Part shown: positions 1 through 64,000 of the stretch, piece by piece | Position numbering within the stretch: the first letter of the stretch is position 1 | Layout of the letters: each line of letters opens with the position of its first letter | From: Nitratireductor mangrovi | GTDB taxonomy: Bacteria; Pseudomonadota; Alphaproteobacteria; Rhizobiales; Rhizobiaceae | DNA length: 64,000 bases | NCBI RefSeq assembly: GCF_007922615.2 | Contig: NZ_CP042301.2 | Coordinates: 4,791,326 to 4,855,325 of the forward strand | Direction: 5' to 3' | Made by a program: the position numbers and the translations under genes | Notes under the pieces: generated by a model | Seen by the model: the letters and a program-made list of their open reading frames with translations, nothing else | The model's database searches: none | Told to the model about the DNA's origin: nothing

Positions 1-1
1 C

Positions 2-910
2 ATGTCGCTCAAGGGCAAGGTTGCGCTTGTTGCAGGCGCCACGCGCGGCGCCGGCCGCGGCATAGCGGTCGAACTCGGTGCCGCGGGCGCAGTCGTTTAT
101 GTCACCGGCCGTTCGACCCGCGGGCAGCGCTCGGAATACGACCGGCCTGAAACCATCGAGGAAACGGCGGCACTGGTCAGCGCAGCAGGAGGCGAAGGCA
201 TCGCCGTTCAGGTTGACCACCTCGTACCGGACGAGGTTCGCGATCTGGTTGGCCGCATTCGCGCCGATCATGGCCGGCTCGACATACTCGTCAACGACAT
301 CTGGGGCGGCGAAAAACTGTTCGAATGGAACAAGTCCGTCTGGGAACATGACCTTGCTAACGGGCTGCGCATCCTGAGACTCGCGATCGACACCCACCTG
401 ATCACGGCGCATCATGCCCTGCCGCTGATGATCGAACGTCCCGGTGGCCTGCTGGTCGAAGTGACCGACGGCACCGCCGATTACAACGCCGACCACTACC
501 GCCTCTCACCCTTCTACGATCTAGCCAAGGTTGCGGTGAACCGCATGGCCTGGGCTCATGCCAAGGATCTGGTGGCGCGTGGTGCGACCTCGGTCTCGAT
601 CACGCCGGGCTGGCTGCGCTCCGAGATGATGCTTGAGGCCTTTGAGGTGACCGAAGAGAACTGGCGCGACGCCACCGCGAAGGTGCCGCATTTCGTCATC
701 TCCGAGACGCCACGCTTCATCGGCCGCGCGATCGCCGCCCTTGCCGCCGACCCTGACCGGTCGCGCTGGAACGGTCAATCGCTGTCAAGCGGTGGGCTCG
801 CGCAGGTCTACGGCTTTACCGACCTTGACGGCTCGCGCCCGAATGCTTGGCCCTATGTGGTCGAAGTGCAGGATGCGGGCAAGCCGGCGGACGCGACGGG
901 CTATCGCTGA
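2..910 (+). CDS. SDR-family oxidoreductase
   Basis: This is a 302-aa short-chain dehydrogenase/reductase, a soluble NAD(P)-dependent oxidoreductase of unknown substrate. The Rossmann glycine motif GATRGAGRG lies at residues 12-20, and the catalytic pair YDLAK at Tyr172 and Lys176. Two family hallmarks are changed: the structural NAG motif reads NDIWGG (residues 98-103), and the usual catalytic Ser before the Tyr is replaced by a VTDGTADY stretch. The length is longer than the usual 250 aa because of a C-terminal tail of about 40 residues. The ATG sits at the second base of the window, so its ribosome site is not visible and an earlier start cannot be excluded. The next gene is convergent. Confidence 0.85.
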   Translation: MSLKGKVALVAGATRGAGRGIAVELGAAGAVVYVTGRSTRGQRSEYDRPETIEETAALVSAAGGEGIAVQVDHLVPDEVRDLVGRIRADHGRLDILVNDIWGGEKLFEWNKSVWEHDLANGLRILRLAIDTHLITAHHALPLMIERPGGLLVEVTDGTADYNADHYRLSPFYDLAKVAVNRMAWAHAKDLVARGATSVSITPGWLRSEMMLEAFEVTEENWRDATAKVPHFVISETPRFIGRAIAALAADPDRSRWNGQSLSSGGLAQVYGFTDLDGSRPNAWPYVVEVQDAGKPADATGYR

Positions 911-935
911 GGTCTCGACCGCCGGTCCCGCGGCG

Positions 936-2630
936 TCAGTTGCGCAACTCGCGGCGCAGGATCTTGCCGACATTGGTTTTGGGCAACTCCTCGCGGAACT
1001 CGATCTTCTTCGGCCGCTTGTAGGCAGTGAGCTTGTCCTTGCAGTAGTCGTAGATGTCCTGCTCCTTCAGTGCAGGGTCCTTCTTCACGATGAACAGTTT
1101 CGGCACCTCGCCCGATTTCTCGTCGGGCACGCCGATCGCCGCCACCTCGAGCACGCCGGGATGGCCGGCGACGACTTCCTCGATCTCGTTCGGATAGACG
1201 TTGAAGCCGGAGACCAGGATCATGTCCTTCTTGCGGTCAACGATCTTGACGAAGCCGTTCTCGTCCATGAAGCCCATGTCGCCCGACTTGAAGAACCCGT
1301 CCTCCGTGAAGACTTTTGCCGTCTCGTCGGGCCGGTTCCAGTAGCCCGCCATGACCTGAGGCCCGCGGATGCAGATTTCGCCGACCTCGCCGATCGGCAG
1401 GTCCTTGCCGTCCTCGTCGCGGATGGCGATTTCGGTCGACGGGATCGGCAGTCCGATCGTGCCCGAGAACTCGTCGGCGTCGAAACGGTTGCCGGTGGCG
1501 ACCGGCGACGTCTCGGAGAGGCCGTAGCCTTCCGAGATCACGATCCCTGTCAGCTTCTTCCAGCGTTCGGCGACGCCGCGCTGGACCGCCATGCCGCCGC
1601 CGAAGGTCAGCACCAGCGGCTTGAAATCGAGCTTCTGAAACTCCTCGTTGTTCAAAAGCGCGTTGAACAGCGTGTTGAGGCCGGGGAAGACGTTGATCGG
1701 ATATTTGGCGAATTCCTTGACCAGCGCCGGGATGTCGCGCGGGTTGGGAATGAGGATGTTTTCCGCGCCCTGCTGCATGCCCATCACCGCGTTCACGGTG
1801 AGCGCGTAGATATGATAGAGCGGCAGCGCACAGAGGTAGATGGGCCGCTCAGGGCGCGGCTTCTTCGCATAGGCGCTTTCGATCCAGATCGCGTTCTGCG
1901 CGACGTTGGCGAGCACGTTGCGGTGGAGCAGGGTCGCGCCCTTGGAAACCCCGGTGGTGCCGCCGGTGTATTGCAGGAAGGCGACATCATCCTCACCGAC
2001 CTCGACCGGCTTCAGGCTCGCCGAAGCACCGGCCGACAGCGCATCGTTGAAGGCCAGGTGGCCGGGCAGCGACCACGAGGGCACCATCTTCTTGACCCGG
2101 CGCACCACCAAATTGACGATCAGCCCCTTGAAGCCGAGCATGTCGCCCATCGTCGCCACCACGACGTGCTTGATCTTGGTCCGGGCTACGACCGCCTGCA
2201 GCGTCGCGGCAAAGTTTTCCAGGATGACGATCGCCTCGGCGCCGGAATCGTTGAGCTGGTGTTCCAGTTCGCGCGGCGTATAGAGCGGATTGACGTTCAC
2301 CACTGTGTAGCCGGCGCGCAAGACACCCATCATGGTGACAGGGTATTGTAGAACGTTCGGCATCATGATGGCGACGCGCGCGCCCTTCGCCAGCCCCCTG
2401 GCCTGCAGGAAGGCACCGAAATCCGCCGATTTCTTTTCGACCTCGGCAAAGGTGAGCGACTTGCCCATGCAAGTGAAGGCCGGCCGGCCGGCATGGGTCC
2501 GGCACGCCTCGACCAGAAGTTCGCCGATCGACCTCGCGGGCAGACCGGCAATCTCGGAAGGCATGCCCTGCGGATAGCTCTTCAGCCAGGGATGGTCGGC
2601 CTTGGTTGGTTTGGCACTCGTGTCGGTCAC
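936..2630 (-). CDS. fadD: Long-chain fatty acid--CoA ligase (FadD-type)
   Basis: This is an ANL-superfamily AMP-forming acyl-CoA synthetase of about 564 aa that activates fatty acids with ATP and CoA for beta-oxidation. The P-loop-like motif YTGGTTGVSKGA, the EGYGLSETSP motif, and the C-terminal DRKKDMILVSGFNVYPNEIE hinge followed by NVGKILRRELR with the adenylation lysine are all present. I chose the GTG at 2630 (protein starting VTDTSAKP) because GGAGGATCA lies directly upstream. A longer ATG start at 2672 would add 14 residues without a ribosome site. The gene stands alone and is convergent with the SDR. FadD is the best call by motif and length, but chain length is not readable from sequence. 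Confidence 0.9.
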   Translation of the reverse strand: MTDTSAKPTKADHPWLKSYPQGMPSEIAGLPARSIGELLVEACRTHAGRPAFTCMGKSLTFAEVEKKSADFGAFLQARGLAKGARVAIMMPNVLQYPVTMMGVLRAGYTVVNVNPLYTPRELEHQLNDSGAEAIVILENFAATLQAVVARTKIKHVVVATMGDMLGFKGLIVNLVVRRVKKMVPSWSLPGHLAFNDALSAGASASLKPVEVGEDDVAFLQYTGGTTGVSKGATLLHRNVLANVAQNAIWIESAYAKKPRPERPIYLCALPLYHIYALTVNAVMGMQQGAENILIPNPRDIPALVKEFAKYPINVFPGLNTLFNALLNNEEFQKLDFKPLVLTFGGGMAVQRGVAERWKKLTGIVISEGYGLSETSPVATGNRFDADEFSGTIGLPIPSTEIAIRDEDGKDLPIGEVGEICIRGPQVMAGYWNRPDETAKVFTEDGFFKSGDMGFMDENGFVKIVDRKKDMILVSGFNVYPNEIEEVVAGHPGVLEVAAIGVPDEKSGEVPKLFIVKKDPALKEQDIYDYCKDKLTAYKRPKKIEFREELPKTNVGKILRRELRN

Positions 2631-2811
2631 CTGATCCTCCCTCGCGCAGCAGCGCTTGTTCTGTCCGGTCAACCGCGGCCCGACAGGCGGGCGACACGCG
2701 AGAAGCCGGCTTCCCTTGTCGTATCTAGGGCCAAGCTGCGCCGGCGTGCAAGTATTACGTTGACGTAAAGGTTAGAGCAGCCTGCGTGCGTTTCGGCTGC
2801 ACGGGCGGCGG

Positions 2812-3375
2812 CTATTGTCCGTAGCCGCTGTGGCCCTCGAGGAAACTCGCCTCTTCCGGCGAGCTTTCACGGCCGAGTGCGCGGTTGCGATGCGGGAAGC
2901 GACCGAAGCGGGCGACGATGTCGCGATGCTCGATGGCGTATTTCAGGCTGTTTTCGTTGCCGAGGTCGCGAAACATCTTCACTGACAACTCCTGGTCGGC
3001 AAGCACCTCGGAATGCATCAGCGGCATGTAGAGAAACTGGCGCTCCGTTTCCGTCATGCCCGCATCGTAGCCGCGCTCGATTGCCCCGTGTGCAATGGCC
3101 AGCGCGACGGGATCGCCGGCGAAGGCATCCGGCGTCCGGCGGTGGATGTTGCGGGTGAACTGGTCGAGCACGATAATGGCCGCAAGTGCCGATCGAGGGT
3201 CGCCGAGGAAGGCTTCAGGCGGAGAATGGAGCGCCGCCTCGCAGGTATCGGCAAACCGCGTCCTGATCCTGTCGTCGATGTCCTCGGCACCCGAGTACCA
3301 GTCTTCCGGCGTCATTTCGTCGAACCAGAAGCGCAGGACGGCTCCGGCGTCAAAAGGGCTGGTCGGCTTGTTCAT
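2812..3375 (-). CDS. DUF924 family protein
   Basis: This 187-aa protein has the DUF924 (TPR-like) signature: the N-terminal VLRFWF-x-E motif, the LDQFTRNIHR motif near the middle and the FLYMPLMHSE motif. The family is widespread in Proteobacteria and has no established biochemical role. The start at 3375 is set by a GGAGG seven bases upstream. The open frame continues further 5' but that part has no homology-like content. A 230-bp gap with no gene separates it from the divergent ABC operon, whose promoter must lie there. The identification is by family motifs only. Confidence 0.85.
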   Translation of the reverse strand: MNKPTSPFDAGAVLRFWFDEMTPEDWYSGAEDIDDRIRTRFADTCEAALHSPPEAFLGDPRSALAAIIVLDQFTRNIHRRTPDAFAGDPVALAIAHGAIERGYDAGMTETERQFLYMPLMHSEVLADQELSVKMFRDLGNENSLKYAIEHRDIVARFGRFPHRNRALGRESSPEEASFLEGHSGYGQ

Positions 3376-3605
3376 GGGTCCTCCTGACCGACAATTAGTC
3401 GTCGCCCCGCCAAATTGCAAAGAGCGCCTCGAGGCTCGCCGCTGGGTTGATCGCAAATTCATTCTACCCCGACGCCGGAACGGAGACGAAACTTCCCTTG
3501 CGGCACGAATCTGGGGTGTTTCCATGCTCAATGATCGGTGCTTATATGCCGCCTTCACGGGCCGGGGCACAACGGTCCCAGCCAAGGTAATGGGAGTACT
3601 TTCAT

Positions 3606-5198
3606 ATGAAACGGTACAGCTTCGCGGCCGCTCTGCTGGCTGCGACGATGCTCGGTGGCGTCGCCAACGCAAAGACACTGGTCTATTGCTCGGAAGGCTC
3701 GCCCGAAGGTTTTGACCCGGCGCTCTATACCGCCGGAACGACCTTCGATGCCTCCTCCAAGACGATCTACAACCGGCTCGTCCAGTTCGAACCCGGAACC
3801 ACCAACACCGTACCCGGACTGGCGGAGAGCTGGGAAGTTTCGGATGACGGCCTCGAGGTCACCTTCAAGCTGCGCCCGGGCGTCAAGTTCCACACCACCG
3901 ACTATTTCACCCCGTCGCGGGACTTCAACGCCGACGACGTGATCTTCACTTTCGAGCGCCAGCGCGTCGCTGACCACCCGTTCCATGCCTATGTCGAAGG
4001 CGCGAGCTGGGAATATTTCAACGGCATGTCGATGCCGGACCTGATCAAGTCCGTCGAGAAGGTCGACGACATGACGGTCAAGTTCGTCCTTAACCGTCCC
4101 GAGGCACCGTTCATCGCCAACATGGCAATGGATTTCGCGTCGGTGTTCTCCAAGGAATATGCCGACAAGCTGTCGGAAGGCGGCAACGTCTCCGACCTGA
4201 ACCAGAAGCCGATCGGCACCGGCCCGTTCAAGTTCGTGGCCTACCAGCCTGACGCCGTGATCCGTTATGCCGCGCATGCTGACTACTGGGCCGGCAAGCA
4301 GCCGATCGACGATCTCGTTTTTGCGATCGCCACCGACGCCTCGGTGCGCCAGCAGAAACTGATCGCCGGCGAGTGCCACGTCACGCCTTATCCGAACCCC
4401 GCGGACATCGAGAGCCTGAAGGCCAACGATCAGCTCAACGTCATGGAGCAGCAGGGTCTCAACGTCGGCTATCTGGCCTACAACACCAAGGTCGCGCCCT
4501 TCGACAACGCCAAGGTGCGCAAGGCGCTGAACATGGCGATCAACAAGGAAGCCATTCTCGACGCGGTCTTCCAGGGTGCCGGCCAGGCGGCGAAGAACCC
4601 GATCCCGCCGACGATGTGGTCGTATAACGACGCCATCGAGGACGATCCGTACGATCCGGACGCTGCCAAGGCGATGCTCGCCGAAGCCGGCGTCTCCGAC
4701 CTGTCGATGAAGGTCTGGGCGATGCCGGTGCAGCGCCCCTACAATCCGAACGCGCGTCGCATGGCCGAACTGATCCAGGAGGATTTCGGCAATATCGGCG
4801 TCGAGGTCGAGATCGTGTCCTATGAGTGGGGCGAATATCTCGAGCGCTCCAAGGCGGAGGACCGCGACGGTGCGGTGTTGCTCGGCTGGACCGGCGACAA
4901 CGGCGATCCGGACAACTTCCTGGCCGTTCTGCTCGGCTGCGACGCCGTGGGTGGCGCCAATCGCGCGCAATGGTGCAACGACGAGTTCAACGGCCTGATC
5001 CAGAAGGCGAAGACGTTGAGCACGCAGGAGGAGCGTGCCGCGATCTACGAGGAGGCGCAGGTCGTCTTCAAGCGCGAAGCGCCTTGGGCCACGATCGCGC
5101 ATTCGGTCGTCTTCATGCCCATGCGCAAGGAAGTGCAGGGCTACAAGATGGATCCGCTCGGCGGACATGCCTTCGAGGGCGTCGATCTCGCCGAGTAG
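3606..5198 (+). CDS. ABC transporter substrate-binding protein (peptide/opine family 5)
   Basis: This is a 530-aa periplasmic solute receptor of the SBP_bac_5 (DppA/OppA) family. It has an N-terminal Sec signal (residues 1 to about 22, cleavage after GGVANA) and the typical start LVYCSEGSPEGFDPALYT. The Y-N-R-L-V-x-F, GTGPF and WTGDNGDPDNF motifs are in the expected order. It is the first gene of a five-gene importer (receptor, two permeases, two ATPases). Family 5 receptors bind di- and oligopeptides, opines, nickel or haem, and this one most resembles DppA by motif. The location beside a glyoxylate-assimilation cluster hints at an amino acid or peptide substrate, which is inference. A strong hairpin follows the gene. 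Confidence 0.9.
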   Translation: MKRYSFAAALLAATMLGGVANAKTLVYCSEGSPEGFDPALYTAGTTFDASSKTIYNRLVQFEPGTTNTVPGLAESWEVSDDGLEVTFKLRPGVKFHTTDYFTPSRDFNADDVIFTFERQRVADHPFHAYVEGASWEYFNGMSMPDLIKSVEKVDDMTVKFVLNRPEAPFIANMAMDFASVFSKEYADKLSEGGNVSDLNQKPIGTGPFKFVAYQPDAVIRYAAHADYWAGKQPIDDLVFAIATDASVRQQKLIAGECHVTPYPNPADIESLKANDQLNVMEQQGLNVGYLAYNTKVAPFDNAKVRKALNMAINKEAILDAVFQGAGQAAKNPIPPTMWSYNDAIEDDPYDPDAAKAMLAEAGVSDLSMKVWAMPVQRPYNPNARRMAELIQEDFGNIGVEVEIVSYEWGEYLERSKAEDRDGAVLLGWTGDNGDPDNFLAVLLGCDAVGGANRAQWCNDEFNGLIQKAKTLSTQEERAAIYEEAQVVFKREAPWATIAHSVVFMPMRKEVQGYKMDPLGGHAFEGVDLAE

Positions 5199-5220
5199 GC
5201 GATAGTTCCCACGAGCAAAG

Positions 5221-5244
5221 CGGCGGCGGCTCCGGCCGCCGCCG
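5221..5244 (+). promoter_or_regulatory. GC-rich hairpin between receptor and permease genes
   Basis: A perfect 10-bp stem (CGGCGGCGGC / GCCGCCGCCG) closes a TCCG tetraloop. No T-tract follows, so it is unlikely to be an intrinsic terminator. Its place just after the receptor gene suggests a 3' mRNA stabiliser or partial attenuator that lets receptor transcript exceed permease transcript, a common arrangement in ABC importer operons. Confidence 0.7.
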
Positions 5245-5256
5245 ACCCGGTTTCCA

Positions 5257-6261
5257 ATGCTGCGATTTCTGATTTACCGCCTGGCGCTGCTGGTACCCAC
5301 CTTCATTGGGGTCTCCATCATCGCGTTCTCTTTCATCCGGCTGCTGCCGGGCGATCCGATCCTGCTGCTGGCCGGCGAGCGCGGCATGAGCGAGGAGCGC
5401 TACCAGCAACTTCGGGCTCTCTACGGCTTCGACCAGCCGCTCTATGTGCAATATTTCAATTATGTCGGAGACCTGCTTCAAGGTGACCTCGGCAACTCGA
5501 TCGTCACCAAGCGGCCGGTCCTGGATGAATTCTTTACCCTTTTCCCAGCCACGATCGAACTCTCGCTCTGCGCGATCATCGTGGCCATACTGGTCGGCGT
5601 GCCCGCAGGCGTCGTCGCGGCGGTGCGGCGGGGATCGTGGTTCGATCAGTCGATCATGGGCGCCGCACTTGTCGGTTATTCAATGCCGATCTTCTGGTGG
5701 GGCCTGCTGCTGATCATTCTGTTCTCGGGCATCCTCGGCTGGACGCCGGTTTCGGGACGTATTTCGCTTATCTACTTCTTCCCGCCGGTGACCGGTTTGA
5801 TGCTGATCGACAGCCTGCTTTCGGGGCAGGCCGGCGCCTTCAAGTCGGCGGTGTCGCATCTCATCCTGCCGACGGTCGTGCTCGCCACGATCCCGCTGGC
5901 GGTGATCGCCCGCCAGACGCGCTCGGCAATGCTGGAAGTTCTCGGCGAGGATTATGTGCGCACGGCGCGCTCCAAGGGCCTGCCGCCACGGCGGGTGATC
6001 GGCCTGCACGCGCTGCGCAACGCGCTGATCCCCGTCATCACCACGATCGGCCTGCAGGTCGGCGTTCTTCTCGCCGGCGCGATCCTCACCGAGACCATTT
6101 TTTCGTGGCCCGGCATCGGCAAGTGGATGGTCGACAGCGTTTCCAAGCGTGACTACGAGGTGGTGCAAGGGGGCCTGTTGCTGATCGCCGCCGTCATCAT
6201 GATCGTCAACCTGATCGTCGACGTGCTTTACGGTCTCGTTAACCCCAAGATCAGGCACTGA
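5257..6261 (+). CDS. ABC transporter permease (DppB family)
   Basis: This is a 334-aa inner-membrane permease of the DppB/OppB type. The N-terminal membrane anchor (LRFLIYRLALLVPTFIGVS) is followed by the LLPGDP motif typical of the family. The cytoplasmic EAA loop reads EDYVRTARSKGLPPRRVI (about residues 230-248), which docks the ATPase. The C-terminal VNPKIRH end is typical. It lies 58 bp after the receptor gene and a few bases before its partner permease, so the operon continues. It forms a heterodimeric pore with the next gene product. Confidence 0.9.
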   Translation: MLRFLIYRLALLVPTFIGVSIIAFSFIRLLPGDPILLLAGERGMSEERYQQLRALYGFDQPLYVQYFNYVGDLLQGDLGNSIVTKRPVLDEFFTLFPATIELSLCAIIVAILVGVPAGVVAAVRRGSWFDQSIMGAALVGYSMPIFWWGLLLIILFSGILGWTPVSGRISLIYFFPPVTGLMLIDSLLSGQAGAFKSAVSHLILPTVVLATIPLAVIARQTRSAMLEVLGEDYVRTARSKGLPPRRVIGLHALRNALIPVITTIGLQVGVLLAGAILTETIFSWPGIGKWMVDSVSKRDYEVVQGGLLLIAAVIMIVNLIVDVLYGLVNPKIRH

Positions 6262-6265
6262 GGCG

Positions 6266-7198
6266 GTGAGCGTGACCGGACAACAAAACGCGGCCACGAC
6301 CGGAGCGAAGACCTCAGCAGGTTTCGTGTCGCAACGTCGCGCCATGCTGCGCGAGTTCTGGTACTATTTTTCGCAGAACCGCGGCGCCGTCATCGGGCTT
6401 TTTGTCTTCCTCTTCATCGTGGTCGTCGCGCTGCTGGCGCCGCTGATCGCACCGCACAGCCCGAGCCTGCAGAACCGGGGTTCCTTCCTCGTGCCGCCTG
6501 TCTGGCAGGAGGGCGGCGACTGGCGCTTCCTTCTCGGAACCGACGCCGTTGGCCGCGACATCCTCTCGCGGCTGATCTACGGGGCGCGGTTTTCGCTGTT
6601 CATCGGCCTGGTCGTGGTCTCGCTGTCCGTCAGCGTCGGTGTGATCATCGGCCTCGCCGCCGGTTATTTCCGGGGTGTCATCGACACCGCCGTGACGCGG
6701 TTGATGGACATCATCCTGGCTTTCCCGTCGCTTCTGCTGGCGCTGGTGCTGGTTGCCATACTTGGCCCCGGACTGACCAATGCCATGATCGCGATCGCCC
6801 TCGTCCAGCAGCCGCACTACGTGCGCCTGACCCGAGCCGCGGTCATGGCGGAGAAGGGTCAGGACTACGTAACAGCCGCGCGCGTTGCCGGCGCCGGCAA
6901 TCTGCGGCTGATGTTCCGCACCATACTGCCCAACTGCCTGGCGCCACTGATCGTGCAGGCCGCGCTCTCTTTTTCTACCGCCATCCTCGATGCCGCTGCA
7001 CTCGGCTTTCTCGGCATGGGCGCCCAACCGCCCACACCGGAATGGGGCACCATGCTCGCCGAGGCGCGGGAATTCATCCTGCGCGCCTGGTGGGTGGTGA
7101 CCTTGCCCGGCCTTGCGATCCTGGTCACGGTGCTCGCCATCAACCTGATGGGTGACGGCTTGCGTGATGCGCTCGACCCGAAACTGAAGAGGTCGTGA
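6266..7198 (+). CDS. ABC transporter permease (DppC family)
   Basis: This is a 310-aa DppC/OppC-type permease. The N-terminal cytoplasmic segment leads into the first membrane helix. The LLGTDAVGRDILSRLIYGARFSL motif region (quoted only in part by families as GTDxxGRD) is clear, and the EAA loop includes QDYVTAARVAGA. The C-terminus LNLMGDGLRDALDP-like end (here INLMGDGLRDALDPKLKRS) is diagnostic of DppC. The start is a GTG at 6266, four bases after the preceding stop. The stop overlaps the next start by 4 bp, indicating translational coupling with the ATPase. Confidence 0.9.
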   Translation: MSVTGQQNAATTGAKTSAGFVSQRRAMLREFWYYFSQNRGAVIGLFVFLFIVVVALLAPLIAPHSPSLQNRGSFLVPPVWQEGGDWRFLLGTDAVGRDILSRLIYGARFSLFIGLVVVSLSVSVGVIIGLAAGYFRGVIDTAVTRLMDIILAFPSLLLALVLVAILGPGLTNAMIAIALVQQPHYVRLTRAAVMAEKGQDYVTAARVAGAGNLRLMFRTILPNCLAPLIVQAALSFSTAILDAAALGFLGMGAQPPTPEWGTMLAEAREFILRAWWVVTLPGLAILVTVLAINLMGDGLRDALDPKLKRS

Positions 7199-8052
7199 CG
7201 ATGCACCTTCTCGCCATTGAAAACCTCGTCGTCGAGTTCGAAACCGCCAGCGGCCCGTTCCGTGCCGTCGATGGTGTGTCGCTGCATGTCGACGCTCGCG
7301 AGGTGCTGGCGATTGTCGGCGAATCCGGGTCCGGCAAGTCGGTCGCGATGCTGGCCGTGATGGGCTTGCTGCCGTGGACTGCGAAAGTAACCGCCGCCCG
7401 CATGGAGTTTGCCGGCCGCGACATGCTTACCCTTTCTGCGGCGGAGCGGCGCAAGATCATCGGCAAGGACATCGCCATGATCTTCCAGGAACCGGTCGCC
7501 AGCCTCAATCCGTGCTTCACGGTCGGCTTCCAGATCGAGGAAGTGCTGCGGGTGCACACCGGGCTTGACGCAAAGGCGCGCCGGAAGCGCGCAATCGAGC
7601 TTATGACCGACGTGGGCATTCCGGAACCGGAGGAGCGGCTGGGCGTCTTCCCGCACCAGATGTCGGGCGGCCAGTGCCAGCGTGTCATGATAGCGATTGC
7701 GCTCGCCTGCAATCCCAGGCTCCTGATCGCCGACGAACCGACCACCGCGCTTGACGTCACCATCCAGAAACAGATTCTCGACCTGCTGATGAAACTGCAG
7801 GCCGAGCACGGCATGGGGCTGATCATGATCACCCACGACATGGGCGTGGTCGCCGAGACGGCCGATCGCGTCGTGGTGCAGTATCGGGGCCGCAAGATGG
7901 AGGAGGCCGACGTGCTTTCGCTGTTCGAGGCGCCGAAGCACAACTATACCAAGGCCTTACTGGCTGCGCTCCCCGACAACGCGACGGGCGACCGGCTGCC
8001 GACGATCTCCGACATCTTCGACGGCTACGCAGGCGACGGAGCCTCCGCATGA
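7195..8052 (+). CDS. ABC transporter ATP-binding protein (DppD type)
   Basis: This is a 285-aa nucleotide-binding subunit of the importer. Walker A is GESGSGKS, the signature is MSGGQCQRVMIA (with Cys where Arg is usual) and Walker B is LLIADEPTTALDV, followed by a switch histidine in MITHDMG. The GTG at 7195 overlaps the previous stop in GTGA. The ATG at 7201 is an alternative start that would remove two residues. It has the normal order after DppC and pairs with the following ATPase. The C-terminus is shorter than in E. coli DppD, so an iron-sulfur/cysteine-rich tail is absent. Confidence 0.9.
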   Translation: MTMHLLAIENLVVEFETASGPFRAVDGVSLHVDAREVLAIVGESGSGKSVAMLAVMGLLPWTAKVTAARMEFAGRDMLTLSAAERRKIIGKDIAMIFQEPVASLNPCFTVGFQIEEVLRVHTGLDAKARRKRAIELMTDVGIPEPEERLGVFPHQMSGGQCQRVMIAIALACNPRLLIADEPTTALDVTIQKQILDLLMKLQAEHGMGLIMITHDMGVVAETADRVVVQYRGRKMEEADVLSLFEAPKHNYTKALLAALPDNATGDRLPTISDIFDGYAGDGASA

Positions 8053-8876
8053 GCGAGATCGTATTGGAAGGCCGCGAACTCGTCCGCGACTACCACATCG
8101 GCGGTGGGCTGTTTTCGGCGTCGCGCACGATCCACGCGGTCAAGGGCGTTTCCTTCAGGGTCGAGAAGGGCAAGACGCTCGCGATCGTCGGCGAATCCGG
8201 CTGCGGCAAGTCCACCCTCGCCCGCATCATCACGATGATCGACGCCCCCACTGCGGGCGAGCTTTTCATCGATGGCGAGAAGATCGACATTGCCCGTGAC
8301 GGCCTGACGGCGGAATTGCGCCGCAAGGTGCAGATCGTCTTCCAGAACCCGTACGGCTCGCTCAACCCGCGCCAGAAGATCGGCGATGTTCTTGGCGAGC
8401 CATTGCTGGTCAACACCGCCATGCCGACGGCGGAGCGGCGCGACCGGGCCATGGAGATGCTGTTGAAGGTCGGGCTCGGGCCGGAGCATTTCAATCGCTA
8501 TCCGCATATGTTCTCGGGCGGCCAGCGCCAGCGGATCGCGATCGCCCGCGCACTGATGCTGAACCCGCGCATCCTGGTGCTCGACGAGCCAGTCTCGGCG
8601 CTCGACCTGTCGGTGCAGGCGCAGGTTCTGAACCTTCTCGCCGACCTGCAGGACGAGTTTGAACTCACCTATGTCTTCATCAGCCACGACCTGTCCGTGG
8701 TGCGCTACATCGCCGACGACGTGATGGTGATGTATTTCGGCGAGGCGGTCGAATATGGCAGCCGCGACAGCGTTTTCTCCGACCCGCAGCACAGCTATAC
8801 GAGGACGCTTTTCGCGGCCACGCCTCGCGCCGACGTCGAAAGCATCAGGGCGCGCCTCGCCAGGAAGGCGGCCTAG
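8049..8876 (+). CDS. ABC transporter ATP-binding protein (DppF type)
   Basis: This is the 275-aa second ATPase of the importer. Walker A is GESGCGKST, the signature is FSGGQRQRIAIARAL, Walker B is ILVLDEPVSALDLS, and the switch region is FISHDLSVV. It begins in an ATGA overlap with the preceding gene and closes the operon. Its end overlaps the end of the convergent IclR-type regulator gene by 4 bp. It is some 40-50 residues shorter than classical DppF because the oligopeptide/dipeptide C-terminal extension is trimmed to a short tail. Confidence 0.9.
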   Translation: MSEIVLEGRELVRDYHIGGGLFSASRTIHAVKGVSFRVEKGKTLAIVGESGCGKSTLARIITMIDAPTAGELFIDGEKIDIARDGLTAELRRKVQIVFQNPYGSLNPRQKIGDVLGEPLLVNTAMPTAERRDRAMEMLLKVGLGPEHFNRYPHMFSGGQRQRIAIARALMLNPRILVLDEPVSALDLSVQAQVLNLLADLQDEFELTYVFISHDLSVVRYIADDVMVMYFGEAVEYGSRDSVFSDPQHSYTRTLFAATPRADVESIRARLARKAA

Positions 8877-9709
8877 GCGTCGCCCGGCGGCTTTGGAGCG
8901 CGACCACCGACCGCGGCGGTGATCGTCGCTGCCGCCTTGCGAACCAGTTCGCCATGCCGGGCATCGTTTTCCTGCGAGACCCGAACCGACGGCCCTGAAA
9001 TCGACACGCCCGCCACCGCTTCACCGAAGGCGTTGAAGATCGGGGCGGCGATGCAGCGCATCCCAACGGTTCGTTCCTCGTCGTCAACCGCCCAGCCGCG
9101 CGCCCGCGTCTGTTCCAGTTCTTCGACCAGGCGACCAGGCTCGGCGATGGTGCGTTCGGTAAACCGCGCCAGTCCCTTGTCGCGCACGATATGGTCGACC
9201 CGGCGCTGCGGCAGGAAGGCCAGAAGCGCCTTGCCGATGCCCGATGCGTGCGCCGGCCCGCGCGTGCCGGGTCGGAAGAAGGCGCGGATCGGCTCATGTG
9301 TCTCCACCTGGCTGACGAAGATGACCTCGCCGCCATCGAGGATGGCGAGATTGGCCGTTTCACCAGTTTGCGCCATCAGCGCCTGCATGACCGGCCGGCT
9401 CTGCTCGACCATGCTGGTTCGTCCGAGGAAGGTGCTGCCGATCCGGAACGCCTCGAGCCCGACGAACCAGAGCTGGTTCTTTTCGTCGAACTCGACAATG
9501 CCGTGTTTCTGCAGCGTGATCAGCACCCGGTAGACCGTCGACGGGGCCTGCTCCATCGCCGCTGCGATCTCCGACAGCGACAGGCCATCGGCCTCGGCAA
9601 CACGTTTCAGGATGGCGATCGCGCGGTCGAGCGACTGAACCGACCCTCCCTGCTGGGCCCGGTTGAAGGCGCGCGGCCTCCCCCGTGAGCGCTTGATGCG
9701 ATTATCCAT
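8873..9709 (-). CDS. bhcR: IclR-family regulator of the beta-hydroxyaspartate cycle
   Basis: This is a 278-aa IclR-type transcription factor. An N-terminal winged helix (SLDRAIAILKRVAEADGLSLSEIAAA..., about residues 25-85) is followed by the IclR effector domain with ASGIGKALLA and the C-terminal GVSISGP motif. It is divergent from four genes that match bhcA-D. This is the position of BhcR, the glyoxylate-responsive regulator described in Paracoccus denitrificans. The ATG at 9709 (MDNRIKRSRGRP) is preferred; an upstream in-frame ATG at 9721 would add four residues. The 204-bp divergent region is unusually A/T-rich and has an IclR-like palindrome. The name rests on context and family, not on a sequence comparison. 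Confidence 0.85.
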   Translation of the reverse strand: MDNRIKRSRGRPRAFNRAQQGGSVQSLDRAIAILKRVAEADGLSLSEIAAAMEQAPSTVYRVLITLQKHGIVEFDEKNQLWFVGLEAFRIGSTFLGRTSMVEQSRPVMQALMAQTGETANLAILDGGEVIFVSQVETHEPIRAFFRPGTRGPAHASGIGKALLAFLPQRRVDHIVRDKGLARFTERTIAEPGRLVEELEQTRARGWAVDDEERTVGMRCIAAPIFNAFGEAVAGVSISGPSVRVSQENDARHGELVRKAAATITAAVGGRAPKPPGDA

Positions 9710-9799
9710 GACTGTCACCATAAGCGTAAAATTTTTTCAGTCTGCGGAAAACAAAAAAGCATATACAGAACAGTGGGTAAAGCGACCTGCGAAGAAGAA

Positions 9800-9814
9800 T
9801 GAAAAAATTTTTCA
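9800..9814. promoter_or_regulatory. Candidate IclR-type operator in bhcR/bhcA intergenic region
   Basis: TGAAAAAATTTTTCA is a perfect 15-bp palindrome around a single central base. It has the layout of the known IclR consensus TGGAAATnATTTCCA. It sits between the divergent bhcR and bhcA genes, roughly 100 bp before bhcA. A/T-rich palindromes can arise by chance in such a tract, so this is a candidate only. Confidence 0.45.
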
Positions 9815-9913
9815 AAAAAATTGCGCGCGATGCCGGGCAAGCCTATCGTAGGCCCATTCTTCGGCGGCCGCCTGACGGTGGCGCCTGATGCCGCGACCAG
9901 TGGAGGACGCGCA

Positions 9914-11113
9914 ATGTCGACACAGAATCCGGTGTTCATTCCCGGACCGACCAACATCCCCGACAGGCTGCGGCGCGCCATCGACGTGCCGACCATCGAT
10001 CACCGCTCGAGCCTGTTCGCCGAGGCCTTCAAGCCGGCTGTCGACGGTGTGCGGCGCGTTCTGAAGACGCGCGACGGCGAGGTGGTGATCTTCCCGTCGA
10101 CCGGGACCGGCGGTTGGGAGGCCGCCATCACCAACACGCTATCGCCGGGCGACCGCGTGCTTGCTGCCCGCCACGGCATGTTCTCGCACCGCTGGATCGA
10201 TTTGTGCCGGCGCCACGGTCTCGAGGTCGAGGTGATCGAGGCCGAATGGGGCGAGGGCTTGCCGGCCGATCGCTTCGCGGAGGTCCTTGCCGCCGACCGG
10301 GGCCATGGCATCAAGGCCGTCCTCGCCACGCATAACGAGACGGCAACGGGCGTGCGCAGCGATATCGCCGCGGCGCGCAAGGCGCTCGACGAGGCGCGCC
10401 ATCCGGCACTGCTTTTCGTCGATGGCGTCAGTTCCATCGCCTCGATGGACTTTCGCATGGACGAATGGGGCGTCGACCTTGCCGTCACCGGTTCGCAGAA
10501 GGGCTTCATGCTGCCGGCCGGCCTCGCCATCGTCGGCGTCAGCCGCAAGGCGCAGGCGGCGATGGAAAAAGCGACCTGCGCACGCTGCTTCTTTGACTTC
10601 CGCGACATGCTGTCCGCCTACCAGCGCGGCGGTTATCCCTATACGCCGCCACTCAACCTGATCTTCGGCCTTGTCGAGGCAGTGAAGATGCTTGAGGAAG
10701 AGGGGCTGCCGGCGGTGTTCGCCCGCCATTTCCGGATCGCCGAGGGCATCCGCAAGGCCGTCGAAGCCTGGGGGCTGTCGCTTTGCGCCCGCGACCCGCG
10801 GCTCTATTCCAACACCGTGAGCGCGATCGTCGTCCCGCACGGCCTCGACGGCACCCGTGTCGTCACCCACGCGGCGGAGAAATACGGCGTCGCCTTCGGC
10901 GTCGGTCTCGGGGAGGTCGCCGGCAAGGTCTTTCGCATCGGCCATCTCGGCTCGATGACCGACGTCATGGCGCTGTCGGGGATCGCAACCGCCGAAATGG
11001 CGATGGCCGATCTCGACTTTCCGGTTACGTTGGGCTCCGGCGTGCGTGCCGCGCAGGAATATTACCGGTCAACCAACGGCGTCTCCCACCGTATCTCCAG
11101 GAAGGCCGCCTGA
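9914..11113 (+). CDS. bhcA: Aspartate--glyoxylate aminotransferase
   Basis: This is a 399-aa class V, PLP-dependent aminotransferase of the serine/alanine-glyoxylate type. It has the FIPGPTNIPDRLRRAI opening, STGTGGWEAAITN for phosphate binding, and the PLP lysine in TGSQKGFM at Lys196. In the beta-hydroxyaspartate cycle it makes glycine from glyoxylate using aspartate as donor. GGAGGACGC lies seven to twelve bases before the ATG at 9914, which fixes the start; the frame is open for 31 more codons upstream. It is first of four co-directional genes with tight spacing. Alone it could be called serine-glyoxylate transaminase; the neighbours decide for BhcA. Confidence 0.88.
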   Translation: MSTQNPVFIPGPTNIPDRLRRAIDVPTIDHRSSLFAEAFKPAVDGVRRVLKTRDGEVVIFPSTGTGGWEAAITNTLSPGDRVLAARHGMFSHRWIDLCRRHGLEVEVIEAEWGEGLPADRFAEVLAADRGHGIKAVLATHNETATGVRSDIAAARKALDEARHPALLFVDGVSSIASMDFRMDEWGVDLAVTGSQKGFMLPAGLAIVGVSRKAQAAMEKATCARCFFDFRDMLSAYQRGGYPYTPPLNLIFGLVEAVKMLEEEGLPAVFARHFRIAEGIRKAVEAWGLSLCARDPRLYSNTVSAIVVPHGLDGTRVVTHAAEKYGVAFGVGLGEVAGKVFRIGHLGSMTDVMALSGIATAEMAMADLDFPVTLGSGVRAAQEYYRSTNGVSHRISRKAA

Positions 11114-11115
11114 CC

Positions 11116-12090
11116 ATGGACAGTTCGACCACGATGTATATCCCGACCTACAATGACGTTCTGGCCGCGCATGAGCGCATCCGGCCCTATGTGCACCGCA
11201 CGCCCGTGCTCACGAGCTCGTACCTCGACGGGCTCGCCGGCGCGGAACTGTTCTTCAAATGCGAGAATTTCCAGAAGGCCGGGGCCTTCAAGGTGCGCGG
11301 CGCCTGCAACGCCGTATTCGGTCTTTCTGAGGCCGATGCCAAGCGTGGCGTCGCCACCCATTCCTCCGGCAACCATGCCCTGTCGCTTACCTACGCGGCC
11401 GGCCGCCGCGGGATCAAGGCGACCGTCGTCATGCCGGAGACGGCCCCGAAGGCGAAGATGGACGCCGTGCGCGGCTATGGCGGCGAGGTGATCACCTGCG
11501 CACCCAGCACAGAGGCGCGCGAGCGCACCCTGGAGGCGCTGGTCGACCGCACCGGCGCCGAGTTCGTGCATCCCTACAACGACCACCGCGTCATCGCCGG
11601 GCAGGGGACCTGTTCGCGCGAACTTCTCGAAGAGGTCGGCGAACTGGACGCCGTGGTCGCGCCCATCGGCGGCGGCGGCATGATTTCCGGTACCTGCCTG
11701 ACCCTCTCCAACATTGCACCCGACACCAAGGTCTACGCCGCCGAGCCCAAGAATGCGGATGACGCCTGGCGTTCGCTCAAGGCCGGCCACATCATCGAGG
11801 ACGACGCCCCGCAGACGGTCGCCGACGGCCTGAAGGTCTCGCTGCGCGAGCGCACCTTCCATTTCGTTTCGAGCTACGTGACCGACATCCTGCTGGTCAG
11901 CGAAGAGGAGATCGTCTCCGCCATGCGGCTGGTCTGGCAGCGCATGAAGATCGTCATCGAGCCGTCGAGCGCCGTCGCGGTCGCCGCTGTTCTCAAGAAT
12001 CCCGGCCTGTTCGCAGGTCGCCGCGTCGGGGTGATCCTGACCGGCGGCAATGTCGATCTCGACAAGCTGCCCTGGATAAACAAGGCCTGA
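11116..12090 (+). CDS. bhcB: beta-Hydroxyaspartate dehydratase
   Basis: This is a 324-aa fold-type II PLP enzyme related to threonine dehydratase and serine racemase. The PLP lysine is Lys59 in KAGAFKVRGACN, followed by the HSSGNHALSL substrate loop and the PIGGGGMISG phosphate-binding loop. No C-terminal ACT regulatory domain is present. In the cycle it dehydrates (2R,3S)-beta-hydroxyaspartate to iminosuccinate with release of water. It starts two bases after the bhcA stop. Family membership is certain; the specific substrate follows from the bhcA-B-C-D order. Confidence 0.88.
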   Translation: MDSSTTMYIPTYNDVLAAHERIRPYVHRTPVLTSSYLDGLAGAELFFKCENFQKAGAFKVRGACNAVFGLSEADAKRGVATHSSGNHALSLTYAAGRRGIKATVVMPETAPKAKMDAVRGYGGEVITCAPSTEARERTLEALVDRTGAEFVHPYNDHRVIAGQGTCSRELLEEVGELDAVVAPIGGGGMISGTCLTLSNIAPDTKVYAAEPKNADDAWRSLKAGHIIEDDAPQTVADGLKVSLRERTFHFVSSYVTDILLVSEEEIVSAMRLVWQRMKIVIEPSSAVAVAAVLKNPGLFAGRRVGVILTGGNVDLDKLPWINKA

Positions 12091-12116
12091 GAATTTCGTT
12101 TCCCGAGGAGTATTCC

Positions 12117-13238
12117 ATGACCATCAACATACCCGCTTCGGTCGGCATGCCGGTCGAGGAGGTCGACACCCCTTGCCTCCTGGTCGACCTCGACGCCTTC
12201 GACCGCAACATCCGGACGATGGCCGACTTCATGAAAAAGCATGGCCTGCGCCACCGCGCCCATGCCAAGACACACAAATCCTCCGACATCTCGATCATCC
12301 AGGTGGAAAAGGGTGGGGCCGTCGGCGTTTGCTGCCAGAAGGTGAGTGAAGCCGAGGCACTGGTCTCGGCCGGCGTGCGCGACGTGCTCGTCTCGAACCA
12401 GGTGGTGACGCCGAAGAAGATCGAGCGGCTCGCGGCTATGGCTACCCGCGCACGCGTTCTGGTCTGCGTCGACGATCTCGGCAATGTCGATGACCTGTCC
12501 GCCGCCGCCCAGAAGTACGGGGTCACGATCGAGTGCCTGGTCGAGATCGACGTCGGCGCTGGCCGCTGCGGCGTGCAGCCCGGCGCGGCGGCCGTCGGAA
12601 TCGCCAAGAAGATCGACAAGGCGCCCGGGCTGACATTTGCTGGACTGCAGGCCTATCAGGGCAAGGCTCAGCACGTGCATGATTTCAGCGAACGAAAGGG
12701 CCTGATCGACGCCGCGGTCGCGAAGGTCCGGGAGACGGTCGATCTGCTGAAGGCCGAAGGGCTGGACTGCGACATCGTCGCTGGTGCCGGTACGGGAACC
12801 TACTATTTCGAGGGCGTCAGTGGCGTCTACAACGAGTTGCAGTGCGGCTCCTACATCTTCATGGATGCCGACTACCAGCGCGTGAAGGACGACAGGGGCG
12901 GTTTCATCGGCGAGTTCGACAACGCGCTTTTCATCTACACGACCGTCATGTCGAAGACGAAGACCGACCGCGCAATCTGCGACGCCGGCCTGAAGGCACA
13001 GAGCGTCGACAGCGGCTTGCCGGTCATCTTCGACCGCGATGACGTCACCTATATCGGCGCGTCGGACGAGCACGGGGTCATCTCCGATCCCGAAAACAAG
13101 CTGAGGCTTGGCGACAAGCTCAAGCTCATCCCCGGACATTGCGATCCGACCGTGAATGTCCACGACTGGTATGTCGGCATTCGCAATGGCCGCGTGGAGG
13201 CGCTCTGGCCCGTCACGGCGCGCGGCATGTGCCTGTAG
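12117..13238 (+). CDS. bhcC: beta-Hydroxyaspartate aldolase
   Basis: This is a 373-aa fold-type III PLP enzyme of the D-threonine aldolase/DSD1 family. The PLP lysine is Lys51 in RAHAKTHKSS, and the C-terminal metal-site motif is PGHCDPTVNVHDWY. In the cycle it condenses glycine with a second glyoxylate to form beta-hydroxyaspartate. GAGGAG precedes the ATG. It lies between bhcB and bhcD in the published P. denitrificans order, which distinguishes it from a catabolic D-threonine aldolase. Confidence 0.88.
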   Translation: MTINIPASVGMPVEEVDTPCLLVDLDAFDRNIRTMADFMKKHGLRHRAHAKTHKSSDISIIQVEKGGAVGVCCQKVSEAEALVSAGVRDVLVSNQVVTPKKIERLAAMATRARVLVCVDDLGNVDDLSAAAQKYGVTIECLVEIDVGAGRCGVQPGAAAVGIAKKIDKAPGLTFAGLQAYQGKAQHVHDFSERKGLIDAAVAKVRETVDLLKAEGLDCDIVAGAGTGTYYFEGVSGVYNELQCGSYIFMDADYQRVKDDRGGFIGEFDNALFIYTTVMSKTKTDRAICDAGLKAQSVDSGLPVIFDRDDVTYIGASDEHGVISDPENKLRLGDKLKLIPGHCDPTVNVHDWYVGIRNGRVEALWPVTARGMCL

Positions 13239-13333
13239 CCGCTGCGATGGAACTCGCGAATGCCACCACCCGGCGTGCCGAAGGGGAACCGCGCCGGGTG
13301 GGCCCTTCACCTACAGGAAAGTCTGCGCCACCC

Positions 13334-14299
13334 ATGATCGTGATACCCGAGCACCTGGTCGAAAGGCTGTTCACGGCCGAGGCCGCCTTCGAGGCCGTGG
13401 AAGCGGTCTTTGCCGCGATGAGCCGGCGCGAGGCGGAAAACTTTCCCGTTGTGCGCGACATGATCGGCCACGCCGACGCCGTTTACGGCATCAAGTCGGG
13501 CTTCGACCGGGCCGGCCTCGCGCTCGGCCTCAAGGCAGGTGGCTACTGGCCGGGCAATGCGGAGAAGGGGCTGACCAACCATCAGTCAGCGGTGCTTTTG
13601 TTCGATGCCGACACCGGCCGTCCCTCGGCCATCGTGTCGGGCAATCATTTGACGGCGATGCGAACCGCCGCCGCAAGTGCCGTTTCCATTCGTTATCTCG
13701 CTCGACCGGACGCCAGGGTGCTTGGCATGGTCGGGGCCGGGCACCAGGCCGCGTTCCAGATGCGCGCTGCCTTGCGTCAACGCCATTTCGAGAAGGTGGT
13801 GGGCTGGAACCTGCATCCTGAAATGCTGCCCGGGCTCGCCGCCGTCGCGCAGGCGGAAGGCGTTGCCTTCGAGGCCGTCGAACTGGATCGCCTTGGCGCC
13901 GAGGCGGATGTCATCATCACCATCACTTCCAGCTTCGCGCCGATCCTGCTCGCCGAACATGTGAAGCCGGGCACCCACATCGCCGCGATGGGCACCGATA
14001 CCAGAGGCAAGCAGGAACTTGATCCGGGACTGGTCGCCGCAGCGAGCGTCTTCACCGACGAGGTGGCGCAATCGATCTCGATCGGCGAATGCCAGCACGC
14101 CGTCGCCGCCGGGCTCGTCCTCGCCGAAGACATTGGCGAGATCGGCGCCGTGGTGACGGGCGCCGCTGCCGGCCGCAGGTCACTGGAGGAGATCACCTTG
14201 TTCGACGGAACCGGCGTGGCCCTGCAAGACCTCGCCGGCGCGGCCAAGGTCGTCGAGCTCGCGCGTGATGCCGGGCCGCTGGTGTCGGTCGATCTCTGA
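13334..14299 (+). CDS. bhcD: Iminosuccinate reductase
   Basis: This is a 321-aa ornithine cyclodeaminase/mu-crystallin family reductase. The NAD(P)-binding glycine motif is GMVGAGHQAAFQMRA, and the substrate-binding region holds YGIKSGFDRAG and GLKAGGYWPGN. It closes the cycle by reducing iminosuccinate to aspartate, the amino donor for BhcA. The ATG at 13334 gives the usual family length. An in-frame ATG at 13247 would add 29 residues of low-complexity sequence and is less likely; neither has a strong ribosome site. It is last in the bhc operon and convergent with the following LysR gene. Confidence 0.87.
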   Translation: MIVIPEHLVERLFTAEAAFEAVEAVFAAMSRREAENFPVVRDMIGHADAVYGIKSGFDRAGLALGLKAGGYWPGNAEKGLTNHQSAVLLFDADTGRPSAIVSGNHLTAMRTAAASAVSIRYLARPDARVLGMVGAGHQAAFQMRAALRQRHFEKVVGWNLHPEMLPGLAAVAQAEGVAFEAVELDRLGAEADVIITITSSFAPILLAEHVKPGTHIAAMGTDTRGKQELDPGLVAAASVFTDEVAQSISIGECQHAVAAGLVLAEDIGEIGAVVTGAAAGRRSLEEITLFDGTGVALQDLAGAAKVVELARDAGPLVSVDL

Positions 14300-14326
14300 T
14301 CGGGACAATAGGGTCGGGAAAAGCTG

Positions 14327-15253
14327 CTAGCGACCGTCCTTCAGGAACTGCTCGACCCGGGCCGGGTCGAGCTCGGCACAGGCGGCGATCCGCCGCGCCA
14401 GTTCGGCCCCCGCCGGGCGCGCCTCGCCAACCGGGCGGTCCATCCAGTAGGAAACCGGGTTCAGCACGGTGCGCTGATCGACCTGGGCGATGCGCCCGCT
14501 CGCGATCACCGGCCCCGCCAGAGGCGGTCGCGCCAGCGAGATGCCAAGCCCGTAGGCGGCGGCGTCGAGCACCAGATTGTAGTCCTCGAAGCGCCGGTCT
14601 TGCGCTCGCGGGCGATAGTCGATGCCATGCGCGCCCAGCCAGGCACGCCAGCCCGAGGCGTCGGAATCGTGGATCAGCGGGTATTTCAACAGCCGCTCCG
14701 GATCACCCGAGCCGAGTTCCGCCGCGATATCCGGCCGCGCGATCGGGAAAATATGCTCCTCGAACAGCTTGACCGAGACCCGACCCGGGATGCCACCGCG
14801 CCCGCAGCGCACCGACAGGTCGATGCCTTCATCCTCCAGATCCGTCTGGCGGATGTCGACCTCGAGCAGGATGCGCAGCGGTGGTGGCCCGCCCTCCAGT
14901 TCCTTCAGCCGCGGGATCAGCCACAGGCTTGAAAGCGACGGGATCGAGGCGAGCCGCACCACCATGGCGCCGCGCGGTTCCGTCCAGCGGTCGGTATTGT
15001 CGGCAATCAGTGCGAAGGCTTCAGAGGTGCGCAGGAACAGCCGCTGGCCCTCCAGCGTCAGTTCGACGCCGCGCGCCCCGCGCTCGAACACCTTCAGGCC
15101 GAGCCAGTCCTCGAGCTTGGCGATCTGGCGGCTGATCGCGCCATGGGTGATGTTGAGCGCTTCGGCCGCGCCCGAGAAGCTGCCGGTGCGCGCCGCGGCC
15201 TCGAAGGCGCGCAGGGTGTCGAGCGGTGGGAGGTCTCGCGAGCTGTGATCCAT
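14327..15253 (-). CDS. LysR-family regulator (GcvA-like)
   Basis: This is a 308-aa LysR-type transcription factor. The N-terminal winged helix PPLDTLRAFEAAARTGSFSG with ALNITHGAISRQIAKLEDWLG is typical of the GcvA/AmpR branch, followed by a substrate-binding-like effector domain. The start at 15253 (MDHSSRDLPP) gives the normal length; an upstream ATG at 15346 would overlap the divergent exporter start. It is divergent from the EamA gene, 91 bp away, and probably controls it. The effector is unknown. Confidence 0.85.
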   Translation of the reverse strand: MDHSSRDLPPLDTLRAFEAAARTGSFSGAAEALNITHGAISRQIAKLEDWLGLKVFERGARGVELTLEGQRLFLRTSEAFALIADNTDRWTEPRGAMVVRLASIPSLSSLWLIPRLKELEGGPPPLRILLEVDIRQTDLEDEGIDLSVRCGRGGIPGRVSVKLFEEHIFPIARPDIAAELGSGDPERLLKYPLIHDSDASGWRAWLGAHGIDYRPRAQDRRFEDYNLVLDAAAYGLGISLARPPLAGPVIASGRIAQVDQRTVLNPVSYWMDRPVGEARPAGAELARRIAACAELDPARVEQFLKDGR

Positions 15254-15344
15254 GCTCACAGCTGACCCTCGATCCTTTCGTTTGTCAACGAGCTCGTTCG
15301 ATCCTTTATTGGCTCCAACGCCTCGGTGCGACGGAGACAAAGCC

Positions 15345-16241
15345 ATGACAACCGCAATCGAATTCTCAGGAAATCAGACTCGACTGGACATGGGCGCGCT
15401 GATCGCCGTCGGCGTCACCATCATCGGCTGGGCCTCGGCCTTTCCGGCGATCCGCGCCGGCTTGCACAGCTTCGGCCCCGCCGAGCTCGGCGCCATCCGC
15501 TTCGCCATCGCCGCCCTTCCGGCAGCGCTTTATCTGATCGTCATGCGCCCGGCGTGGCCGGCGCGCGGCGAGGCCTGGCGCTTCGTCTATGGCGGCGTGG
15601 TGTTCGTCGGCCTCTACACGCTGTTCCTGAATTTCGGCGAGCGGACCGTTTCGGCCGGCGCGGCGAGCTTCATCATCAATGTCAGCCCCATCATCACTGC
15701 CGCCTTCGCCGTGTTCGTGCTCGGCGAACGCTTCCCCGCCATCGCCTGGGCGGGGACGATCCTGTCCTTCGCCGGTATCGGCCTGATCGCGCTCGGCGAG
15801 GGCGAGGGGCTCAAGCTTGAATTCGGAGCGCTGCTGATCCTCGGCGGAGCCCTGGCGGCGGCGACCACGACGATCGTTCAGAAGCCGCTCTTCAAGACCC
15901 ATCATCCGCTCACCGTGGCGGCATGGAACATGGTCATCGGCGCCGTCGTGCTGTCGCCCTTCCTGCCGGAAGCGATCGGACAGGCTGCGACGGCCGATAT
16001 GGAAGGCTTCTTCGCGGCGATCTATCTGGGCGTGGTGCCGAGCCTGATCGCCTATGCCAGCTGGGCGGTCGCCCTGTCGCGCCTGCCGGCCGCGCGCGCC
16101 TCGAACTTCCTCTACGCCGTTCCGCCTGTAGCCACCGTCATGGGCTATTTCTGGCTGGCCGAGGTTCCGACGCTGCTCGGTATGATCGGCGGGTTGATGG
16201 CGCTTGGTGGCGTCGTGGTCGTCAATCTCAGCCGCAGCTGA
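15345..16241 (+). CDS. EamA/DMT-superfamily exporter
   Basis: This is a 298-aa inner-membrane transporter with two EamA repeats and about ten predicted helices. The first repeat carries WASAFPAIRAGLHSFGPAELG, and the second repeat ends at WLAEVPTLLGMIGGLMALGG. The family includes amino acid and metabolite exporters. GGAGACAAAGCC precedes the ATG at 15345. It is divergent from the GcvA-like LysR gene and followed by a clear intrinsic terminator. The substrate is not predictable. Confidence 0.88.
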   Translation: MTTAIEFSGNQTRLDMGALIAVGVTIIGWASAFPAIRAGLHSFGPAELGAIRFAIAALPAALYLIVMRPAWPARGEAWRFVYGGVVFVGLYTLFLNFGERTVSAGAASFIINVSPIITAAFAVFVLGERFPAIAWAGTILSFAGIGLIALGEGEGLKLEFGALLILGGALAAATTTIVQKPLFKTHHPLTVAAWNMVIGAVVLSPFLPEAIGQAATADMEGFFAAIYLGVVPSLIAYASWAVALSRLPAARASNFLYAVPPVATVMGYFWLAEVPTLLGMIGGLMALGGVVVVNLSRS

Positions 16242-16263
16242 ATGTGCGGGCGGTGAAGCAGAG

Positions 16264-16287
16264 GGGGCGCCATCGGCGCCCCTTTCT
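16264..16287 (+). terminator. Intrinsic terminator after EamA gene
   Basis: GGGGCGCC and GGCGCCCC form a perfect 8-bp stem around an ATC loop, followed by TTTCT. It lies 22 bp after the exporter stop and before the end of the convergent AraC gene, so it may serve mainly the plus strand. Confidence 0.75.
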
Positions 16288-16310
16288 GCTTGCCTTGCGG
16301 GGAGTTCGCG

Positions 16311-17225
16311 TCAGGCGTGCTCACGCGCATACTGGCTGGGCGAACAGCCATAGCGGCCCTTGAAGGACCGGTTGAAGTTTGAGATGTCGTTGAAGCCCGA
16401 GCGCATGGCGACGTCGGTAATGTTGACCGTGCTCTCGGCAGGACGATGGAGCGACAGGAGTTCGGTCGCCAGGACCAGGCGCTTCTTGCGCAGAAGCTGA
16501 ATGAAGCTGGTCCCGTTGTCGAGAAAGTCGCGCTGCAACTGGCGCTCCGAAATGCCGATCTTGCGCGCGAGCCAGTTGAGCGAAAGCTGCGGGTTGGTGA
16601 GGTTGCGCTCCATCACGCTGACGGCGAGCGCGAAGCGGTTCTCGCGCGAACTCATGCGCGCGGCGTCCATGGCGTCCTGTTCGGGCGTGAACGCGATCCG
16701 CACCAGGTCGAACAGGTAGCTCGGGTCGCGCTCGCGATGCCAGGCGTTTCTCCACTTCCCTTCGCCCTTCGTGAAAAGCGCGCGCATGGCCGCGTTCATG
16801 GGATGGCCCGACCTCAGCGTTCGCCCGATGGCGAGCTTGTTGTCCGCTTCCAGAAGGAACGTGCCGCGCGGCAGGTGAACCGAGAGAAAATGCGAGGTCC
16901 TGCGCTGGTAGCGAATCTGCGCCACCTTCGTCGAATCGAGCAGATAGAACTCGCCTGCCTCCACGATGTCCTGTTGCCCTTGCTGCTCGACCAGCGAACG
17001 CCCCGAAAGCTGAGCGAACAGGAAGATGTGCTCGTTCTCATCCCGCCTGATGCCGTCTGGCGACCGCTCTATCAGATCGAGGTCGCAGGCGACGTTGGCC
17101 ATGTCGAGGCCGTGGAAACGGACGGCCTTGAAATGGCCGTCGATGTCATGCCGACCACGCCCTGGTACGCCGTAATAGTGGCCGCACGTGCGGTGCAGGC
17201 GCGAATGCCATTCGTCGAAATGCAC
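16311..17225 (-). CDS. AraC-family regulator (FeaR-like)
   Basis: This is a 304-aa AraC/XylS-type activator. An N-terminal AraC_binding_2 (FeaR/NphR-like) domain includes CGHYYGVPG and the ENEHIFLFAQLSG segment. A C-terminal double helix-turn-helix follows, with LSLNWLARKIGISERQLQRD and the closing AMRSGFNDISNFNRSFKGRYG. It is divergent from the PQQ-dependent dehydrogenase, 288 bp away, and probably controls it in response to an alcohol or aldehyde. The regulatory target is inferred from position. Confidence 0.87.
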   Translation of the reverse strand: MHFDEWHSRLHRTCGHYYGVPGRGRHDIDGHFKAVRFHGLDMANVACDLDLIERSPDGIRRDENEHIFLFAQLSGRSLVEQQGQQDIVEAGEFYLLDSTKVAQIRYQRRTSHFLSVHLPRGTFLLEADNKLAIGRTLRSGHPMNAAMRALFTKGEGKWRNAWHRERDPSYLFDLVRIAFTPEQDAMDAARMSSRENRFALAVSVMERNLTNPQLSLNWLARKIGISERQLQRDFLDNGTSFIQLLRKKRLVLATELLSLHRPAESTVNITDVAMRSGFNDISNFNRSFKGRYGCSPSQYAREHA

Positions 17226-17513
17226 CTGGGTTCCCTCCGCTTATTGTCCGGCGGGCTCCTCAGCGCGACCGGCGGTTTTTCGGGAAATGGTAAAGCGGCT
17301 TTCGGATTTGGCAAGGACGAACACTTGGGCGCCCCTTCGGCGGGTGGAACCAGTCGTGTGGAGACACGGTTTCCGGCCGGCGCAAAAATTCCGCTCGTTA
17401 TGGCGTGAGAATCCAAGCCGGCAGCCATTGGTCGAGCTAGACTTTCATTTGTCGCATTCCGCCGGGAGGAGCCTGCGGATGGCGACGACATGCTTCGATC
17501 CCGGGAGGAAGCC

Positions 17514-19628
17514 ATGCCACGAACAATGAGAACTGCCATACCCGCCGCTATGGCGGGCATCGCCGGCGCAGCCCTTTCGTTTGCCGCCGCGGCGCAAGAA
17601 CTGTCAGCCGATGCCATCACACAGGCGATCTCGGCCGTGAATACCGAGGCGATCATCGCCAACAAGGAAGCGACCAGGAACTGGCCGACGCACGGCCTCG
17701 ACTACGAGGAGACGCGTCACTCGAAGCTCGACGGCATCAACACGGAGAACGTCTCCAAGCTCGCGCTGGCATGGTCGGCCGGCCTCGATTCGCGCCGCGG
17801 CGTCGAGGCGACGCCGATCGTCGTCGACGGGGTCATGTATGTGACGGCCTCGTGGAGCATCGTTCACGCCTTCAACGCGGTCACGGGCGAAAAGCTCTGG
17901 GAATACGATCCCGAAGTCCCGAAGGACTATGCCTACAAGGGCTGCTGCGACGTCATCAATCGCGGCGTCGCCGTTTACGAAGGCAAGGTTTTCGTCGCCT
18001 CCTATGACGGGTTCCTGCACGCGATCGACGCCGCAACTGGCGCGCAAGCGTGGAAGATCGACACGATCGAAAACCGCGAGATGTCCTACACCATCACCGG
18101 CGCCCCGCGGGTCTACAAGGGCAAGGTGATGATCGGCAATGCCGGCGCCGAATACGGCGTGCGCGGCTACATTACCGCCTACGACGCGACGAGCGGCGAG
18201 CAGCAATGGCGCTGGTATTCGGTGCCGGGCGATCCTTCGAAGCCGTTCGAGGACGACAGCATGAAGGCGGCCGCCGAGACGTGGGATCCCGCCGGCAAGT
18301 GGTGGGAGGCCGGTGGCGGCGGCACCATGTGGGATTCTATGGCCTTCGATCCCGAGCTCGACCTGATGTATGTCGGCACCGGCAATGGCAGTCCCTGGAA
18401 CCGCAACCTGAGGAGCCCGGCCGGCGGCGACAATCTCTACCTCGCCTCGGTGGTCGCGCTGAACCCCGATACCGGCGAATATGTCTGCCACCATCAGGAG
18501 ACGCCGGGCGACAACTGGGACTACACCTCGACCCAGCACATCATCCTTGCCGACCTCGAAATCGAGGGCGAGGCGCGAAAGGTCTGGTTACACGCCCCGA
18601 AGAACGGCTTCTTCTATGTCGTCGACCGCACCAATTGCGATTTCATCTCCGCCGAAAAATTCGTCGAGGTGAACTGGGCGACCGGCTACGACGAGGAGGG
18701 TCGTCCAATCGAGGTCGATGGTGCGCGCTCGCGAACCGAGCCGTGGGAGACGATCCCGAGTGCGTATGGTGCCCATAACTGGCACCCGATGTCATTCAAC
18801 CCGCAGACCGGACTGGTCTACATTCCGGCGCAGGGCGTGCCGCTCGTCCAGCAGCACAATCCGGACTGGCAGCTCAACACCCATGTGCCTGGGGCGGCCA
18901 TGTCAAATCTGGGCTGGAACCTCGGCTACCTGTTCAACACCGTGGCGCCGACGGCGACGCCGTTCGGCCACCTGCTGGCGTGGGATCCGGTCAACCAGAA
19001 GGAAGTCTGGCGCGCCAACTACGTTTCTCCGTGGAACGGCGGCACACTGACGACCGCCGGCGGCCTCGTCTTCCAGGGTACGGCTGACGGCCGCTTCGTC
19101 GCCTATGATGCCAAGTCGGGCGAGATGCTCTGGCAGACACCCGTCGGCTCCGGCGTGGTTGCCGCGCCGAGCACCTGGGAGAAGGACGGCGTCCAGTATG
19201 TGACCGTCGCCGTCGGCTGGGGTGGCGTCTATGGCCAGATGCAGCGGGCGACCGAGAAGACCGGGCCGGGCAGGGTCTACACCTTCATGCTCGACGGCAA
19301 GGGCGAGATGCCCGAGATGGTCGAGCGCGAGCCCGCGACGCTTGTCGCAGGCGTGCCTTACAATCCCGAAGATATCGGGCCGGGTGCCGCGCTCTACGTA
19401 TCGAGTTGCCTGTTCTGCCACGGTGTGCCGGGCGTCAACAATGGCGGCAACATCCCCAATCTCGGCTTCTCGAGTGCGGACACGCTGAACAATGCGGCGG
19501 AGCTGCTGCTGACCGGTGCGTTCGTCGAGGGTGGCATGCCGACCTTCGAGGGCAAGCTGACCGAGGACGAGGTGAAGAAGATCGTCGCCTTTATCCAGGG
19601 CACGGCTGACGCCGTGCGTCCCAAATAG
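17514..19628 (+). CDS. PQQ-dependent quinohaemoprotein alcohol dehydrogenase
   Basis: This is a 704-aa periplasmic type II quinohaemoprotein dehydrogenase: a signal peptide (to about residue 27), an eight-bladed PQQ propeller, and a fused C-terminal cytochrome c with CLFCH at residues 632-636. The adjacent-cysteine pair KGCCDVINRG, typical of PQQ dehydrogenases, is present. The catalytic Asp lies in GDNWDYTSTQ (about residues 330-339). The residue two positions after it is Thr, not the Asp seen in lanthanide-dependent forms, which points to calcium. GGGAGGAAGCC fixes the ATG at 17514. No PQQ synthesis genes are nearby. Substrates could be ethanol, ethylene glycol or similar alcohols. Confidence 0.9.
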   Translation: MPRTMRTAIPAAMAGIAGAALSFAAAAQELSADAITQAISAVNTEAIIANKEATRNWPTHGLDYEETRHSKLDGINTENVSKLALAWSAGLDSRRGVEATPIVVDGVMYVTASWSIVHAFNAVTGEKLWEYDPEVPKDYAYKGCCDVINRGVAVYEGKVFVASYDGFLHAIDAATGAQAWKIDTIENREMSYTITGAPRVYKGKVMIGNAGAEYGVRGYITAYDATSGEQQWRWYSVPGDPSKPFEDDSMKAAAETWDPAGKWWEAGGGGTMWDSMAFDPELDLMYVGTGNGSPWNRNLRSPAGGDNLYLASVVALNPDTGEYVCHHQETPGDNWDYTSTQHIILADLEIEGEARKVWLHAPKNGFFYVVDRTNCDFISAEKFVEVNWATGYDEEGRPIEVDGARSRTEPWETIPSAYGAHNWHPMSFNPQTGLVYIPAQGVPLVQQHNPDWQLNTHVPGAAMSNLGWNLGYLFNTVAPTATPFGHLLAWDPVNQKEVWRANYVSPWNGGTLTTAGGLVFQGTADGRFVAYDAKSGEMLWQTPVGSGVVAAPSTWEKDGVQYVTVAVGWGGVYGQMQRATEKTGPGRVYTFMLDGKGEMPEMVEREPATLVAGVPYNPEDIGPGAALYVSSCLFCHGVPGVNNGGNIPNLGFSSADTLNNAAELLLTGAFVEGGMPTFEGKLTEDEVKKIVAFIQGTADAVRPK

Positions 19629-19641
19629 CCGGTCACGCGAT

Positions 19642-19668
19642 CGCGGGGAGCGCCGGATGCTCCTCGCG
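19642..19668 (+). terminator. Hairpin after the PQQ dehydrogenase gene
   Basis: CGCGGGGAGC pairs with GCTCCTCGCG (one G-T type mismatch) around a 7-nt loop, 13 bp after the stop codon. The following bases (GTCCTTCTCG) are only weakly T-rich, so termination is plausible but not certain. Confidence 0.5.
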
Positions 19669-19715
19669 GTCCTTCTCGAACAGGTCGCAAGGAGAGCATA
19701 TGACGACTGAGAACC

Positions 19716-20191
19716 GGACTGGTGCCGAGTGCAGTCTGCCGCTAACTCGTCTCTCCTGCAGTTCCCTGTTAAGAGGGAAATAACAGGGGACTCCCCTCGT
19801 TTTCGCCGAAATGCTCGCCGCGGCTGCAGCGAATAGCCCCGCTTCTTCCGAGACCTACGACCATTTTCCCCGCTTCTCATAACGGGGCAACCAATTCCGA
19901 AGAACAGCGAATGCCCGGCCAATAACAGGCGATCGAAGCCGAAGAACAGGGATTCCCGCTGCCATGTAGCGGGAACCCATTGTCGTTGGCTGGGAAGCGA
20001 TTGTCGCTAGGTGGGAAACGATCTGCATTGAGTGGGAAACTACAGCCGGCAAACGGGAAGCGAGTGCCGACTATCGGCAAAGGATTGTCACAAGGTGCTA
20101 ATCAATTGTTGGTCGACGGGAGCGGTATGTCCTCCCGTGGGCACACACGCGTCGTCGACGGGAAGCGTTTGTTTCAGCATGACACGGGTCG
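19716..20191 (+). repeat. Composite intergenic repeat, copy A
   Basis: This non-coding block begins with the header GGTGCCGAGTGCAGTCTG, continues with TTCCCTGTTA / AACAGGG palindromic pieces, and ends in a degenerate 21-bp array. Copy B at 46527-46941 has the same order and orientation with a nearly identical header (GGTGCCGAGTGTAGTCTG). From 20192 to the next gene end at 20363 I see no gene or clear signal. Similar TTCCCTGTTA-type blocks are familiar from Hyphomicrobiales intergenic regions near integrases; that is recollection, not a search result. Confidence 0.7.
19961..20191 (+). repeat. Degenerate array of eleven 21-bp units
   Basis: Cutting the sequence every 21 bases gives eleven in-register units. 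The central GGGAA (unit positions 11-15) is kept in most units, and the unit often ends CGATT before GTCG of the next. The first good units start at 19961, 19982 and 20003; the last (20171) is weak. Spacing never slips, though single units differ by about half their bases. Read in the plus-strand frame it would give seven-residue repeats like LSLGGKR, but there is only a TTG start and no ribosome site. Confidence 0.7.
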
Positions 20192-20362
20192 GATTGACTG
20201 AGAGAGCTGCGGGCCAGGCGATTGCAGGAGCAACTGCTCAGGTAGAACTTACGTCGGCGGGGGAGTAGATCACTGCTCCGCAACGCCAAGCGTTGTCGCC
20301 AAACTTTGTCGAACGATGGTGAACCCATCCTAGTGTCAGATCAACAAACACCCCATAATATT

Positions 20363-21214
20363 TCATCTGTGAGCGCGATATTTAAGCATCATGAGTGCCG
20401 CATCCTTTGCCATCATCCCGGCTTCGATGCCAATTGAGCTCGCCTTCGCATTGACGGCGGAAAGGATGCCGTCCCGGTAGGTGCTCATCCCGTCACCGAT
20501 CCTGGCGCTGTCGGTCGAGACTGCCGCTCCGGGTACGTCCTTTGCATCGAGGACCGCGAGGCCGGAAATTCCGGAGCCGTCCTTGCAGCCACCGGCGTCG
20601 CTGCACATCACCCCAGCGAGGTCGAAGCGGGACGAGTAGGCCGCGGAGGTCCGGCCGAAATGCGAACCGGCGCACACGACGTCGCCCGCGTTGGCGGTGG
20701 TGATGAAAGTCACCGATCCCATGGCGATGACGCGTCCGACGTCGCCCTGCCAGGCTATCTCGACGGGACGGTGGACGTCGCCGATATCACGCCTGCGCTC
20801 CAGCATGCGGCGCGCGGCGTCGCGGATAGGCATGCCTTCCTCAATCCCGAGCTTTGCCGCGCTGTCGTTCAGATAGCCGACGACGCCATTGTCGTACATG
20901 TCCCGCCCGTCCGCGATGCGGCAGGACATCGTGGCGGCCGCCGCGCCGGGGATCTCCCGTGCTTCCAGCGCAAAAAGCCCATTCACGCCGGCCGCGTCCT
21001 TGCCGGGTCCCGCCGCGTGGCAGATGACGCCTTTCGGGTTCACCCGCAGAGGCCATCGGATCGAGAGCATGCCGCAAAACGAAGCGCCGATGAGGACGTC
21101 GCCCGAATTGTTGCGCGCATCCGCGAAGGTGATCGAATCCATGACGATGATGCGCCCGTCGAGAGTCTGCTCCACGATTTCCTGTGTTGTCGGGACTTCG
21201 GGTACTTCTGTCAT
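20363..21214 (-). CDS. Unrecognised two-module protein, paralogue 1
   Basis: I do not recognise this 283-aa protein family. It is an internal duplication: each half has a GRI/V-x-AMDS-type start, a GDV-x-x-x-GSH segment, a G-V-x-C/H-DAG-x-x-KD-x-x-G-x-x-GL stretch, then PGAA-V/A, a R-I-x-DG-x-x-x-Y motif and a GIE-x-GM-x-x-x-DAA-x-x-ML end. The two halves join near residue 145. A paralogue with the same plan is at 28127-28972. No signal peptide or membrane segment is seen. The ATG at 21214 is preferred because the upstream frame is arginine/cysteine-rich shadow sequence. It is last in the minus-strand run, next to a TRAP permease. Confidence 0.7.
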   Translation of the reverse strand: MTEVPEVPTTQEIVEQTLDGRIIVMDSITFADARNNSGDVLIGASFCGMLSIRWPLRVNPKGVICHAAGPGKDAAGVNGLFALEAREIPGAAAATMSCRIADGRDMYDNGVVGYLNDSAAKLGIEEGMPIRDAARRMLERRRDIGDVHRPVEIAWQGDVGRVIAMGSVTFITTANAGDVVCAGSHFGRTSAAYSSRFDLAGVMCSDAGGCKDGSGISGLAVLDAKDVPGAAVSTDSARIGDGMSTYRDGILSAVNAKASSIGIEAGMMAKDAALMMLKYRAHR

Positions 21215-21233
21215 GGTGGGGTCCTTGAAGTTG

Positions 21234-22559
21234 TCAGCGCACGCTGGCCGGAAGCCAGGTGACCAGCACGGGAAAGGCGAACAAGATTGCGAATATGACC
21301 AGGTCGAGCACGATGAAGGTGGTGATGCTGCGAAAGACCTTCTCCAGTTCCGCACCTTTCGCCATGTTCGCGACGATGAAGACGTTCACCCCCACCGGCG
21401 GCGTGATCAATCCGAGCTCAATCATCTTGACCGTCAGCACTGCGTACCACAGCCCGTCATAGCCGAGGCCCGTCACGACCACTGGATAGTAGAGCGGCAC
21501 CGTGATGAGCAGGATGGACACTCCATCCAGAAACATCCCAAGGGGGATCAGCGACAGGAGCAAAAGCAGCACGAGAAGCCGGGGCGGCAGGTCGATGCCG
21601 AGGATCCACCCGGCGAAGGCATTGGGCACACCGGCCGAGACGATGAAGTAGGAGAAGATGCTGGCGCCGACGATGATCGCGAAGACCATGCTCGTGATCG
21701 AGGCACTGTCCCGCAGCGAAGCGAACAATCGCGACACAACGCCGGTTCCGTTCCAAATGGCCGAGACGAGCATGATGAGGAACGCAGCGAAGGCGCCAAT
21801 CGCCGCGGCTTCCGTGGCCGTGATCAGGCCCGAATAAATCCCTCCCACGATGATCACGAAGAGCAGCAGGAGCTTGAACACGCCGCCGTGCCGCCCGCCA
21901 TGCCCGGTTCCGGCCTCCTCGGCAGGGACGGACGCCTTGCGGTCGAAGCCGATCCCGAGGCGCGCGCAGACAAGTATCCCGACTCCCATGACCACGGCTG
22001 AGAGGATGCCCGGCACGATGCCGGCGATTAGCAGGCGGCCGATGGATTCGTTGGTGATCACGCCGAAGAGCACGAGCGCGATGCTGGGCGGGATCAGCAC
22101 GCCCAGCGTACCGGCCGAGGCGACGATGGCGGCTGCGAATGCAGGGTTGAATCCGTAGCGGATCATCTCCCCGATCGTCAGGCGGCCTACGGTCGCCGCT
22201 GTCGCGACGCTCGATCCGCAGACGGCGGCAAATCCGGCGCAGGTCACGACCGTGGCCACCGCCACGCCGCCGCGGACGCCGCGCATCAGTCGGTTGGTGA
22301 GGCGGAAGAGGTCGTCGGCGATGTTTCCATGCATGGCGAAGATGCCCATGAGGATGAACATCGGCACAACGATCAGCGTGAAGGAGGAGGACGACTGGAA
22401 GGGGACGCTTCCGAGCGTCGCGCCCGCCACGGAGGTGCCGCGCAGCAGGATGAGCCCGAACGCACCACTGGCCGCAAGCGAGAACGCCACCGGCACCTCG
22501 ATGAGGAGGAGCACGATCAGCGCGACGAAGACCAGCAGGACTATGAGTGATACGTCCAT
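21234..22559 (-). CDS. TRAP transporter large permease (DctM type), first system
   Basis: This is a 441-aa inner-membrane TRAP large subunit of the DctM family with about 12-13 helices. Typical stretches include FILMGIFAMHGNIADDLFRL, the GCGSSVATAATVG-like AAVCGSSVATAATVGRL and the C-terminal LGLITPPVGVNVF motif. It carries out sodium-coupled uptake of an organic acid with the small subunit and receptor next door. The order receptor-small-large (24.2 to 21.2 kb on the minus strand) is standard. Confidence 0.92.
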   Translation of the reverse strand: MDVSLIVLLVFVALIVLLLIEVPVAFSLAASGAFGLILLRGTSVAGATLGSVPFQSSSSFTLIVVPMFILMGIFAMHGNIADDLFRLTNRLMRGVRGGVAVATVVTCAGFAAVCGSSVATAATVGRLTIGEMIRYGFNPAFAAAIVASAGTLGVLIPPSIALVLFGVITNESIGRLLIAGIVPGILSAVVMGVGILVCARLGIGFDRKASVPAEEAGTGHGGRHGGVFKLLLLFVIIVGGIYSGLITATEAAAIGAFAAFLIMLVSAIWNGTGVVSRLFASLRDSASITSMVFAIIVGASIFSYFIVSAGVPNAFAGWILGIDLPPRLLVLLLLLSLIPLGMFLDGVSILLITVPLYYPVVVTGLGYDGLWYAVLTVKMIELGLITPPVGVNVFIVANMAKGAELEKVFRSITTFIVLDLVIFAILFAFPVLVTWLPASVR

Positions 22560-22569
22560 AGCCCGCCCG

Positions 22570-23097
22570 CTAGAAAGCCTGGTTTCCAGCCGGCAAGGCG
22601 GGAGCGCCCTCGCCAGTTCGCACCTGCCGGAACTGATCGGCGGCGCTCGGCAGAGCCTGCAGGATCAGCGCCGCCAGACCGAGCGGGATCGCGAGTCGCG
22701 CGGGCCAGACCGGAACCTGCAGCAGCCCGAACCGGACCTCGCCGGTGAGGAAGGATCGCCACGCGGTCTGGCCGGTGCGCCAGGTCATCCAGGCTACGAT
22801 GCCGATCATGATGACGATGCCGACCAGGCGCAGGACCGCCGCCACGCGGAAGGGGAGGACCGAGGTGAAGACCTTCACCGAGACATGCTCGCCCCGCCGA
22901 AGCGCATAGGCCATCCCCAGGAACACGATCGCCACCATCAATTGCTCGACGATCTCCTGCACACCCGCGACCGAGCGGCCGGTGAACCAGCGCATTGCCG
23001 AATCCAGGCACGTCAGCACCATCATGGACATGACGCAGGCCGACGCCAGGATGGCGAACGCGGCGGAGATCATTTCGATCGGTTTCCTCATCGGCAT
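22570..23097 (-). CDS. TRAP transporter small permease (DctQ type), first system
   Basis: This is a 175-aa protein with four membrane helices, the size and layout of DctQ. The RWFTGRSVAGVQEIVEQL segment and ALRRGEHVSVKVF after the second helix match the family. Two ATGs (23097 and 23091) are possible starts. It lies between the receptor and large permease genes, 11 bp before the latter. Confidence 0.9.
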   Translation of the reverse strand: MPMRKPIEMISAAFAILASACVMSMMVLTCLDSAMRWFTGRSVAGVQEIVEQLMVAIVFLGMAYALRRGEHVSVKVFTSVLPFRVAAVLRLVGIVIMIGIVAWMTWRTGQTAWRSFLTGEVRFGLLQVPVWPARLAIPLGLAALILQALPSAADQFRQVRTGEGAPALPAGNQAF

Positions 23098-23152
23098 CCA
23101 GTGAGAGGCGGGGCCGCGACGGCCTCGCCTCCCGTTCCTCTTTCGCTGTAGT

Positions 23153-24232
23153 CTAGTTCGCGTCGGCGCAGCGTTTCACGCCCGAGACATAGGTCGCCTC
23201 GGCTTCGTGCTTCGCCAGCGTGGCCTTGTAGTCCTCGAGGAATTCGGCCGCGGGCGCCCCGCGGGCGGACGCTTCCTCGATCCACTTCTTTTCGATGCTG
23301 TCGCCGACCGCCTCCCGGATGGTCTCGGTTTCCTCTTCCGAAAGCACGGAGACGGTACCACCCGACTCCTTGATCGTCCGGCAGACCTCGTCCTCGGTCT
23401 GCGTAAGGATCTCGATCACCTTGGAGGTGTATTCCGCGTTCACCTCGTTGATGATCGATTTCAGGTCGTCGGGCATGCCGTCCCACAGCGACTTGGTGAT
23501 CGGCGTGGCGGCGAAGACGTAGTTGCCGGTGCCGGTGGCGAAGGTGTAGGGCGCGACCTCGTGCAGCTTCAGGGCCGGGACGACCTCGAAGGCGAAGCCG
23601 GAGTAGCCATCCAGGGTGCCGCGCAGCAGCGCCTCGTAAATCTCAGGCGCGGCGATGGCCACCGGATTGGCGCCGATCGCCTGGAGAACCTGGTTGACGT
23701 AGCCGAGGCCGCGGATCGACTTGCCCTTCATGCCTTCCAGCGTGGTGACGTTCTCCCGCATGCCGACGATGTTTTCCGACAGCGGATTGAAGAACATCAC
23801 GTGGACGCCCTTGCTCTCCCATTCGTTGCGGAAGGCCTCGTTGCGTTCGTAGAGTTCGGTGAAGGTGAGCATCTGCGCTTCAGCGTTGGCCGTCATGAAC
23901 GGCAAGCCGACGATGCTCGACAGCGGCAGTTCGGCGGGGTGATAGGCATTGGCGACGTAGCCGAGGCTGGCGCGGCCGTCGGCGACCCCCTGAAGAATAT
24001 CCGTGGCCGGCAGCAGGGAGCCTTGGTAGAAGAACTCGACCTGGACGCGGCCGTCGGTGCGCTTCTCGATCTCCTGCGCCCACCATTCCTGCGCGCGGCT
24101 CTGCGCCGCACCCTTGCCGATATAGCTCGCGAACTGGAGATCGTATTCCGCAGCCCAGGCCGGAGCGGCGAATGTCATCGTTGCCGCCGTTCCCGCAAAC
24201 AGGCCGGCGATAAGCATTTTGATCCTGGTCAT
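23153..24232 (-). CDS. TRAP transporter substrate-binding protein (DctP type), first system
   Basis: This is a 359-aa periplasmic receptor. It has a signal peptide (residues 1 to about 27, ending AAPAWA) and a DctP domain with GKSIRGLGYVNQVLQAIGANPVA, where the family's carboxylate-binding region lies, and EIYEALLRGTLDGYSG. Start at 24232 gives a normal signal peptide; the longer open frame upstream lacks one. The ligand is probably an organic acid that is then activated to its CoA ester by neighbouring enzymes. Confidence 0.9.
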   Translation of the reverse strand: MTRIKMLIAGLFAGTAATMTFAAPAWAAEYDLQFASYIGKGAAQSRAQEWWAQEIEKRTDGRVQVEFFYQGSLLPATDILQGVADGRASLGYVANAYHPAELPLSSIVGLPFMTANAEAQMLTFTELYERNEAFRNEWESKGVHVMFFNPLSENIVGMRENVTTLEGMKGKSIRGLGYVNQVLQAIGANPVAIAAPEIYEALLRGTLDGYSGFAFEVVPALKLHEVAPYTFATGTGNYVFAATPITKSLWDGMPDDLKSIINEVNAEYTSKVIEILTQTEDEVCRTIKESGGTVSVLSEEETETIREAVGDSIEKKWIEEASARGAPAAEFLEDYKATLAKHEAEATYVSGVKRCADAN

Positions 24233-24272
24233 CGTTTCCTCCCTTTCTTCGTTGACGGCGCGGTTCGTACAG

Positions 24273-25052
24273 CTACGCGCCCTGTGGATCGGAATAATCC
24301 GAATTCTCCTCGACGAGGTTCCAGATCGCCTGCGCGGACGGGCGGTTGAGCTCCTCGAAGACATGGCCGATCAGGCCGATGGTGCGTGCAACCAGCCCGA
24401 TTCCGCGTACCGCACGCCAGTCGATTCCGATGTCGGATGCGATGGCGCCCACTGCCGCGACCGCGTTGAAGGTCAGGTGCTTGCCTCGCTGCTTGCAGGC
24501 CGCCTCGTGGATGGCGAGCATCAGGTCGGTGTGCGCGCGCGGTGCGCCGAGTTCGCGCTGCATGGCGAGGAGCTTTTCCGAGCGCGGGTCGACGGGATGG
24601 TGCGGATGCCCGAGACCCGGTATCCGCCTGCCCTGTTTCTCATAGGCGTCAACGATCTTTTTCGCCTTCTCGGCGGAACTTCCTTCGTACCCCGCGGCCT
24701 CCACCTGGAGAATGCGTGCGACGTTGCTGGTGGGGCCGACGAAGACGTCACCGGCGCCGAGAAGCCCGCTCGCGACCGCTCCCTGGAAGGATTCCGGGGC
24801 GCCGAAGATCGTCAGCCGAGCCGCGATGACACTGGGCATCATCCCGTGCTCGGCGATGGAAACAATCATGGCGTTGAGGAGCCGGTTCTCGACCTCGTCC
24901 GGAAGGCGGCCAGTGACTTCGAGGAAGAACAGCGACGCGGCGTCGACCTTGCCCATCAGGTCGTCGACCAGGTCCCGTCCGCGGACGGTTATGGTATCCG
25001 ACGTCAGGGTTCCCATACTGGTCTCGATGCGGGGCTGCGACCTCGGGCTCAT
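24273..25052 (-). CDS. Citryl-CoA lyase / citrate synthase-like protein
   Basis: This 259-aa protein has the citrate-synthase fold reduced to the small form seen in citryl-CoA lyases. The GLGHPHHPVDPR motif (about residues 145-156) supplies an active-site histidine, and the C-terminal RGIGLVARTIGLIGHVFEE supplies the CoA-end residues. It lacks the N-terminal domain of true citrate synthase. Such enzymes cleave or form 3-hydroxyacyl-CoA-type bonds (citryl-CoA to acetyl-CoA and oxaloacetate). The neighbouring CoA-transferase (4-bp overlap) suggests it splits a CoA-activated hydroxy acid. Substrate unknown. Confidence 0.8.
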   Translation of the reverse strand: MSPRSQPRIETSMGTLTSDTITVRGRDLVDDLMGKVDAASLFFLEVTGRLPDEVENRLLNAMIVSIAEHGMMPSVIAARLTIFGAPESFQGAVASGLLGAGDVFVGPTSNVARILQVEAAGYEGSSAEKAKKIVDAYEKQGRRIPGLGHPHHPVDPRSEKLLAMQRELGAPRAHTDLMLAIHEAACKQRGKHLTFNAVAAVGAIASDIGIDWRAVRGIGLVARTIGLIGHVFEELNRPSAQAIWNLVEENSDYSDPQGA

Positions 25053-26863
25053 CGGGCGGCTCCTTGCTCGCGCTCGGCGCTGTAATCGAGAAAATCGTTG
25101 CGGATGTCGTAGAGACGCAGTTTCAGGAGATCCTCGCGCCGCGGCGGCTCGGCCGCCCTGAGCCGTTCACTGACCACGAGGTCCCACCCACATTGCGAAC
25201 GGATATGGGCGACCGTCTCGTCCCTCGACTGGTCGGGGAGCGGGAAGTAGCGGGTCAGTGCGAAGCGACCCGCCTCCTTCTCGTAGACGCCGAGGTCTGT
25301 GACGAGCGTGGAGACGTTCTTTCCGGGGCTGGTGACATAGGGGAGCGTGTCGACCAGCCGGTGGCGGGACTGCTGTGTGACCGCTATCGTGTCGGCTGCA
25401 CCGGAGGTGATGTCGTTCGCACCGCCCGAGCCGAGGAGGAAGCGGCCGTCGCCCGTCTGGGTCGAATTGATGTTACCGGCGCTGTCGATCTGACCGGCAC
25501 CGATGATGGCGATGCAGTTGTTGTGGCGGCCGGAGACATAGAGACCCAGCACCGCTTCCACGCCGGTCATGCTCTTACAGGTGGGAAGGTTGCGGTTCGA
25601 GAAGATGAAGGGCTCGCCGGCCTTGGGCAGGTATCCATACAGCCCGATCTCGGCCACGAGTTCGGCCGGAATGCCCTCCTCGTGCTGGAGCTTAGCGACA
25701 GCCAGCCAAGCGGCAAGATTGGCAAGGCCGACGCCCGCCTCCACAATCGTACGCCCCTCGTCGCGCACCTTCGCCTCAACGGCTCGCGCCGCCTCCACCA
25801 CCATCAGCTCCCGGCTGTCGTAGCCCTCGATCCCGCTCAGTCGTTTCAGGGTGGCGGGTGCGACGTCGTCCATCCAGGCGTCGGAGGGCGCCCTGCCTCG
25901 CAGGGCGTCGAGCCGATCGACTCCGAGCTTGGCGACGTAGTCCTCGTGACTGTCGACGCCGAGAATCCAATCCCTCACCCATTCGTCGAAGAGCTCGGGC
26001 GTCTTGGAAGCCGCACGGATTTGAGCGAACGCATGGAAATCCTCGACATATGCCGGCACGCCCAGCCCCTCGGGCGCATAGATCGCATAAGGATGGCAGC
26101 CGAACGGAGCCTCGGAGACGCTGAGCACGCGGTAGGCGGGGATCTTCACCAGATGCGCGTGGCGCCGCACGACATCGGGCGAAACGATGCGCTCTACGGT
26201 CGCCACCACGCCCTTGCTTGCCGCAAAGGCCGAAATGTCGCCCTCGCCGAAGGGCGGTGACAGTATGATGTTGCCCTCGGTATCGGCAGCCAGCCCGTGG
26301 ACGAAGGTCACGTCGGGGATGAGCGGCTTGACGACGCCGATCTTCTGGCCCGTTCCGAAAGGATCGTCGATCTCGGCATAGCACTCGTTGTCGGCCAGCG
26401 AGCTTCCGCCCCACGACCGTGTGGGAGCGAAGGGAAAGCCGTAGGCGCCGGCGGCCAGCCGTTGCGACAGGACCAGCAGCGAGTGGTTCTCAACCTCGAC
26501 GTCGCCGCTGTCGATGGCTTTCTGGAACAGGCGATTCGGGCCTGGCGTGGGATAGTTCTCGCCAACGAAGGAGACGATCAGGCGCTTGGCAATCCGCTCG
26601 GTGACGAGCGAGGCCTGGTTGGCGACGAGGCCGGCGCTGACGATCGTGAAGCCCGGATCGCGCCCCGCGAAGACGCGCACCAGCGCGTTGCTGGCCGCCA
26701 TCGGACGGCCTTCCGAATAGGCGAAGTGCAGCAACATGCCGGGCTCGACATGGGCGCGGATGGCATCATCAAGCGGCATGACCTTGGAGCGGCCGAAGCG
26801 GCCGTCCGCCGGTTCGGCAAACATCGCCCTCAGCGCTTCGCGATCCGTGGGCAGAGCGTTCAT
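25049..26863 (-). CDS. Fused type I CoA-transferase (alpha+beta)
   Basis: This 604-aa protein joins the two subunits of a family I CoA-transferase (glutaconate/acyl CoA:acetate type). The alpha half includes ALVRVFAGRDPGFTIVSAG and the beta half includes ELVAEIGLYGYLPKAGEP. The Glu in AEIGLYG is the likely CoA-thioester carrier, by analogy with glutaconate CoA-transferase. GSGGANDITSGA near residue 475 is a typical beta-subunit glycine loop. It overlaps both neighbours by 4 bp. It would activate the imported acid using a cellular acyl-CoA. Confidence 0.83.
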   Translation of the reverse strand: MNALPTDREALRAMFAEPADGRFGRSKVMPLDDAIRAHVEPGMLLHFAYSEGRPMAASNALVRVFAGRDPGFTIVSAGLVANQASLVTERIAKRLIVSFVGENYPTPGPNRLFQKAIDSGDVEVENHSLLVLSQRLAAGAYGFPFAPTRSWGGSSLADNECYAEIDDPFGTGQKIGVVKPLIPDVTFVHGLAADTEGNIILSPPFGEGDISAFAASKGVVATVERIVSPDVVRRHAHLVKIPAYRVLSVSEAPFGCHPYAIYAPEGLGVPAYVEDFHAFAQIRAASKTPELFDEWVRDWILGVDSHEDYVAKLGVDRLDALRGRAPSDAWMDDVAPATLKRLSGIEGYDSRELMVVEAARAVEAKVRDEGRTIVEAGVGLANLAAWLAVAKLQHEEGIPAELVAEIGLYGYLPKAGEPFIFSNRNLPTCKSMTGVEAVLGLYVSGRHNNCIAIIGAGQIDSAGNINSTQTGDGRFLLGSGGANDITSGAADTIAVTQQSRHRLVDTLPYVTSPGKNVSTLVTDLGVYEKEAGRFALTRYFPLPDQSRDETVAHIRSQCGWDLVVSERLRAAEPPRREDLLKLRLYDIRNDFLDYSAEREQGAAR

Positions 26864-27732
26864 TGCAAGCCGCCCGCCTTGAGTGACTTGAAGACCTTCT
26901 CGGCGGCGCCGCGCATCAGCAGCGCGCGGCTCTCCGGCTTCAGGTCGATCGCCGCTACTTGCTCAAGGCTGTCCTTGTGGCGCACGACGGGGAAATCGGT
27001 GCCCCACAGCACCTTTCCCTTGCCCCGGCTGTCGAGAAAGCGGACGAGCTTCTGATCCCAGTATTTGGGCGCGTGTGCGCCGCAGCCGATGTAGAGATTG
27101 GGGTGCTTCCAGGCCATCGCGATCAGTTCCTCCACCCACGGCCACCCGGTGTGGGAGGCGACGATCCGCAGGTCCTCGAAGTAGAGCGCCACGTCGTCGA
27201 GGTGGATCGGCCGGGTCATCTCCGAGGGCATCTTCTCGGCCGAGTGGCCGCTCTGCACTATGACTGGAATGTCGAGTTCCACGCACTTGGCGTAAATCGG
27301 ATAGAGTTCGCGGTGGTTCAGCGGGATGCCCCAGCCGTTGCAGTGGATGTGGGCGCCTTCGAAGCCCCACTCGCGCACGGCGATCTCGAGCTGCCGCACG
27401 GCTCCCATCCCGAGCGATATGTCGATGCCGAAGAGACCTCCGACCCGGCCGGGGCAGCCCGCCATCAACTCTCGGACGTCGTCCGCCTCGACGGACAGGA
27501 TCGGCGCGCGACGCTTGTAGCTCTGCATCTTGAAGCTCGGAACGTAGACCTTCTCGATGCGGCACTCGTCGAGCAATTGGACGAACTGGTCGGGCTGGTA
27601 GCCCTTGATGCGTTCGTCCATGCTCCACCACTTGACGACGGGGGCGAGTTCCTCGTTCTCCGTGTACATCTTGCGCAGCCCGTCGGGCGTGAAGATGTTG
27701 GTCCAGTAGTCGATGGCCATTGGCTGGGTCAT
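26860..27732 (-). CDS. Amidohydrolase-fold (amidohydrolase_2) protein with altered metal site
   Basis: This 290-aa TIM-barrel protein belongs to the amidohydrolase_2/ACMSD-like group. Late metal-site elements are present: VQSGHSA, VASHTGWPWVEE and LWGTDFP. However, the first-strand HxH that normally starts the family (as in DxHxH) reads DYWTN here, so two metal ligands are missing. It may use another metal arrangement or be a decarboxylase/hydratase relative. The ATG at 27732 or 27720 could be the start; no strong ribosome site is seen. It is translationally coupled to the CoA-transferase gene. Confidence 0.78.
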   Translation of the reverse strand: MTQPMAIDYWTNIFTPDGLRKMYTENEELAPVVKWWSMDERIKGYQPDQFVQLLDECRIEKVYVPSFKMQSYKRRAPILSVEADDVRELMAGCPGRVGGLFGIDISLGMGAVRQLEIAVREWGFEGAHIHCNGWGIPLNHRELYPIYAKCVELDIPVIVQSGHSAEKMPSEMTRPIHLDDVALYFEDLRIVASHTGWPWVEELIAMAWKHPNLYIGCGAHAPKYWDQKLVRFLDSRGKGKVLWGTDFPVVRHKDSLEQVAAIDLKPESRALLMRGAAEKVFKSLKAGGLQ

Positions 27733-27781
27733 GCGATGCGGTCTCGGCGTCCTGTCTTCGTTCGGTTCGGCACGACGCCGG

Positions 27782-28111
27782 TCACTTCTTTTCGTCCACG
27801 GTGAGCTGGTCCCCGAGCGCTTCGATGCCGTCGATGAAGGCGGTGAAACCCGCGGTGAGCGAGGCGAGCGCAAGCGCCTCCACGACCTCCTTGTCGGTGG
27901 CGCCGTGGTACATCGCCTCGCTGCCATGTGTGCGGATGGAGGAGCCGTAGCGGACGGCCGCGGAGCAGGCCATCAGGATCAGCTCCTTGTATTTGCGTGG
28001 GATTTCCGATTCCTGCCCCAGCGCATAGCCGGTATAGCCACTGATGCGCGTTTCGAGTTCGGGATCGATCGTCTTGATGACATCGCGCCAGTTGTGCTTG
28101 CGTTCGTACAT
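27782..28111 (-). CDS. Carboxymuconolactone decarboxylase-fold protein
   Basis: This is a 109-aa AhpD/CMD-fold protein with the helical core PRKYKELILMACSAAVRYGS and the helix IRTHGSEAMYHGATDKEVVEAL. The CxxC of peroxidase-type members is absent (only one Cys, in MACSA), so an AhpD-like disulfide role is unlikely. GGGAGG precedes the ATG at 28111. It lies in the minus-strand catabolic operon. A second CMD-fold gene is at 34394-34810. Its reaction is unknown. Confidence 0.82.
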   Translation of the reverse strand: MYERKHNWRDVIKTIDPELETRISGYTGYALGQESEIPRKYKELILMACSAAVRYGSSIRTHGSEAMYHGATDKEVVEALALASLTAGFTAFIDGIEALGDQLTVDEKK

Positions 28112-28126
28112 TCGAAAACCTCCCTA

Positions 28127-28972
28127 TCATTTCGTGCCGGATGCGCGCCGGAGCATCAGCCGTGCGGCCTCCGTGGCCGGTTGGCCTTTTTCGATTCCGA
28201 TCGAGGCCGCCGTTTCGTTGAGGGCCGAGATGCGGCCCTGGAAATAGGTGCTGCGGGCATCGCCGACGCGCGCCGTGGCGCAGCTGACCGCCGCTGCAGG
28301 CATGCCGATGCCGTCGAGCTGCGCGAGTCCGGCGATGCCGGACTGGTCCTTCGACGGCCCCGCGTCGTTGGTGATTACTCCGGCCAGCCGGTAGTCCATG
28401 TCCTCGACGTAGTCGGCCATGGCCCGAGCGGCGTGGGAGCCCATGCACAGGACCCCGCCCGCAATGCGGGAATCCGCATACTTCACGGTGTCGAGGGCGT
28501 AGACGCTGCCCAGTTCGTCCGCGTGCACCCTGATCTGCCGGCGCGCGGGCGCGCGGAAGGCCGGGTTGCGGTCGAGCAGCATCTGCGCGGCCTCACGCAC
28601 CGCCATGCCTTCGGAAATGCCCATCAGCCTCGCGGCCTGGTTGGCCCGCGAAACCGTGCCGTTCTCGTACATGTCTCGGCCGTCGGAGATCCGGGCGGAG
28701 TTTCCATCCACCGTTGCGCCGGGGATAAGGTAGGCATCGAGAAGCTTGAGGCCACTCACGCCGCCTTCGCCGAGGCCGACGCCGGCATCGTGCACGAAGA
28801 CGCCGCGCGGTCGGCACCAGACCATCAGCTGGGTGGCGCACGGGGCGCCATGCGAGCCGCATATCAGGACGTCGCTGACGTCGTTGCGCTCGTCCACGTG
28901 GCCGACGGAATCCATCGCGACGATCCTGCCGCGCGGACCATCGACCATCACGTGCTGGGGCCAGTCCGTCAT
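28127..28972 (-). CDS. Unrecognised two-module protein, paralogue 2
   Basis: This 281-aa protein has the same duplicated plan as the product of 20363-21214. Half one carries GRIVAMDSVGHVDERN and half two carries GSVYALDTVKYADSRI; each then has a GSH segment, a DAG motif (VHDAGVGLGEGGVSG and TNDAGPSKDQSGIAG) and an ARI/ARV-x-D-x-x-x-x-Y motif. Conserved Asp, His and Gly suggest an enzyme active site repeated twice. It overlaps the downstream-neighbour ligase gene by 4 bp. I know of no name for the family. Confidence 0.7.
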   Translation of the reverse strand: MTDWPQHVMVDGPRGRIVAMDSVGHVDERNDVSDVLICGSHGAPCATQLMVWCRPRGVFVHDAGVGLGEGGVSGLKLLDAYLIPGATVDGNSARISDGRDMYENGTVSRANQAARLMGISEGMAVREAAQMLLDRNPAFRAPARRQIRVHADELGSVYALDTVKYADSRIAGGVLCMGSHAARAMADYVEDMDYRLAGVITNDAGPSKDQSGIAGLAQLDGIGMPAAAVSCATARVGDARSTYFQGRISALNETAASIGIEKGQPATEAARLMLRRASGTK

Positions 28973-30681
28973 TGCTGCGTCTCCGGTTGCAGGACGAGCC
29001 CCGCCCCGGCATCGGCCTCAACGAGGGCGGCGGTGCGCGCGGTCAGGTCCTTCTTCTTCAGTTTTCCGGCCGGCGTCATCGGCAGGTCGCCGGACTCGTA
29101 GAAAAACACCCGGCGCGGCGCCTTCTGCGAGGTCATGGTCCGCCGGCAGAACTCCACGATCTCGACCGGATCAATCGTCGTGCCTTCGGCGCGTGCGATC
29201 CAGGCTGCCGGAACGTTGCCCAGGCGCCGGTCGGCCACTGGGACGATGAAGGCCTCCTTCACGCCCGGCAGCTGCTCGAGCTTGTTCTCGATCTCGGCGG
29301 GATAGATGTTGAAGCCGCCGACGGTGAACATGTCATCCACCCGGCCGGTGATGTAAAGGAACCCCTCCTCGTCGAAAAAGCCGACGTCGCCGGTGCGGAA
29401 CCAGCCGTCCTCGGTAATGGCCGCCGCCGTCTTGTCGGGCATCCCGTAGTAGCCGCGTCCGACGCAGGAGCCAGGGTAGCGATCGCCCAGGATGATCTCG
29501 CCCTGCGCGCCGGCGGGCATGTCCTCGAACGTGTCGGAGTTCACCACCCGCACCACGGCACTCTTCAGCGGCTTGCCCACCGATTTCAGCCGTTTGTCGC
29601 GCGGATGGTGGCGGGTGGAGACTGTGGAGAGCCCCCCGCATTCGCTGAGGCCCCAGGCCTGCATGATGTTTTCGGCGCCGAGGACCTCGAGGATCTCGCG
29701 CATGGTGGTGTCAGTCAGGGGCGCGCCGGCGACGTGGCCGCCACGCACCGAGGAGAGGTCGCGCTGCGATACGTCCGGATGGTCGAGCATCATGCGGAAC
29801 ATGCTCGGCGTGCCTGGAATGTAGGTGACCTTTTCCGCCTCGATCAGCCGCAGCGACTGTGCCGCGTCGAACTGCTCGGTGATCACCACCTTCGCGCCAT
29901 TGCGGATGCCGAGTGCTGCGCCATAGAGGCCGCCGAAATTGGTGAACAAGGGGACGTGGCAGAGGATGACGTCATCGGGGCCGAGTTCGGCCATCTGCGA
30001 CCACTGACCGATGGTGGTCAGGTTCGTGACGTGCATCGACATGCCGCCCTTGGGAAAGCCGGTGGTTCCCGAGGTGTACATGATGTTCATCAAGTCGAAG
30101 GGCGAGACGGAGGTCTGGCGCTTGAGAAGCTCGTAGTCGGAGACCTCGTTGTCGCCGCGGGTGCAGACATCGTCGAAGCTGTGGCGGCCCGGCAGATCCT
30201 CGCCCTCCCCGGCCAGGATCACGCGCTTCAATGCGGGGAACTTGGCGCTCGCAAAGGCATTCCGGTCAGTGGTCCGCAGTTCGGGGATGGTCTCTTCCAA
30301 GATCGCCAGCGCGTCGATCTTGCCGAGGAAACTGTCGGCCATGATCAGCGTGGAGACCTGCGCCTGGTCGAGCGCGTATTCCAGTTCCGGCCTGCGATAG
30401 TAGCTGTAGAGCGGCAGAAGCGTCGCGCCGACCTTGTAGATGGCGAACTGACAGACCACCCAGTCGATGCTGTTGGTCATCCAGATCGCGGCCACGTCGT
30501 CCTTGCGCACGCCGAGCGCGATCAGCCCTTTGGCGAAGCGGTCCACCGCGGCACCGAACTCGGCATAGGTCATCGTTTGATCTTCGAAGACAAACAGCGT
30601 CTTCTCGCCGTGGCGCTCGACTTGGCGATCGAGCACATCGGCCCAGGTCGTGAGGGCATCGACGTACCATTGATCTCTCAT
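28969..30681 (-). CDS. AMP-forming acyl-CoA synthetase
   Basis: This 570-aa ANL ligase has YTSGTTGFPKGGMSMHVTN as the ATP loop, QAWGLSECGGLSTVS, GWFRTGDVGF and the GRVDDMFTVGGFNIYPAEIE hinge. The C-terminal lysine is in TPAGKLKKKDL. It activates a carboxylic acid to its CoA ester. The ATG at 30681 is chosen; the frame is open further upstream but that part overlaps the TRAP permease gene. It lies between the two-module protein and the second TRAP transporter, so it probably acts on that transporter's substrate. Confidence 0.88.
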   Translation of the reverse strand: MRDQWYVDALTTWADVLDRQVERHGEKTLFVFEDQTMTYAEFGAAVDRFAKGLIALGVRKDDVAAIWMTNSIDWVVCQFAIYKVGATLLPLYSYYRRPELEYALDQAQVSTLIMADSFLGKIDALAILEETIPELRTTDRNAFASAKFPALKRVILAGEGEDLPGRHSFDDVCTRGDNEVSDYELLKRQTSVSPFDLMNIMYTSGTTGFPKGGMSMHVTNLTTIGQWSQMAELGPDDVILCHVPLFTNFGGLYGAALGIRNGAKVVITEQFDAAQSLRLIEAEKVTYIPGTPSMFRMMLDHPDVSQRDLSSVRGGHVAGAPLTDTTMREILEVLGAENIMQAWGLSECGGLSTVSTRHHPRDKRLKSVGKPLKSAVVRVVNSDTFEDMPAGAQGEIILGDRYPGSCVGRGYYGMPDKTAAAITEDGWFRTGDVGFFDEEGFLYITGRVDDMFTVGGFNIYPAEIENKLEQLPGVKEAFIVPVADRRLGNVPAAWIARAEGTTIDPVEIVEFCRRTMTSQKAPRRVFFYESGDLPMTPAGKLKKKDLTARTAALVEADAGAGLVLQPETQQ

Positions 30682-30700
30682 CGGTCGCTCTCCCCGTCTG

Positions 30701-31987
30701 TCATTTGGGCATCGTGGACGGCAACCACAGCGTGATCGCCGGAAAGAGGTAGAGGAGGACGAGCGCAAACATCGACACAGCCACGAACGGCAGGATCTCG
30801 CGGAGAATCTCCTCGACTCGGACGTCCAGCACGCGCGCGGCGACGAAGAGGTTCACCCCGACCGGCGGCGTGAACTGGCCGATTGCCACTGCAACCGCGA
30901 CGAAGACGCCAAACCAGGTCAGGTCAATACCCTGTGCGCGCACCGCCGGTATCAGGAGCGGCACCAGGATAAGGTAGATCGAGGCGCCGTCGATGAAGAG
31001 CCCGGCGATGAGGAGCACGATCGCGGCGAGCAGGAAGACCTGCCATTCGGCGCTGACCGACGACGAGAAATCCGCCACCCAACGCACGACAGTCCCGTCG
31101 ATCGTGATGACCCAGGAGAAAAGCGAGGCGCAGGCGACGATGAAGAGCACAACGGCGGTGTCGATCATCGTCACGCGTGCGATCTCCCGCAGATGCCGGA
31201 AACCAATCTCGCGATAAATGAAGATGCCCACCAGCAGACCGTAGACGACGGCGACCCCGGCCGCCTCAGTCGGCGTGAAGATGCCGAGGTAGATCCCGCC
31301 GATGATGAACAGCGGCGCCATCAGGCCGAAAACGCTTTGCGCGAAGGCGCCGATAACGGCTGGGAGCGAGAACCGGTCGCGTGGCGGATCGTAGGACCGG
31401 CGCACACAGATGATCCAGGCACAGATGGCGATCAGCACGCCGAGCAGGATGCCCGGCAGGATGCCGGCAACGAACATGCGACCGATCGAGACGCCGGGTA
31501 CGGCCACGCCATAGAGAATGAAGGCGATGCTCGGTGGAACGACGAGCCCCAGCGCTCCGCCGGCGGAAATGACCGATGCGGCGAAGCCCTTCGAATAGCC
31601 GCGCTCGCGCATGATGGGGCCGAGCGTTGCGCCGAGCGCGGCGGTGTCGGCCGGTCCGCTGCCCGACAGTCCGCCGAGCAGCACCGAGACGCCGCTGGTC
31701 ACGATCGCGGTCTTGCCGCGCACGCGGCCGACCAGCGAATCGACAAGCCCGAAGAGACGCCGCATGATGCCGGAGCGATCGAACACGTTGCCGGCCAGGA
31801 TGAAGAAGGGAATGGCGAGAAGCTCGATCTTCTGCAGGGAGGAGAACAGGATGGAAGCGACGAAACTCAGGTTGCCCTGCATCATGTAGCCCACGACCAT
31901 TGCGGAGGCGCCGAGCGCGATGGCGACGGGAACGTTGATGGCGATGAAGACCGCCAGCAAAAGGATGAGCAGGACGGTGTCGTTCAT
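30701..31987 (-). CDS. TRAP transporter large permease (DctM type), second system
   Basis: This 428-aa DctM-family subunit has FFILAGNVFDRSGIMRRLF, GLSGSGPADTAALGATLGP and the C-terminal IGQFTPPVGVNLFVAARV. About 12 membrane helices are expected. It overlaps the small permease start by 4 bp. It is clearly diverged from the first system's large subunit (21234-22559), so the two transporters are unlikely to be a recent duplication and may take different substrates. Confidence 0.92.
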   Translation of the reverse strand: MNDTVLLILLLAVFIAINVPVAIALGASAMVVGYMMQGNLSFVASILFSSLQKIELLAIPFFILAGNVFDRSGIMRRLFGLVDSLVGRVRGKTAIVTSGVSVLLGGLSGSGPADTAALGATLGPIMRERGYSKGFAASVISAGGALGLVVPPSIAFILYGVAVPGVSIGRMFVAGILPGILLGVLIAICAWIICVRRSYDPPRDRFSLPAVIGAFAQSVFGLMAPLFIIGGIYLGIFTPTEAAGVAVVYGLLVGIFIYREIGFRHLREIARVTMIDTAVVLFIVACASLFSWVITIDGTVVRWVADFSSSVSAEWQVFLLAAIVLLIAGLFIDGASIYLILVPLLIPAVRAQGIDLTWFGVFVAVAVAIGQFTPPVGVNLFVAARVLDVRVEEILREILPFVAVSMFALVLLYLFPAITLWLPSTMPK

Positions 31988-32463
31988 TGCCGTCCGCCGT
32001 TGAAATATCCGCGCAGTACCCGGACGAGCATGAGCGCAGCGCCCAACGGCATGAAGACCGAGAACAGCCAGAGAGGCATGTTGAGCAGCCCCGAGGTCAA
32101 TCCCAGCCCTGCCTGTCCGGCGACGAGATGGACGCCGCTGTAGACGACCCCGAGAAGGAAGCCGGCTATGACGAGCAATCTCACGAGTTCCGAGACCTTG
32201 CGCGGGGCAGCCGGCAACAGCGGAATGAAGACGGAGACGCCGAGGTGCGCCATCGCACGTTCGGCGGTCGCGATGCCGAGCCAGTAGAAGGCCACGCTTC
32301 CCAGGATCATGAGTTCGAAGAGTTCGCCGATCGCATGATTGAAGACATAGCGAGCAGCGATGCTGACCGTGTTGAGGGCGAGCAGGACCAGCAGCGCGGC
32401 TTCGAGCACCCTGTGCTCGATGACCACTGCGGTCGGGATGCGCGGCTGTCGCTGTTCGGCCAT
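31984..32463 (-). CDS. TRAP transporter small permease (DctQ type), second system
   Basis: This 159-aa four-helix membrane protein has the DctQ layout: a first helix after RVLEAALLVLLALNTVSI, RYVFNHAIGELFELMILG, and TAERAMAHLGVSVFIPLLP. It lies between receptor and large permease genes with a 4-bp overlap downstream. Confidence 0.9.
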   Translation of the reverse strand: MAEQRQPRIPTAVVIEHRVLEAALLVLLALNTVSIAARYVFNHAIGELFELMILGSVAFYWLGIATAERAMAHLGVSVFIPLLPAAPRKVSELVRLLVIAGFLLGVVYSGVHLVAGQAGLGLTSGLLNMPLWLFSVFMPLGAALMLVRVLRGYFNGGRQ

Positions 32464-32512
32464 GAGGATCTCGCGGAAGGTACGGCGCGGCCGGGGCCGC
32501 GCCGGTTCCGTG

Positions 32513-33529
32513 CTAGTTACCCATCGCCGACTTCATGAGATCCGCGCCTATAGTCGGCTCCCACTCCGCGTAGATGGGTGCCATCTTCTCGCGGAAAGCC
32601 GCGATCTGTTCAGGGGTCAGCGTCGTGACTTCGAGCGACTTCTCGATTTCCTCGAGCAGCTTGGTGTCGGCCGCCGACTGCTCCGCGCGATGCCAGGACG
32701 CGGCCTCCTTCGCCGCGGTCGTGAATATCTCCTGCTCCGTGGAACTCAGGGCGTCCCATAGCGCCTGGTTTGTCAGGATGCCGATCGCGTCCGCCGAATA
32801 GTTCCAGATCGTCATGTAGTCTTGGACTTCGTGGAAGTTGGACACATAGATCAGGCTGATCGGGTTCTCCTGGCCATCGACAACACCCTGCTGAAGGGCG
32901 CCGTAGAGCTCGCCGAAGCTCGTCGGCACGGGATTGACGCCCATGGCCTTAAATACATCCTGATAGAGCTTTAGGCCCGGCACGCGCAGGGTCAGGCCGT
33001 CGAGGTCCTCCGGCCTGGTGACCGGACGCTCGTTGTTGGTGAGCTGACGGAATCCGCTGGTCGAGAACCCCCCGAGCGGCTTCACTCCCTTTTCCGACAA
33101 TCCGTCCCACACTCTCTGCCCCGGGCCGTCGATCAGTGCGAAGAGCTCCTCCTCTGACGGAGCGATCCACGGCATGGAAAAGAGGCTGAAGCGCGGATCG
33201 ACGATGCTCAGAATGATGCTGGAATGGAAGGTGAAGTCGACCGTGCCGTTCTGCAGCAGTTCGAATTCGGCGACCTGGTTGCCGTTCGAGAGCTGGCCGT
33301 CGGGATAGACGGTGATCTCGATCTTACCTCCGCTCGCCTCCTCGACGTTGTCGGCGAAGCGCTGCGCCGCCTGCGTCCACGGGGAATTGGCCCCGACGGA
33401 CATCGCGAAGCGCAGGCTGCGCTCTTGTATGTCATCCTGTGCGAGCGCCGAACCCATTCCAAATGCAAAGACGCCGGCTGCCGCAAGCGCTTTGAGGGCG
33501 GCTGCCGCCGCGCACATTCTTTGTTTCAT
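32513..33529 (-). CDS. TRAP transporter substrate-binding protein (DctP type), second system
   Basis: This 338-aa periplasmic receptor has a signal peptide ending around GMGSALA (residue 31). The DctP domain includes LRFAMSVGANSPWTQAAQRF, the RPEDLDGLTLRVPG segment whose Arg is the likely carboxylate clamp, and GELYGALQQGVVDGQENP. Start at 33529 follows AGAGA. It is the first structural gene after the TetR-type regulator gene, which lies 77 bp upstream on the same strand. Confidence 0.9.
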   Translation of the reverse strand: MKQRMCAAAAALKALAAAGVFAFGMGSALAQDDIQERSLRFAMSVGANSPWTQAAQRFADNVEEASGGKIEITVYPDGQLSNGNQVAEFELLQNGTVDFTFHSSIILSIVDPRFSLFSMPWIAPSEEELFALIDGPGQRVWDGLSEKGVKPLGGFSTSGFRQLTNNERPVTRPEDLDGLTLRVPGLKLYQDVFKAMGVNPVPTSFGELYGALQQGVVDGQENPISLIYVSNFHEVQDYMTIWNYSADAIGILTNQALWDALSSTEQEIFTTAAKEAASWHRAEQSAADTKLLEEIEKSLEVTTLTPEQIAAFREKMAPIYAEWEPTIGADLMKSAMGN

Positions 33530-33606
33530 CTCTGCTTCCTCCGCTGTGTAGCTTCTTTTCTTGCAGAAGGCGAACGCCGGCCCGAGCTCCATAGGGCCGG
33601 CGCCGC

Positions 33607-34242
33607 TTACGTCCCGGCGCCAGGACCGGGAATTCCCAGTCCAGCCAGGATAAATTCAAAAATCGCCTGCTCCGCTTCTTCGCGGTCGCTGTAAAGCGAA
33701 AGGTCCCACCAGCGCAGGGCGACGATGGCGGGAACGAAAGATAAAAGGTTCGCCGAAATCCGCGTGTTGGAAAAACGCAGCCGCCCGCCATCGGCGACGT
33801 AGCCGTCGAGCAGTTGCTGGAACTGTCGGATGAAGCGCGCCACCGCCTTCAGGACGAGCTTGCGGTCAGGTTTCTGAAGCGCATGGACCTCGTTGTAGAG
33901 GAGAACCAGTTCGTCACGGTGATCGAACATCACCGCCATGATGCCTCTCAGCGCATTGATCAGGCGCGCGTAGGGGTCCACGTATTCGCGCATCACGCCG
34001 TCGACGCTCGCTGAATAGAGCCCCACAAGGTGCTCGCAGACCAGATAGAGGATGTCGTCCTTGGAGCGAACGTAGTTGTAGATGTTGCTCTGAGTGACCC
34101 CCGCTTCCTCGGCAATGCAGCGCGTAGTCGCGCCGTGGAATCCTTTGCGACGGAATACCGCGATCGCGGCGCGGACAATGCGTTCGCGTGTCTCGATGAC
34201 TCGCGTCGTGTCCTGAACCTGCGCGTTGATCGCCCGCTGCAC
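33607..34242 (-). CDS. TetR-family regulator
   Basis: This 211-aa regulator has an N-terminal TetR helix-turn-helix: RERIVRAAIAVFRRKGFHGA, then EEAGVTQSNIYNYVRSKDDI. A C-terminal ligand domain of the TetR_C_17-like type follows (LYLVCEHLVGLYSASVDGVM). It stands at the head of the 13.9-kb minus-strand run that includes both TRAP systems and CoA enzymes. Two palindromes 38-80 bp before its start codon are likely operators. By analogy with PaaR/FadR-type TetR proteins the inducer could be a CoA ester of the substrate, which is inference. Confidence 0.87.
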   Translation of the reverse strand: MQRAINAQVQDTTRVIETRERIVRAAIAVFRRKGFHGATTRCIAEEAGVTQSNIYNYVRSKDDILYLVCEHLVGLYSASVDGVMREYVDPYARLINALRGIMAVMFDHRDELVLLYNEVHALQKPDRKLVLKAVARFIRQFQQLLDGYVADGGRLRFSNTRISANLLSFVPAIVALRWWDLSLYSDREEAEQAIFEFILAGLGIPGPGAGT

Positions 34243-34279
34243 GTAGGGTTCTCCATCCGTGATTCACGGACCAGGTAAT

Positions 34280-34297
34280 CCTGATCAGCTGATCAGG
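34280..34297. promoter_or_regulatory. Candidate TetR operator 1
   Basis: CCTGATCAGCTGATCAGG is a perfect 18-bp palindrome upstream of the TetR gene. A second related palindrome (34307-34322) shares the CTGATC half-site; the centres are 26 bp apart. This fits autoregulation by the TetR protein. Confidence 0.65.
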
Positions 34298-34306
34298 ACT
34301 TGCTAC

Positions 34307-34322
34307 CTGATCGCCCGATCAG
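34307..34322. promoter_or_regulatory. Candidate TetR operator 2
   Basis: CTGATCGCCCGATCAG has two perfect 7-bp half-sites around CC, and repeats the CTGATC core of the operator at 34280-34297. It is closer to the end of the preceding CMD-fold gene and farther from the TetR start. Confidence 0.6.
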
Positions 34323-34393
34323 AGTCAAAGCGATGAAGCTTTTCTTGCGTTCGTTGTTGCTGAATGGACGGTGCAGCTCGCACGAACGGGCAG

Positions 34394-34810
34394 TTAGAGA
34401 AGGCCACGATGCCCTTCGTAGTCGGGGCTCTCATCCAAGCCGCGCGCTTTGATCACTGCGTTGGCGGAGGTCAATGCCGTCGCCACCGCCGGGAACCCGA
34501 CATAGGGCAACGTTTGGACGATGACCTCCTCGATCTCCGTGAGGGTGAGACCGTTGTTCAGCGCTATGTTCATGTGGATCCCGAACTCGTTCGGCTGCCT
34601 CAGGGCGATCATCACTGCCATCGATACGAGGCTGCGCTGTTTGCGGTCGAGCGCCTCGCGCATCCAGATCTCGCCGAAGGCTTGGTCGATCGCGTAACCT
34701 GCGACATCCGCCCCGAAGGTCTTCGACTCTGCCGAGGTGATGAGCCGTTCGGCCATCTCCGCACCCATCATCTGCCTGATAACCGCCGTTCCATCTTGCC
34801 TGCGATTCAT
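34394..34810 (-). CDS. Carboxymuconolactone decarboxylase-family protein
   Basis: This 138-aa CMD-fold protein is close to 4-carboxymuconolactone decarboxylase in length and pattern: AFGEIWMREALDRKQRSLVS, then MIALRQPNEFGIHMNIALNNG and LPYVGFPAVATALTSANAV. In this branch the catalytic region uses the RQ-x-x-EF-x-x-H segment in place of the CxxC of AhpD. No other protocatechuate-branch genes are nearby, so a role in classical beta-ketoadipate breakdown is doubtful. It lies between the TetR and LysR genes on the minus strand. Confidence 0.82.
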   Translation of the reverse strand: MNRRQDGTAVIRQMMGAEMAERLITSAESKTFGADVAGYAIDQAFGEIWMREALDRKQRSLVSMAVMIALRQPNEFGIHMNIALNNGLTLTEIEEVIVQTLPYVGFPAVATALTSANAVIKARGLDESPDYEGHRGLL

Positions 34811-34912
34811 GTCGTCCTCCGCGTCGGGTTACTGGTTCCGACAGCCAATCGTGCGGTCGGCGACGTTCGCTTTCGCGGAAGTCTGAATGCGTCCAGTCTA
34901 AACGGACAGGGT

Positions 34913-35824
34913 TCAGGGTCGAGCCTGCGAACTCTGCGCGATCAGATGCTCGACGAGTTCGCGGCCGAAGGACGGCAGGTCCTCGAGCGACTGAACACAG
35001 ATTTTCAGTTCGCGCACTGCCCAGGGATTTAAGAGCCGCACGACGACGATGTCATGGCTTTGCTTAAGCCGGTGCGCGACGGAGCCAGGAAGAATGCCGA
35101 CGCCAACGCCGGCCTCAACCATCCGGCACAGCGATCCAAAGCCTGCGACCTTGATGCGGATGTCCAGTTCTACGCCCATGTCCGCGACAATGTTTTCCAT
35201 GAAGCCGTGAATGGCGCTTCCCTGTTGCAGAGAGACGAAGCTCAGCGCGGACACCTCGGCGAAGTCGATCTCAGTCCGCGTAGCGAGTGGATGACGGCTC
35301 GGGACAGCCAGGACCAGACTGTCCTCTTGATAGGGCAGCACCTGGAGTTCGTCGGTGCGGATGTTGCCGGCAAGGATGCCGATGTCGGCAGACCCATCGG
35401 CGACGGAGCGCGCGATCTCGGGGCTCAGCCGCTCTTCCAGTTCCACGTCCACATGAGGATGGGAAGTCAGATAGGAACCAAGTGCGCGGGGCAAGATTTC
35501 GGTGATAGCAGTGGTGTTGGCCAAGACGCGAATGCGGCCCCTGAGACCGCGGGAAAAAGACTGCAAGTCGCCATGCAGCCGCTCCAGGTCGCGGAAGACC
35601 CGCCGGGCATGCGTCAGCAGGGAATCGCCTGCCGGCGTCAGTGTCACGCCCTTGCTGCGCCGCATGAACAGCGGCGTGCCCAGAGCTTCTTCCAGGTTCT
35701 TGATGCGCATCGAGGCCGCACCGACCGACAGATGTACCCTTTCTGCCCCGCGCGTCAGGTTGCCGGCCTCAGCGATGCTGATGAACAGGCGAAGGTCGAC
35801 GAGATCGTAGCGGATGCTGGTCAT
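34913..35824 (-). CDS. LysR-family regulator
   Basis: This 303-aa LysR protein has the winged helix DLVDLRLFISIAEAGNLTRGAERVHLSVGAASMRIKNLE and a LysR substrate domain with the VGILPGSVAHR stretch. The ATG at 35824 gives the usual length. It is divergent from the MmgE/PrpD-acyl-CoA dehydrogenase-CoA-transferase genes, 154 bp apart, and probably controls them. Effector unknown. Confidence 0.86.
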   Translation of the reverse strand: MTSIRYDLVDLRLFISIAEAGNLTRGAERVHLSVGAASMRIKNLEEALGTPLFMRRSKGVTLTPAGDSLLTHARRVFRDLERLHGDLQSFSRGLRGRIRVLANTTAITEILPRALGSYLTSHPHVDVELEERLSPEIARSVADGSADIGILAGNIRTDELQVLPYQEDSLVLAVPSRHPLATRTEIDFAEVSALSFVSLQQGSAIHGFMENIVADMGVELDIRIKVAGFGSLCRMVEAGVGVGILPGSVAHRLKQSHDIVVVRLLNPWAVRELKICVQSLEDLPSFGRELVEHLIAQSSQARP

Positions 35825-35978
35825 GGGCCCCTTCGAATCACCGCCCCGTTCATTTCTACTGAAAACTTCTTTCCCGAATAACGAATTGCCGGCCGCGGTC
35901 CGGCATGGTGGAAGCCATTCGTCGTGGACGGCTCGCGGCGTGAACGAATGCCGTCTACCACTTAGCGGAGGTAAAATC

Positions 35979-37382
35979 ATGCGTGACGAGAAGACTGATC
36001 TTCCTGGCGCGGAACTGGCGGCCTTCGCCGCCGGGATTCGCTATAAGGATATACCGGCCGATGTCGTGGCCCGGGCAGTCGATCTCTTCGTCGACTGGGT
36101 GGGCTCCGCGCTTGCCGGCAAGGGCGTGCGCCCGGTCGAGATCCTGTCCGGTTTCGCGACGTCCATGGGACCGGCGCACGGACCGTGCGAGATCCTGATC
36201 GACCGTTCCTCGTCGTCGCCGCTCTTCGCCGCTCTGGTGAACGGGGCCTCCTCGCACGTGGCCGAGCAGGACGACGTCCACAACGGCTCGGTGTTCCATC
36301 CCGCCGCCGTGGTCTTTCCGGCCGCGCTGGCGCTCGCGCAGGCGCACCGAGCATCGGGACGGGAGTTCATCGCGGCTATCGTGGCCGGCTACGAAGTGGG
36401 TATCCGCGTCGGGGAGTTTCTCGGTCGCTCCCATTACAAGATCTTCCATACGACCGGTACGGCCGGGACGATCGCAGCTGCGGCGGCATCGGCGCGATTG
36501 CTGGACCTGACGCCCGAGGGAATGCTCCACGCCTTCGGGTCCGCCGGAACTCAGGCGGCAGGGCTATGGGAATTCCTGCGCGACGGCGCCGACTCCAAGC
36601 CTCTGCACACCGGCAAGGCCGCCGCCAACGGATTAATGGCAGCCTGTCTTGCGAAGGACGGGTTTACCGGCGCGAAGCAGATCCTCGAAGGACGCCAGGG
36701 TGTCGCGGCCGGCATGTCGAGCGATGCCGATCCTGCCAAGCTGACCGACCGGCTGGGCACCCGCTGGGCGCTTGCGGAAACCTCTTTCAAGTTCCACGCC
36801 TCGTGCCGGCATACCCATCCGGCGGCGGACGCGCTGCTGAAGGCAATGCGTGAAAATAGCCTTGCAATGGCCGACATCACCAGCGTAACCGCGCACGTTC
36901 ACCAGGGCGCGATCGACGTGCTCGGCCCGGTGGTCTCGCCTGCAAGCGTCCACCAGGCAAAGTTCTCCATGGGCACGACGCTGGGCCTGATCGCAGCTTT
37001 CGGCCGCGCCGGTATGAACGAGTTCGACCAGGCTTACGCCCGGCAGGACGTGGCGGCTTTCCGCGACTGCGTCCGTATGGAACTCGATGCCGAAATAGAC
37101 GAAGCCTATCCGGCACGCTGGATCGGAAAGGTGATGGTCGAGACGGTCGACGGCCAGCGCTTCGAGGCACGGGTCGACGAACCGAAGGGCGATCCGGGCA
37201 ACACGCTCTCGCGGGACGAGATCGAGACGAAGGTGCGCGGGCTGGCGGCCTTCTCGGGCGCGGTCTCACCACCAGAACTGGATGAGTTGTTGCTGCAGTT
37301 GTGGGCGATCGGCCGGCGGGACGCGATCGGCACGCTTTTGCCGGCTCGCGAGGAGGCCGGCGCAGGCATGGCAATCGCATGA
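35979..37382 (+). CDS. MmgE/PrpD family protein
   Basis: This 467-aa protein belongs to the MmgE/PrpD family, which includes 2-methylcitrate dehydratase and cis-aconitate decarboxylase. Family motifs include LFVDWVGSALAGKGV, NGASSHVAEQDDVHNGSVFH (the DD-x-x-H active-site region), KIFHTTGTAGTIAAAAAS and FKFHASCRHTHPAADAL. GCGGAGGTAAAATC precedes the ATG at 35979. It begins an operon divergent from a LysR gene. In the context of a CoA-based pathway it could dehydrate, decarboxylate or isomerise a branched di- or tricarboxylate; the exact reaction is not readable. Confidence 0.87.
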   Translation: MRDEKTDLPGAELAAFAAGIRYKDIPADVVARAVDLFVDWVGSALAGKGVRPVEILSGFATSMGPAHGPCEILIDRSSSSPLFAALVNGASSHVAEQDDVHNGSVFHPAAVVFPAALALAQAHRASGREFIAAIVAGYEVGIRVGEFLGRSHYKIFHTTGTAGTIAAAAASARLLDLTPEGMLHAFGSAGTQAAGLWEFLRDGADSKPLHTGKAAANGLMAACLAKDGFTGAKQILEGRQGVAAGMSSDADPAKLTDRLGTRWALAETSFKFHASCRHTHPAADALLKAMRENSLAMADITSVTAHVHQGAIDVLGPVVSPASVHQAKFSMGTTLGLIAAFGRAGMNEFDQAYARQDVAAFRDCVRMELDAEIDEAYPARWIGKVMVETVDGQRFEARVDEPKGDPGNTLSRDEIETKVRGLAAFSGAVSPPELDELLLQLWAIGRRDAIGTLLPAREEAGAGMAIA

Positions 37383-37404
37383 TGACAGGAACGGACGGGC
37401 AGAC

Positions 37405-38577
37405 ATGATGGTCAAGGATCTACCACAGGGCGACGAGATCGCGCAGATCAGGCAGAGCGTTCGCAAGCTCTGCGATGGTTTCGCGCCGGACTACTGGCGT
37501 CGGCTCGACCGCGAGAACAAGTATCCCAGCGAGTTCGTGAAGGCGCTTTCCGACGCCGGCTACCTTTCGGTGCTGATTCCGGAAGAATATGGCGGTTCCG
37601 GCCTGCCGCTTTCGGCGGCCGTCGCGATTCTGGAAGAAGTGCAGCGAGCCGGCGCCAACGGGGCGGCCTGCCACGCCCAGATGTACATCATGGGCGCGCT
37701 TCTGCGGCATGGCAGCGACGTGCAAAAGCGGCAGTATCTGCCGCGCATCGCATCAGGCGAGATGCGCCTCCAGGCCTTTGGGGTGACAGAGCCGACCAGC
37801 GGCACGGACACCACCTCCATCAAGACCTTCGCGAGGCGCGAGGGCGACACCTATGTGGTCAACGGCCAGAAGGTCTGGACCTCGCGCGCCGAGCATTCCG
37901 ACCTGATGCTGCTTCTCGCCCGCACTACCGCCAAGGAAGATGCGTCAAAACGCACCGACGGCTTGTCGGTCTTCATCGTCGACATGCGTGAAGCGCTGAA
38001 ATCGGGCATGTCGATCAAGCCGATCCGCACCATGATGAACCATTCCACCACGGAGGTCTTCTTCGACAACGTGCGTGTGCCGGCCGAGAACCTGATCGGC
38101 GAGGAAGGCAAGGGGTTCCGCTACATCCTGTCGGGCATGAACGCCGAGCGCATCCTCATCGCGGCCGAATGCGTCGGCGACGCCAAATGGTTCATCGAGA
38201 AGGCCTCGGCCTATGCCGGCGAGCGCACCGTGTTCGGGCGTCCGATCGGCCAAAACCAGGGCGTGCAGTTCCCGATCGCGCGCGCCTATGCGCAGATGCG
38301 GGCCGCCGAACTGATGGTGCACCAGGCAGCACACCTCTTCGAGAGCGGGCAGGATTGCGGAGAGCAGGCCAACATGGCCAAGATGCTGGCGGCCGAGGCC
38401 TCCTGGGCGGCGGCGGAGGCTTGCGTGCAGACGCACGGCGGCTTCGGCTTCGCGGAAGAATACGACATCGAGCGCAAGTTCCGGGAGACGCGGCTCTACC
38501 AGGTGGCGCCGATCTCCACCAACCTGATCCTGAGCTACCTTTCCGAGCACGTTCTCGGAATGCCGCGCTCCTACTGA
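37405..38577 (+). CDS. Acyl-CoA dehydrogenase
   Basis: This 390-aa flavoprotein has the acyl-CoA dehydrogenase motifs FGVTEPTSGTDTTSIKT for FAD binding, GQKVWTSRAEHSDL, and C-terminal HGGFGFAEEYDIERKFRETR. ATGATG at 37405 lies 22 bp after the preceding stop. It would oxidise the CoA ester made by the neighbouring CoA-transferase, passing electrons to ETF. The catalytic base is probably supplied in the region after residue 350 by analogy with family members. Confidence 0.9.
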   Translation: MMVKDLPQGDEIAQIRQSVRKLCDGFAPDYWRRLDRENKYPSEFVKALSDAGYLSVLIPEEYGGSGLPLSAAVAILEEVQRAGANGAACHAQMYIMGALLRHGSDVQKRQYLPRIASGEMRLQAFGVTEPTSGTDTTSIKTFARREGDTYVVNGQKVWTSRAEHSDLMLLLARTTAKEDASKRTDGLSVFIVDMREALKSGMSIKPIRTMMNHSTTEVFFDNVRVPAENLIGEEGKGFRYILSGMNAERILIAAECVGDAKWFIEKASAYAGERTVFGRPIGQNQGVQFPIARAYAQMRAAELMVHQAAHLFESGQDCGEQANMAKMLAAEASWAAAEACVQTHGGFGFAEEYDIERKFRETRLYQVAPISTNLILSYLSEHVLGMPRSY

Positions 38578-38587
38578 GTCCGACGCG

Positions 38588-39706
38588 ATGCTGCCCCTGG
38601 ATGGACTTCTGGTCGTCGCCATAGAGCAGGCGGTCGCCGCTCCCACCTGTACGCTCAGGCTCGCCGATGCCGGCGCGCGGGTGATCAAGATCGAGAAGCC
38701 CGAGGGCGAGACGGCCCGGCACTACGACAAGGCGGTGCGCGGCACGAGCGCCTATTTCGCCTGGCTCAACCGCGGCAAGGAGAGCGCGGTCCTCGACATC
38801 AAGGACGCGGCGGACCGGGCGCTTGTCGAGCGCATGGTGGCGAAGGCCGACGTCTTCATCCAGAACCTCGCGCCGGGGGCAGCGCACCGTCTCGGGCTCG
38901 GCGCGGCCGCCGTGGTGGCGCGCCATCCGCGGCTGATCGCTGTCGACATCGTCGGCTACCGGCAGGACAGCGCGGCGCGCGACATGCGCGCCTACGACAT
39001 GCTGATCCAGGCCGAGAGCGGCGTGTGCTCGGTCACCGGCACGCCCGACACGCCGGTGAAGGTCGGCGTCTCCATCGCCGACGTGATGACGGGGATGAAC
39101 GCACATGCCGCCGTGCTGGAGGCGCTCGTCGAGCGCTCGATCACCGGGAAGGGCAAGGCGATCGAGGTCGCCATGTTCGACACCATGGCCGACATGATGA
39201 GCGTGCCGCTGCTCCACCACGACTATGGGGGCAAGGCGACGCCGCGCACCGGTCTGGAGCACGCCGCGATCTATCCCTATTGCGCCGTGACCTGTTCCGA
39301 CGGCGAGATCGTCATCGTGGTGCAGAACCCCGGCGAGTGGCGTCGCCTGTGCACGGGCGTGCTGGAACGGCCGGATTTGATCGACGACCCGCTCTACCGC
39401 GACAATCCGCGCCGGGTGGAGAACCGGCAGGCGCTCGGCGTCATCATGGCCGGCATCTTCGGCGCCATGAGCCGCGCCGAGGCGGTCGCGAAGCTGGAGG
39501 CGAACAAGCTCGCCTGGTCGAACGTGTCGACCGTCGAGAATCTCTCCGGCCACGCCGCGCTGCGGCGCCTGAGGGTCGAGACGCCCGGCGGCCCTTTCGA
39601 CGGCGTCGCCTCTCCCGTCCGGCGCGAGATCAAGGGCGGCCCGGTCCCGGCGCTCGGCGCCCACACCGAGGCGCTGCGGAAGGAATTCGCGGAGACGGCA
39701 GGATGA
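38588..39706 (+). CDS. CaiB/BaiF family III CoA-transferase
   Basis: This 372-aa type III CoA-transferase has VAIEQAVAAPTCTLRLADAG at the N-terminus, IKIEKPEGE, and the catalytic aspartate in MRAYDMLIQAESG. The family moves CoA between carboxylates such as carnitine, mesaconate or itaconate. It lies 10 bp after the acyl-CoA dehydrogenase gene and overlaps by 4 bp the start of a truncated hydratase gene. That order (dehydrogenase, CaiB, FAS1-type hydratase) is common in branched dicarboxylate pathways. Confidence 0.88.
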   Translation: MLPLDGLLVVAIEQAVAAPTCTLRLADAGARVIKIEKPEGETARHYDKAVRGTSAYFAWLNRGKESAVLDIKDAADRALVERMVAKADVFIQNLAPGAAHRLGLGAAAVVARHPRLIAVDIVGYRQDSAARDMRAYDMLIQAESGVCSVTGTPDTPVKVGVSIADVMTGMNAHAAVLEALVERSITGKGKAIEVAMFDTMADMMSVPLLHHDYGGKATPRTGLEHAAIYPYCAVTCSDGEIVIVVQNPGEWRRLCTGVLERPDLIDDPLYRDNPRRVENRQALGVIMAGIFGAMSRAEAVAKLEANKLAWSNVSTVENLSGHAALRRLRVETPGGPFDGVASPVRREIKGGPVPALGAHTEALRKEFAETAG

Positions 39707-39816
39707 GCGGCGTCGACATCGAACATCTGCGCCGGTGGATCGGGCGCGAGTCCACATACCAGTACCAGGCAGGCAGGACCCGTGATCACGGAATTGTGAC
39801 CCCTAAGCTCGCGTAG
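39703..39816 (+). pseudogene. 5' fragment of a FAS1/MaoC-type acyl-CoA hydratase gene
   Basis: The ATG at 39703 overlaps the CoA-transferase stop. The first residues (VDIEHLRRWIGRES) match the start of the itaconyl-CoA / mesaconyl-C4-CoA hydratase family (LRxWIGR motif). After about residue 17 the match is lost and a stop comes at codon 38, against a usual family length near 280-350 aa. So the gene is cut at about 39750-39775, where the mobile region begins. No downstream remainder was found in the window. Confidence 0.65.
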
Positions 39817-39850
39817 CTCTCGAAGCCGGATTCCGGTCAAAGGCCTTTCA

Positions 39851-39870
39851 AAGGGTCTTCAAAGACCCTT
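39851..39870. other. 20-bp perfect palindrome at the mobile-region edge
   Basis: AAGGGTCTT and AAGACCCTT are perfect complements around CA. It lies about 90 bp inside the left edge of the mobile region, in a stretch of TTCAAA-rich repeats. It could be a terminator stem (no T-tract), or part of an attachment region. From 39817 to 40013 no gene is seen. Confidence 0.4.
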
Positions 39871-40013
39871 CACAGGATTGGCCTTCGAGAAGCGCTTGGA
39901 ACCGCTGATTTACGGCACCTTGATGATAGCTTTGGGGCCTTGCGCCTTGCACCCATGTTCTCTCATTGTTCTGCAGCGGCAACTCTTCGTACGCCGCAGG
40001 ACAAGGAGAGACC

Positions 40014-41390
40014 ATGGATCTTCAGCATCCGAAGATAGAGATGTTGCCGGTGCGGGCGCTACGCCCCTATGCCGGCAACGCCCGCACCCATTCGAAGATG
40101 CAGATCGGCCAGATCGCTGACAGTATCCGACGCTTCGGCTTCACCAATCCCGTCCTGGTCAGTGACGAGAACGAGATCGTCGCCGGTCATGGACGGGTCC
40201 TTGCAGCCAGGCAACTCGGTATGGCGGATGTACCGGTGTTGCGGCTGTCGCATCTGTCGGCGGAAGAGCGACGAGCCTACGTGCTGGCCGACAACAAGCT
40301 GGCTCTCAATGCGGGCTGGGATCAGGAACTCCTGGCACTTGAGCTGCAGGCACTGATCGACCTTGAGTTCGATGTCACCATCACCGGATTCTCGCTGGCC
40401 GAGATCGACCTGACGCTCGATCACGCGCGGGAGGCCTCTGCGGCTTCCCCTGACGGCGCCGATATGGTTCCGCCCTTGCCGGTGCAAGCGGCCACCAAAA
40501 CCGGTGATCTGTGGCAGCTCGGGCGCCATCGGCTTTTATGTGGCGATGCTCGGGCGTCTGCGGACGTCGGGCGTCTGGTGGGGGCAGGGCGGGTCGACCT
40601 GATCTTCACCGATCCGCCCTACAACGTGCCGATCCAGGGTCACGTCGGCGGGCTTGGCCGTACGCGTCATCGCGAGTTCGCCTTTGCCTCGGGTGAGATG
40701 AGCGAGGCGGAGTTCACCGAGTTCCTGCGATCCACGCTCGGCAATGCCGCTTCCGTCGCGAAGGACGGTGCGATTGCCTTCGTCTGCATGGACTGGCGTC
40801 ACATGCGCGAGTTGGCGGCGGCGGCGGATGGCTTGTTCTCGGAGCTGAAGAATCTGTGCGTCTGGAACAAGACCAATGGCGGCATGGGCAGCTTCTACCG
40901 CTCCAAGCATGAGCTGGTCTTCGTTTACAAGATTGGCACGGCGCCACACACCAATGCCTTCGGCCTTGGCGAGACCGGTCGCTATCGCACCAATGTTTGG
41001 GACTATGCCGGTATCAGCAGTCTCGGCGCCAGCCGGGCTGACGAGCTCGCCATGCATCCGACCGTCAAGCCGGTCGCCATGATTGCCGATGCGATCCGCG
41101 ACTGTTCGAAGCGAGGCGAGGTCGTGCTCGATGTGTTCGGCGGATCCGGCTCGACGCTGATTGCGGCCGAGAGCTGCGGGCGTGAGGCTCGCCTCATCGA
41201 GTTCGACGCCATCTACTGCGACACGATCGTCAGCCGCTGGCAGACCTACACCGGCAAGCGGGCAACGCTTGTCGGCGACGGGCGCTGCTTCGAGGAGATC
41301 GCAGCCGAGCGGCTGGGACAGGCTGACCAGAATAGTGCGTCAACCAAGCCGGTGCGCGCTAGTGGCCTCCGCCGAGGGCGCCACGCATGA
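40014..41390 (+). CDS. Orphan ParB-domain / beta-class adenine DNA methyltransferase, copy 1
   Basis: This 458-aa protein joins an N-terminal ParB/sulfiredoxin-like nuclease domain (LRPYAGNARTHSKMQIGQI, VAGHGRVLAARQLGM) to a DNA methyltransferase. Motif IV, TDPPYNVPIQG, comes before motif I, FGGSGSTLIAAE, the order of the CcrM-like beta class. No cognate restriction gene is adjacent. GGACAAGGAGAGACC precedes the ATG at 40014. It overlaps the DUF5681 gene by 4 bp. A near-identical copy is at 47393-48769. Such ParB-MTase fusions are typical of phage-like and integrative elements. Confidence 0.9.
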   Translation: MDLQHPKIEMLPVRALRPYAGNARTHSKMQIGQIADSIRRFGFTNPVLVSDENEIVAGHGRVLAARQLGMADVPVLRLSHLSAEERRAYVLADNKLALNAGWDQELLALELQALIDLEFDVTITGFSLAEIDLTLDHAREASAASPDGADMVPPLPVQAATKTGDLWQLGRHRLLCGDARASADVGRLVGAGRVDLIFTDPPYNVPIQGHVGGLGRTRHREFAFASGEMSEAEFTEFLRSTLGNAASVAKDGAIAFVCMDWRHMRELAAAADGLFSELKNLCVWNKTNGGMGSFYRSKHELVFVYKIGTAPHTNAFGLGETGRYRTNVWDYAGISSLGASRADELAMHPTVKPVAMIADAIRDCSKRGEVVLDVFGGSGSTLIAAESCGREARLIEFDAIYCDTIVSRWQTYTGKRATLVGDGRCFEEIAAERLGQADQNSASTKPVRASGLRRGRHA

Positions 41391-42406
41391 GCGACGATGG
41401 AGAAAAGTCCAGTCAAGAGCCGAAGCCCATTGCCGACAAGGCCGTCGCCAGAGCGAAGGAGCAGATCATCGGGGGCGTTGGCTACAGGAACCCACCGAAG
41501 GCAACACGCTTCCAGAGGGGGCAGTCAGGCAATCCCGGCGGGCGGCCCCGTGCACCCAAGGCCGAAGGCCTGACGCTCGAAGATCAGCCGCTCTTGCAGG
41601 CCGTGCACGATCAGGCTGCCAAACCGATCAGAATGAGGGAAGGGGATACCGTCCTGGAAGTCCCCACGCGAGAAGCCGTTACCCGCTCGGTGATGGTGGC
41701 TGCGCTCAAGGGCAATGCTCGCTCACAGGGCCTTGCACTCGACCTGATCCGGTCTGCCGACATCCAGCGGGCGCGCGACAGGTCGAAACGGCAGGCCTTC
41801 GCACATGAGTTCAAACGCGTGCAGACGAGACGGTTCGAACGAGCAGTCGAGGCCGGCGAGGAGACGAGACGGATCCTTCCGCATCCCGACGATATCGTCA
41901 TCGACGACGACTACGGCTACCATTTTGCAGGCCCTGTCGACGAAGCCGAGCTGTGCAAGGTCGAACAGATAGTCCGCTACCGTGACGCACTGATCATGCA
42001 GGACGTGCTGGACGAGCGGCTGGCGGCGCGCCAGGCAAGCCAAACCGAGCAACCGGACAGGTCCGAGCAATCAGGCGCCTTGCTCTTTGCCAGTGTTCTC
42101 GACTCGACCTTGCCGTCACGCTTCCGTCTTGATGACACCACCATCATCCTTCGGCAGTTGCGCTACGAAGCGGTCAATCTGCGACAGCTTCTCAAGGACA
42201 CCTATCGCGCCTGGAAGGCAGCCGGCGCCTCGGCCAAGCGTGGCGCACGGTTCGCCGACCTGCAGTCAGCGCACAAACTGCTAACGAACGTATTCGACTT
42301 CGTGCAGGCAGTTCGCGAAGGCCGCATTGATGTCGATGCAATTGCCCGCGGTGAGTTTGACGAGACGCCGCGTCCATTCATTCGAGGCAACGGCTCGGTG
42401 GCGTAG
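41387..42406 (+). CDS. DUF5681 domain protein, copy 1
   Basis: This 339-aa protein has the DUF5681 signature near its N-terminus: GYRNPPKATRFQRGQSGNPGGRP split around residues 30-52. The rest is helical and charged with no enzyme motif I recognise. DUF5681 proteins are often found next to phage or element methylases and terminase genes. It is coupled (ATGA) to the methyltransferase gene. Copy 2 at 48766-49785 differs at nine positions by my count. Confidence 0.88.
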   Translation: MSDDGEKSSQEPKPIADKAVARAKEQIIGGVGYRNPPKATRFQRGQSGNPGGRPRAPKAEGLTLEDQPLLQAVHDQAAKPIRMREGDTVLEVPTREAVTRSVMVAALKGNARSQGLALDLIRSADIQRARDRSKRQAFAHEFKRVQTRRFERAVEAGEETRRILPHPDDIVIDDDYGYHFAGPVDEAELCKVEQIVRYRDALIMQDVLDERLAARQASQTEQPDRSEQSGALLFASVLDSTLPSRFRLDDTTIILRQLRYEAVNLRQLLKDTYRAWKAAGASAKRGARFADLQSAHKLLTNVFDFVQAVREGRIDVDAIARGEFDETPRPFIRGNGSVA

Positions 42407-42708
42407 AACCGTGAAACTAGAAGGGCAGAAACGGGGCCGATTGCGGACTGTCCGGTTCCGGCCGAAGAGTTGGGTAAGCTGACAATCCGCAGCCGACCCA
42501 ATTGCGGTCATTCCGCCTGATCTGGCGCGACCTTGAAACCCGTCATTCGAAGGTGCCTGGCCTTCGGCTTGACCGGGGCCAGATGTACGTCCGCTTTGGC
42601 AACAGAAATGTGATGGGCTGCCATTCTGCTCCAGTACAATGATTGAATTTTCTTTCGGGATGGGAAACACCTGTTAATATTCGGCCCATTGCAAAGGGGC
42701 GGGGGCAT
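42407..42708. other. Intergenic after DUF5681 copy 1
   Basis: No gene is seen. For about 50 bp after the stop the sequence still resembles the corresponding region after copy 2 (AGAAGGGCAGAAACGGGGCC is shared). GCGGACTGTCCGG at about 42445 recurs near 43273 and, slightly changed, near 49822. Confidence 0.5.
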
Positions 42709-42984
42709 ATGCAGGTCACAAACTGCGGCCGTGGCGTTCATACGCGTGAGGTCAAGGGACTTGAGCGGCTCAAAAAGGAGCTGCCGCCAAGCTGGTATGC
42801 GTTCACAAATCTCGATCTGACACTCGGGCTTGGAAAATCGCGTGAAATCGACGTAATCATTGTCTCAGATCACCGGATCTTCTTTGTCGACATCAAGGAC
42901 TGGAACGGCAAGATCGAGAACAGGGACGGCCGCTGGTGGAACGCTCCGTCCTGGCAGCGTCGAAGCGTTATGCGCGTCAGCTGA
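42709..42984 (+). pseudogene. Truncated NERD-domain (nuclease-related) gene
   Basis: The first 75 residues match a NERD domain: LPPSWYAFTNLDLTLGLGK, then REIDVIIVSDHRIFFVDIKD with the acidic catalytic pair and Lys, and WNGKIENRDGRWW. The frame then changes character and stops at codon 92. Intact NERD proteins usually carry kinase or helicase parts behind this domain. The break at about 42940-42980 lies just before a short sequence that recurs after the recombinase gene. It was probably a nuclease/defence cargo gene, now broken. Confidence 0.7.
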
Positions 42985-43501
42985 CACTTAGCTGCGAGAC
43001 GCTCATCCATGACAGCAAGGCCTAGCTTACGCCCCCGTGTTCGATTGCAGTTTTCCGTGCCAGGTGTGAGGTGAGTTGGCATTGCACCGACCGTTCTATC
43101 GGCATGAACTCTAGCCAAAGCTGAAGGTCCGGCCCCGGGATCTTCCGTTTGGCAGGACAGATCGGATGGCGTGTTTCTGGGGGGCGGCGACAGCACTCCG
43201 AACGACGAGTCGCAAGCCGCCGTTGAATTCAGCCCCTTATTCAACGGCCGCTATTCGATCCTCGACGCCCGAAAGCGGACTGTCCGGGGACGGCCCCCGT
43301 TGCCGCCATTCCGGTGTCTAAGTCGAAGCTGCGTCTTTCCGCCGGTTCCTCGCAGGTTCTGCTCGACTTCGTTTTCACAGCAAGCATTGGTTGGTGCGCC
43401 GGTCGAGGTATTCGCCGGCTGAGTTTTCGCCTGGCGGTTTGCCGGGCTTGTCGTGGTAGCGGCGCCGGATGTCCCGGCGTCCGAGGGCAAAGGAGCCGAC
43501 C
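42985..43501. other. Intergenic before recombinase trio
   Basis: No gene is supported. GACACTTAGCT at about 42983 resembles CACACTTAGCT at about 46270, just after the recombinase gene. Further on, GATTGCAGTTTTCC near 43045 resembles GTTGCAGCTTCCC near 46315. These may be the edges of an inserted unit. CGGACTGTCCGG is at about 43275. Confidence 0.4.
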
Positions 43502-43996
43502 ATGACAGGCGAGACGAAGACCGCGACCGATCCCGCAATCGACGGCGTTCAAGCGACACCCCGCAAGACAAGGAAGCCTGAAGCAGATACCTCTATCGGC
43601 AGCGCGATGAGCTATCCGCCGCAGCTGCGGCTTGTCGAGCCGGAGGTGTCCGGGCCGAAGCCAGGTTCGGAAGCGACGCAAGCAAAGCCGCGTGCCGCGC
43701 GCCCTCGAAAGAAGCCCGCGCGATCCGGTGCCAGCGGATCGGACAGTCCGGTCGTCGTGGCGGGCAAGAAGCAGGCGGCCAAGGTCACAAAGACGGAGAC
43801 CGCGTTGAAAGTCCTCCGCCGCAAGCGCGGCGCGAGCATCGCGGACATTCAGGAGCTGACCGGCTGGCAGGCGCACTCGGTCCGAGGCTTCCTGTCCGCA
43901 ACGGTGAAGAAGAAGCTCGGTCTTCAGATCGTCAGCGACGTCGGCAAGGACGGGGTCAGGCGCTATCGCATCGATGACGCAGGACGGGCCGGTTGA
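43502..43996 (+). CDS. DUF3489 domain protein
   Basis: This 164-aa protein has a disordered Lys/Arg/Pro-rich N-terminus and a C-terminal DUF3489 winged-helix-like domain: KTETALKVLRRKRGASIADI, then LTGWQAHSVRGFLSATVKKK and a GVRRYRID end. AAAGGAG precedes the ATG. It is first of three coupled genes (DUF3489, DUF2924, serine recombinase), a recurrent trio in alphaproteobacterial mobile elements. It probably binds DNA and assists recombination, which is inference. Confidence 0.87.
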   Translation: MTGETKTATDPAIDGVQATPRKTRKPEADTSIGSAMSYPPQLRLVEPEVSGPKPGSEATQAKPRAARPRKKPARSGASGSDSPVVVAGKKQAAKVTKTETALKVLRRKRGASIADIQELTGWQAHSVRGFLSATVKKKLGLQIVSDVGKDGVRRYRIDDAGRAG

Positions 43997-43998
43997 TC

Positions 43999-44532
43999 AT
44001 GCTTCCGGAAGAGACGCTGGAACGTGAGGTCGCCGCCATCGGCGCCCTCACGCGCGCGGAACTGACCGCCCGGTGGCAGAAGGCCTATGGCTGCCTGCCA
44101 CCGAAGGGCATGAACCGTAGTCTGCTCGAACGCGCCGCTGCCTGGCATGTGCAGGCCGGTCGGCTGGGAGGGTTGTCTTCTGCGGCGCAGGCAACGCTGC
44201 GCGCAGGACAGAGGGGAGGGCGCCAGGGGCTGCGCGATCGCTCGCAGCAAGCGGATGCGTCGGCTCAGGACCGTGGCCGGGGTCATGGCGTTGGCTCTGC
44301 TGCCGGGGGCGCACCGGACCCGGAGGGTCACCGGCCATCAGCACAGGCTCGCGTAACTCCGCCGCCCGCCGTGGGCACCCGGCTGATGCGGGAGTGGAAC
44401 GGACGCATGCATGTGGTCGACGTCACCGAGCAGGGCATCCTGTTCGACGGAAAGATCTATCGGTCCTTGAGTTCCGTCGCCAAGCGCATCACCGGCGCGC
44501 ACTGGTCCGGACCGAGGTTCTTCGGGCTATGA
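43999..44532 (+). CDS. DUF2924 domain protein
   Basis: This 177-aa protein has the DUF2924 pattern: EREVAAIGALTRAELTARWQ near the N-terminus, a Gly/Gln-rich middle, and the C-terminal TRLMREWNGRMHVVDV... with SLSSVAKRITGAHWSGPRFF. It sits between DUF3489 and recombinase genes, overlapping the latter by 4 bp. An earlier TTG at 43993 overlaps the previous stop and is possible. Function unknown; always linked to this recombinase type. Confidence 0.87.
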   Translation: MLPEETLEREVAAIGALTRAELTARWQKAYGCLPPKGMNRSLLERAAAWHVQAGRLGGLSSAAQATLRAGQRGGRQGLRDRSQQADASAQDRGRGHGVGSAAGGAPDPEGHRPSAQARVTPPPAVGTRLMREWNGRMHVVDVTEQGILFDGKIYRSLSSVAKRITGAHWSGPRFFGL

Positions 44533-46265
44533 ACATGACAGCATCCCCTCGCATGCGTTGCGCGGTCTACACCCGCAAGTCGACCGAGGATGGACTGGAG
44601 CAGGAGTTCAACTCACTCGATGCCCAGCGTGAAGCCTGTGAAGCCTATATACGGTCGCAATCCTCGCTCGGCTGGAAGCTGGTGTCGGACCGCTATGACG
44701 ATGGCGGCATCTCCGGCGGCACCATGGACCGTCCTGCCCTGCAGCGGTTGCTTCAGCATATCCGCGGCGGACAGGTCGACGTGGTGGTGGTCTACAAGAT
44801 CGATCGCCTGACGCGATCGCTCTCCGACTTCGCCAGGATCGTGGACGTGTTCGATGAGGCGAAAGCCTCCTTCGTCTCCGTCACCCAGCAGTTCAACACC
44901 ACGACCTCCATGGGCAGGCTTACCCTCAATGTTCTTCTGTCATTCGCCCAGTTCGAACGCGAGGTCACGGCAGAGCGCATCCGCGACAAGATCGCGGCAT
45001 CGAAGAAGAAGGGCATGTGGATGGGCGGCGGCGTCCCGCTCGGCTATCGGGCCGAGAACCGGAAGCTGAAGATCGACGAGCAGGAAGCCGGGATCGTCCG
45101 CTTTCTGTTCAATCGTTATCTGGAACTGAAGTCTGTACGCGCCCTTGCCGCCGAGGCGAATGCGAAGCGCTTTCCTGCACGGTCCACGCGCAGACCAAAA
45201 GCCCCAGAGGAAGATAGCTTCGAGACGCCGGCCTCGTCCGGTTCGGCGGTGCGCCACTTCGGACGCGGCCCGCTCTACCACCTGCTGTCCAACCCGACCT
45301 ACATCGGCAAGGTGAGGCATCGTCAGAAGATCTATGAAGGTGAGCACGAGGCAATCATAAGCGCCGAGACTTTTGCCGCAGCGCAGGCGCTTCTCTCGGC
45401 CCAGGCGCCGGTACGCTCGTCAGCGACGAACGCCGCGGATATCCATCTTCTGACCGGCATCCTGTTCGACGAAGAGGGAACCGGCCTGCGATCGGTCCAC
45501 ACGAAGAAGGGCAATGTCCGCTACCGCTATTACGTTTCGAAGGCTTGTGTGGAGGAGCGAGGCAAGTCCGATCGAAACGGCTGGCGGCTCCCGGCACGAC
45601 AGATCGAGCAGGTGGTGGAGGACGAGCTTGCCAACATCCTGACCAATCCCCGGCGAATGTCGCATCTGATCGCGGACCAGATCCCGGCAGATCGCTTCGC
45701 CGCGGCGATCGATCAGGCATCGGCGCTTTACGCAAGCTACAAAACTTGCACTCCACAGCACCAACGCGATCTGGTCCGACAACTGTTCCCGCGGATCGAG
45801 CTGACATCCGCCAAGCTGATTCTGCGCTTCGACGCGAAGGCTCTGGCCGAACTGTTGGTCGGCAATGCTTCGGTGAGCGATGCGGAGAACGATCGGCAAC
45901 TCACTTCCATCGAACGGCCGATCTCGCTGCGCCGCCGCGGCAAGGAGACGAAGATCGTTCTAACCGACAGCTCTGGACGAACCAGCGCTCCCGACGAGAA
46001 CCTGATCCAGATTCTGCAGAAGGCGCATTCCTACCTGGCCCAGCTGACCGACGGATCCGGCCGCAGAATCTGCGAGGTGGCTGCAGCCAACGGCATCGAC
46101 CGCTCCGACTTCAGCCGCGTTTTGCGACTGGCTTTCCTCGCACCGAAGATCACAGGTCAGATTCTTTCCGGGTCCCAGCCGCCCGAACTCACGGCTCAAA
46201 AACTCTCCCGCATGCCGGAGCTTCCCCACGCTTGGTCGCAGCAGCAGAGGCTCCTCGGTTGCTGA
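44529..46265 (+). CDS. Large serine recombinase
   Basis: This 578-aa site-specific recombinase has the resolvase catalytic domain with the nucleophile Ser18 in YTRKSTED, the DAQREACEAYI helix and VYKIDRLTRSLSDFARI. A recombinase domain (GYRAENRKLKIDEQEAGIV) and a long C-terminal region follow. The zinc-ribbon cysteines of many large serine recombinases are not evident. It is translationally coupled to DUF2924. It would integrate or excise an element by cutting DNA through a phosphoserine. It is intact by length and motif. Confidence 0.92.
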   Translation: MNMTASPRMRCAVYTRKSTEDGLEQEFNSLDAQREACEAYIRSQSSLGWKLVSDRYDDGGISGGTMDRPALQRLLQHIRGGQVDVVVVYKIDRLTRSLSDFARIVDVFDEAKASFVSVTQQFNTTTSMGRLTLNVLLSFAQFEREVTAERIRDKIAASKKKGMWMGGGVPLGYRAENRKLKIDEQEAGIVRFLFNRYLELKSVRALAAEANAKRFPARSTRRPKAPEEDSFETPASSGSAVRHFGRGPLYHLLSNPTYIGKVRHRQKIYEGEHEAIISAETFAAAQALLSAQAPVRSSATNAADIHLLTGILFDEEGTGLRSVHTKKGNVRYRYYVSKACVEERGKSDRNGWRLPARQIEQVVEDELANILTNPRRMSHLIADQIPADRFAAAIDQASALYASYKTCTPQHQRDLVRQLFPRIELTSAKLILRFDAKALAELLVGNASVSDAENDRQLTSIERPISLRRRGKETKIVLTDSSGRTSAPDENLIQILQKAHSYLAQLTDGSGRRICEVAAANGIDRSDFSRVLRLAFLAPKITGQILSGSQPPELTAQKLSRMPELPHAWSQQQRLLGC

Positions 46266-46526
46266 CAAGTCACACTTAGCTACCCGACAGCCCTCACTCG
46301 CCGGGGCGCGTTCCGTTGCAGCTTCCCTGCATCAACCGACCATCGCTGCCGCAAACATGGGGACGCCCGGAACGCCCTACAGAGACGGGCGCCGGAACTG
46401 CGCTCCAAAGAGACACTATCTGTCCCCAAGTTTGCAAACAAGGAATTGAAGGCGCCGCCAAGCCTCGGAAAACGCGCCGCTTTTCCGGGTATCACCAGAG
46501 ACGGCTCGGAAAGTCTGCGAAGCGGG
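46266..46526. other. Intergenic after recombinase gene
   Basis: No gene is supported. It begins with GTCACACTTAGCTACC, similar to the edge before the trio (42983). The rest has no repeat or motif I can name until the composite repeat at 46527. Confidence 0.4.
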
Positions 46527-46941
46527 GGACTGGGTGGTGCCGAGTGTAGTCTGCGGCTAACCGGTCTCTGAGCTCAGTTCCCTGATAACAGGAAATTTAC
46601 AGGGAAATTCCTGTTTCTTGCGACATATCTCGTCATTCTTGGCTGAATTTCCCGCGCCAAATCAGTGGCTTGCCGGGCAACTCCCTGTTCCTTGAACAGG
46701 GAATCTTTCGCTCGCGATCAGGGAAGGCTCTCCGGTAACAGGGAATTTGGCGCCCACGAGCGGTCAGTTCGTTGTCGTTAGGTGGGATTGCATTGCGGTT
46801 ACCCGGGAAACGACTGTCGTCGGGCGGGAACGCGGTGACGTTGTGCGGGAGTGTCTTCCGCCTTGGCGGGAAGTCGTTGCCGGATGGTGAACTGACATCG
46901 CGCCTGCGTGGGAACGCGATGCAGTCTGGTGAGATAAGATT
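46527..46941 (+). repeat. Composite intergenic repeat, copy B
   Basis: It has the same plan and orientation as 19716-20191: a header (GGTGCCGAGTGTAGTCTG), then several TTCCCTGTTA / AACAGGGAA palindromic pieces (for example ACTCCCTGTTCC with GAACAGGGAATC at 46680-46712), then a 21-bp array from about 46753. The palindromic part is richer than in copy A. Confidence 0.7.
46753..46941 (+). repeat. Degenerate array of nine 21-bp units
   Basis: In-register 21-bp units start at 46753, 46774, 46795, 46816, 46837, 46858, 46879, 46900 and 46921. GGGAA or GGGA at unit positions 11-15 is kept in most; the first, 46879 and last units are weak. The unit pattern is the same as in the array at 19961-20191. 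Confidence 0.65.
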
Positions 46942-47392
46942 GTCCTATTAAGGACTGCTCCGAGGTCCGACCTGTTTGGTGGCAGGAGCCTCGTCGCGTT
47001 TCCGGTCATCCGTATGTGAGGAAGTTCGTTGGTCGTGTTTCGAGGGTGCGCGCGGGTGTGCAGGCGGATCGCGTCTGCCAAGGTTCCGTCGTGTGTCTCG
47101 ACGGCCTTGTTGCGGGCTCCGAGCCCGCTCGATCTTTCGCGAGCTGCCGATCACGCGCTTGTGATCGGTCATCGGCAGCGCCAAAGCTTGCCGTTCAAAA
47201 ATGCCAAATCCTTGAAGCTCCTTTCAAGCCCCTCTTGAAGGGGTTTTTGAAGGCTGGGCGTTCAAAAGTGCACAGAATCCAGCATTTGCAATGGTTGCAA
47301 GCCCATTTGAGGACCTTGCAAGACGGTCGCTGTTCACCCAATGTTCTCATTCGTGCGTCCCTGGGAACGCGATGCGAGGACAAGGAGAGACC
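46942..47392. other. Intergenic before methyltransferase copy 2
   Basis: No gene is supported. GTGATCGGTCATCGGCAG around 47160 and a cluster of TTCAAA/TTGAAG words (47190-47275) resemble the TTCAAA-rich stretch before copy 1 (39838-39880). An intrinsic terminator-like hairpin lies at 47229-47248. Confidence 0.4.
47229..47248 (+). terminator. Intrinsic terminator-like hairpin
   Basis: CCCCT pairs with AGGGG around CTTGA and is followed by TTTTT. It lies 145 bp before methyltransferase copy 2, on the same strand, so it would isolate that operon from upstream transcription or act as an attenuator. Confidence 0.55.
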
Positions 47393-48769
47393 ATGGACCT
47401 TCACCACTCGAACATCGAGATCATGCCGGTAGCGGGTCTGCGCCCCTATGCGCAGAACGCGCGTACGCACTCCAGGAAGCAGATCGGCCAGATCGCTGAC
47501 AGCATCCGACGCTTCGGCTTCACCAATCCCGTCCTGGTCAGTGACGAGAACGAGATCGTCGCCGGTCATGGACGGGTCCTTGCAGCCAGGCAACTCGGTA
47601 TGGCGGATGTACCGGTGTTGCGGCTGTCGCATCTGTCGGCGGAAGAGCGACGAGCCTATGTGCTGGCCGACAACAAGCTGGCTCTCAATGCGGGCTGGGA
47701 TCAGGAACTCCTGGCACTCGAACTGCAGGCACTGATCGACCTTGAGTTCGATGTCACCATCACCGGCTTCTCGCTGGCCGAGATCGACCTGACGCTCGAT
47801 CACGCGCGGGAGGCCTCTGCGGCTTCCCCCGACAGCGCCGATCTGGTTCCGCCCTTGCCGGGACAAGCGGCCACCAAAACCGGTGATCTGTGGCAACTCG
47901 GACGCCATCGGCTTTTATGTGGCGATGCTCGGGCGTCTGCAGACGTCGAGCGTCTGGTGGGGGCAGGGCGGGTCGATCTGGTCTTCACCGATCCGCCCTA
48001 CAACGTGCCGATCCAGGGTCACGTCGGCGGCCTTGGCCGCACGCGTCATCGCGAGTTCGCCTTTGCCTCGGGTGAGATGAGCGAGGCGGAGTTCACCGAG
48101 TTCCTGCGATCCACGCTCGGCAATGCCGCTTCCGTCGCGAAGGACGGTGCGATTGCCTTCGTCTGCATGGACTGGCGTCACATGCGCGAGTTGGTGGCGG
48201 CGGCGGATGGCTTGTTCTCGGAGCTGAAGAACCTGTGCGTCTGGAACAAGACCAATGGCGGCATGGGCAGCTTCTACCGCTCCAAGCATGAGCTGGTCTT
48301 CGTTTACAAGATCGGCACGGCGCCACACACCAATGCCTTCGGCCTTGGCGAGACCGGTCGCTATCGCACCAATGTTTGGGACTATGCCGGTATCAGCAGT
48401 CTCGGCGCCAGCCGGGCTGACGAGCTCGCCATGCATCCGACCGTCAAGCCGGTCGCCATGATTGCCGATGCGATCCGCGACTGTTCGAAGCGAGGCGAGG
48501 TCGTACTCGACATCTTTGGCGGGTCCGGCTCGACGCTGATTGCCGCCGAGAGCTGCGGGCGTGAGGCTCGCCTCATAGAGTTCGACGCCATCTACTGCGA
48601 CACCATCATCCGCCGCTGGCAGACCTACACCGGCAAGCGGGCAACGCTTGTCGGCGACGGGCGCTGCTTCGAGGAGATCGCGGCCGAGCGGCTGGGACAG
48701 GCTGACCAGAATAGTGCTTCAACCAAATCGGTGCGTGGTAGTGGCCTCCGCCGAGGGCGCCACGCATGA
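47393..48769 (+). CDS. Orphan ParB-domain / beta-class adenine DNA methyltransferase, copy 2
   Basis: This is a 458-aa near-copy of the protein at 40014-41390 with the same ParB domain, TDPPYNVPIQG and FGGSGSTLIAAE motifs. By my count about 10 of the first 33 residues differ from copy 1, but only about 11 of the remaining 425. The same GGACAAGGAGAGACC precedes the ATG. It overlaps the DUF5681 gene by 4 bp and is followed by the ATPase/nuclease cargo. Both copies look intact. Confidence 0.9.
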   Translation: MDLHHSNIEIMPVAGLRPYAQNARTHSRKQIGQIADSIRRFGFTNPVLVSDENEIVAGHGRVLAARQLGMADVPVLRLSHLSAEERRAYVLADNKLALNAGWDQELLALELQALIDLEFDVTITGFSLAEIDLTLDHAREASAASPDSADLVPPLPGQAATKTGDLWQLGRHRLLCGDARASADVERLVGAGRVDLVFTDPPYNVPIQGHVGGLGRTRHREFAFASGEMSEAEFTEFLRSTLGNAASVAKDGAIAFVCMDWRHMRELVAAADGLFSELKNLCVWNKTNGGMGSFYRSKHELVFVYKIGTAPHTNAFGLGETGRYRTNVWDYAGISSLGASRADELAMHPTVKPVAMIADAIRDCSKRGEVVLDIFGGSGSTLIAAESCGREARLIEFDAIYCDTIIRRWQTYTGKRATLVGDGRCFEEIAAERLGQADQNSASTKSVRGSGLRRGRHA

Positions 48770-49785
48770 GCGACGGTGGAGAGAAGTCCAGTCAAGAGCC
48801 GAAGCCCATTGCCGACAAGGCCGTGGCCAGAGCGAAGGAGCAGATCATCGGGGGCGTCGGCTACAGGAACCCACCGAAGGCGACACGCTTCCAGAGGGGG
48901 CAGTCGGGCAATCCCGGCGGGCGCCCCCGTGCACCGAAGGCCGAAGGCCTGACGCTCGAAGATCAGCCGCTCTTGCAGGCCGTGCACGATCAGGCTGCCA
49001 AACCGATCAGAATGAGGGAAGGGGATACCGTCCTGGAAGTCCCCACGCGAGAAGCCGTTACCCGCTCGGTGATGGTGGCAGCACTCAAGGGCAATGCTCG
49101 CTCACAGGGCCTTGCACTCGACCTGATCCGGTCTGCCGACATCCAGCGGGCGCACGACAGGTCGAAACGGCAGGCCTTCGCGCATGAGTTCAAACGCGTG
49201 CAGACGAGACGGTTCGAACGAGCAGTCGAAGCCGGCGAGGAGACGAGACGGATTCTCCCGCATCCCGACGATATCGTCATCGACGACGACTACGGCTACC
49301 ATTTTGCAGGCCCTGTCGACGAAGCCGAACTGTGCAAGGTCGAACAGATAGTCCGCTACCGTGACGCACTGATCATGCAGGACGTGCTGGACGAGCGGCT
49401 GGCGGCGCGCCAGGCAAGCCAAACCGAGCAACCGGACAGGTCCGAGCAATCAGGTGCCTTGCTCTTTGCCAGTGTTCTCGACTCGACCTTGCCGTCACGC
49501 TTCCGTCTTGATGACACCACCATCATCCTTCGGCAGACGCGCTACGAAGCGGTCAATCTGCGACAGCTGCTCAAGGACACCTATCGCGCCTGGAAAGCAG
49601 CCGGCGCCAAAGACAAACGTGGCGTTCGGTTTACCGATCTGCAGTCAGCGCACAAACTGCTAACGAACGTAATCGACTTCGTGCAGGCAGTTCGCGAAGG
49701 CCGCATTGATGTCGATGCAATTGCCCGCGGTGAGTTTGACGAGACGTCGCGTCCATTCATTCGAGGCAACGGCTCGGTGGCGTAG
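48766..49785 (+). CDS. DUF5681 domain protein, copy 2
   Basis: This 339-aa protein is a near-copy of the one at 41387-42406; I count nine differences, mostly after residue 260 (for example GAKDKRGVRFTDL here against GASAKRGARFADL). The DUF5681 N-terminal signature RFQRGQSGNPGGRP is unchanged. It ends 171 bp before the end of the convergent ATPase gene. Confidence 0.88.
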   Translation: MSDGGEKSSQEPKPIADKAVARAKEQIIGGVGYRNPPKATRFQRGQSGNPGGRPRAPKAEGLTLEDQPLLQAVHDQAAKPIRMREGDTVLEVPTREAVTRSVMVAALKGNARSQGLALDLIRSADIQRAHDRSKRQAFAHEFKRVQTRRFERAVEAGEETRRILPHPDDIVIDDDYGYHFAGPVDEAELCKVEQIVRYRDALIMQDVLDERLAARQASQTEQPDRSEQSGALLFASVLDSTLPSRFRLDDTTIILRQTRYEAVNLRQLLKDTYRAWKAAGAKDKRGVRFTDLQSAHKLLTNVIDFVQAVREGRIDVDAIARGEFDETSRPFIRGNGSVA

Positions 49786-49956
49786 AACCGAGGAATCAGA
49801 AGGGCAGAAACGGGGCCGTGACCGGACCGTCCGTTTTCGGGCCCGACGAAACGGTAGCTGCCGTTCGTTGCGGAGCGCGTACATGACTGCTGTCGATTCC
49901 AAGTTCATGCACCCACAGCTTCGGCGTGAGCGGAGTCGCTTGCTATCCGTCAGTTC

Positions 49957-52356
49957 TCAAGCCACCCAGTCGAGCTTAAGTGCTCCACAACGGCAAGCGA
50001 TCTTCTTATCGCCGGGGATAACGGCATCGGCGCGAACCGGCTGAGCGCACACATTGCAGATGAACAGCGAAGCGAGCTTTTCGATATCCTCAAAAAGCAC
50101 GTCAACATCCTCGGTAGAAATCGGGTCAGGATTGTCGTGCGAATCGACGTTCGCGATCAGCGCAGATCCGGCCAGGTCAGAAAATATCGGCAGTTCAGAC
50201 GTTGCGCGGGATTTTGATTTGAGCGTCGAGCGAAGCTGACTCAGCAGTTCGTCCGGCATGCGCTTTTCGTTGACGTCGTTGTAGCGGAAGGCAACTCGCA
50301 CCTGAAGCGCGTGGCATATCTGCTTGAGCAGGGATTCCAGAAGCTTGCGCAGGTCATTCGTCACATCATGCTTGCCACGCTTCTTTTCGATCAGTGCCCG
50401 GAAGGTCGCCGGGCTGTCGTCCAGCATGATGCCGTTCTCGTTGTCGGCGAGCACCTCCTTGAAAAGCCATCCGCTCTCCGCAAGCTCCTTCTTGATGAGG
50501 TCGAACCAGATCGCCTCATGGGTCAGCAGGATGATCTGCCAGTCGGCGAACTCTTCCTTTAGAAGACGCAGCAGCCGGCGGCGGTGACGGATATCGAAGC
50601 TTGTGACGATGTCATCCAGCACCATGAAGCGGGCGTGCTTGTTGAAGATGCGCGCATTCGAGAGAAACAGGACGATGCCGAGGCTGTTGATGTGACTCTC
50701 GCTCAGATATTTGTGGGGCGGGTGCGTCACCTTCCCATGAAATGAGAACTCGAACTCGACGCCTTCTTCGCCCACCATCCGAAGACGGACCTTGTCGACA
50801 CTCTCGTTCGGATGCAGTCTACCATAGAAGCGTCCGACATCTTCGCTGACCGTATCCAGCACATCCTGAAGCGCATCGTTCTGAACTTTGATGAAGGCCT
50901 CGAACATCGCCGAAAGCGTCAGAATCTGCTGCTCGTATTGACTGCGCTTCTTGTGATTCTCCCGATAATCACGCAGATGCTGCTCCAGCTGTTGCAGCGT
51001 CGTGATAAGCTCGGTGATGCTCTTCTCCTGTTCAGTCAGTTCAAGCTTACCTGCCTCTTCTTTGGCCTGTTCTGCCGATGATTTCACCGCGTCCGACAAG
51101 GCCGCCAGATTGGCAGCAAGAGCCTCGTCCGGCTCATAGGCATCGAGGGTCTCGAAGCGATCGCGGACCTGCTTATACAATGTCCGAAGTGGGTCTGTGG
51201 CCGCGCGCAACTCGAACAAAAAAGTCGAGAACTGCGGGATATCGGCGAACTCCTTCGCGACTTCGCCGGCGTGCTTGCCAACCGTTGCCACGGCTTCGAG
51301 CAGCCTTTCCTTTGCGCCTTTGACCGCATCGTGCTGTTGCTGGAGCGTGGCGATCTCCAGCAGCCGGGCTTTGACCTCGACCTTGAGGGTTTCAAGATCG
51401 TAGTCGGTCAGGCAGAAAGGGCACTGTGCATCCGTGAACAGCCCCTCTTCGAGGACGTTCTTGCCCCGAGAAAGGAAGTCGCCGATGCGCAGTTTTCTGA
51501 CATTCGCCCGTTCTTCGGTCAGCCTTGCATAAGGTGCGGCGAACGCATCCAGGGCCGACTGCACCTCAGCGATCTCTGTCTTAAGGGTTGAGCAGTGCCG
51601 CTCCAGTTGCTTTAGCTTCTCAGCGGCCTGAATTTTCTTGGGATCGGCTGCACGGCTGCGCAGTTCCTGAATAGCCGCCACGTATGAGGCCGCGTCATTG
51701 ATCGCCGTTTCGAGACCGTAGGGCTTCGTCCGTTCGGAAGCAATTTCGTGGAATCGGTCGAACTCGGAGACCACTTCGCCGACAAGGTCGACCATCTTCC
51801 CCTGCAATGATTCCATCTGCCCTTTGGCGCTGGCATAGCCCGGGTCCCGCTGCAGGGCGTTGCGGGTCTGCTGGATCGCGTCGCGAAACTGGATGATCTC
51901 ATCGTAACCGATGATTGAGGCGATCGCCTTGCGCTTGTCGCTCTTGGTGCTGTCGAGGAATCGAGTGATCTGGGAATGACGCAAGAAAATCCGGTCATCC
52001 TTCAGGCGCTCAACAAGGCCGGGGAAATCATCGCCGTCGCACGCCAGCGACGTTTTCAGGTCCGCGGAAAGTGTCTTCGTTCCCGATCTATCCTTGCCGT
52101 CAAACTGAATCGTGACACTGCTGCCATCCTGTTCATCGCAGTGGACGTGGCGCAACGCCGCGTGCCGGCAGTCTTCACGCCACAGATGGCCAACTCTGTC
52201 CATGATGAACCACTCCAGCGCATCGGTGATGGTGCTCTTGCCGGAAGCATTCTCGCCATAAATGGCGATGCTCTTATGGTGCTTTGTGAAGTCTAGGGAG
52301 AGTTCGAATCGCGCCCCCCGAAACCTGGCGGCGTGGAGCTGCCGAAGCCTCGTCAT
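49957..52356 (-). CDS. Zinc-hook SMC/RecF-like ATPase (candidate defence protein)
   Basis: This 799-aa ABC-class ATPase has Walker A YGENASGKST (residues 33-42), long coiled coils, a CPFC zinc hook at 312-315, coils back, an SMC-type signature LSESHINSLG (551-560), Walker B FMVLDDIVTSFD (577-588) and switch His613 in LLTHE. A C-terminal zinc ribbon follows (C767, C770, C788, C790). The plan is that of Rad50/RloC-like proteins but the zinc ribbon tail is unusual. It is the second gene of an operon with a 70-aa protein (4-bp overlap) and divergent from a GIY-YIG nuclease gene. A role in nucleic-acid sensing or anti-phage defence is inferred. Confidence 0.85.
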   Translation of the reverse strand: MTRLRQLHAARFRGARFELSLDFTKHHKSIAIYGENASGKSTITDALEWFIMDRVGHLWREDCRHAALRHVHCDEQDGSSVTIQFDGKDRSGTKTLSADLKTSLACDGDDFPGLVERLKDDRIFLRHSQITRFLDSTKSDKRKAIASIIGYDEIIQFRDAIQQTRNALQRDPGYASAKGQMESLQGKMVDLVGEVVSEFDRFHEIASERTKPYGLETAINDAASYVAAIQELRSRAADPKKIQAAEKLKQLERHCSTLKTEIAEVQSALDAFAAPYARLTEERANVRKLRIGDFLSRGKNVLEEGLFTDAQCPFCLTDYDLETLKVEVKARLLEIATLQQQHDAVKGAKERLLEAVATVGKHAGEVAKEFADIPQFSTFLFELRAATDPLRTLYKQVRDRFETLDAYEPDEALAANLAALSDAVKSSAEQAKEEAGKLELTEQEKSITELITTLQQLEQHLRDYRENHKKRSQYEQQILTLSAMFEAFIKVQNDALQDVLDTVSEDVGRFYGRLHPNESVDKVRLRMVGEEGVEFEFSFHGKVTHPPHKYLSESHINSLGIVLFLSNARIFNKHARFMVLDDIVTSFDIRHRRRLLRLLKEEFADWQIILLTHEAIWFDLIKKELAESGWLFKEVLADNENGIMLDDSPATFRALIEKKRGKHDVTNDLRKLLESLLKQICHALQVRVAFRYNDVNEKRMPDELLSQLRSTLKSKSRATSELPIFSDLAGSALIANVDSHDNPDPISTEDVDVLFEDIEKLASLFICNVCAQPVRADAVIPGDKKIACRCGALKLDWVA

Positions 52357-52565
52357 AGAAAATCCTGCTTATCGGTGCCGGAGGGTGCTACCGACGCGCG
52401 GTCGGCTTCGAGGCTGCGCAACAAATTCGTCTTCGTCAGCTTACCTTCATCCCGAAGCGCCTTGACGGCCGCAACGGTTTTCGGTTCCAGATCGGGGCTC
52501 TGTGCCATTTGGTCGATAAAGGCGGTTACCACCTCGTCTGCGGACCTGATATTGTCACCTATCAT
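52353..52565 (-). CDS. Small helical protein coupled to the ATPase
   Basis: This 70-aa acidic protein (MIGDNIRSADEVVTAFIDQM...) is predicted helical and matches no family I know. GGGGGAACAATA precedes its ATG at 52565, and its stop overlaps the ATPase start by 4 bp, so the two are co-translated. It may be an adaptor or an inhibitor of the ATPase. It starts 22 bp from the divergent nuclease gene. Confidence 0.7.
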   Translation of the reverse strand: MIGDNIRSADEVVTAFIDQMAQSPDLEPKTVAAVKALRDEGKLTKTNLLRSLEADRASVAPSGTDKQDFL

Positions 52566-52587
52566 TATTGTTCCCCCGAGGTCACCC

Positions 52588-53055
52588 GTGCGGATCGTTT
52601 TCTCAGAAAACTACAACTTACGCGAACAGGAGATCAAGTTTGTGCAGGGGGTTGTGGGGTTATACTTCATTTATCTGGAGCGGCTGGCGGTCCCATATCC
52701 GTTCAGCTCCTCTCGTCTCATCTATATCGGGATGAGCGAATCGAGGCAGAACAGCATCGGGTTGCGGCTTCGCGGCCACCTTACCGGGCAGTCAGGGAAT
52801 CTCGGAATTCGCAATTACGCAGCCCGCCACTCGACCAAATTCTCATACTACTCGCTCGACGTGCTACGGCGCGGCGGAACGGGCGACTTGTTCCAACTCG
52901 AAAGCTTCTTTCTGAGGGATTTTCAGGCCCACCTGGGGTGCTTCCCAATCTGTAATGGCCAAGCGGGCATCGAGCGGGCGGACGTGCCATTGGTTCCTCT
53001 GGAGCTGAGAGTGGACTGGCGCTTTTTCGATGAATCGTCGGCGACAGAAACTTAG
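52588..53055 (+). CDS. GIY-YIG nuclease-like protein
   Basis: This 155-aa protein has all landmarks of a GIY-YIG catalytic domain: GLYFIYL (the GIY strand), RLIYIGMS (the YIG strand), RLRGHL with the conserved Arg, LESFFLRDF with the catalytic Glu, and FPICNGQ with the Asn. The GTG at 52588 is chosen because GAGG lies six bases before it; there is no ATG near. The open frame runs further upstream but only as antisense to the small gene. It is a single-domain nuclease, divergent from the zinc-hook ATPase operon. A joint defence role is inferred. Confidence 0.78.
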   Translation: MRIVFSENYNLREQEIKFVQGVVGLYFIYLERLAVPYPFSSSRLIYIGMSESRQNSIGLRLRGHLTGQSGNLGIRNYAARHSTKFSYYSLDVLRRGGTGDLFQLESFFLRDFQAHLGCFPICNGQAGIERADVPLVPLELRVDWRFFDESSATET

Positions 53056-53311
53056 TCGACACGCTTCGTTTCCAGTTTAAGACGTTCCGAAAATCGGGAA
53101 GCACGTCAATTGGATGGATGCCCTGTGGCGCGCGCTCAAACCATTGTATGCGTGCCGCCGCAAATCGTTCCCGAAGTTGAACCGCCGTGACCGGACAAAA
53201 AATTCTCTTACGTTTCGGGAACGCGGCACCGGGTCCACTCATCCAATGGGCGAACGGAGCGATTGCCCCATTACACCGACCGGCCGTCCTGCCGCCATAA
53301 GGAGTTCGATT
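53056..53311. other. Intergenic before folE
   Basis: No intact gene is seen. On the minus strand, about 53060-53210, a stretch reads like coding sequence (RERFAAARIQWFERAPQGIH) without a start or recognisable domain, so it may be a gene remnant marking the right edge of the mobile region. Confidence 0.35.
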
Positions 53312-54031
53312 GTGCTCAATAAGATGATCATTCCCGACCATACCTGCGACAGCGTTCCGGTCTCTGACCGCATTCGCGCACGTTTGAAGGCTGCCGGACA
53401 CACCTTCCGGGCCAATGACAACATCGCGGCTTTCATCGAGGATGGTGAACTGGAAGGACTTTGCCTGGAAGTCGAGGACCGGATGAATGCGGTGCTTGAC
53501 GCGCTAGTGATCGACACGGAGAACGATCACAACACCGTTGACACGGCGCAGCGCGTAGCGAGGATGTTTGTCGATGAGGTGTTTGGAGGACGGTATCGCC
53601 CGGCTCCGCCCGTCACCAGCTTTCCCAACGTCTCACAGCTGAATGAACTGATGATCGTCGGCCCGCTCACGGTACGCAGTGCCTGCTCCCACCATCTGTG
53701 TCCGATCATGGGAACGATGTGGATCGGCGTCCTGCCCTGCAAGGAGGCTGAACTGATCGGCCTGTCCAAGTTCGCCCGCCTCTGCGACTGGATCATGAGC
53801 CGGCCGCAGATTCAGGAAGAGGCCGTGATCATGTTGGCCGATGAACTTGAAAAACGCATCCGGCCCGAAGGGCTGGCAATCGTGATGGAGGCGGACCATT
53901 TCTGCATGCACTGGCGTGGGGTCAAGGATGAGCAGCCGGTCATGACGACGTCCATCATGCGAGGCGCGTTTATGCAGAACGAGGCGCTCAGACGTGAATT
54001 TCTCGACCTGCGCAAAAGGTGCGGGGAGTGA
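53312..54031 (+). CDS. folE: GTP cyclohydrolase I
   Basis: This 239-aa enzyme converts GTP to 7,8-dihydroneopterin triphosphate, the first step of folate and pterin synthesis. The zinc/catalytic motifs RSACSHHLCPIMG and EADHFCMHWRGV are clear, and DTAQRVARMFVDE matches the family. The GTG at 53312 is preferred because GGAG lies seven bases before it; an ATG at 53324 would be too far from that site. It stands alone here, away from other folate genes except the 5-formyl-THF cyclo-ligase at 61.4 kb, and may be an extra copy carried by an accessory region. Confidence 0.87.
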   Translation: MLNKMIIPDHTCDSVPVSDRIRARLKAAGHTFRANDNIAAFIEDGELEGLCLEVEDRMNAVLDALVIDTENDHNTVDTAQRVARMFVDEVFGGRYRPAPPVTSFPNVSQLNELMIVGPLTVRSACSHHLCPIMGTMWIGVLPCKEAELIGLSKFARLCDWIMSRPQIQEEAVIMLADELEKRIRPEGLAIVMEADHFCMHWRGVKDEQPVMTTSIMRGAFMQNEALRREFLDLRKRCGE

Positions 54032-54154
54032 CCTCGATCAGAGATTCAAGATGCTATCCGATAAGTCTTGCCGGTGCGCTTGGCAGAGGCGACTTCCCGA
54101 TGCCGGGGAACGCGATGAAAGGCACTGGTGCTATATAACTCCGAGGAGGGACGA

Positions 54155-54862
54155 ATGCATACGGCCGTAGAGCAACTAGCATCTGCTTTAACGGAAGATG
54201 TTCCGGATACCGAACTGGCCAGGCGTGCAGCACAAAAGGACGGTGCCGCCTTCGAGGCGATCATGCGTCGTCACAACCAGCTCCTGTTTCGCACGGCGCG
54301 CGGTATCGTCCGCAGCGACGGTGAAGCAGAAGACGTCGCACAGGAAGCATGGATGCAGGTTTGGCGCTCTCTCTCAGGCTTTCGGTCAGAAAGCAAGCTC
54401 TCCACCTGGCTGGTTCGCATCACCGTCAACGAGGCGCTGGGTCGGTTGCGCGGGAAGAGATCGCAGATAATTCCACTGGAGATAGCCATGATGTCGTCCG
54501 ACAACGACACACGGAAGGCGCTGACGGAGGCGCCGGATCGCGGACCGGAGCATTCGGTCGAACGGTCCCGGCTCCGCGCTCTGATAGAGGCGCGCATCGC
54601 GGTTCTGCCCGAAGTATTTCGCAGCGTCTTCATGCTTCGCGCAATCGAGGAGATGAGCGTCGATGAGGTGGCGGAGGTGTTGGACATTCCCGCAGCCACA
54701 GTCCGCACACGCTATTTCCGCGCCCGTGCCCTTCTGCGCGAAAGCCTTGCGCAGGAGATGGATGTCGCCATCGGCGAGGCCTTCAGTTTTGCCGGTGAGC
54801 GCTGTGATCGCGTCGTCGCGGGCGTCATGGCTCGAGCCCGGGTGGAAGGTCTTTGCAAGTGA
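54155..54862 (+). CDS. ECF-type RNA polymerase sigma factor
   Basis: This 235-aa sigma-70 family protein has region 2 (LLFRTARGIVRSDGEAEDVAQEAWMQVWRSL in parts) and region 4 with VFMLRAIEEMSVDEVAEVLDI and TVRTRYFRARALL. GGAGGGACGA precedes the ATG at 54155. No anti-sigma gene is adjacent. The next gene is a Rieske-FAD oxidoreductase on the same strand, 63 bp away, so the sigma factor may control a small redox or stress regulon. ECF subgroup not determined. Confidence 0.88.
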   Translation: MHTAVEQLASALTEDVPDTELARRAAQKDGAAFEAIMRRHNQLLFRTARGIVRSDGEAEDVAQEAWMQVWRSLSGFRSESKLSTWLVRITVNEALGRLRGKRSQIIPLEIAMMSSDNDTRKALTEAPDRGPEHSVERSRLRALIEARIAVLPEVFRSVFMLRAIEEMSVDEVAEVLDIPAATVRTRYFRARALLRESLAQEMDVAIGEAFSFAGERCDRVVAGVMARARVEGLCK

Positions 54863-54925
54863 GGCTTTTTGCCGATCAGGAAACATCTTTGCCACGCAGG
54901 GCGTCGATATGAAGGGAGACTTGGC

Positions 54926-56446
54926 ATGGCCAATACGCAGGACGCGGATAGGGGCCACGATCTTACCCAGGGGGTGACACTGGCTGATTTCAACGGCCGA
55001 CAGATGTTGCGCGGGCATGTGGGGAAAGCCTCCGTCCTGCTTGCACGCGTCGGTGAAGAGGTGCTGGCAGTCGATGCCAGTTGCACGCACTACGGAGGCG
55101 CGCTGGATCAGGGCTTGATCACCGAGGAAACGGTGCGCTGCCCGCTGCATCACGCCTGTTTCTCGCTGCGCACCGGCGAAGCTCTCGGTGCTCCTGCCTT
55201 TGACCCGTTGTCATGCTGGAAGGTGGTGCGAGATAGCGAGCGGATTGTCGTTCGCGAGAAGTCAGCGACCCCGCCGCGCAAGTTTCCCAGCACTCACGAA
55301 CCGCGTGCCATTGTGATCATTGGCGCGGGGGCTGCCGGTTTTGCATGTGCCGAGATGCTGCGCAGAAGGGGCTATGAGGGAGAGCTCACCCTGCTGAGTG
55401 CTGACAAGGACGCGCCTTACGACCGGCCGAACCTGTCCAAGGACTATCTGGCCGGCGATGCGCCGCCCGAATGGATGCCGCTCAGGCCGGATGAGTTTTA
55501 CCAGAAATACGACATCGATCTGCAACTGGGGGTGTCGGTTTCCGCCATCGACGTGCAGGCGCGCCGCGTAGTGCTGGAGGGCGGGCGTGTTCTGGAGTTC
55601 GACCGCCTCCTGATCGCGACGGGAGCGGAACCGGTTCGCCCGCCGATCCCCGGCGCCGACCTGCCGCATGTATTCACGTTACGCAGCTTTGCTGACGGTC
55701 GCGCGCTTTCCGCGGCGGCGGAGAAAGCAAAGTCAGCCGTGGTTCTGGGGTCGGGTTTTATTGGTCTCGAGACAGCGGCCGCGCTCAGGCAGCGTGGGCT
55801 GAACGTGCATGTGGTGACGCTGGATGCCCGTCCGCTTGAGAAGGTGCTTGGGCCGGCACTGGGCGATTTCATTGCCGGGTTACACGAAGGTCATGGTGTC
55901 ACATTCCATATGCGGACTTCGATCAAGACGATCTCCGCCAATGCGGTGACGCTCTCATCAGGTGCCAAGATTGAGGCGGACTTGGTTGTCATGGGCGCAG
56001 GTGTTCGCCCGCGCACCACACTGGCGGAGAAGGCCGGGCTGTCAGTCGACAACGGGGTTCTCGTTGATGAGCGGCTTCAGACGTCTGTTCCCGGCATCTA
56101 CGCAGCCGGCGACGTGGCGCGATGGCCAGGCCCGCAGCACACCGAAACAATGCGCGTCGAACATTGGGTTGTGGCGGAGCGCCAGGGGCAGGTGGTTGCC
56201 GCAAACATGCTCGGGGACGACAGCCCATTTGGCGACACGCCTTTTTTCTGGAGTACACATTACGATGTCACCATTCGCTATGTGGGTCATGCCGAAGACT
56301 GGGATGTTGCGGCCGTCGATGGCGATGTTTCGTCATGCGATGCCAGCATTAGCTACCGGCGGGACGGGCAAACGCTGGCTGTTGCCACGCTGGGGCGCGA
56401 TATGGAGGCGCTGACCAGAAGGCGGCACCTGCCCGCAGCCGAATGA
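54926..56446 (+). CDS. Rieske-type FAD-dependent pyridine nucleotide-disulfide reductase (AIFM3-like)
   Basis: This 506-aa protein fuses an N-terminal Rieske 2Fe-2S domain (C53-T-H55, C72-x-x-H75) to a ferredoxin reductase-type flavoprotein. FAD binding is at IIGAGAAGFACAE (about 132-144), NAD binding at VVLGSGFIGLETAAAL, and the C-terminal VYAAGDVA-like motif is GIYAAGDVARW. The ATG at 54926 follows AAGGGAGACTTGGC. It is close to the AIFM3/rubredoxin-reductase-type family and probably passes electrons from NADH to a small redox partner not encoded nearby. Confidence 0.88.
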   Translation: MANTQDADRGHDLTQGVTLADFNGRQMLRGHVGKASVLLARVGEEVLAVDASCTHYGGALDQGLITEETVRCPLHHACFSLRTGEALGAPAFDPLSCWKVVRDSERIVVREKSATPPRKFPSTHEPRAIVIIGAGAAGFACAEMLRRRGYEGELTLLSADKDAPYDRPNLSKDYLAGDAPPEWMPLRPDEFYQKYDIDLQLGVSVSAIDVQARRVVLEGGRVLEFDRLLIATGAEPVRPPIPGADLPHVFTLRSFADGRALSAAAEKAKSAVVLGSGFIGLETAAALRQRGLNVHVVTLDARPLEKVLGPALGDFIAGLHEGHGVTFHMRTSIKTISANAVTLSSGAKIEADLVVMGAGVRPRTTLAEKAGLSVDNGVLVDERLQTSVPGIYAAGDVARWPGPQHTETMRVEHWVVAERQGQVVAANMLGDDSPFGDTPFFWSTHYDVTIRYVGHAEDWDVAAVDGDVSSCDASISYRRDGQTLAVATLGRDMEALTRRRHLPAAE

Positions 56447-56459
56447 CGGCCATCGGCTC

Positions 56460-57011
56460 CTATTGCCCTGGGTAGCGGACACGCAAATCGGGATCGATCA
56501 CGGCACCATCGGACAAGTGAGCGCGGACGCACTTTCCGATGTCCATGATGTGAAAGACGCTAATGCCGCGTGCGATGAGGTGGTCGGCGATAATCCGCCG
56601 GTGGCATCGCCACCAGACCGCCTCCGCACACATGAGGGCGCATCTATGTTCCCGACAAAGACCGAGAAGTTGAAGAAGAGCAGATTGAAACTCGTCCGTG
56701 CGCGCGAAATCGGCGTAGTTGTGAAAGCTTCTGTTGTTCCAGAAACCGTTTTCTTCAGACGGGATGTCCGCAACCTTTGATCGAAGACCGCCAAGGGAGG
56801 CGCAGTGGGTGTAGCCGATCCCATGGGGCTGCAGCTCCGGCGTGAGAACTTTCGCATTGAAAGACGGATTGGATCGTGATCCCGGAAACCGGCGCACGTC
56901 GACGACAAGATCGACGGAGGTTTCCAGAAGCATCTGCTTGAAGGTCGGCAGTGTGCGGTTTGAGTGACCGATCGTGAAAGCCGCCGAACCAGTCTGGACT
57001 GCCTCAATCAT
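56460..57011 (-). CDS. DUF488 family protein
   Basis: This 183-aa protein has the DUF488 signature FTIGHSNRTLPTFKQML, VDVRRFPGSRSNPSFN and LMCAEAVWWRCHRRIIAD. The family is small, widespread and without a settled biochemical role; the CAE...CHR motif is its usual conserved core. It overlaps the DUF2945 gene by 8 bp (the end of that gene runs into this start), so they are an operon on the minus strand. Confidence 0.87.
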   Translation of the reverse strand: MIEAVQTGSAAFTIGHSNRTLPTFKQMLLETSVDLVVDVRRFPGSRSNPSFNAKVLTPELQPHGIGYTHCASLGGLRSKVADIPSEENGFWNNRSFHNYADFARTDEFQSALLQLLGLCREHRCALMCAEAVWWRCHRRIIADHLIARGISVFHIMDIGKCVRAHLSDGAVIDPDLRVRYPGQ

Positions 57012-57213
57012 TTTCCGACAGCGCCGATTCTTTGTGAGCGGCGATGTGATCCGTTTTGTCGCTCCTGATCTCGTATTGAGGCTCTTCCGGCGATGCGCGC
57101 CGCCGGTGCCCCTTGTAGTCGAAATCGCGCTTGTGGATCTTGATGATGGTTCCGGAGACCCGCCCGGCCTCCGAATTCCAGGTGACGGATTCGCCAACCT
57201 TGAACTTGCACAT
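57004..57213 (-). CDS. DUF2945 (HVA1/Tudor-like) small protein
   Basis: This 69-aa protein has FKVGESVTWNSEAGRVSGTI, IKIHKRDFDYKGH and the charged end PQYEIRSDKTDHIAAHK of the DUF2945 family. The fold is a small Tudor-like barrel and the role is unknown. GGGAG precedes the ATG at 57213, which is the right start although the frame is open further upstream. It is coupled to the DUF488 gene. Confidence 0.83.
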   Translation of the reverse strand: MCKFKVGESVTWNSEAGRVSGTIIKIHKRDFDYKGHRRRASPEEPQYEIRSDKTDHIAAHKESALSEND

Positions 57214-57647
57214 TGCAGCTACTCCCTGCCAAGGCTTCCGGAAGCAAACGTAATTGGTTGGCACAGCGTTCCGTGTGCGCCGACCGTGATCTGTTCCGAT
57301 TAATCAGGATGATGGCGGTTCGATGGTCACAATCTCATCTCGCTGCGTTATCACCGTCAAATGGGTGCAAGAGCAGTTCGCTGAGCTTGTAGGTTTCGCG
57401 GTTGCTTTCGGTGTTGAGGAAACACCAGATGATCAGCGGCGTGAATCTGCCGGATACTTCTCCTCGTCAACGCTGCCATTGATGCTCCGGTAGCGACGCC
57501 CAGAAGACTCTCGCTTTGCCCAGCGATCGATGGGACAACATTAGTCGATGTATCATTGGCGCCGATGTGGTTGCCGTGGCGGCTCAGCTGCCTGGGTGGC
57601 GCGTAGGGCGACATTTCCGTGCTTGCCTCAGTACGCGGTGAAGAGCT
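57214..57647. other. Intergenic with a possible gene remnant
   Basis: No intact gene is seen. On the minus strand at about 57345-57460 a short frame reads FTPLIIWCFLNTESNRETYK and continues to a stop; it looks like a natural protein end but has no start. The promoter of the truncated haemoglobin operon must lie near 57600. Confidence 0.35.
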
Positions 57648-57672
57648 AAAGTGGCATAGAGAATACCACTTT
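57648..57672. promoter_or_regulatory. Candidate NsrR operator
   Basis: AAAGTGGCAT-AGAGA-ATACCACTTT is an inverted repeat with 9 of 10 half-site bases matching. It ends 10 bp before the start codon of the haemoglobin gene, in an operon that ends with an nsrR-type gene. This fits autoregulation by an Rrf2-family repressor released by nitric oxide. Confidence 0.65.
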
Positions 57673-57682
57673 TGAGGTCGAC

Positions 57683-58132
57683 ATGCACGAGCCCTTAACC
57701 CAAAAGCCGCGCCCGGCCCCGGAACAGCCCTTGGAGCATCCAGCCGTCAATCGCACGTTCATCGGCAAGCTCGTCCGTGAGTTCTACCGCCGGGTTCGGG
57801 CGGACGACCGCCTTGGCCCGATCTTCAAGGGAGTGATCGGCGACGACTGGGACCCTCATCTGGAGAAAATGACCGACTTCTGGTGTGCTGTGATCCTCAA
57901 GAACGGGGCTTACAGCGGCCGGCCCGTCCCCGCCCATCTGAAACTCAAGCAGGTGCGTGAGGAGGACTTCGAAATCTGGCTCGGCATCTTCGGGCAGACC
58001 GCGGCCGACCTGTGCGAGCCACTGGTCGCGGACGTCTTCATCGAGCGGGCCGAACGCATTGCCCGCAGTTTGAAGCTCGCGATGTTCTTCTGTCCGTCGG
58101 CCGCCGGAGCGGCTGCGAAGGAGGAGACTTGA
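57683..58132 (+). CDS. Group III truncated haemoglobin
   Basis: This 149-aa globin has the group III pattern: FYRRVRADDRLGPIF (B helix with Tyr), HLEKMTDFWCAVIL and YSGRPVPAHLKLK with the proximal His at about residue 85. Group III truncated globins are linked to nitric oxide detoxification or microaerobic respiration. GAGG with a 5-bp spacer precedes the ATG, and the NsrR-like operator lies just before that. It is first of three coupled genes ending in nsrR. Confidence 0.9.
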   Translation: MHEPLTQKPRPAPEQPLEHPAVNRTFIGKLVREFYRRVRADDRLGPIFKGVIGDDWDPHLEKMTDFWCAVILKNGAYSGRPVPAHLKLKQVREEDFEIWLGIFGQTAADLCEPLVADVFIERAERIARSLKLAMFFCPSAAGAAAKEET

Positions 58133-58133
58133 C

Positions 58134-58613
58134 ATGGCGCCCCGCTCCACAGACCCTTTCCCCGATGCCGTCGCGGCTTTCATAGCGCTCGCGTGGCTGG
58201 GAATGCTCCTTGGGATTTCTTTCCTCGCGACCCCTGTGAAATTCCAAGCGCATTCGCTTGACTTCCCGGTCGCGCTGGAGGTCGGCCGCGTGACCTTCGC
58301 CACCTACTCCAAGGTGGAATGGGGATTGTCGCTGCTCCTCGTCATCGCGACATTCTTTCCGAAGGCCTCGCGCCCCGAGATCGTCTTCACGGCGGCGACG
58401 GTCCTCGTTGTTGCGGTCCAGGCCCTCTGGCTTCTGCCCATCCTCGACGCGCGCGTAGAGGCCGTGATCTCGGGAAAGTTGCTGTTGCCTTCGATGCACC
58501 ACACGATCTACGCCGCGGGCGAGGTGGCTAAGGCTGCTGCGCTTGTTGCGGTCGCGTTGATCGCCCTGTTCAGATTGGGATGGCGCGATGACGTTGAACG
58601 GAGTAGCGCATGA
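58134..58613 (+). CDS. Four-helix membrane protein of the globin operon
   Basis: This 159-aa inner-membrane protein has about four helices (AAFIALAWLGMLLGISFLA, GLSLLLVIATFF, a VFTAATVLVVAVQALWLLP helix, and AAALVAVALIALF near the C-terminus). Two conserved-looking features are KFQAHSLD in the first loop and the central PSMHHTIYAAGE. I do not recognise the family. It starts one base after the globin stop and overlaps nsrR by 4 bp, so it probably acts with the globin in nitric oxide handling. Confidence 0.78.
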   Translation: MAPRSTDPFPDAVAAFIALAWLGMLLGISFLATPVKFQAHSLDFPVALEVGRVTFATYSKVEWGLSLLLVIATFFPKASRPEIVFTAATVLVVAVQALWLLPILDARVEAVISGKLLLPSMHHTIYAAGEVAKAAALVAVALIALFRLGWRDDVERSSA

Positions 58614-59065
58614 AACTGACGCTCCACACCGACTACGCGCTGCGCATGCTGATCTTTCTGGCCGTACATGAAGGCAGACCTGCCACCGTCTCGGACGTCG
58701 CGACGACATACGGGCTTTCTCGCAACCACCTGCTGAAAGTGGCGCTGAAACTCGGGAAGCACGGATATGTCAGGACGGCCCGCGGCCGGTACGGAGGCAT
58801 TTCGCTGGCGGCACCGCCCGAGGATATCAACCTCGGCCGGATCGTGCGGGCGACGGAGGACGGCTTCGCGCTTGTTGAATGCCTGGGCGCCGATGGGGGC
58901 GCGTGTGCCATTTCTCCCGCATGCACGCTGAAAGGCATCGTCGGTAAGGCAGTAGAGGCCTTCCTCGCCGTCTTTGACGACCATACGCTTGCTGATCTCG
59001 TCGGCAACCGCACCTTGCTCAAGGAATTACTGGAAATACCCGGGGATCCGGCGAGAGCCGCATGA
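58610..59065 (+). CDS. nsrR: NsrR-type Rrf2-family nitric oxide-sensing repressor
   Basis: This 151-aa Rrf2 protein begins with the typical MKLTLHTDYALRMLIFLAVH. The helix-turn-helix spans about residues 25-62 and the iron-sulfur cysteines are C91, C99 and C105, the NsrR spacing. The cluster is destroyed by nitric oxide, releasing DNA. It is last in the operon and probably represses it through the palindrome at 57648-57672. The 230 bp after it hold no supported gene. Confidence 0.9.
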   Translation: MKLTLHTDYALRMLIFLAVHEGRPATVSDVATTYGLSRNHLLKVALKLGKHGYVRTARGRYGGISLAAPPEDINLGRIVRATEDGFALVECLGADGGACAISPACTLKGIVGKAVEAFLAVFDDHTLADLVGNRTLLKELLEIPGDPARAA

Positions 59066-59297
59066 AGAGAGCTTCCGGGGCCAACACCAGACAGCTTACG
59101 TTCGCAGAACGGCAGAACATCGCGGCTATCCTCGCTGCGGCGTCGCGAGGGCAGCGCACGGCCGCTCCGACGTTCTTAGGGTTCATGGCACCATTGTCAT
59201 GCTGTTCGCGGGCATGCCTCTCTATCCAACGGGAAGGGGCGCATCTGCGTCGGGTACATTCTCTATCCGCAGATCAACGACTGTTGTGTACCGCTTT

Positions 59298-59891
59298 CTA
59301 GGCTGCCGGGTAGCTGCACTCGAGGTCTGTCAGCAGTCCATTGTGCAACCCGTAGATCCAGCCATGAATTCTTATCTGGCGTCCGGCCTTCCAGGCTGAT
59401 TGCATGATTGGCGACCGGACCAGTCGCTCGACTTGCGACTTGACAGAGAGCTCGCAAAGCCGATCGAGCCGCGCATGCGAACCGTCGCATTTATCAAGCT
59501 CTGCTGCCCGCACGTTAGCAAGGTCTCTTACCGGCTGCAGCCAATGATCGACAATTCCGTGCCGTTTGTCTTCGAGTGCTGCCTGGATGCCCCCGCAGCC
59601 ATAATGGCCACACACGATCACGTGACGGATATCGAGTGCCTCTATCGCGAACTCCAGCACGGAAAGCAGGTTAAGGTCGCTGGGATGAACAAGATTGGCA
59701 ATATTGCGATGGACGAATACCTCGCCTGGTTGCAGTCCGGCGATCACGTTGGCAGGCACCCTGCTGTCTGAGCAACCGATCCAAAGGTATTCTGGGCGCT
59801 GCAGAGCTGCCAGCCTTCTGAAGTAGCCCTCGTCCTCCCGTATCCGCTCGGCGGCCCACTGCCTGTTGTTGACAAGCAGGTCCGATAACAT
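59298..59891 (-). CDS. beta-Carbonic anhydrase
   Basis: This 197-aa beta-class carbonic anhydrase reversibly hydrates CO2. Zinc ligands are C40 in GCSDSRVPAN, H96 and C99 in VCGHYGCGG, with the Asp42-Arg44 dyad. FVHRNIANLV is the usual second motif. It stands alone with a 524-bp upstream gap, and its promoter probably lies in the A/T-rich part of that gap (about 59920-60000). Confidence 0.92.
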   Translation of the reverse strand: MLSDLLVNNRQWAAERIREDEGYFRRLAALQRPEYLWIGCSDSRVPANVIAGLQPGEVFVHRNIANLVHPSDLNLLSVLEFAIEALDIRHVIVCGHYGCGGIQAALEDKRHGIVDHWLQPVRDLANVRAAELDKCDGSHARLDRLCELSVKSQVERLVRSPIMQSAWKAGRQIRIHGWIYGLHNGLLTDLECSYPAA

Positions 59892-60415
59892 TCTTCACTC
59901 CTGCGACTTCCGCATTTTAGCCTATTAGAAGGATGTTCGGGGTTGATTCAATGCAATTATTTCGTTTCGAATGAACATAAAAAATCGTTTGTCCTTCACA
60001 ACTTGCATGGGAATCGTACCGAGCGGTAGCTGTTGTGACTCAGATTCAGGCTTTAGCGGCGAGGCGATGGTTTGCGCCAATTTTTTGTGACGCGCTGTCG
60101 CTCATGAGGCAGGAGGCATCCATGGGAATGATTCGCCGCGGACGCGCCGCGCGTCTTTGTGAGGCGGGCGTGCACACATTGGCCCGAGTATCTGCCGCGC
60201 CGTGGGCCACCGTAGCGTGGAACGATCCCGTGTGCGAAGAACAGACCGTGCTGCGGGGACTCAGTCGCGGCCATTGCGATGACGCCGAAACGATTGCGGG
60301 GCACGGCTGATAGTATTGGGATTGGCGGTTTTTCGTCCCTCCGGTCTGGGCATCACTCAAAGCGGACGCGAATTGGTGGCGGCAAAGTTGCTTGGCTTAC
60401 GCGATCATGAGACTC
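59892..60415. other. Intergenic between carbonic anhydrase and LysR genes
   Basis: No gene is supported. The part next to the carbonic anhydrase start (59920-60000) is A/T-rich and probably holds its promoter. A short plus-strand frame at about 60121-60310 has a ribosome-like GGAGG before ATG but no recognisable domain. Confidence 0.4.
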
Positions 60416-61258
60416 TCAATGAACCACTTGTTTGAGGCCGTCGAACGCCAATTTTAGGTCGTCGCGCCCCTCGCTATCCTCAGAATACACAGCATATGCC
60501 GGGTAGGTGAACCGGGGCGCGCCAGCAACCAGTTCCAGTTCGCCGGCTTCCACATGTGGTGTCACGGCGCTTCTCCGAAAGTACCCGGTGCCGCCGGCTC
60601 GCAAAATGTAATTCAGTCCCAACGGACCAAGCCCAACCATGAGCCCGGCAATGTTCGGCGATGGCGATGCTGATGCATGCGATGCCGTAAACTGCGGCCC
60701 CCAATCGACATGGACATAGTGGAAATCGTCTTCGTCGGCTGATTCATTTATTGTGCGGACAAGAACAAGCTCTTCTTCTTCGATCAGTTCAATCCTGAAC
60801 CCCCTTAGCATTGGTGGCGCATAAAGGACTGCAATGTCGAGAACTCCGGTCCGCAACTGCTCGACCAACTGATCCGGAATGCCGACATTGGCTCGGATTG
60901 CGATCTCGGGCTGGTTCTGTTTCATCCATAACAGCCAATCGAGAAGCAAGGGGTTCCACAGGCTAAGTTCGCCGCCCAATGCTACGATGCTCGTCTTTCC
61001 AACCGGAACCTTTAGCTGTTGGCGGGCACGCTCCCACACTTGGAGAAAAGATTGTGCGAAACGTTCGAATTCACGTCCGGCGGCCGTCAAGACGGCGCCG
61101 TTCCGATTCCGAACGAAGAGTCTACGGCCGAGCTCGTCCTCAAGCGTGCGGATACGTGCGCTGACGGTAGTTTGGGTGACGTGGAGCCGATCCGACGCTT
61201 TGAGAAAGCTTCCCGTATGAACGATCTCCAAAAAAGTGCGGGCTCGATCAATATCCAT
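60416..61258 (-). CDS. LysR-family regulator
   Basis: This 280-aa LysR protein has DIDRARTFLEIVHTGSFLKA, LHVTQTTVSARIRTLEDELG and RLFVRNRNGAVLTAAG in the DNA-binding part, then a somewhat short LysR effector domain. It is divergent from the 5-formyl-THF cyclo-ligase/oxidase genes and probably controls them. Effector unknown. Confidence 0.87.
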   Translation of the reverse strand: MDIDRARTFLEIVHTGSFLKASDRLHVTQTTVSARIRTLEDELGRRLFVRNRNGAVLTAAGREFERFAQSFLQVWERARQQLKVPVGKTSIVALGGELSLWNPLLLDWLLWMKQNQPEIAIRANVGIPDQLVEQLRTGVLDIAVLYAPPMLRGFRIELIEEEELVLVRTINESADEDDFHYVHVDWGPQFTASHASASPSPNIAGLMVGLGPLGLNYILRAGGTGYFRRSAVTPHVEAGELELVAGAPRFTYPAYAVYSEDSEGRDDLKLAFDGLKQVVH

Positions 61259-61276
61259 TACGAAACTCCAATAAGA

Positions 61277-61289
61277 GCAATTTTATTGC
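61277..61289. promoter_or_regulatory. Candidate LysR box
   Basis: GCAATTTTATTGC is a short palindrome (GCAAT/ATTGC around TTT) 18 bp before the LysR start in the 111-bp divergent region. Its position fits a LysR autoregulatory site, though short A/T-rich palindromes occur by chance. Confidence 0.35.
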
Positions 61290-61369
61290 ATTCATATAGC
61301 ATTTAATTCCGTTTGCTTTCTACTTTTATCACGTGCAGCCTCACGAAGGTTTGCACGGAAAAATTGCCA

Positions 61370-62017
61370 ATGTGCGATACATCAAAGCCCGCAGCATATG
61401 CCTCGCCGCCCTGCTTCATGCATGAGCTGGCGCCGGATTGCGGCGGCAAACACAATGGTTCCGATGTCTGGCTCGACGTGCAGCGGTGGCGGAAGGCCGA
61501 ACGAAAGCGGCTCCTCGCCAGTCGCTTGCTGCGGCCTCAAGCTCACCGGCAGAACAGTTCTGATGCGATTGCAAAACAACTGGATTTAGACATCAAGCAG
61601 TTTGCCGGCAAGGTTATCGGCAGCTACTGGCCGATACGGGGTGAACCAGATCTGCGCAACTGGGGCATCGAGGTCGCAGAACGTGGTGGCCGCATCGCGC
61701 TCCCCGTTGTCATTGAAAAGGGCCAGCCTCTCGAATATCGGATATGGACCCCCGGCGATCCGTTGGAGCGGGGCGTGTGGAACATCCTTGTTCCGACACG
61801 TAGGGCCGCGGTGCAGCCGGACGTCGTCATCGCGCCGCTCGTCGGATTCGACCCACAGAACTATCGGCTCGGGTATGGCGGCGGTTATTTCGATCGTACC
61901 CTGGCATCAATGACAGAAAAGCCACGGACGATCGGCGTCGGCTATGCCGATAGCGAACTTTCGACCATCTATCCACAACCCCACGACATACCGATGGACG
62001 CGATCGTCACGAGCTAA
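61370..62017 (+). CDS. 5-Formyltetrahydrofolate cyclo-ligase
   Basis: This 215-aa enzyme converts 5-formyl-THF to 5,10-methenyl-THF with ATP. Family landmarks are [13 protein letters not shown] near the N-terminus, [14 protein letters not shown], and the glycine loop [13 protein letters not shown] with the following GVGYADSEL. The ATG at 61370 is preferred; an earlier one at 61313 would extend into the regulatory region. It is divergent from a LysR gene and precedes the oxidase subunit gene by 86 bp. That pairing is unusual and the gene may serve a one-carbon pathway rather than housekeeping. Confidence 0.87.
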
Positions 62018-62103
62018 TCGATAGACGCAGGCAAGGCCTGGTTCCTGAATCTCGTTTGCTTCTGAAACCGCCGCGCCTGTCATACACCAAAGGGGCACGG
62101 CAT

Positions 62104-63690
62104 ATGTCTGACGCAGCATACGTTGATAAGCCGACCTTCGCGCGCCGCTGGCTGTTTTCGACCAACCATAAGGACATTGGCACACTTTATCTGATTTTCT
62201 CAATGCTGGCCGGCATCCTTGGCACAGTGCTCTCGGTTGCAATTCGTATGGAACTCCAGCAGCCAGGCATGCAGATCTTCGCAGGCTCGGACATATTCAA
62301 CGTCTTTGTCAGTTCTCATGGGCTGGTGATGATATTTTTCGTTATCATGCCAGCGCTCATCGGCGGCTTCGGCAACTGGTTCGTTCCAATCATGCTCGGC
62401 GCGCCGGACATGGCCTTCCCTCGGATGAACAACATTTCGTTTTGGCTGATTGTTGCTTCGTTCCTTATATTCCTGATGTCGCTATTCGTGCCCGGAGCGC
62501 CGGGATCGTCCGGTCATGGTGGCGGGTGGACATTATATCCACCCTACTCGACCAGCGGCCAGCCGGGGCCAGCGGTCGATCTCGTAATCCTGTCGATCCA
62601 TCTGTCTGGCGCCTCCTCAATCCTCGGCGCAATCAATTTCATCACGACAATATTCAACATGCGCGCACCGGGCATGACGTTGCACAAAATGCCTTTATTC
62701 GCATGGTCCATGCTGGTCACGGCATTCATGCTTCTGTTGGCGCTTCCCGTCTTGGCAGGGGCCATCACCATGCTTCTGACCGATCGCAATTTCGGCACCG
62801 CCTTTTTCGATCCCGCAGGTGGTGGGGACCCAATACTTTACCAGCATCTGTTCTGGTTCTTCGGTCATCCTGAAGTCTACATAATGATTCTGCCCGCCTT
62901 CGGGATCATCAGCCATGTGATCTCGACATTCGCCAGAAAGCCGATCTTCGGCTACCTCGGCATGGCCTATGCCATGGTTGCGATCGCAGCCATCGGGTTC
63001 GTGGTCTGGGCGCACCATATGTATACCACGGGCATTTCGATCGAAAGCCAACGCTATTTTGCCTTCGCTTCGATGGTCATTGCGGTGCCCACCGGAGTGA
63101 AGGTTTTCTCCTGGCTCGCAACGATGTGGCGCGGCTCCATCACTTTTCGCGTGCCGATGCTATGGGCGACAGGCTTTGTGCTGCTGTTCACGATTGGCGG
63201 AGTCACCGGGGTGGTCCTCGCGAGTCCGGGTATCGACCGAACGCTGCACGACACCTACTACGTCGTCGCGCACTTCCACTACGTGCTGTCACTCGGGGCG
63301 GCCTTCGCTATCTTTGCCGGCTGGTATTATTGGTTTCCGAAGATGAGTGGCTACATGATGAGCGAGACGCTCGGCCGGCTGCATTTCTGGCTGACCTTCG
63401 TCGGAGTCAATCTCGTATTCTTTCCGCAGCATTTTCTCGGTCTTGCCGGCATGCCGCGCCGCTACGCAGACTACCCCGACGCGTATGAAGGCTGGAATCT
63501 GGTATCTTCAGTCGGTTCGTATATCGCCGCGGCGGGACTGGTAATCTTCTTAATTGCGGTCGGCGAGGCATTTTTCCGAAAGCGCATCGCGGGAGCAAAT
63601 CCCTGGGGTGATGGGGCGACGACCCTTGAGTGGACACTCGCTTCGCCGCCACCGTTTCACCAGTTTGCATCCCTTCCTCGCATCAGGTGA
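62104..63690 (+). CDS. Haem-copper oxidase subunit I (cytochrome c oxidase CtaD-like)
   Basis: This 528-aa membrane protein is a subunit I of a haem-copper oxygen reductase with twelve expected helices. [19 protein letters not shown] at the start and [17 protein letters not shown] (residues 252-268) with H255, E257 and Tyr259 give the type A1 copper-B signature; AHHMYTTG and [15 protein letters not shown] carry haem and copper ligands. The ATG at 62104 gives the usual start. No subunit II or III gene precedes it, which is unusual; they may follow beyond the window. Confidence 0.88.
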
Positions 63691-63702
63691 CAGGAGGCAC
63701 GG

Positions 63703-64000
63703 ATGAACGAAGCAGCGGACACCGCAATCAATCTGCCAGCAATTCTGCTCCTTTGGTTTTGGTGGGCGTTCTTGACCTTCGTTGATACGGTCACGCGCAA
63801 AACGGATGCTGAAGACGCAAAGCAGTCGGCTCTCGCGGAATCAAACGTCAACCTCGCACACAGTCTGGATGACGAGCGCTTTGGTGAAATCGGTCGGCTC
63901 GATCCTTCATTTGATCCCAACGCATTTCTCGACGGTGCTCGTCGCGCCTATGAGATCATTGTCGAAGCGTTCGCAGCAGCCGACATCGAGACGCTGAAGC
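63703..64000 (+). CDS. Tim44-like domain protein (partial)
   Basis: The gene runs off the window end after 99 codons. AGGAGGCACGG precedes the ATG at 63703, 12 bp after the oxidase stop, so it is in the same operon. A single N-terminal membrane helix (AILLLWFWWAFLTFVDTV) is followed by a linker and the start of a Tim44-like domain (RLDPSFDPNAFLDGARRAYE). Bacterial relatives are membrane-anchored adaptors of unknown role. Function here is unknown. Confidence 0.75.
   Translation, partial: MNEAADTAINLPAILLLWFWWAFLTFVDTVTRKTDAEDAKQSALAESNVNLAHSLDDERFGEIGRLDPSFDPNAFLDGARRAYEIIVEAFAAADIETLK

Follow-up and report, generated by a model that had tools for sequence, protein, structure and literature searches.

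A zinc-hook ATPase, a small partner and a GIY-YIG nuclease kept together in distantly related microbes: probably an unnamed system attacking invading DNA

The genes for a zinc-hook ATPase, a small protein and a GIY-YIG nuclease form a real unit, which has been kept together in distantly related microbes and is probably an unnamed system attacking invading DNA. We analysed this trio in a window of 64,000 nucleotides from Nitratireductor mangrovi (contig NZ_CP042301.2, positions 4,791,326 to 4,855,325), within which the following features are numbered.

52588..53055, plus strand: single-domain GIY-YIG nuclease, 155 aa, GTG start
52900..52902, plus strand: codon of E105, candidate catalytic glutamate (E in 120/120 among the matches listed of 206)
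52566..52587, no strand: intergenic space of 22 bp between the divergent starts
52353..52565, minus strand: gene of the 70-aa partner, leading the operon, upstream of the ATPase
49957..52356, minus strand: zinc-hook coiled-coil ABC ATPase, candidate sensor or motor, 799 aa, ORF without internal stop
52234..52257, minus strand: Walker A, residues 34-41 (G34, G39, K40 and S41 invariant in 74/74)
51412..51423, minus strand: CPFC zinc hook, residues 312-315, with a long helical stretch on either side
50611..50616, minus strand: Walker B, D581-D582, reading LDD and not LDE or LDQ (70/70 readable rows of 74)
50062..50403, minus strand: C-terminal helical domain, residues 652-765, with R670xxxE674xxxK678 and S739-H740, without Arg 5-7 residues ahead of H740
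49987..50058, minus strand: C-terminal zinc ribbon, C767, C770, C788 and C790

An earlier note on this DNA had described an intact 799-aa ATPase with a hook in its coil and a separate ribbon, co-translated with the 70-aa protein and lying 22 bp head-to-head with the nuclease. The ORFs and the conserved residues (74 ATPase rows; nuclease core in 120/120 among the matches listed) agree with this description. The small gene and the ATPase start overlap by 4 bp (ATGA) as the ORFs read, and the divergent starts lie at 52565 and 52588; the spacing is 28-29 bp in 15 of 17 relatives, against 22 bp in the window. A longer nuclease ORF, 52333-53055, would run antisense through the 70-aa gene, and we place the start at the GTG of 52588 because the relatives begin at that place. 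Scanning 1 kb around these starts for promoters returned no match. Two loci, L041 and L018, have the order inverted (nuclease, small gene, ATPase, in one direction) and keep the same set of genes.

Co-occurrence across genomes, on which the earlier note had made its candidate locus depend, was found in the loci examined. Each of the 17 public loci retrieved by means of the nuclease has the ATPase beside it, complete or truncated at the end of the contig, and a small ORF at the equivalent place; the trio is also present on plasmid L031 and in L041. The nuclease likewise adjoins the ATPase in L065 and L066, where the small ORF was not separately extracted. Among 397 genomes of the order the nuclease occurs in three, and among 385 of the class in two, and searches with the ATPase found close relatives in the same three and the same two; the window's own genome is counted in both samples, and the whole-genome ATPase searches scored two candidates per genome only. 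Distant ATPases were present in 14 genomes of the order sample, the loci of two of them (G540, G684) being uninspected. Apart from antisense ORFs overlapping the trio, no other neighbour within 5.5 kb recurs in more than 7 of up to 40 loci.

The distances of ATPase and nuclease are correlated (r 0.887, n=19, with the near copy L003 dropped; 0.731, n=17, without L041 and L016), as are those of the pairs that include the small gene (0.80-0.84, n=16 and 14). None of 5000 permutations gave correlations as high, a result that common descent alone also gives. The 18 dN/dS values computed range from 0.02 to 0.63. Three of the 17 loci hold a gene split over two frames (the ATPase in L008 and L014, the nuclease in L017), reflecting either decay or sequencing error.

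In its head the ATPase belongs to the Rad50/SMC type and is closest to Rad50 and SMC, with no special likeness to RecF, the second half of the earlier label "SMC/RecF-like". The hook C312-P313-x-C315 is invariant in all 74 ATPases, the window's included, and helices 239-303 and 321-403 flank it in the predicted model. The ribbon cysteines are nearly as constant among readable rows (C767 in 66/66, C770 in 65/65, C788 in 64/67, C790 in 65/67). RecN (at 2047605 of the host genome) and RecF (at 4602141) pass their own cut-offs elsewhere, and a 1152-aa SMC-like ORF lies near 338187, separate from the ATPase locus; the ATPase is none of these three proteins. Nuclease-partnered ATPases form one clade with a support of 99/99 in two trees. 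The first tree comprised 7 of the 20 fetched nuclease-partnered loci, the window, two ATPases of unseen gene context (P0178, P0190), 16 of the 20 distant loci (leaving out L036, L039, L067 and L075), six LmuB-profile ORFs, RecN, RecF and the SMC-like protein; the second was the first minus P0178, P0190, RecN, RecF, L034 and two LmuB rows.

The nuclease carries the GIY...YIG tyrosines and the Arg, Glu and Asn core that define the GIY-YIG superfamily: G21, G24, Y26, Y46, G48, R60, H64, E105 and N123 are invariant in 120/120 among the matches listed of 206 found. Its AlphaFold2 model (pLDDT 88.6, pTM 0.86) has the beta-beta-alpha-beta-alpha fold of the superfamily, and in a VIA alignment GIY-YIG enzymes rank top, with the UvrC mutants Y29F and N88A named. 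Pfam PF20815 matches it at 12.4 bits, below the gathering score of 22.4, and matches 35 of 37 relatives at E up to 1 (best E 0.0038). A profile search of the PDB with the nuclease gave no match, and plain Foldseek no GIY-YIG enzyme among the matches listed (best E 1.5). No DNA-binding domain of its own is evident.

The counterparts of the small protein are 18-49% identical to that of the window, and those of L016 (22%) and L018 (18%) were matched mainly by place because their identity is low. Neither PADLOC nor Pfam gives the 70-aa protein a match at E up to 1. In most loci its gene is co-directional with the ATPase and overlaps or abuts the ATPase gene, not the nuclease gene. Of 20 distant loci that lack a GIY-YIG gene, 7 (one of them on a Hymenobacter plasmid) also have a small ORF ahead of their related ATPase; no constant partner of the distant ATPases was seen among the ORFs compared.

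The earlier note had placed the trio in a mobile region, for which there is support. Its other proposal, that the ATPase lies directly behind an orphan methyltransferase, needs correction, since a DUF5681 gene (48766-49785) stands between the methyltransferase (ending at 48769) and the ATPase. The two genes together make up one copy of a direct repeat of 2,465 bp (39998-42461 and 47377-49840, 95.7% identical), which supports a mobile region, as does a serine recombinase at 44394-46265. The methyltransferase, half of a duplicated unit and not recurrent beside the trio, was rejected as a partner. The G+C content, 0.55-0.58 in the trio, 0.60-0.65 just upstream (47000-49500) and 0.58-0.59 just downstream, lends weak support to a mobile region. 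Elsewhere a type I restriction-modification system adjoins L066 and a type III system L010. Transposases occur among the neighbours. A set of 135 neighbouring ORFs (140-1100 aa, no further than 5 kb away) from 18 loci, with L018, L031, L041 and the window omitted, includes, as raw counts, two DarT, three resolvases and three relaxases, besides AbiEi/ii, SoFic, DISARM-, BREX- and Hachiman-like matches. The DarT beside a related ATPase in L032 was discarded as an alternative effector, having its own NADAR antitoxin. Viral contigs held no relative of nuclease or ATPase, and a phage collection searched with the nuclease only held none of it.

From mobility, sporadic distribution and neighbours, we consider it fairly probable that the trio is a self-contained, horizontally transferred three-protein system against invaders. 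The Rad50-like ATPase would dimerise through its zinc hook, with the 70-aa protein as its putative accessory subunit, and the two would inspect DNA for structures characteristic of phages or plasmids, such as ends. Engagement of DNA might then recruit or license the GIY-YIG nuclease, which would cut it, either sparing all but the invader or killing the cell; the presumed outcome is protection against phages or plasmids. Such a logic would be that of Mre11-Rad50 (SbcCD) with a GIY-YIG enzyme in the place of Mre11, or that of a Lamassu-like sensor and effector. Whether the idea extends further we regard as an even call: the small protein and the hooked ribbon ATPase may be a widespread modular DNA sensor, armed once with GIY-YIG in this clade. 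The result would be a class of interference without a name, in which an ATPase guides a GIY-YIG enzyme, present in Alphaproteobacteria, Planctomycetota and possibly further phyla and analogous to Mre11-Rad50 with another nuclease put in. Should the trio act in defence, it would be a new family of GIY-YIG nucleases driven by a Rad50-like machine, and its small third protein a tractable regulatory subunit. Two matters would then become directly testable: how SMC-like sensors distinguish foreign DNA from the cell's own, and whether machines of the Mre11-Rad50 type can exchange their nuclease arm.

Other roles can be weighed against this one. An accessory substitute for SbcCD, borne on mobile DNA and cutting hairpins or ends in repair or at replication forks, would suit the Rad50-like fold and a host genome where SbcD (TIGR00619) has no match, against 13 of 14 control genomes that match, 8 above the cut-off; the sporadic occurrence of the trio (3/397 and 2/385 genomes), its presence on a plasmid and its mobile and defence neighbours make this unlikely. 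A role in the service of mobile elements themselves, selfish or stabilising (plasmid maintenance, toxin-antitoxin or inter-element competition), with the small protein restraining the nuclease, would explain the plasmid and integrated settings and the tiny gene next to the nuclease. Yet that gene pairs with the ATPase in most loci and has counterparts at distant ATPases lacking any GIY-YIG gene, and we judge this role quite improbable. The ATPase could itself be the effector through a C-terminal HEPN RNase, as in RloC/PrrC, since it too is an ABC protein with a zinc hook, about 800 aa long, and has a C-terminal helical domain in which E674xxxK678 (65/65 readable rows) and H740 (65/66) are conserved. 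Active HEPN domains carry an Rx4-6H motif (parts of PMC3710099), whereas the possible Arg places 733-735 read L/V, I/V/L/S and A/V/G/T, never R, in readable rows; the HEPN RNase was rejected on this missing motif and is very unlikely. The model has pLDDT below 50 at residues 738-742, a PDB sequence search with the tail gave no match, and HEPN is not among the 50 PDB matches listed for the whole model, which barely cover the tail after about residue 655. Proximity in the window is what speaks for a restriction half working with the neighbouring ParB-methyltransferase; with that gene duplicated and no such gene recurring beside the trio, the chance is slight in the extreme.

The trio could also belong to the Lamassu/ABC-3C superfamily, its effector being GIY-YIG and its middle component a miniature one. 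The layouts are alike (an SMC-like ATPase with a hook, a small third component, a nuclease as effector, mobility), the 70-aa gene stands where an LmuC gene would, parts of PMC10586767 describe a small middle component with varied effectors, and the best PADLOC match (2023 version) of the ATPase is LmuB PDLC03859 (100.3 bits, E 3.9e-29). Membership by this E-value alone was nevertheless rejected after controls: the LmuB model also matches in 9 of 14 control genomes and gives the host SMC-like protein 58 bits, while in 190 genomes the four strongest loci reach 340-452 bits and two more 120-128, against 83 for the window. The mad3 model matches RecN, RecF and the SMC-like protein alike. The six LmuB-profile ORFs have 619-663 aa without C-terminal domain or ribbon, in contrast to 799 aa with both, and the LmuB rows fall outside the nuclease-partnered clade with a support of 100/99 when four are included, only 65/17 with six. 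Walker B is DD in the trio (70/70), where Lamassu/ABC-3C has E to Q, given as general in parts of PMC10586767; the effector types given there do not include GIY-YIG, and the trio's effector gene is usually divergent. Membership is unlikely. The ATPase is not the cell's RecN, RecF or SMC-like protein, and no named defence family clearly claims it, so that the second test by which the earlier note could have been refuted did not refute it.

Among GIY-YIG enzymes, T4 EndoII comes from a phage and Eco29kI from restriction-modification; to our knowledge neither they nor CMoRE work with an ABC ATPase. A classification of ABC ATPases by Krishnan and others (2020) may list such neighbourhoods already. 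CMoRE/PD-T4-3, a standalone GIY-YIG, is described as a single-component system in parts of PMC12923530. In the open-licence PMC literature, no description of an ATPase/GIY-YIG pair was among the matches listed, and no paper joined GIY-YIG with "zinc hook". The CxC ABC-ATPase/PbeABCD and DndD-DndE systems combine an ABC ATPase with a small protein, some neighbourhoods having nucleases including URI/GIY-YIG (parts of PMC10853773); they are tied to DndE and have a CxC hook, against CPxC in the trio, where the PbeC profile matches at E 1.9e-5 only and no Dnd gene recurs among neighbour clusters within 5.5 kb. RloC/PrrC resembles the trio in its Rad50-like ABC protein with a C-terminal helical domain (and, in RloC, a zinc hook) and differs in that the trio has no Rx4-6H motif and a separate GIY-YIG nuclease. 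With Rad50-Mre11/SbcCD the trio shares the Rad50-type ABC head and the CPxC hook, but its nuclease is GIY-YIG instead of the Mre11 phosphoesterase, and it adds a C-terminal helical domain, a zinc ribbon and a 70-aa third gene.

The ATPase, the small gene and the nuclease gene are as good as certain to form one unit. In the window, the reading of the ORFs bore out the coordinates and anatomy proposed for this locus in an earlier note:

49957 to 52356, minus strand: zinc-hook Rad50-like ATPase of 799 aa
52353 to 52565, minus strand: small gene of 70 aa, 5' of the ATPase, its end overlapping the ATPase start
52588 to 53055, plus strand: nuclease gene of 155 aa, its start 22 bp from the small gene

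Pfam comparison matched the ATPase to SMC_N and AAA_23 and found no family for the 70-aa protein. The only match of the window's nuclease was a sub-threshold one to GIY_YIG_2, found again in 35 of 37 relatives at E-values up to 1 (best 0.0038).

The expectation that the three genes would occur together in other genomes was confirmed. With the nuclease alignment as query, a search in which each species was represented by a single genome gave 17 loci, all with an adjoining ATPase (truncated by the contig end in L004, L011 and L018) and a small ORF at the expected position. These locus searches started at the nuclease; the two-sided test of co-occurrence is provided by the genome samples, both counted with the window's genome. 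In the order sample, the nuclease is present in 3 of 397 genomes and the ATPase reaches 1270-1360 bits in those same three, and in the class sample the two nuclease-bearing genomes of 385 are those with an ATPase at no less than 500 bits. Distant ATPases alone (75-120 bits) are found in a further 14 and 5 genomes, respectively. Within 5.5 kb of the trio, other gene clusters recur in seven loci at most, antisense ORFs overlapping the trio excepted.

The divergent gap measures 28-29 bp in 15 of the 17 loci and 42 bp in a Planctomycetota MAG (L016), while all three genes are co-directional in L018, a contig binned, perhaps wrongly, as Nanoarchaeota. In a divergent relative, L041 (identity 26% for the ATPase, 41% for the nuclease and 35% for the small protein), the order is nuclease-small gene-ATPase, all co-directional. 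With start codons 22-29 bp apart, too close for two ordinary promoters, the divergent arrangement suggests coupled expression; a 1-kb promoter scan found no consensus promoter around these starts. The ATPase of L008 and L014 and the nuclease of L017 read in two frames, through decay or sequencing error. On the short L018 contig (1-3883), the trio-like genes have as neighbour a gene for a protein of about 600 aa that looks ATP-binding.

The small protein measures 61-78 aa across the loci read and is 18-49% identical to that of the window. Of the 20 distant loci fetched, seven (L032, L033, L034, L037, L040, L073 and L076) likewise have an ORF of 58-80 aa directly 5' of a related ATPase; the ATPases of these seven (789-821 aa) carry the CPxC hook, and no GIY-YIG gene was seen near them. 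Because the five small ORFs aligned share only 14-26% identity with the window's protein, common descent is judged from place and length, and is likely. No constant partner of the distant ATPases recurs among the ORFs compared; their partners vary. We take the small protein as an accessory subunit of the ATPase and not as an antitoxin of the nuclease. In L033 (6804-13233), which lies on a conjugative plasmid, the gene after the small gene and hooked ATPase encodes a TPR protein of 1240 aa whose PIN domain is of the TPR-GreAB-C-PIN type.

The genomic setting is suggestive of a defence role. When 135 ORFs adjoining the trio in 18 loci were compared with Pfam and PADLOC, the best 25 of 129 Pfam families included resolvases (3), relaxases (3), coupling proteins (2), Mu-type transposase C-termini (2), ResIII helicases (3), DarT (2) and a terminase (1). 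The best 25 of 194 PADLOC families, mostly matched by one ORF each, included type III and type I R-M, AbiEi/AbiEii, DISARM DrmD, BREX BrxH, SoFic and Hachiman HmaA. A type I R-M locus directly adjoins L066 and a type III locus L010; three other long neighbours compared (two in L012, one in L014) gave no match. On an Aliiroseovarius plasmid, the divergent trio adjoins TniQ/TniB genes. The window's trio adjoins a 2,465-bp direct repeat (39998-42461 and 47377-49840, 95.7% identical), each copy holding a ParB-N6/N4 methyltransferase and a DUF5681 gene, with DUF2924 and a serine recombinase between them. Positions 22000-34000 and 53060-56460 gave only short matches to three same-genus genomes, and the G+C of the trio is below the upstream and near the downstream value.

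Defence against invaders is the best explanation of the trio, and a moderately probable one. The hooked ATPase dimer would detect DNA ends or structures and then license the nuclease, which at 155 aa has scant space for a DNA-recognition domain, so that its aiming should come from its partners. Complex formation, DNA sensing and cutting are, like defence itself, predicted.

No description of the trio was found in the open-access papers searched. The features tested set it apart from plain members of Lamassu, RloC and SbcCD. The window's genome has no SbcD match genome-wide; 13 of 14 control genomes match, eight above the cut-off. The trio may nevertheless work like Lamassu and SbcCD: Mre11-Rad50 follows the same logic, a hooked ATPase dimer detecting DNA ends or structures and then licensing a nuclease, and Lamassu shares this sensor-then-effector logic with other effectors (PMC10586767).
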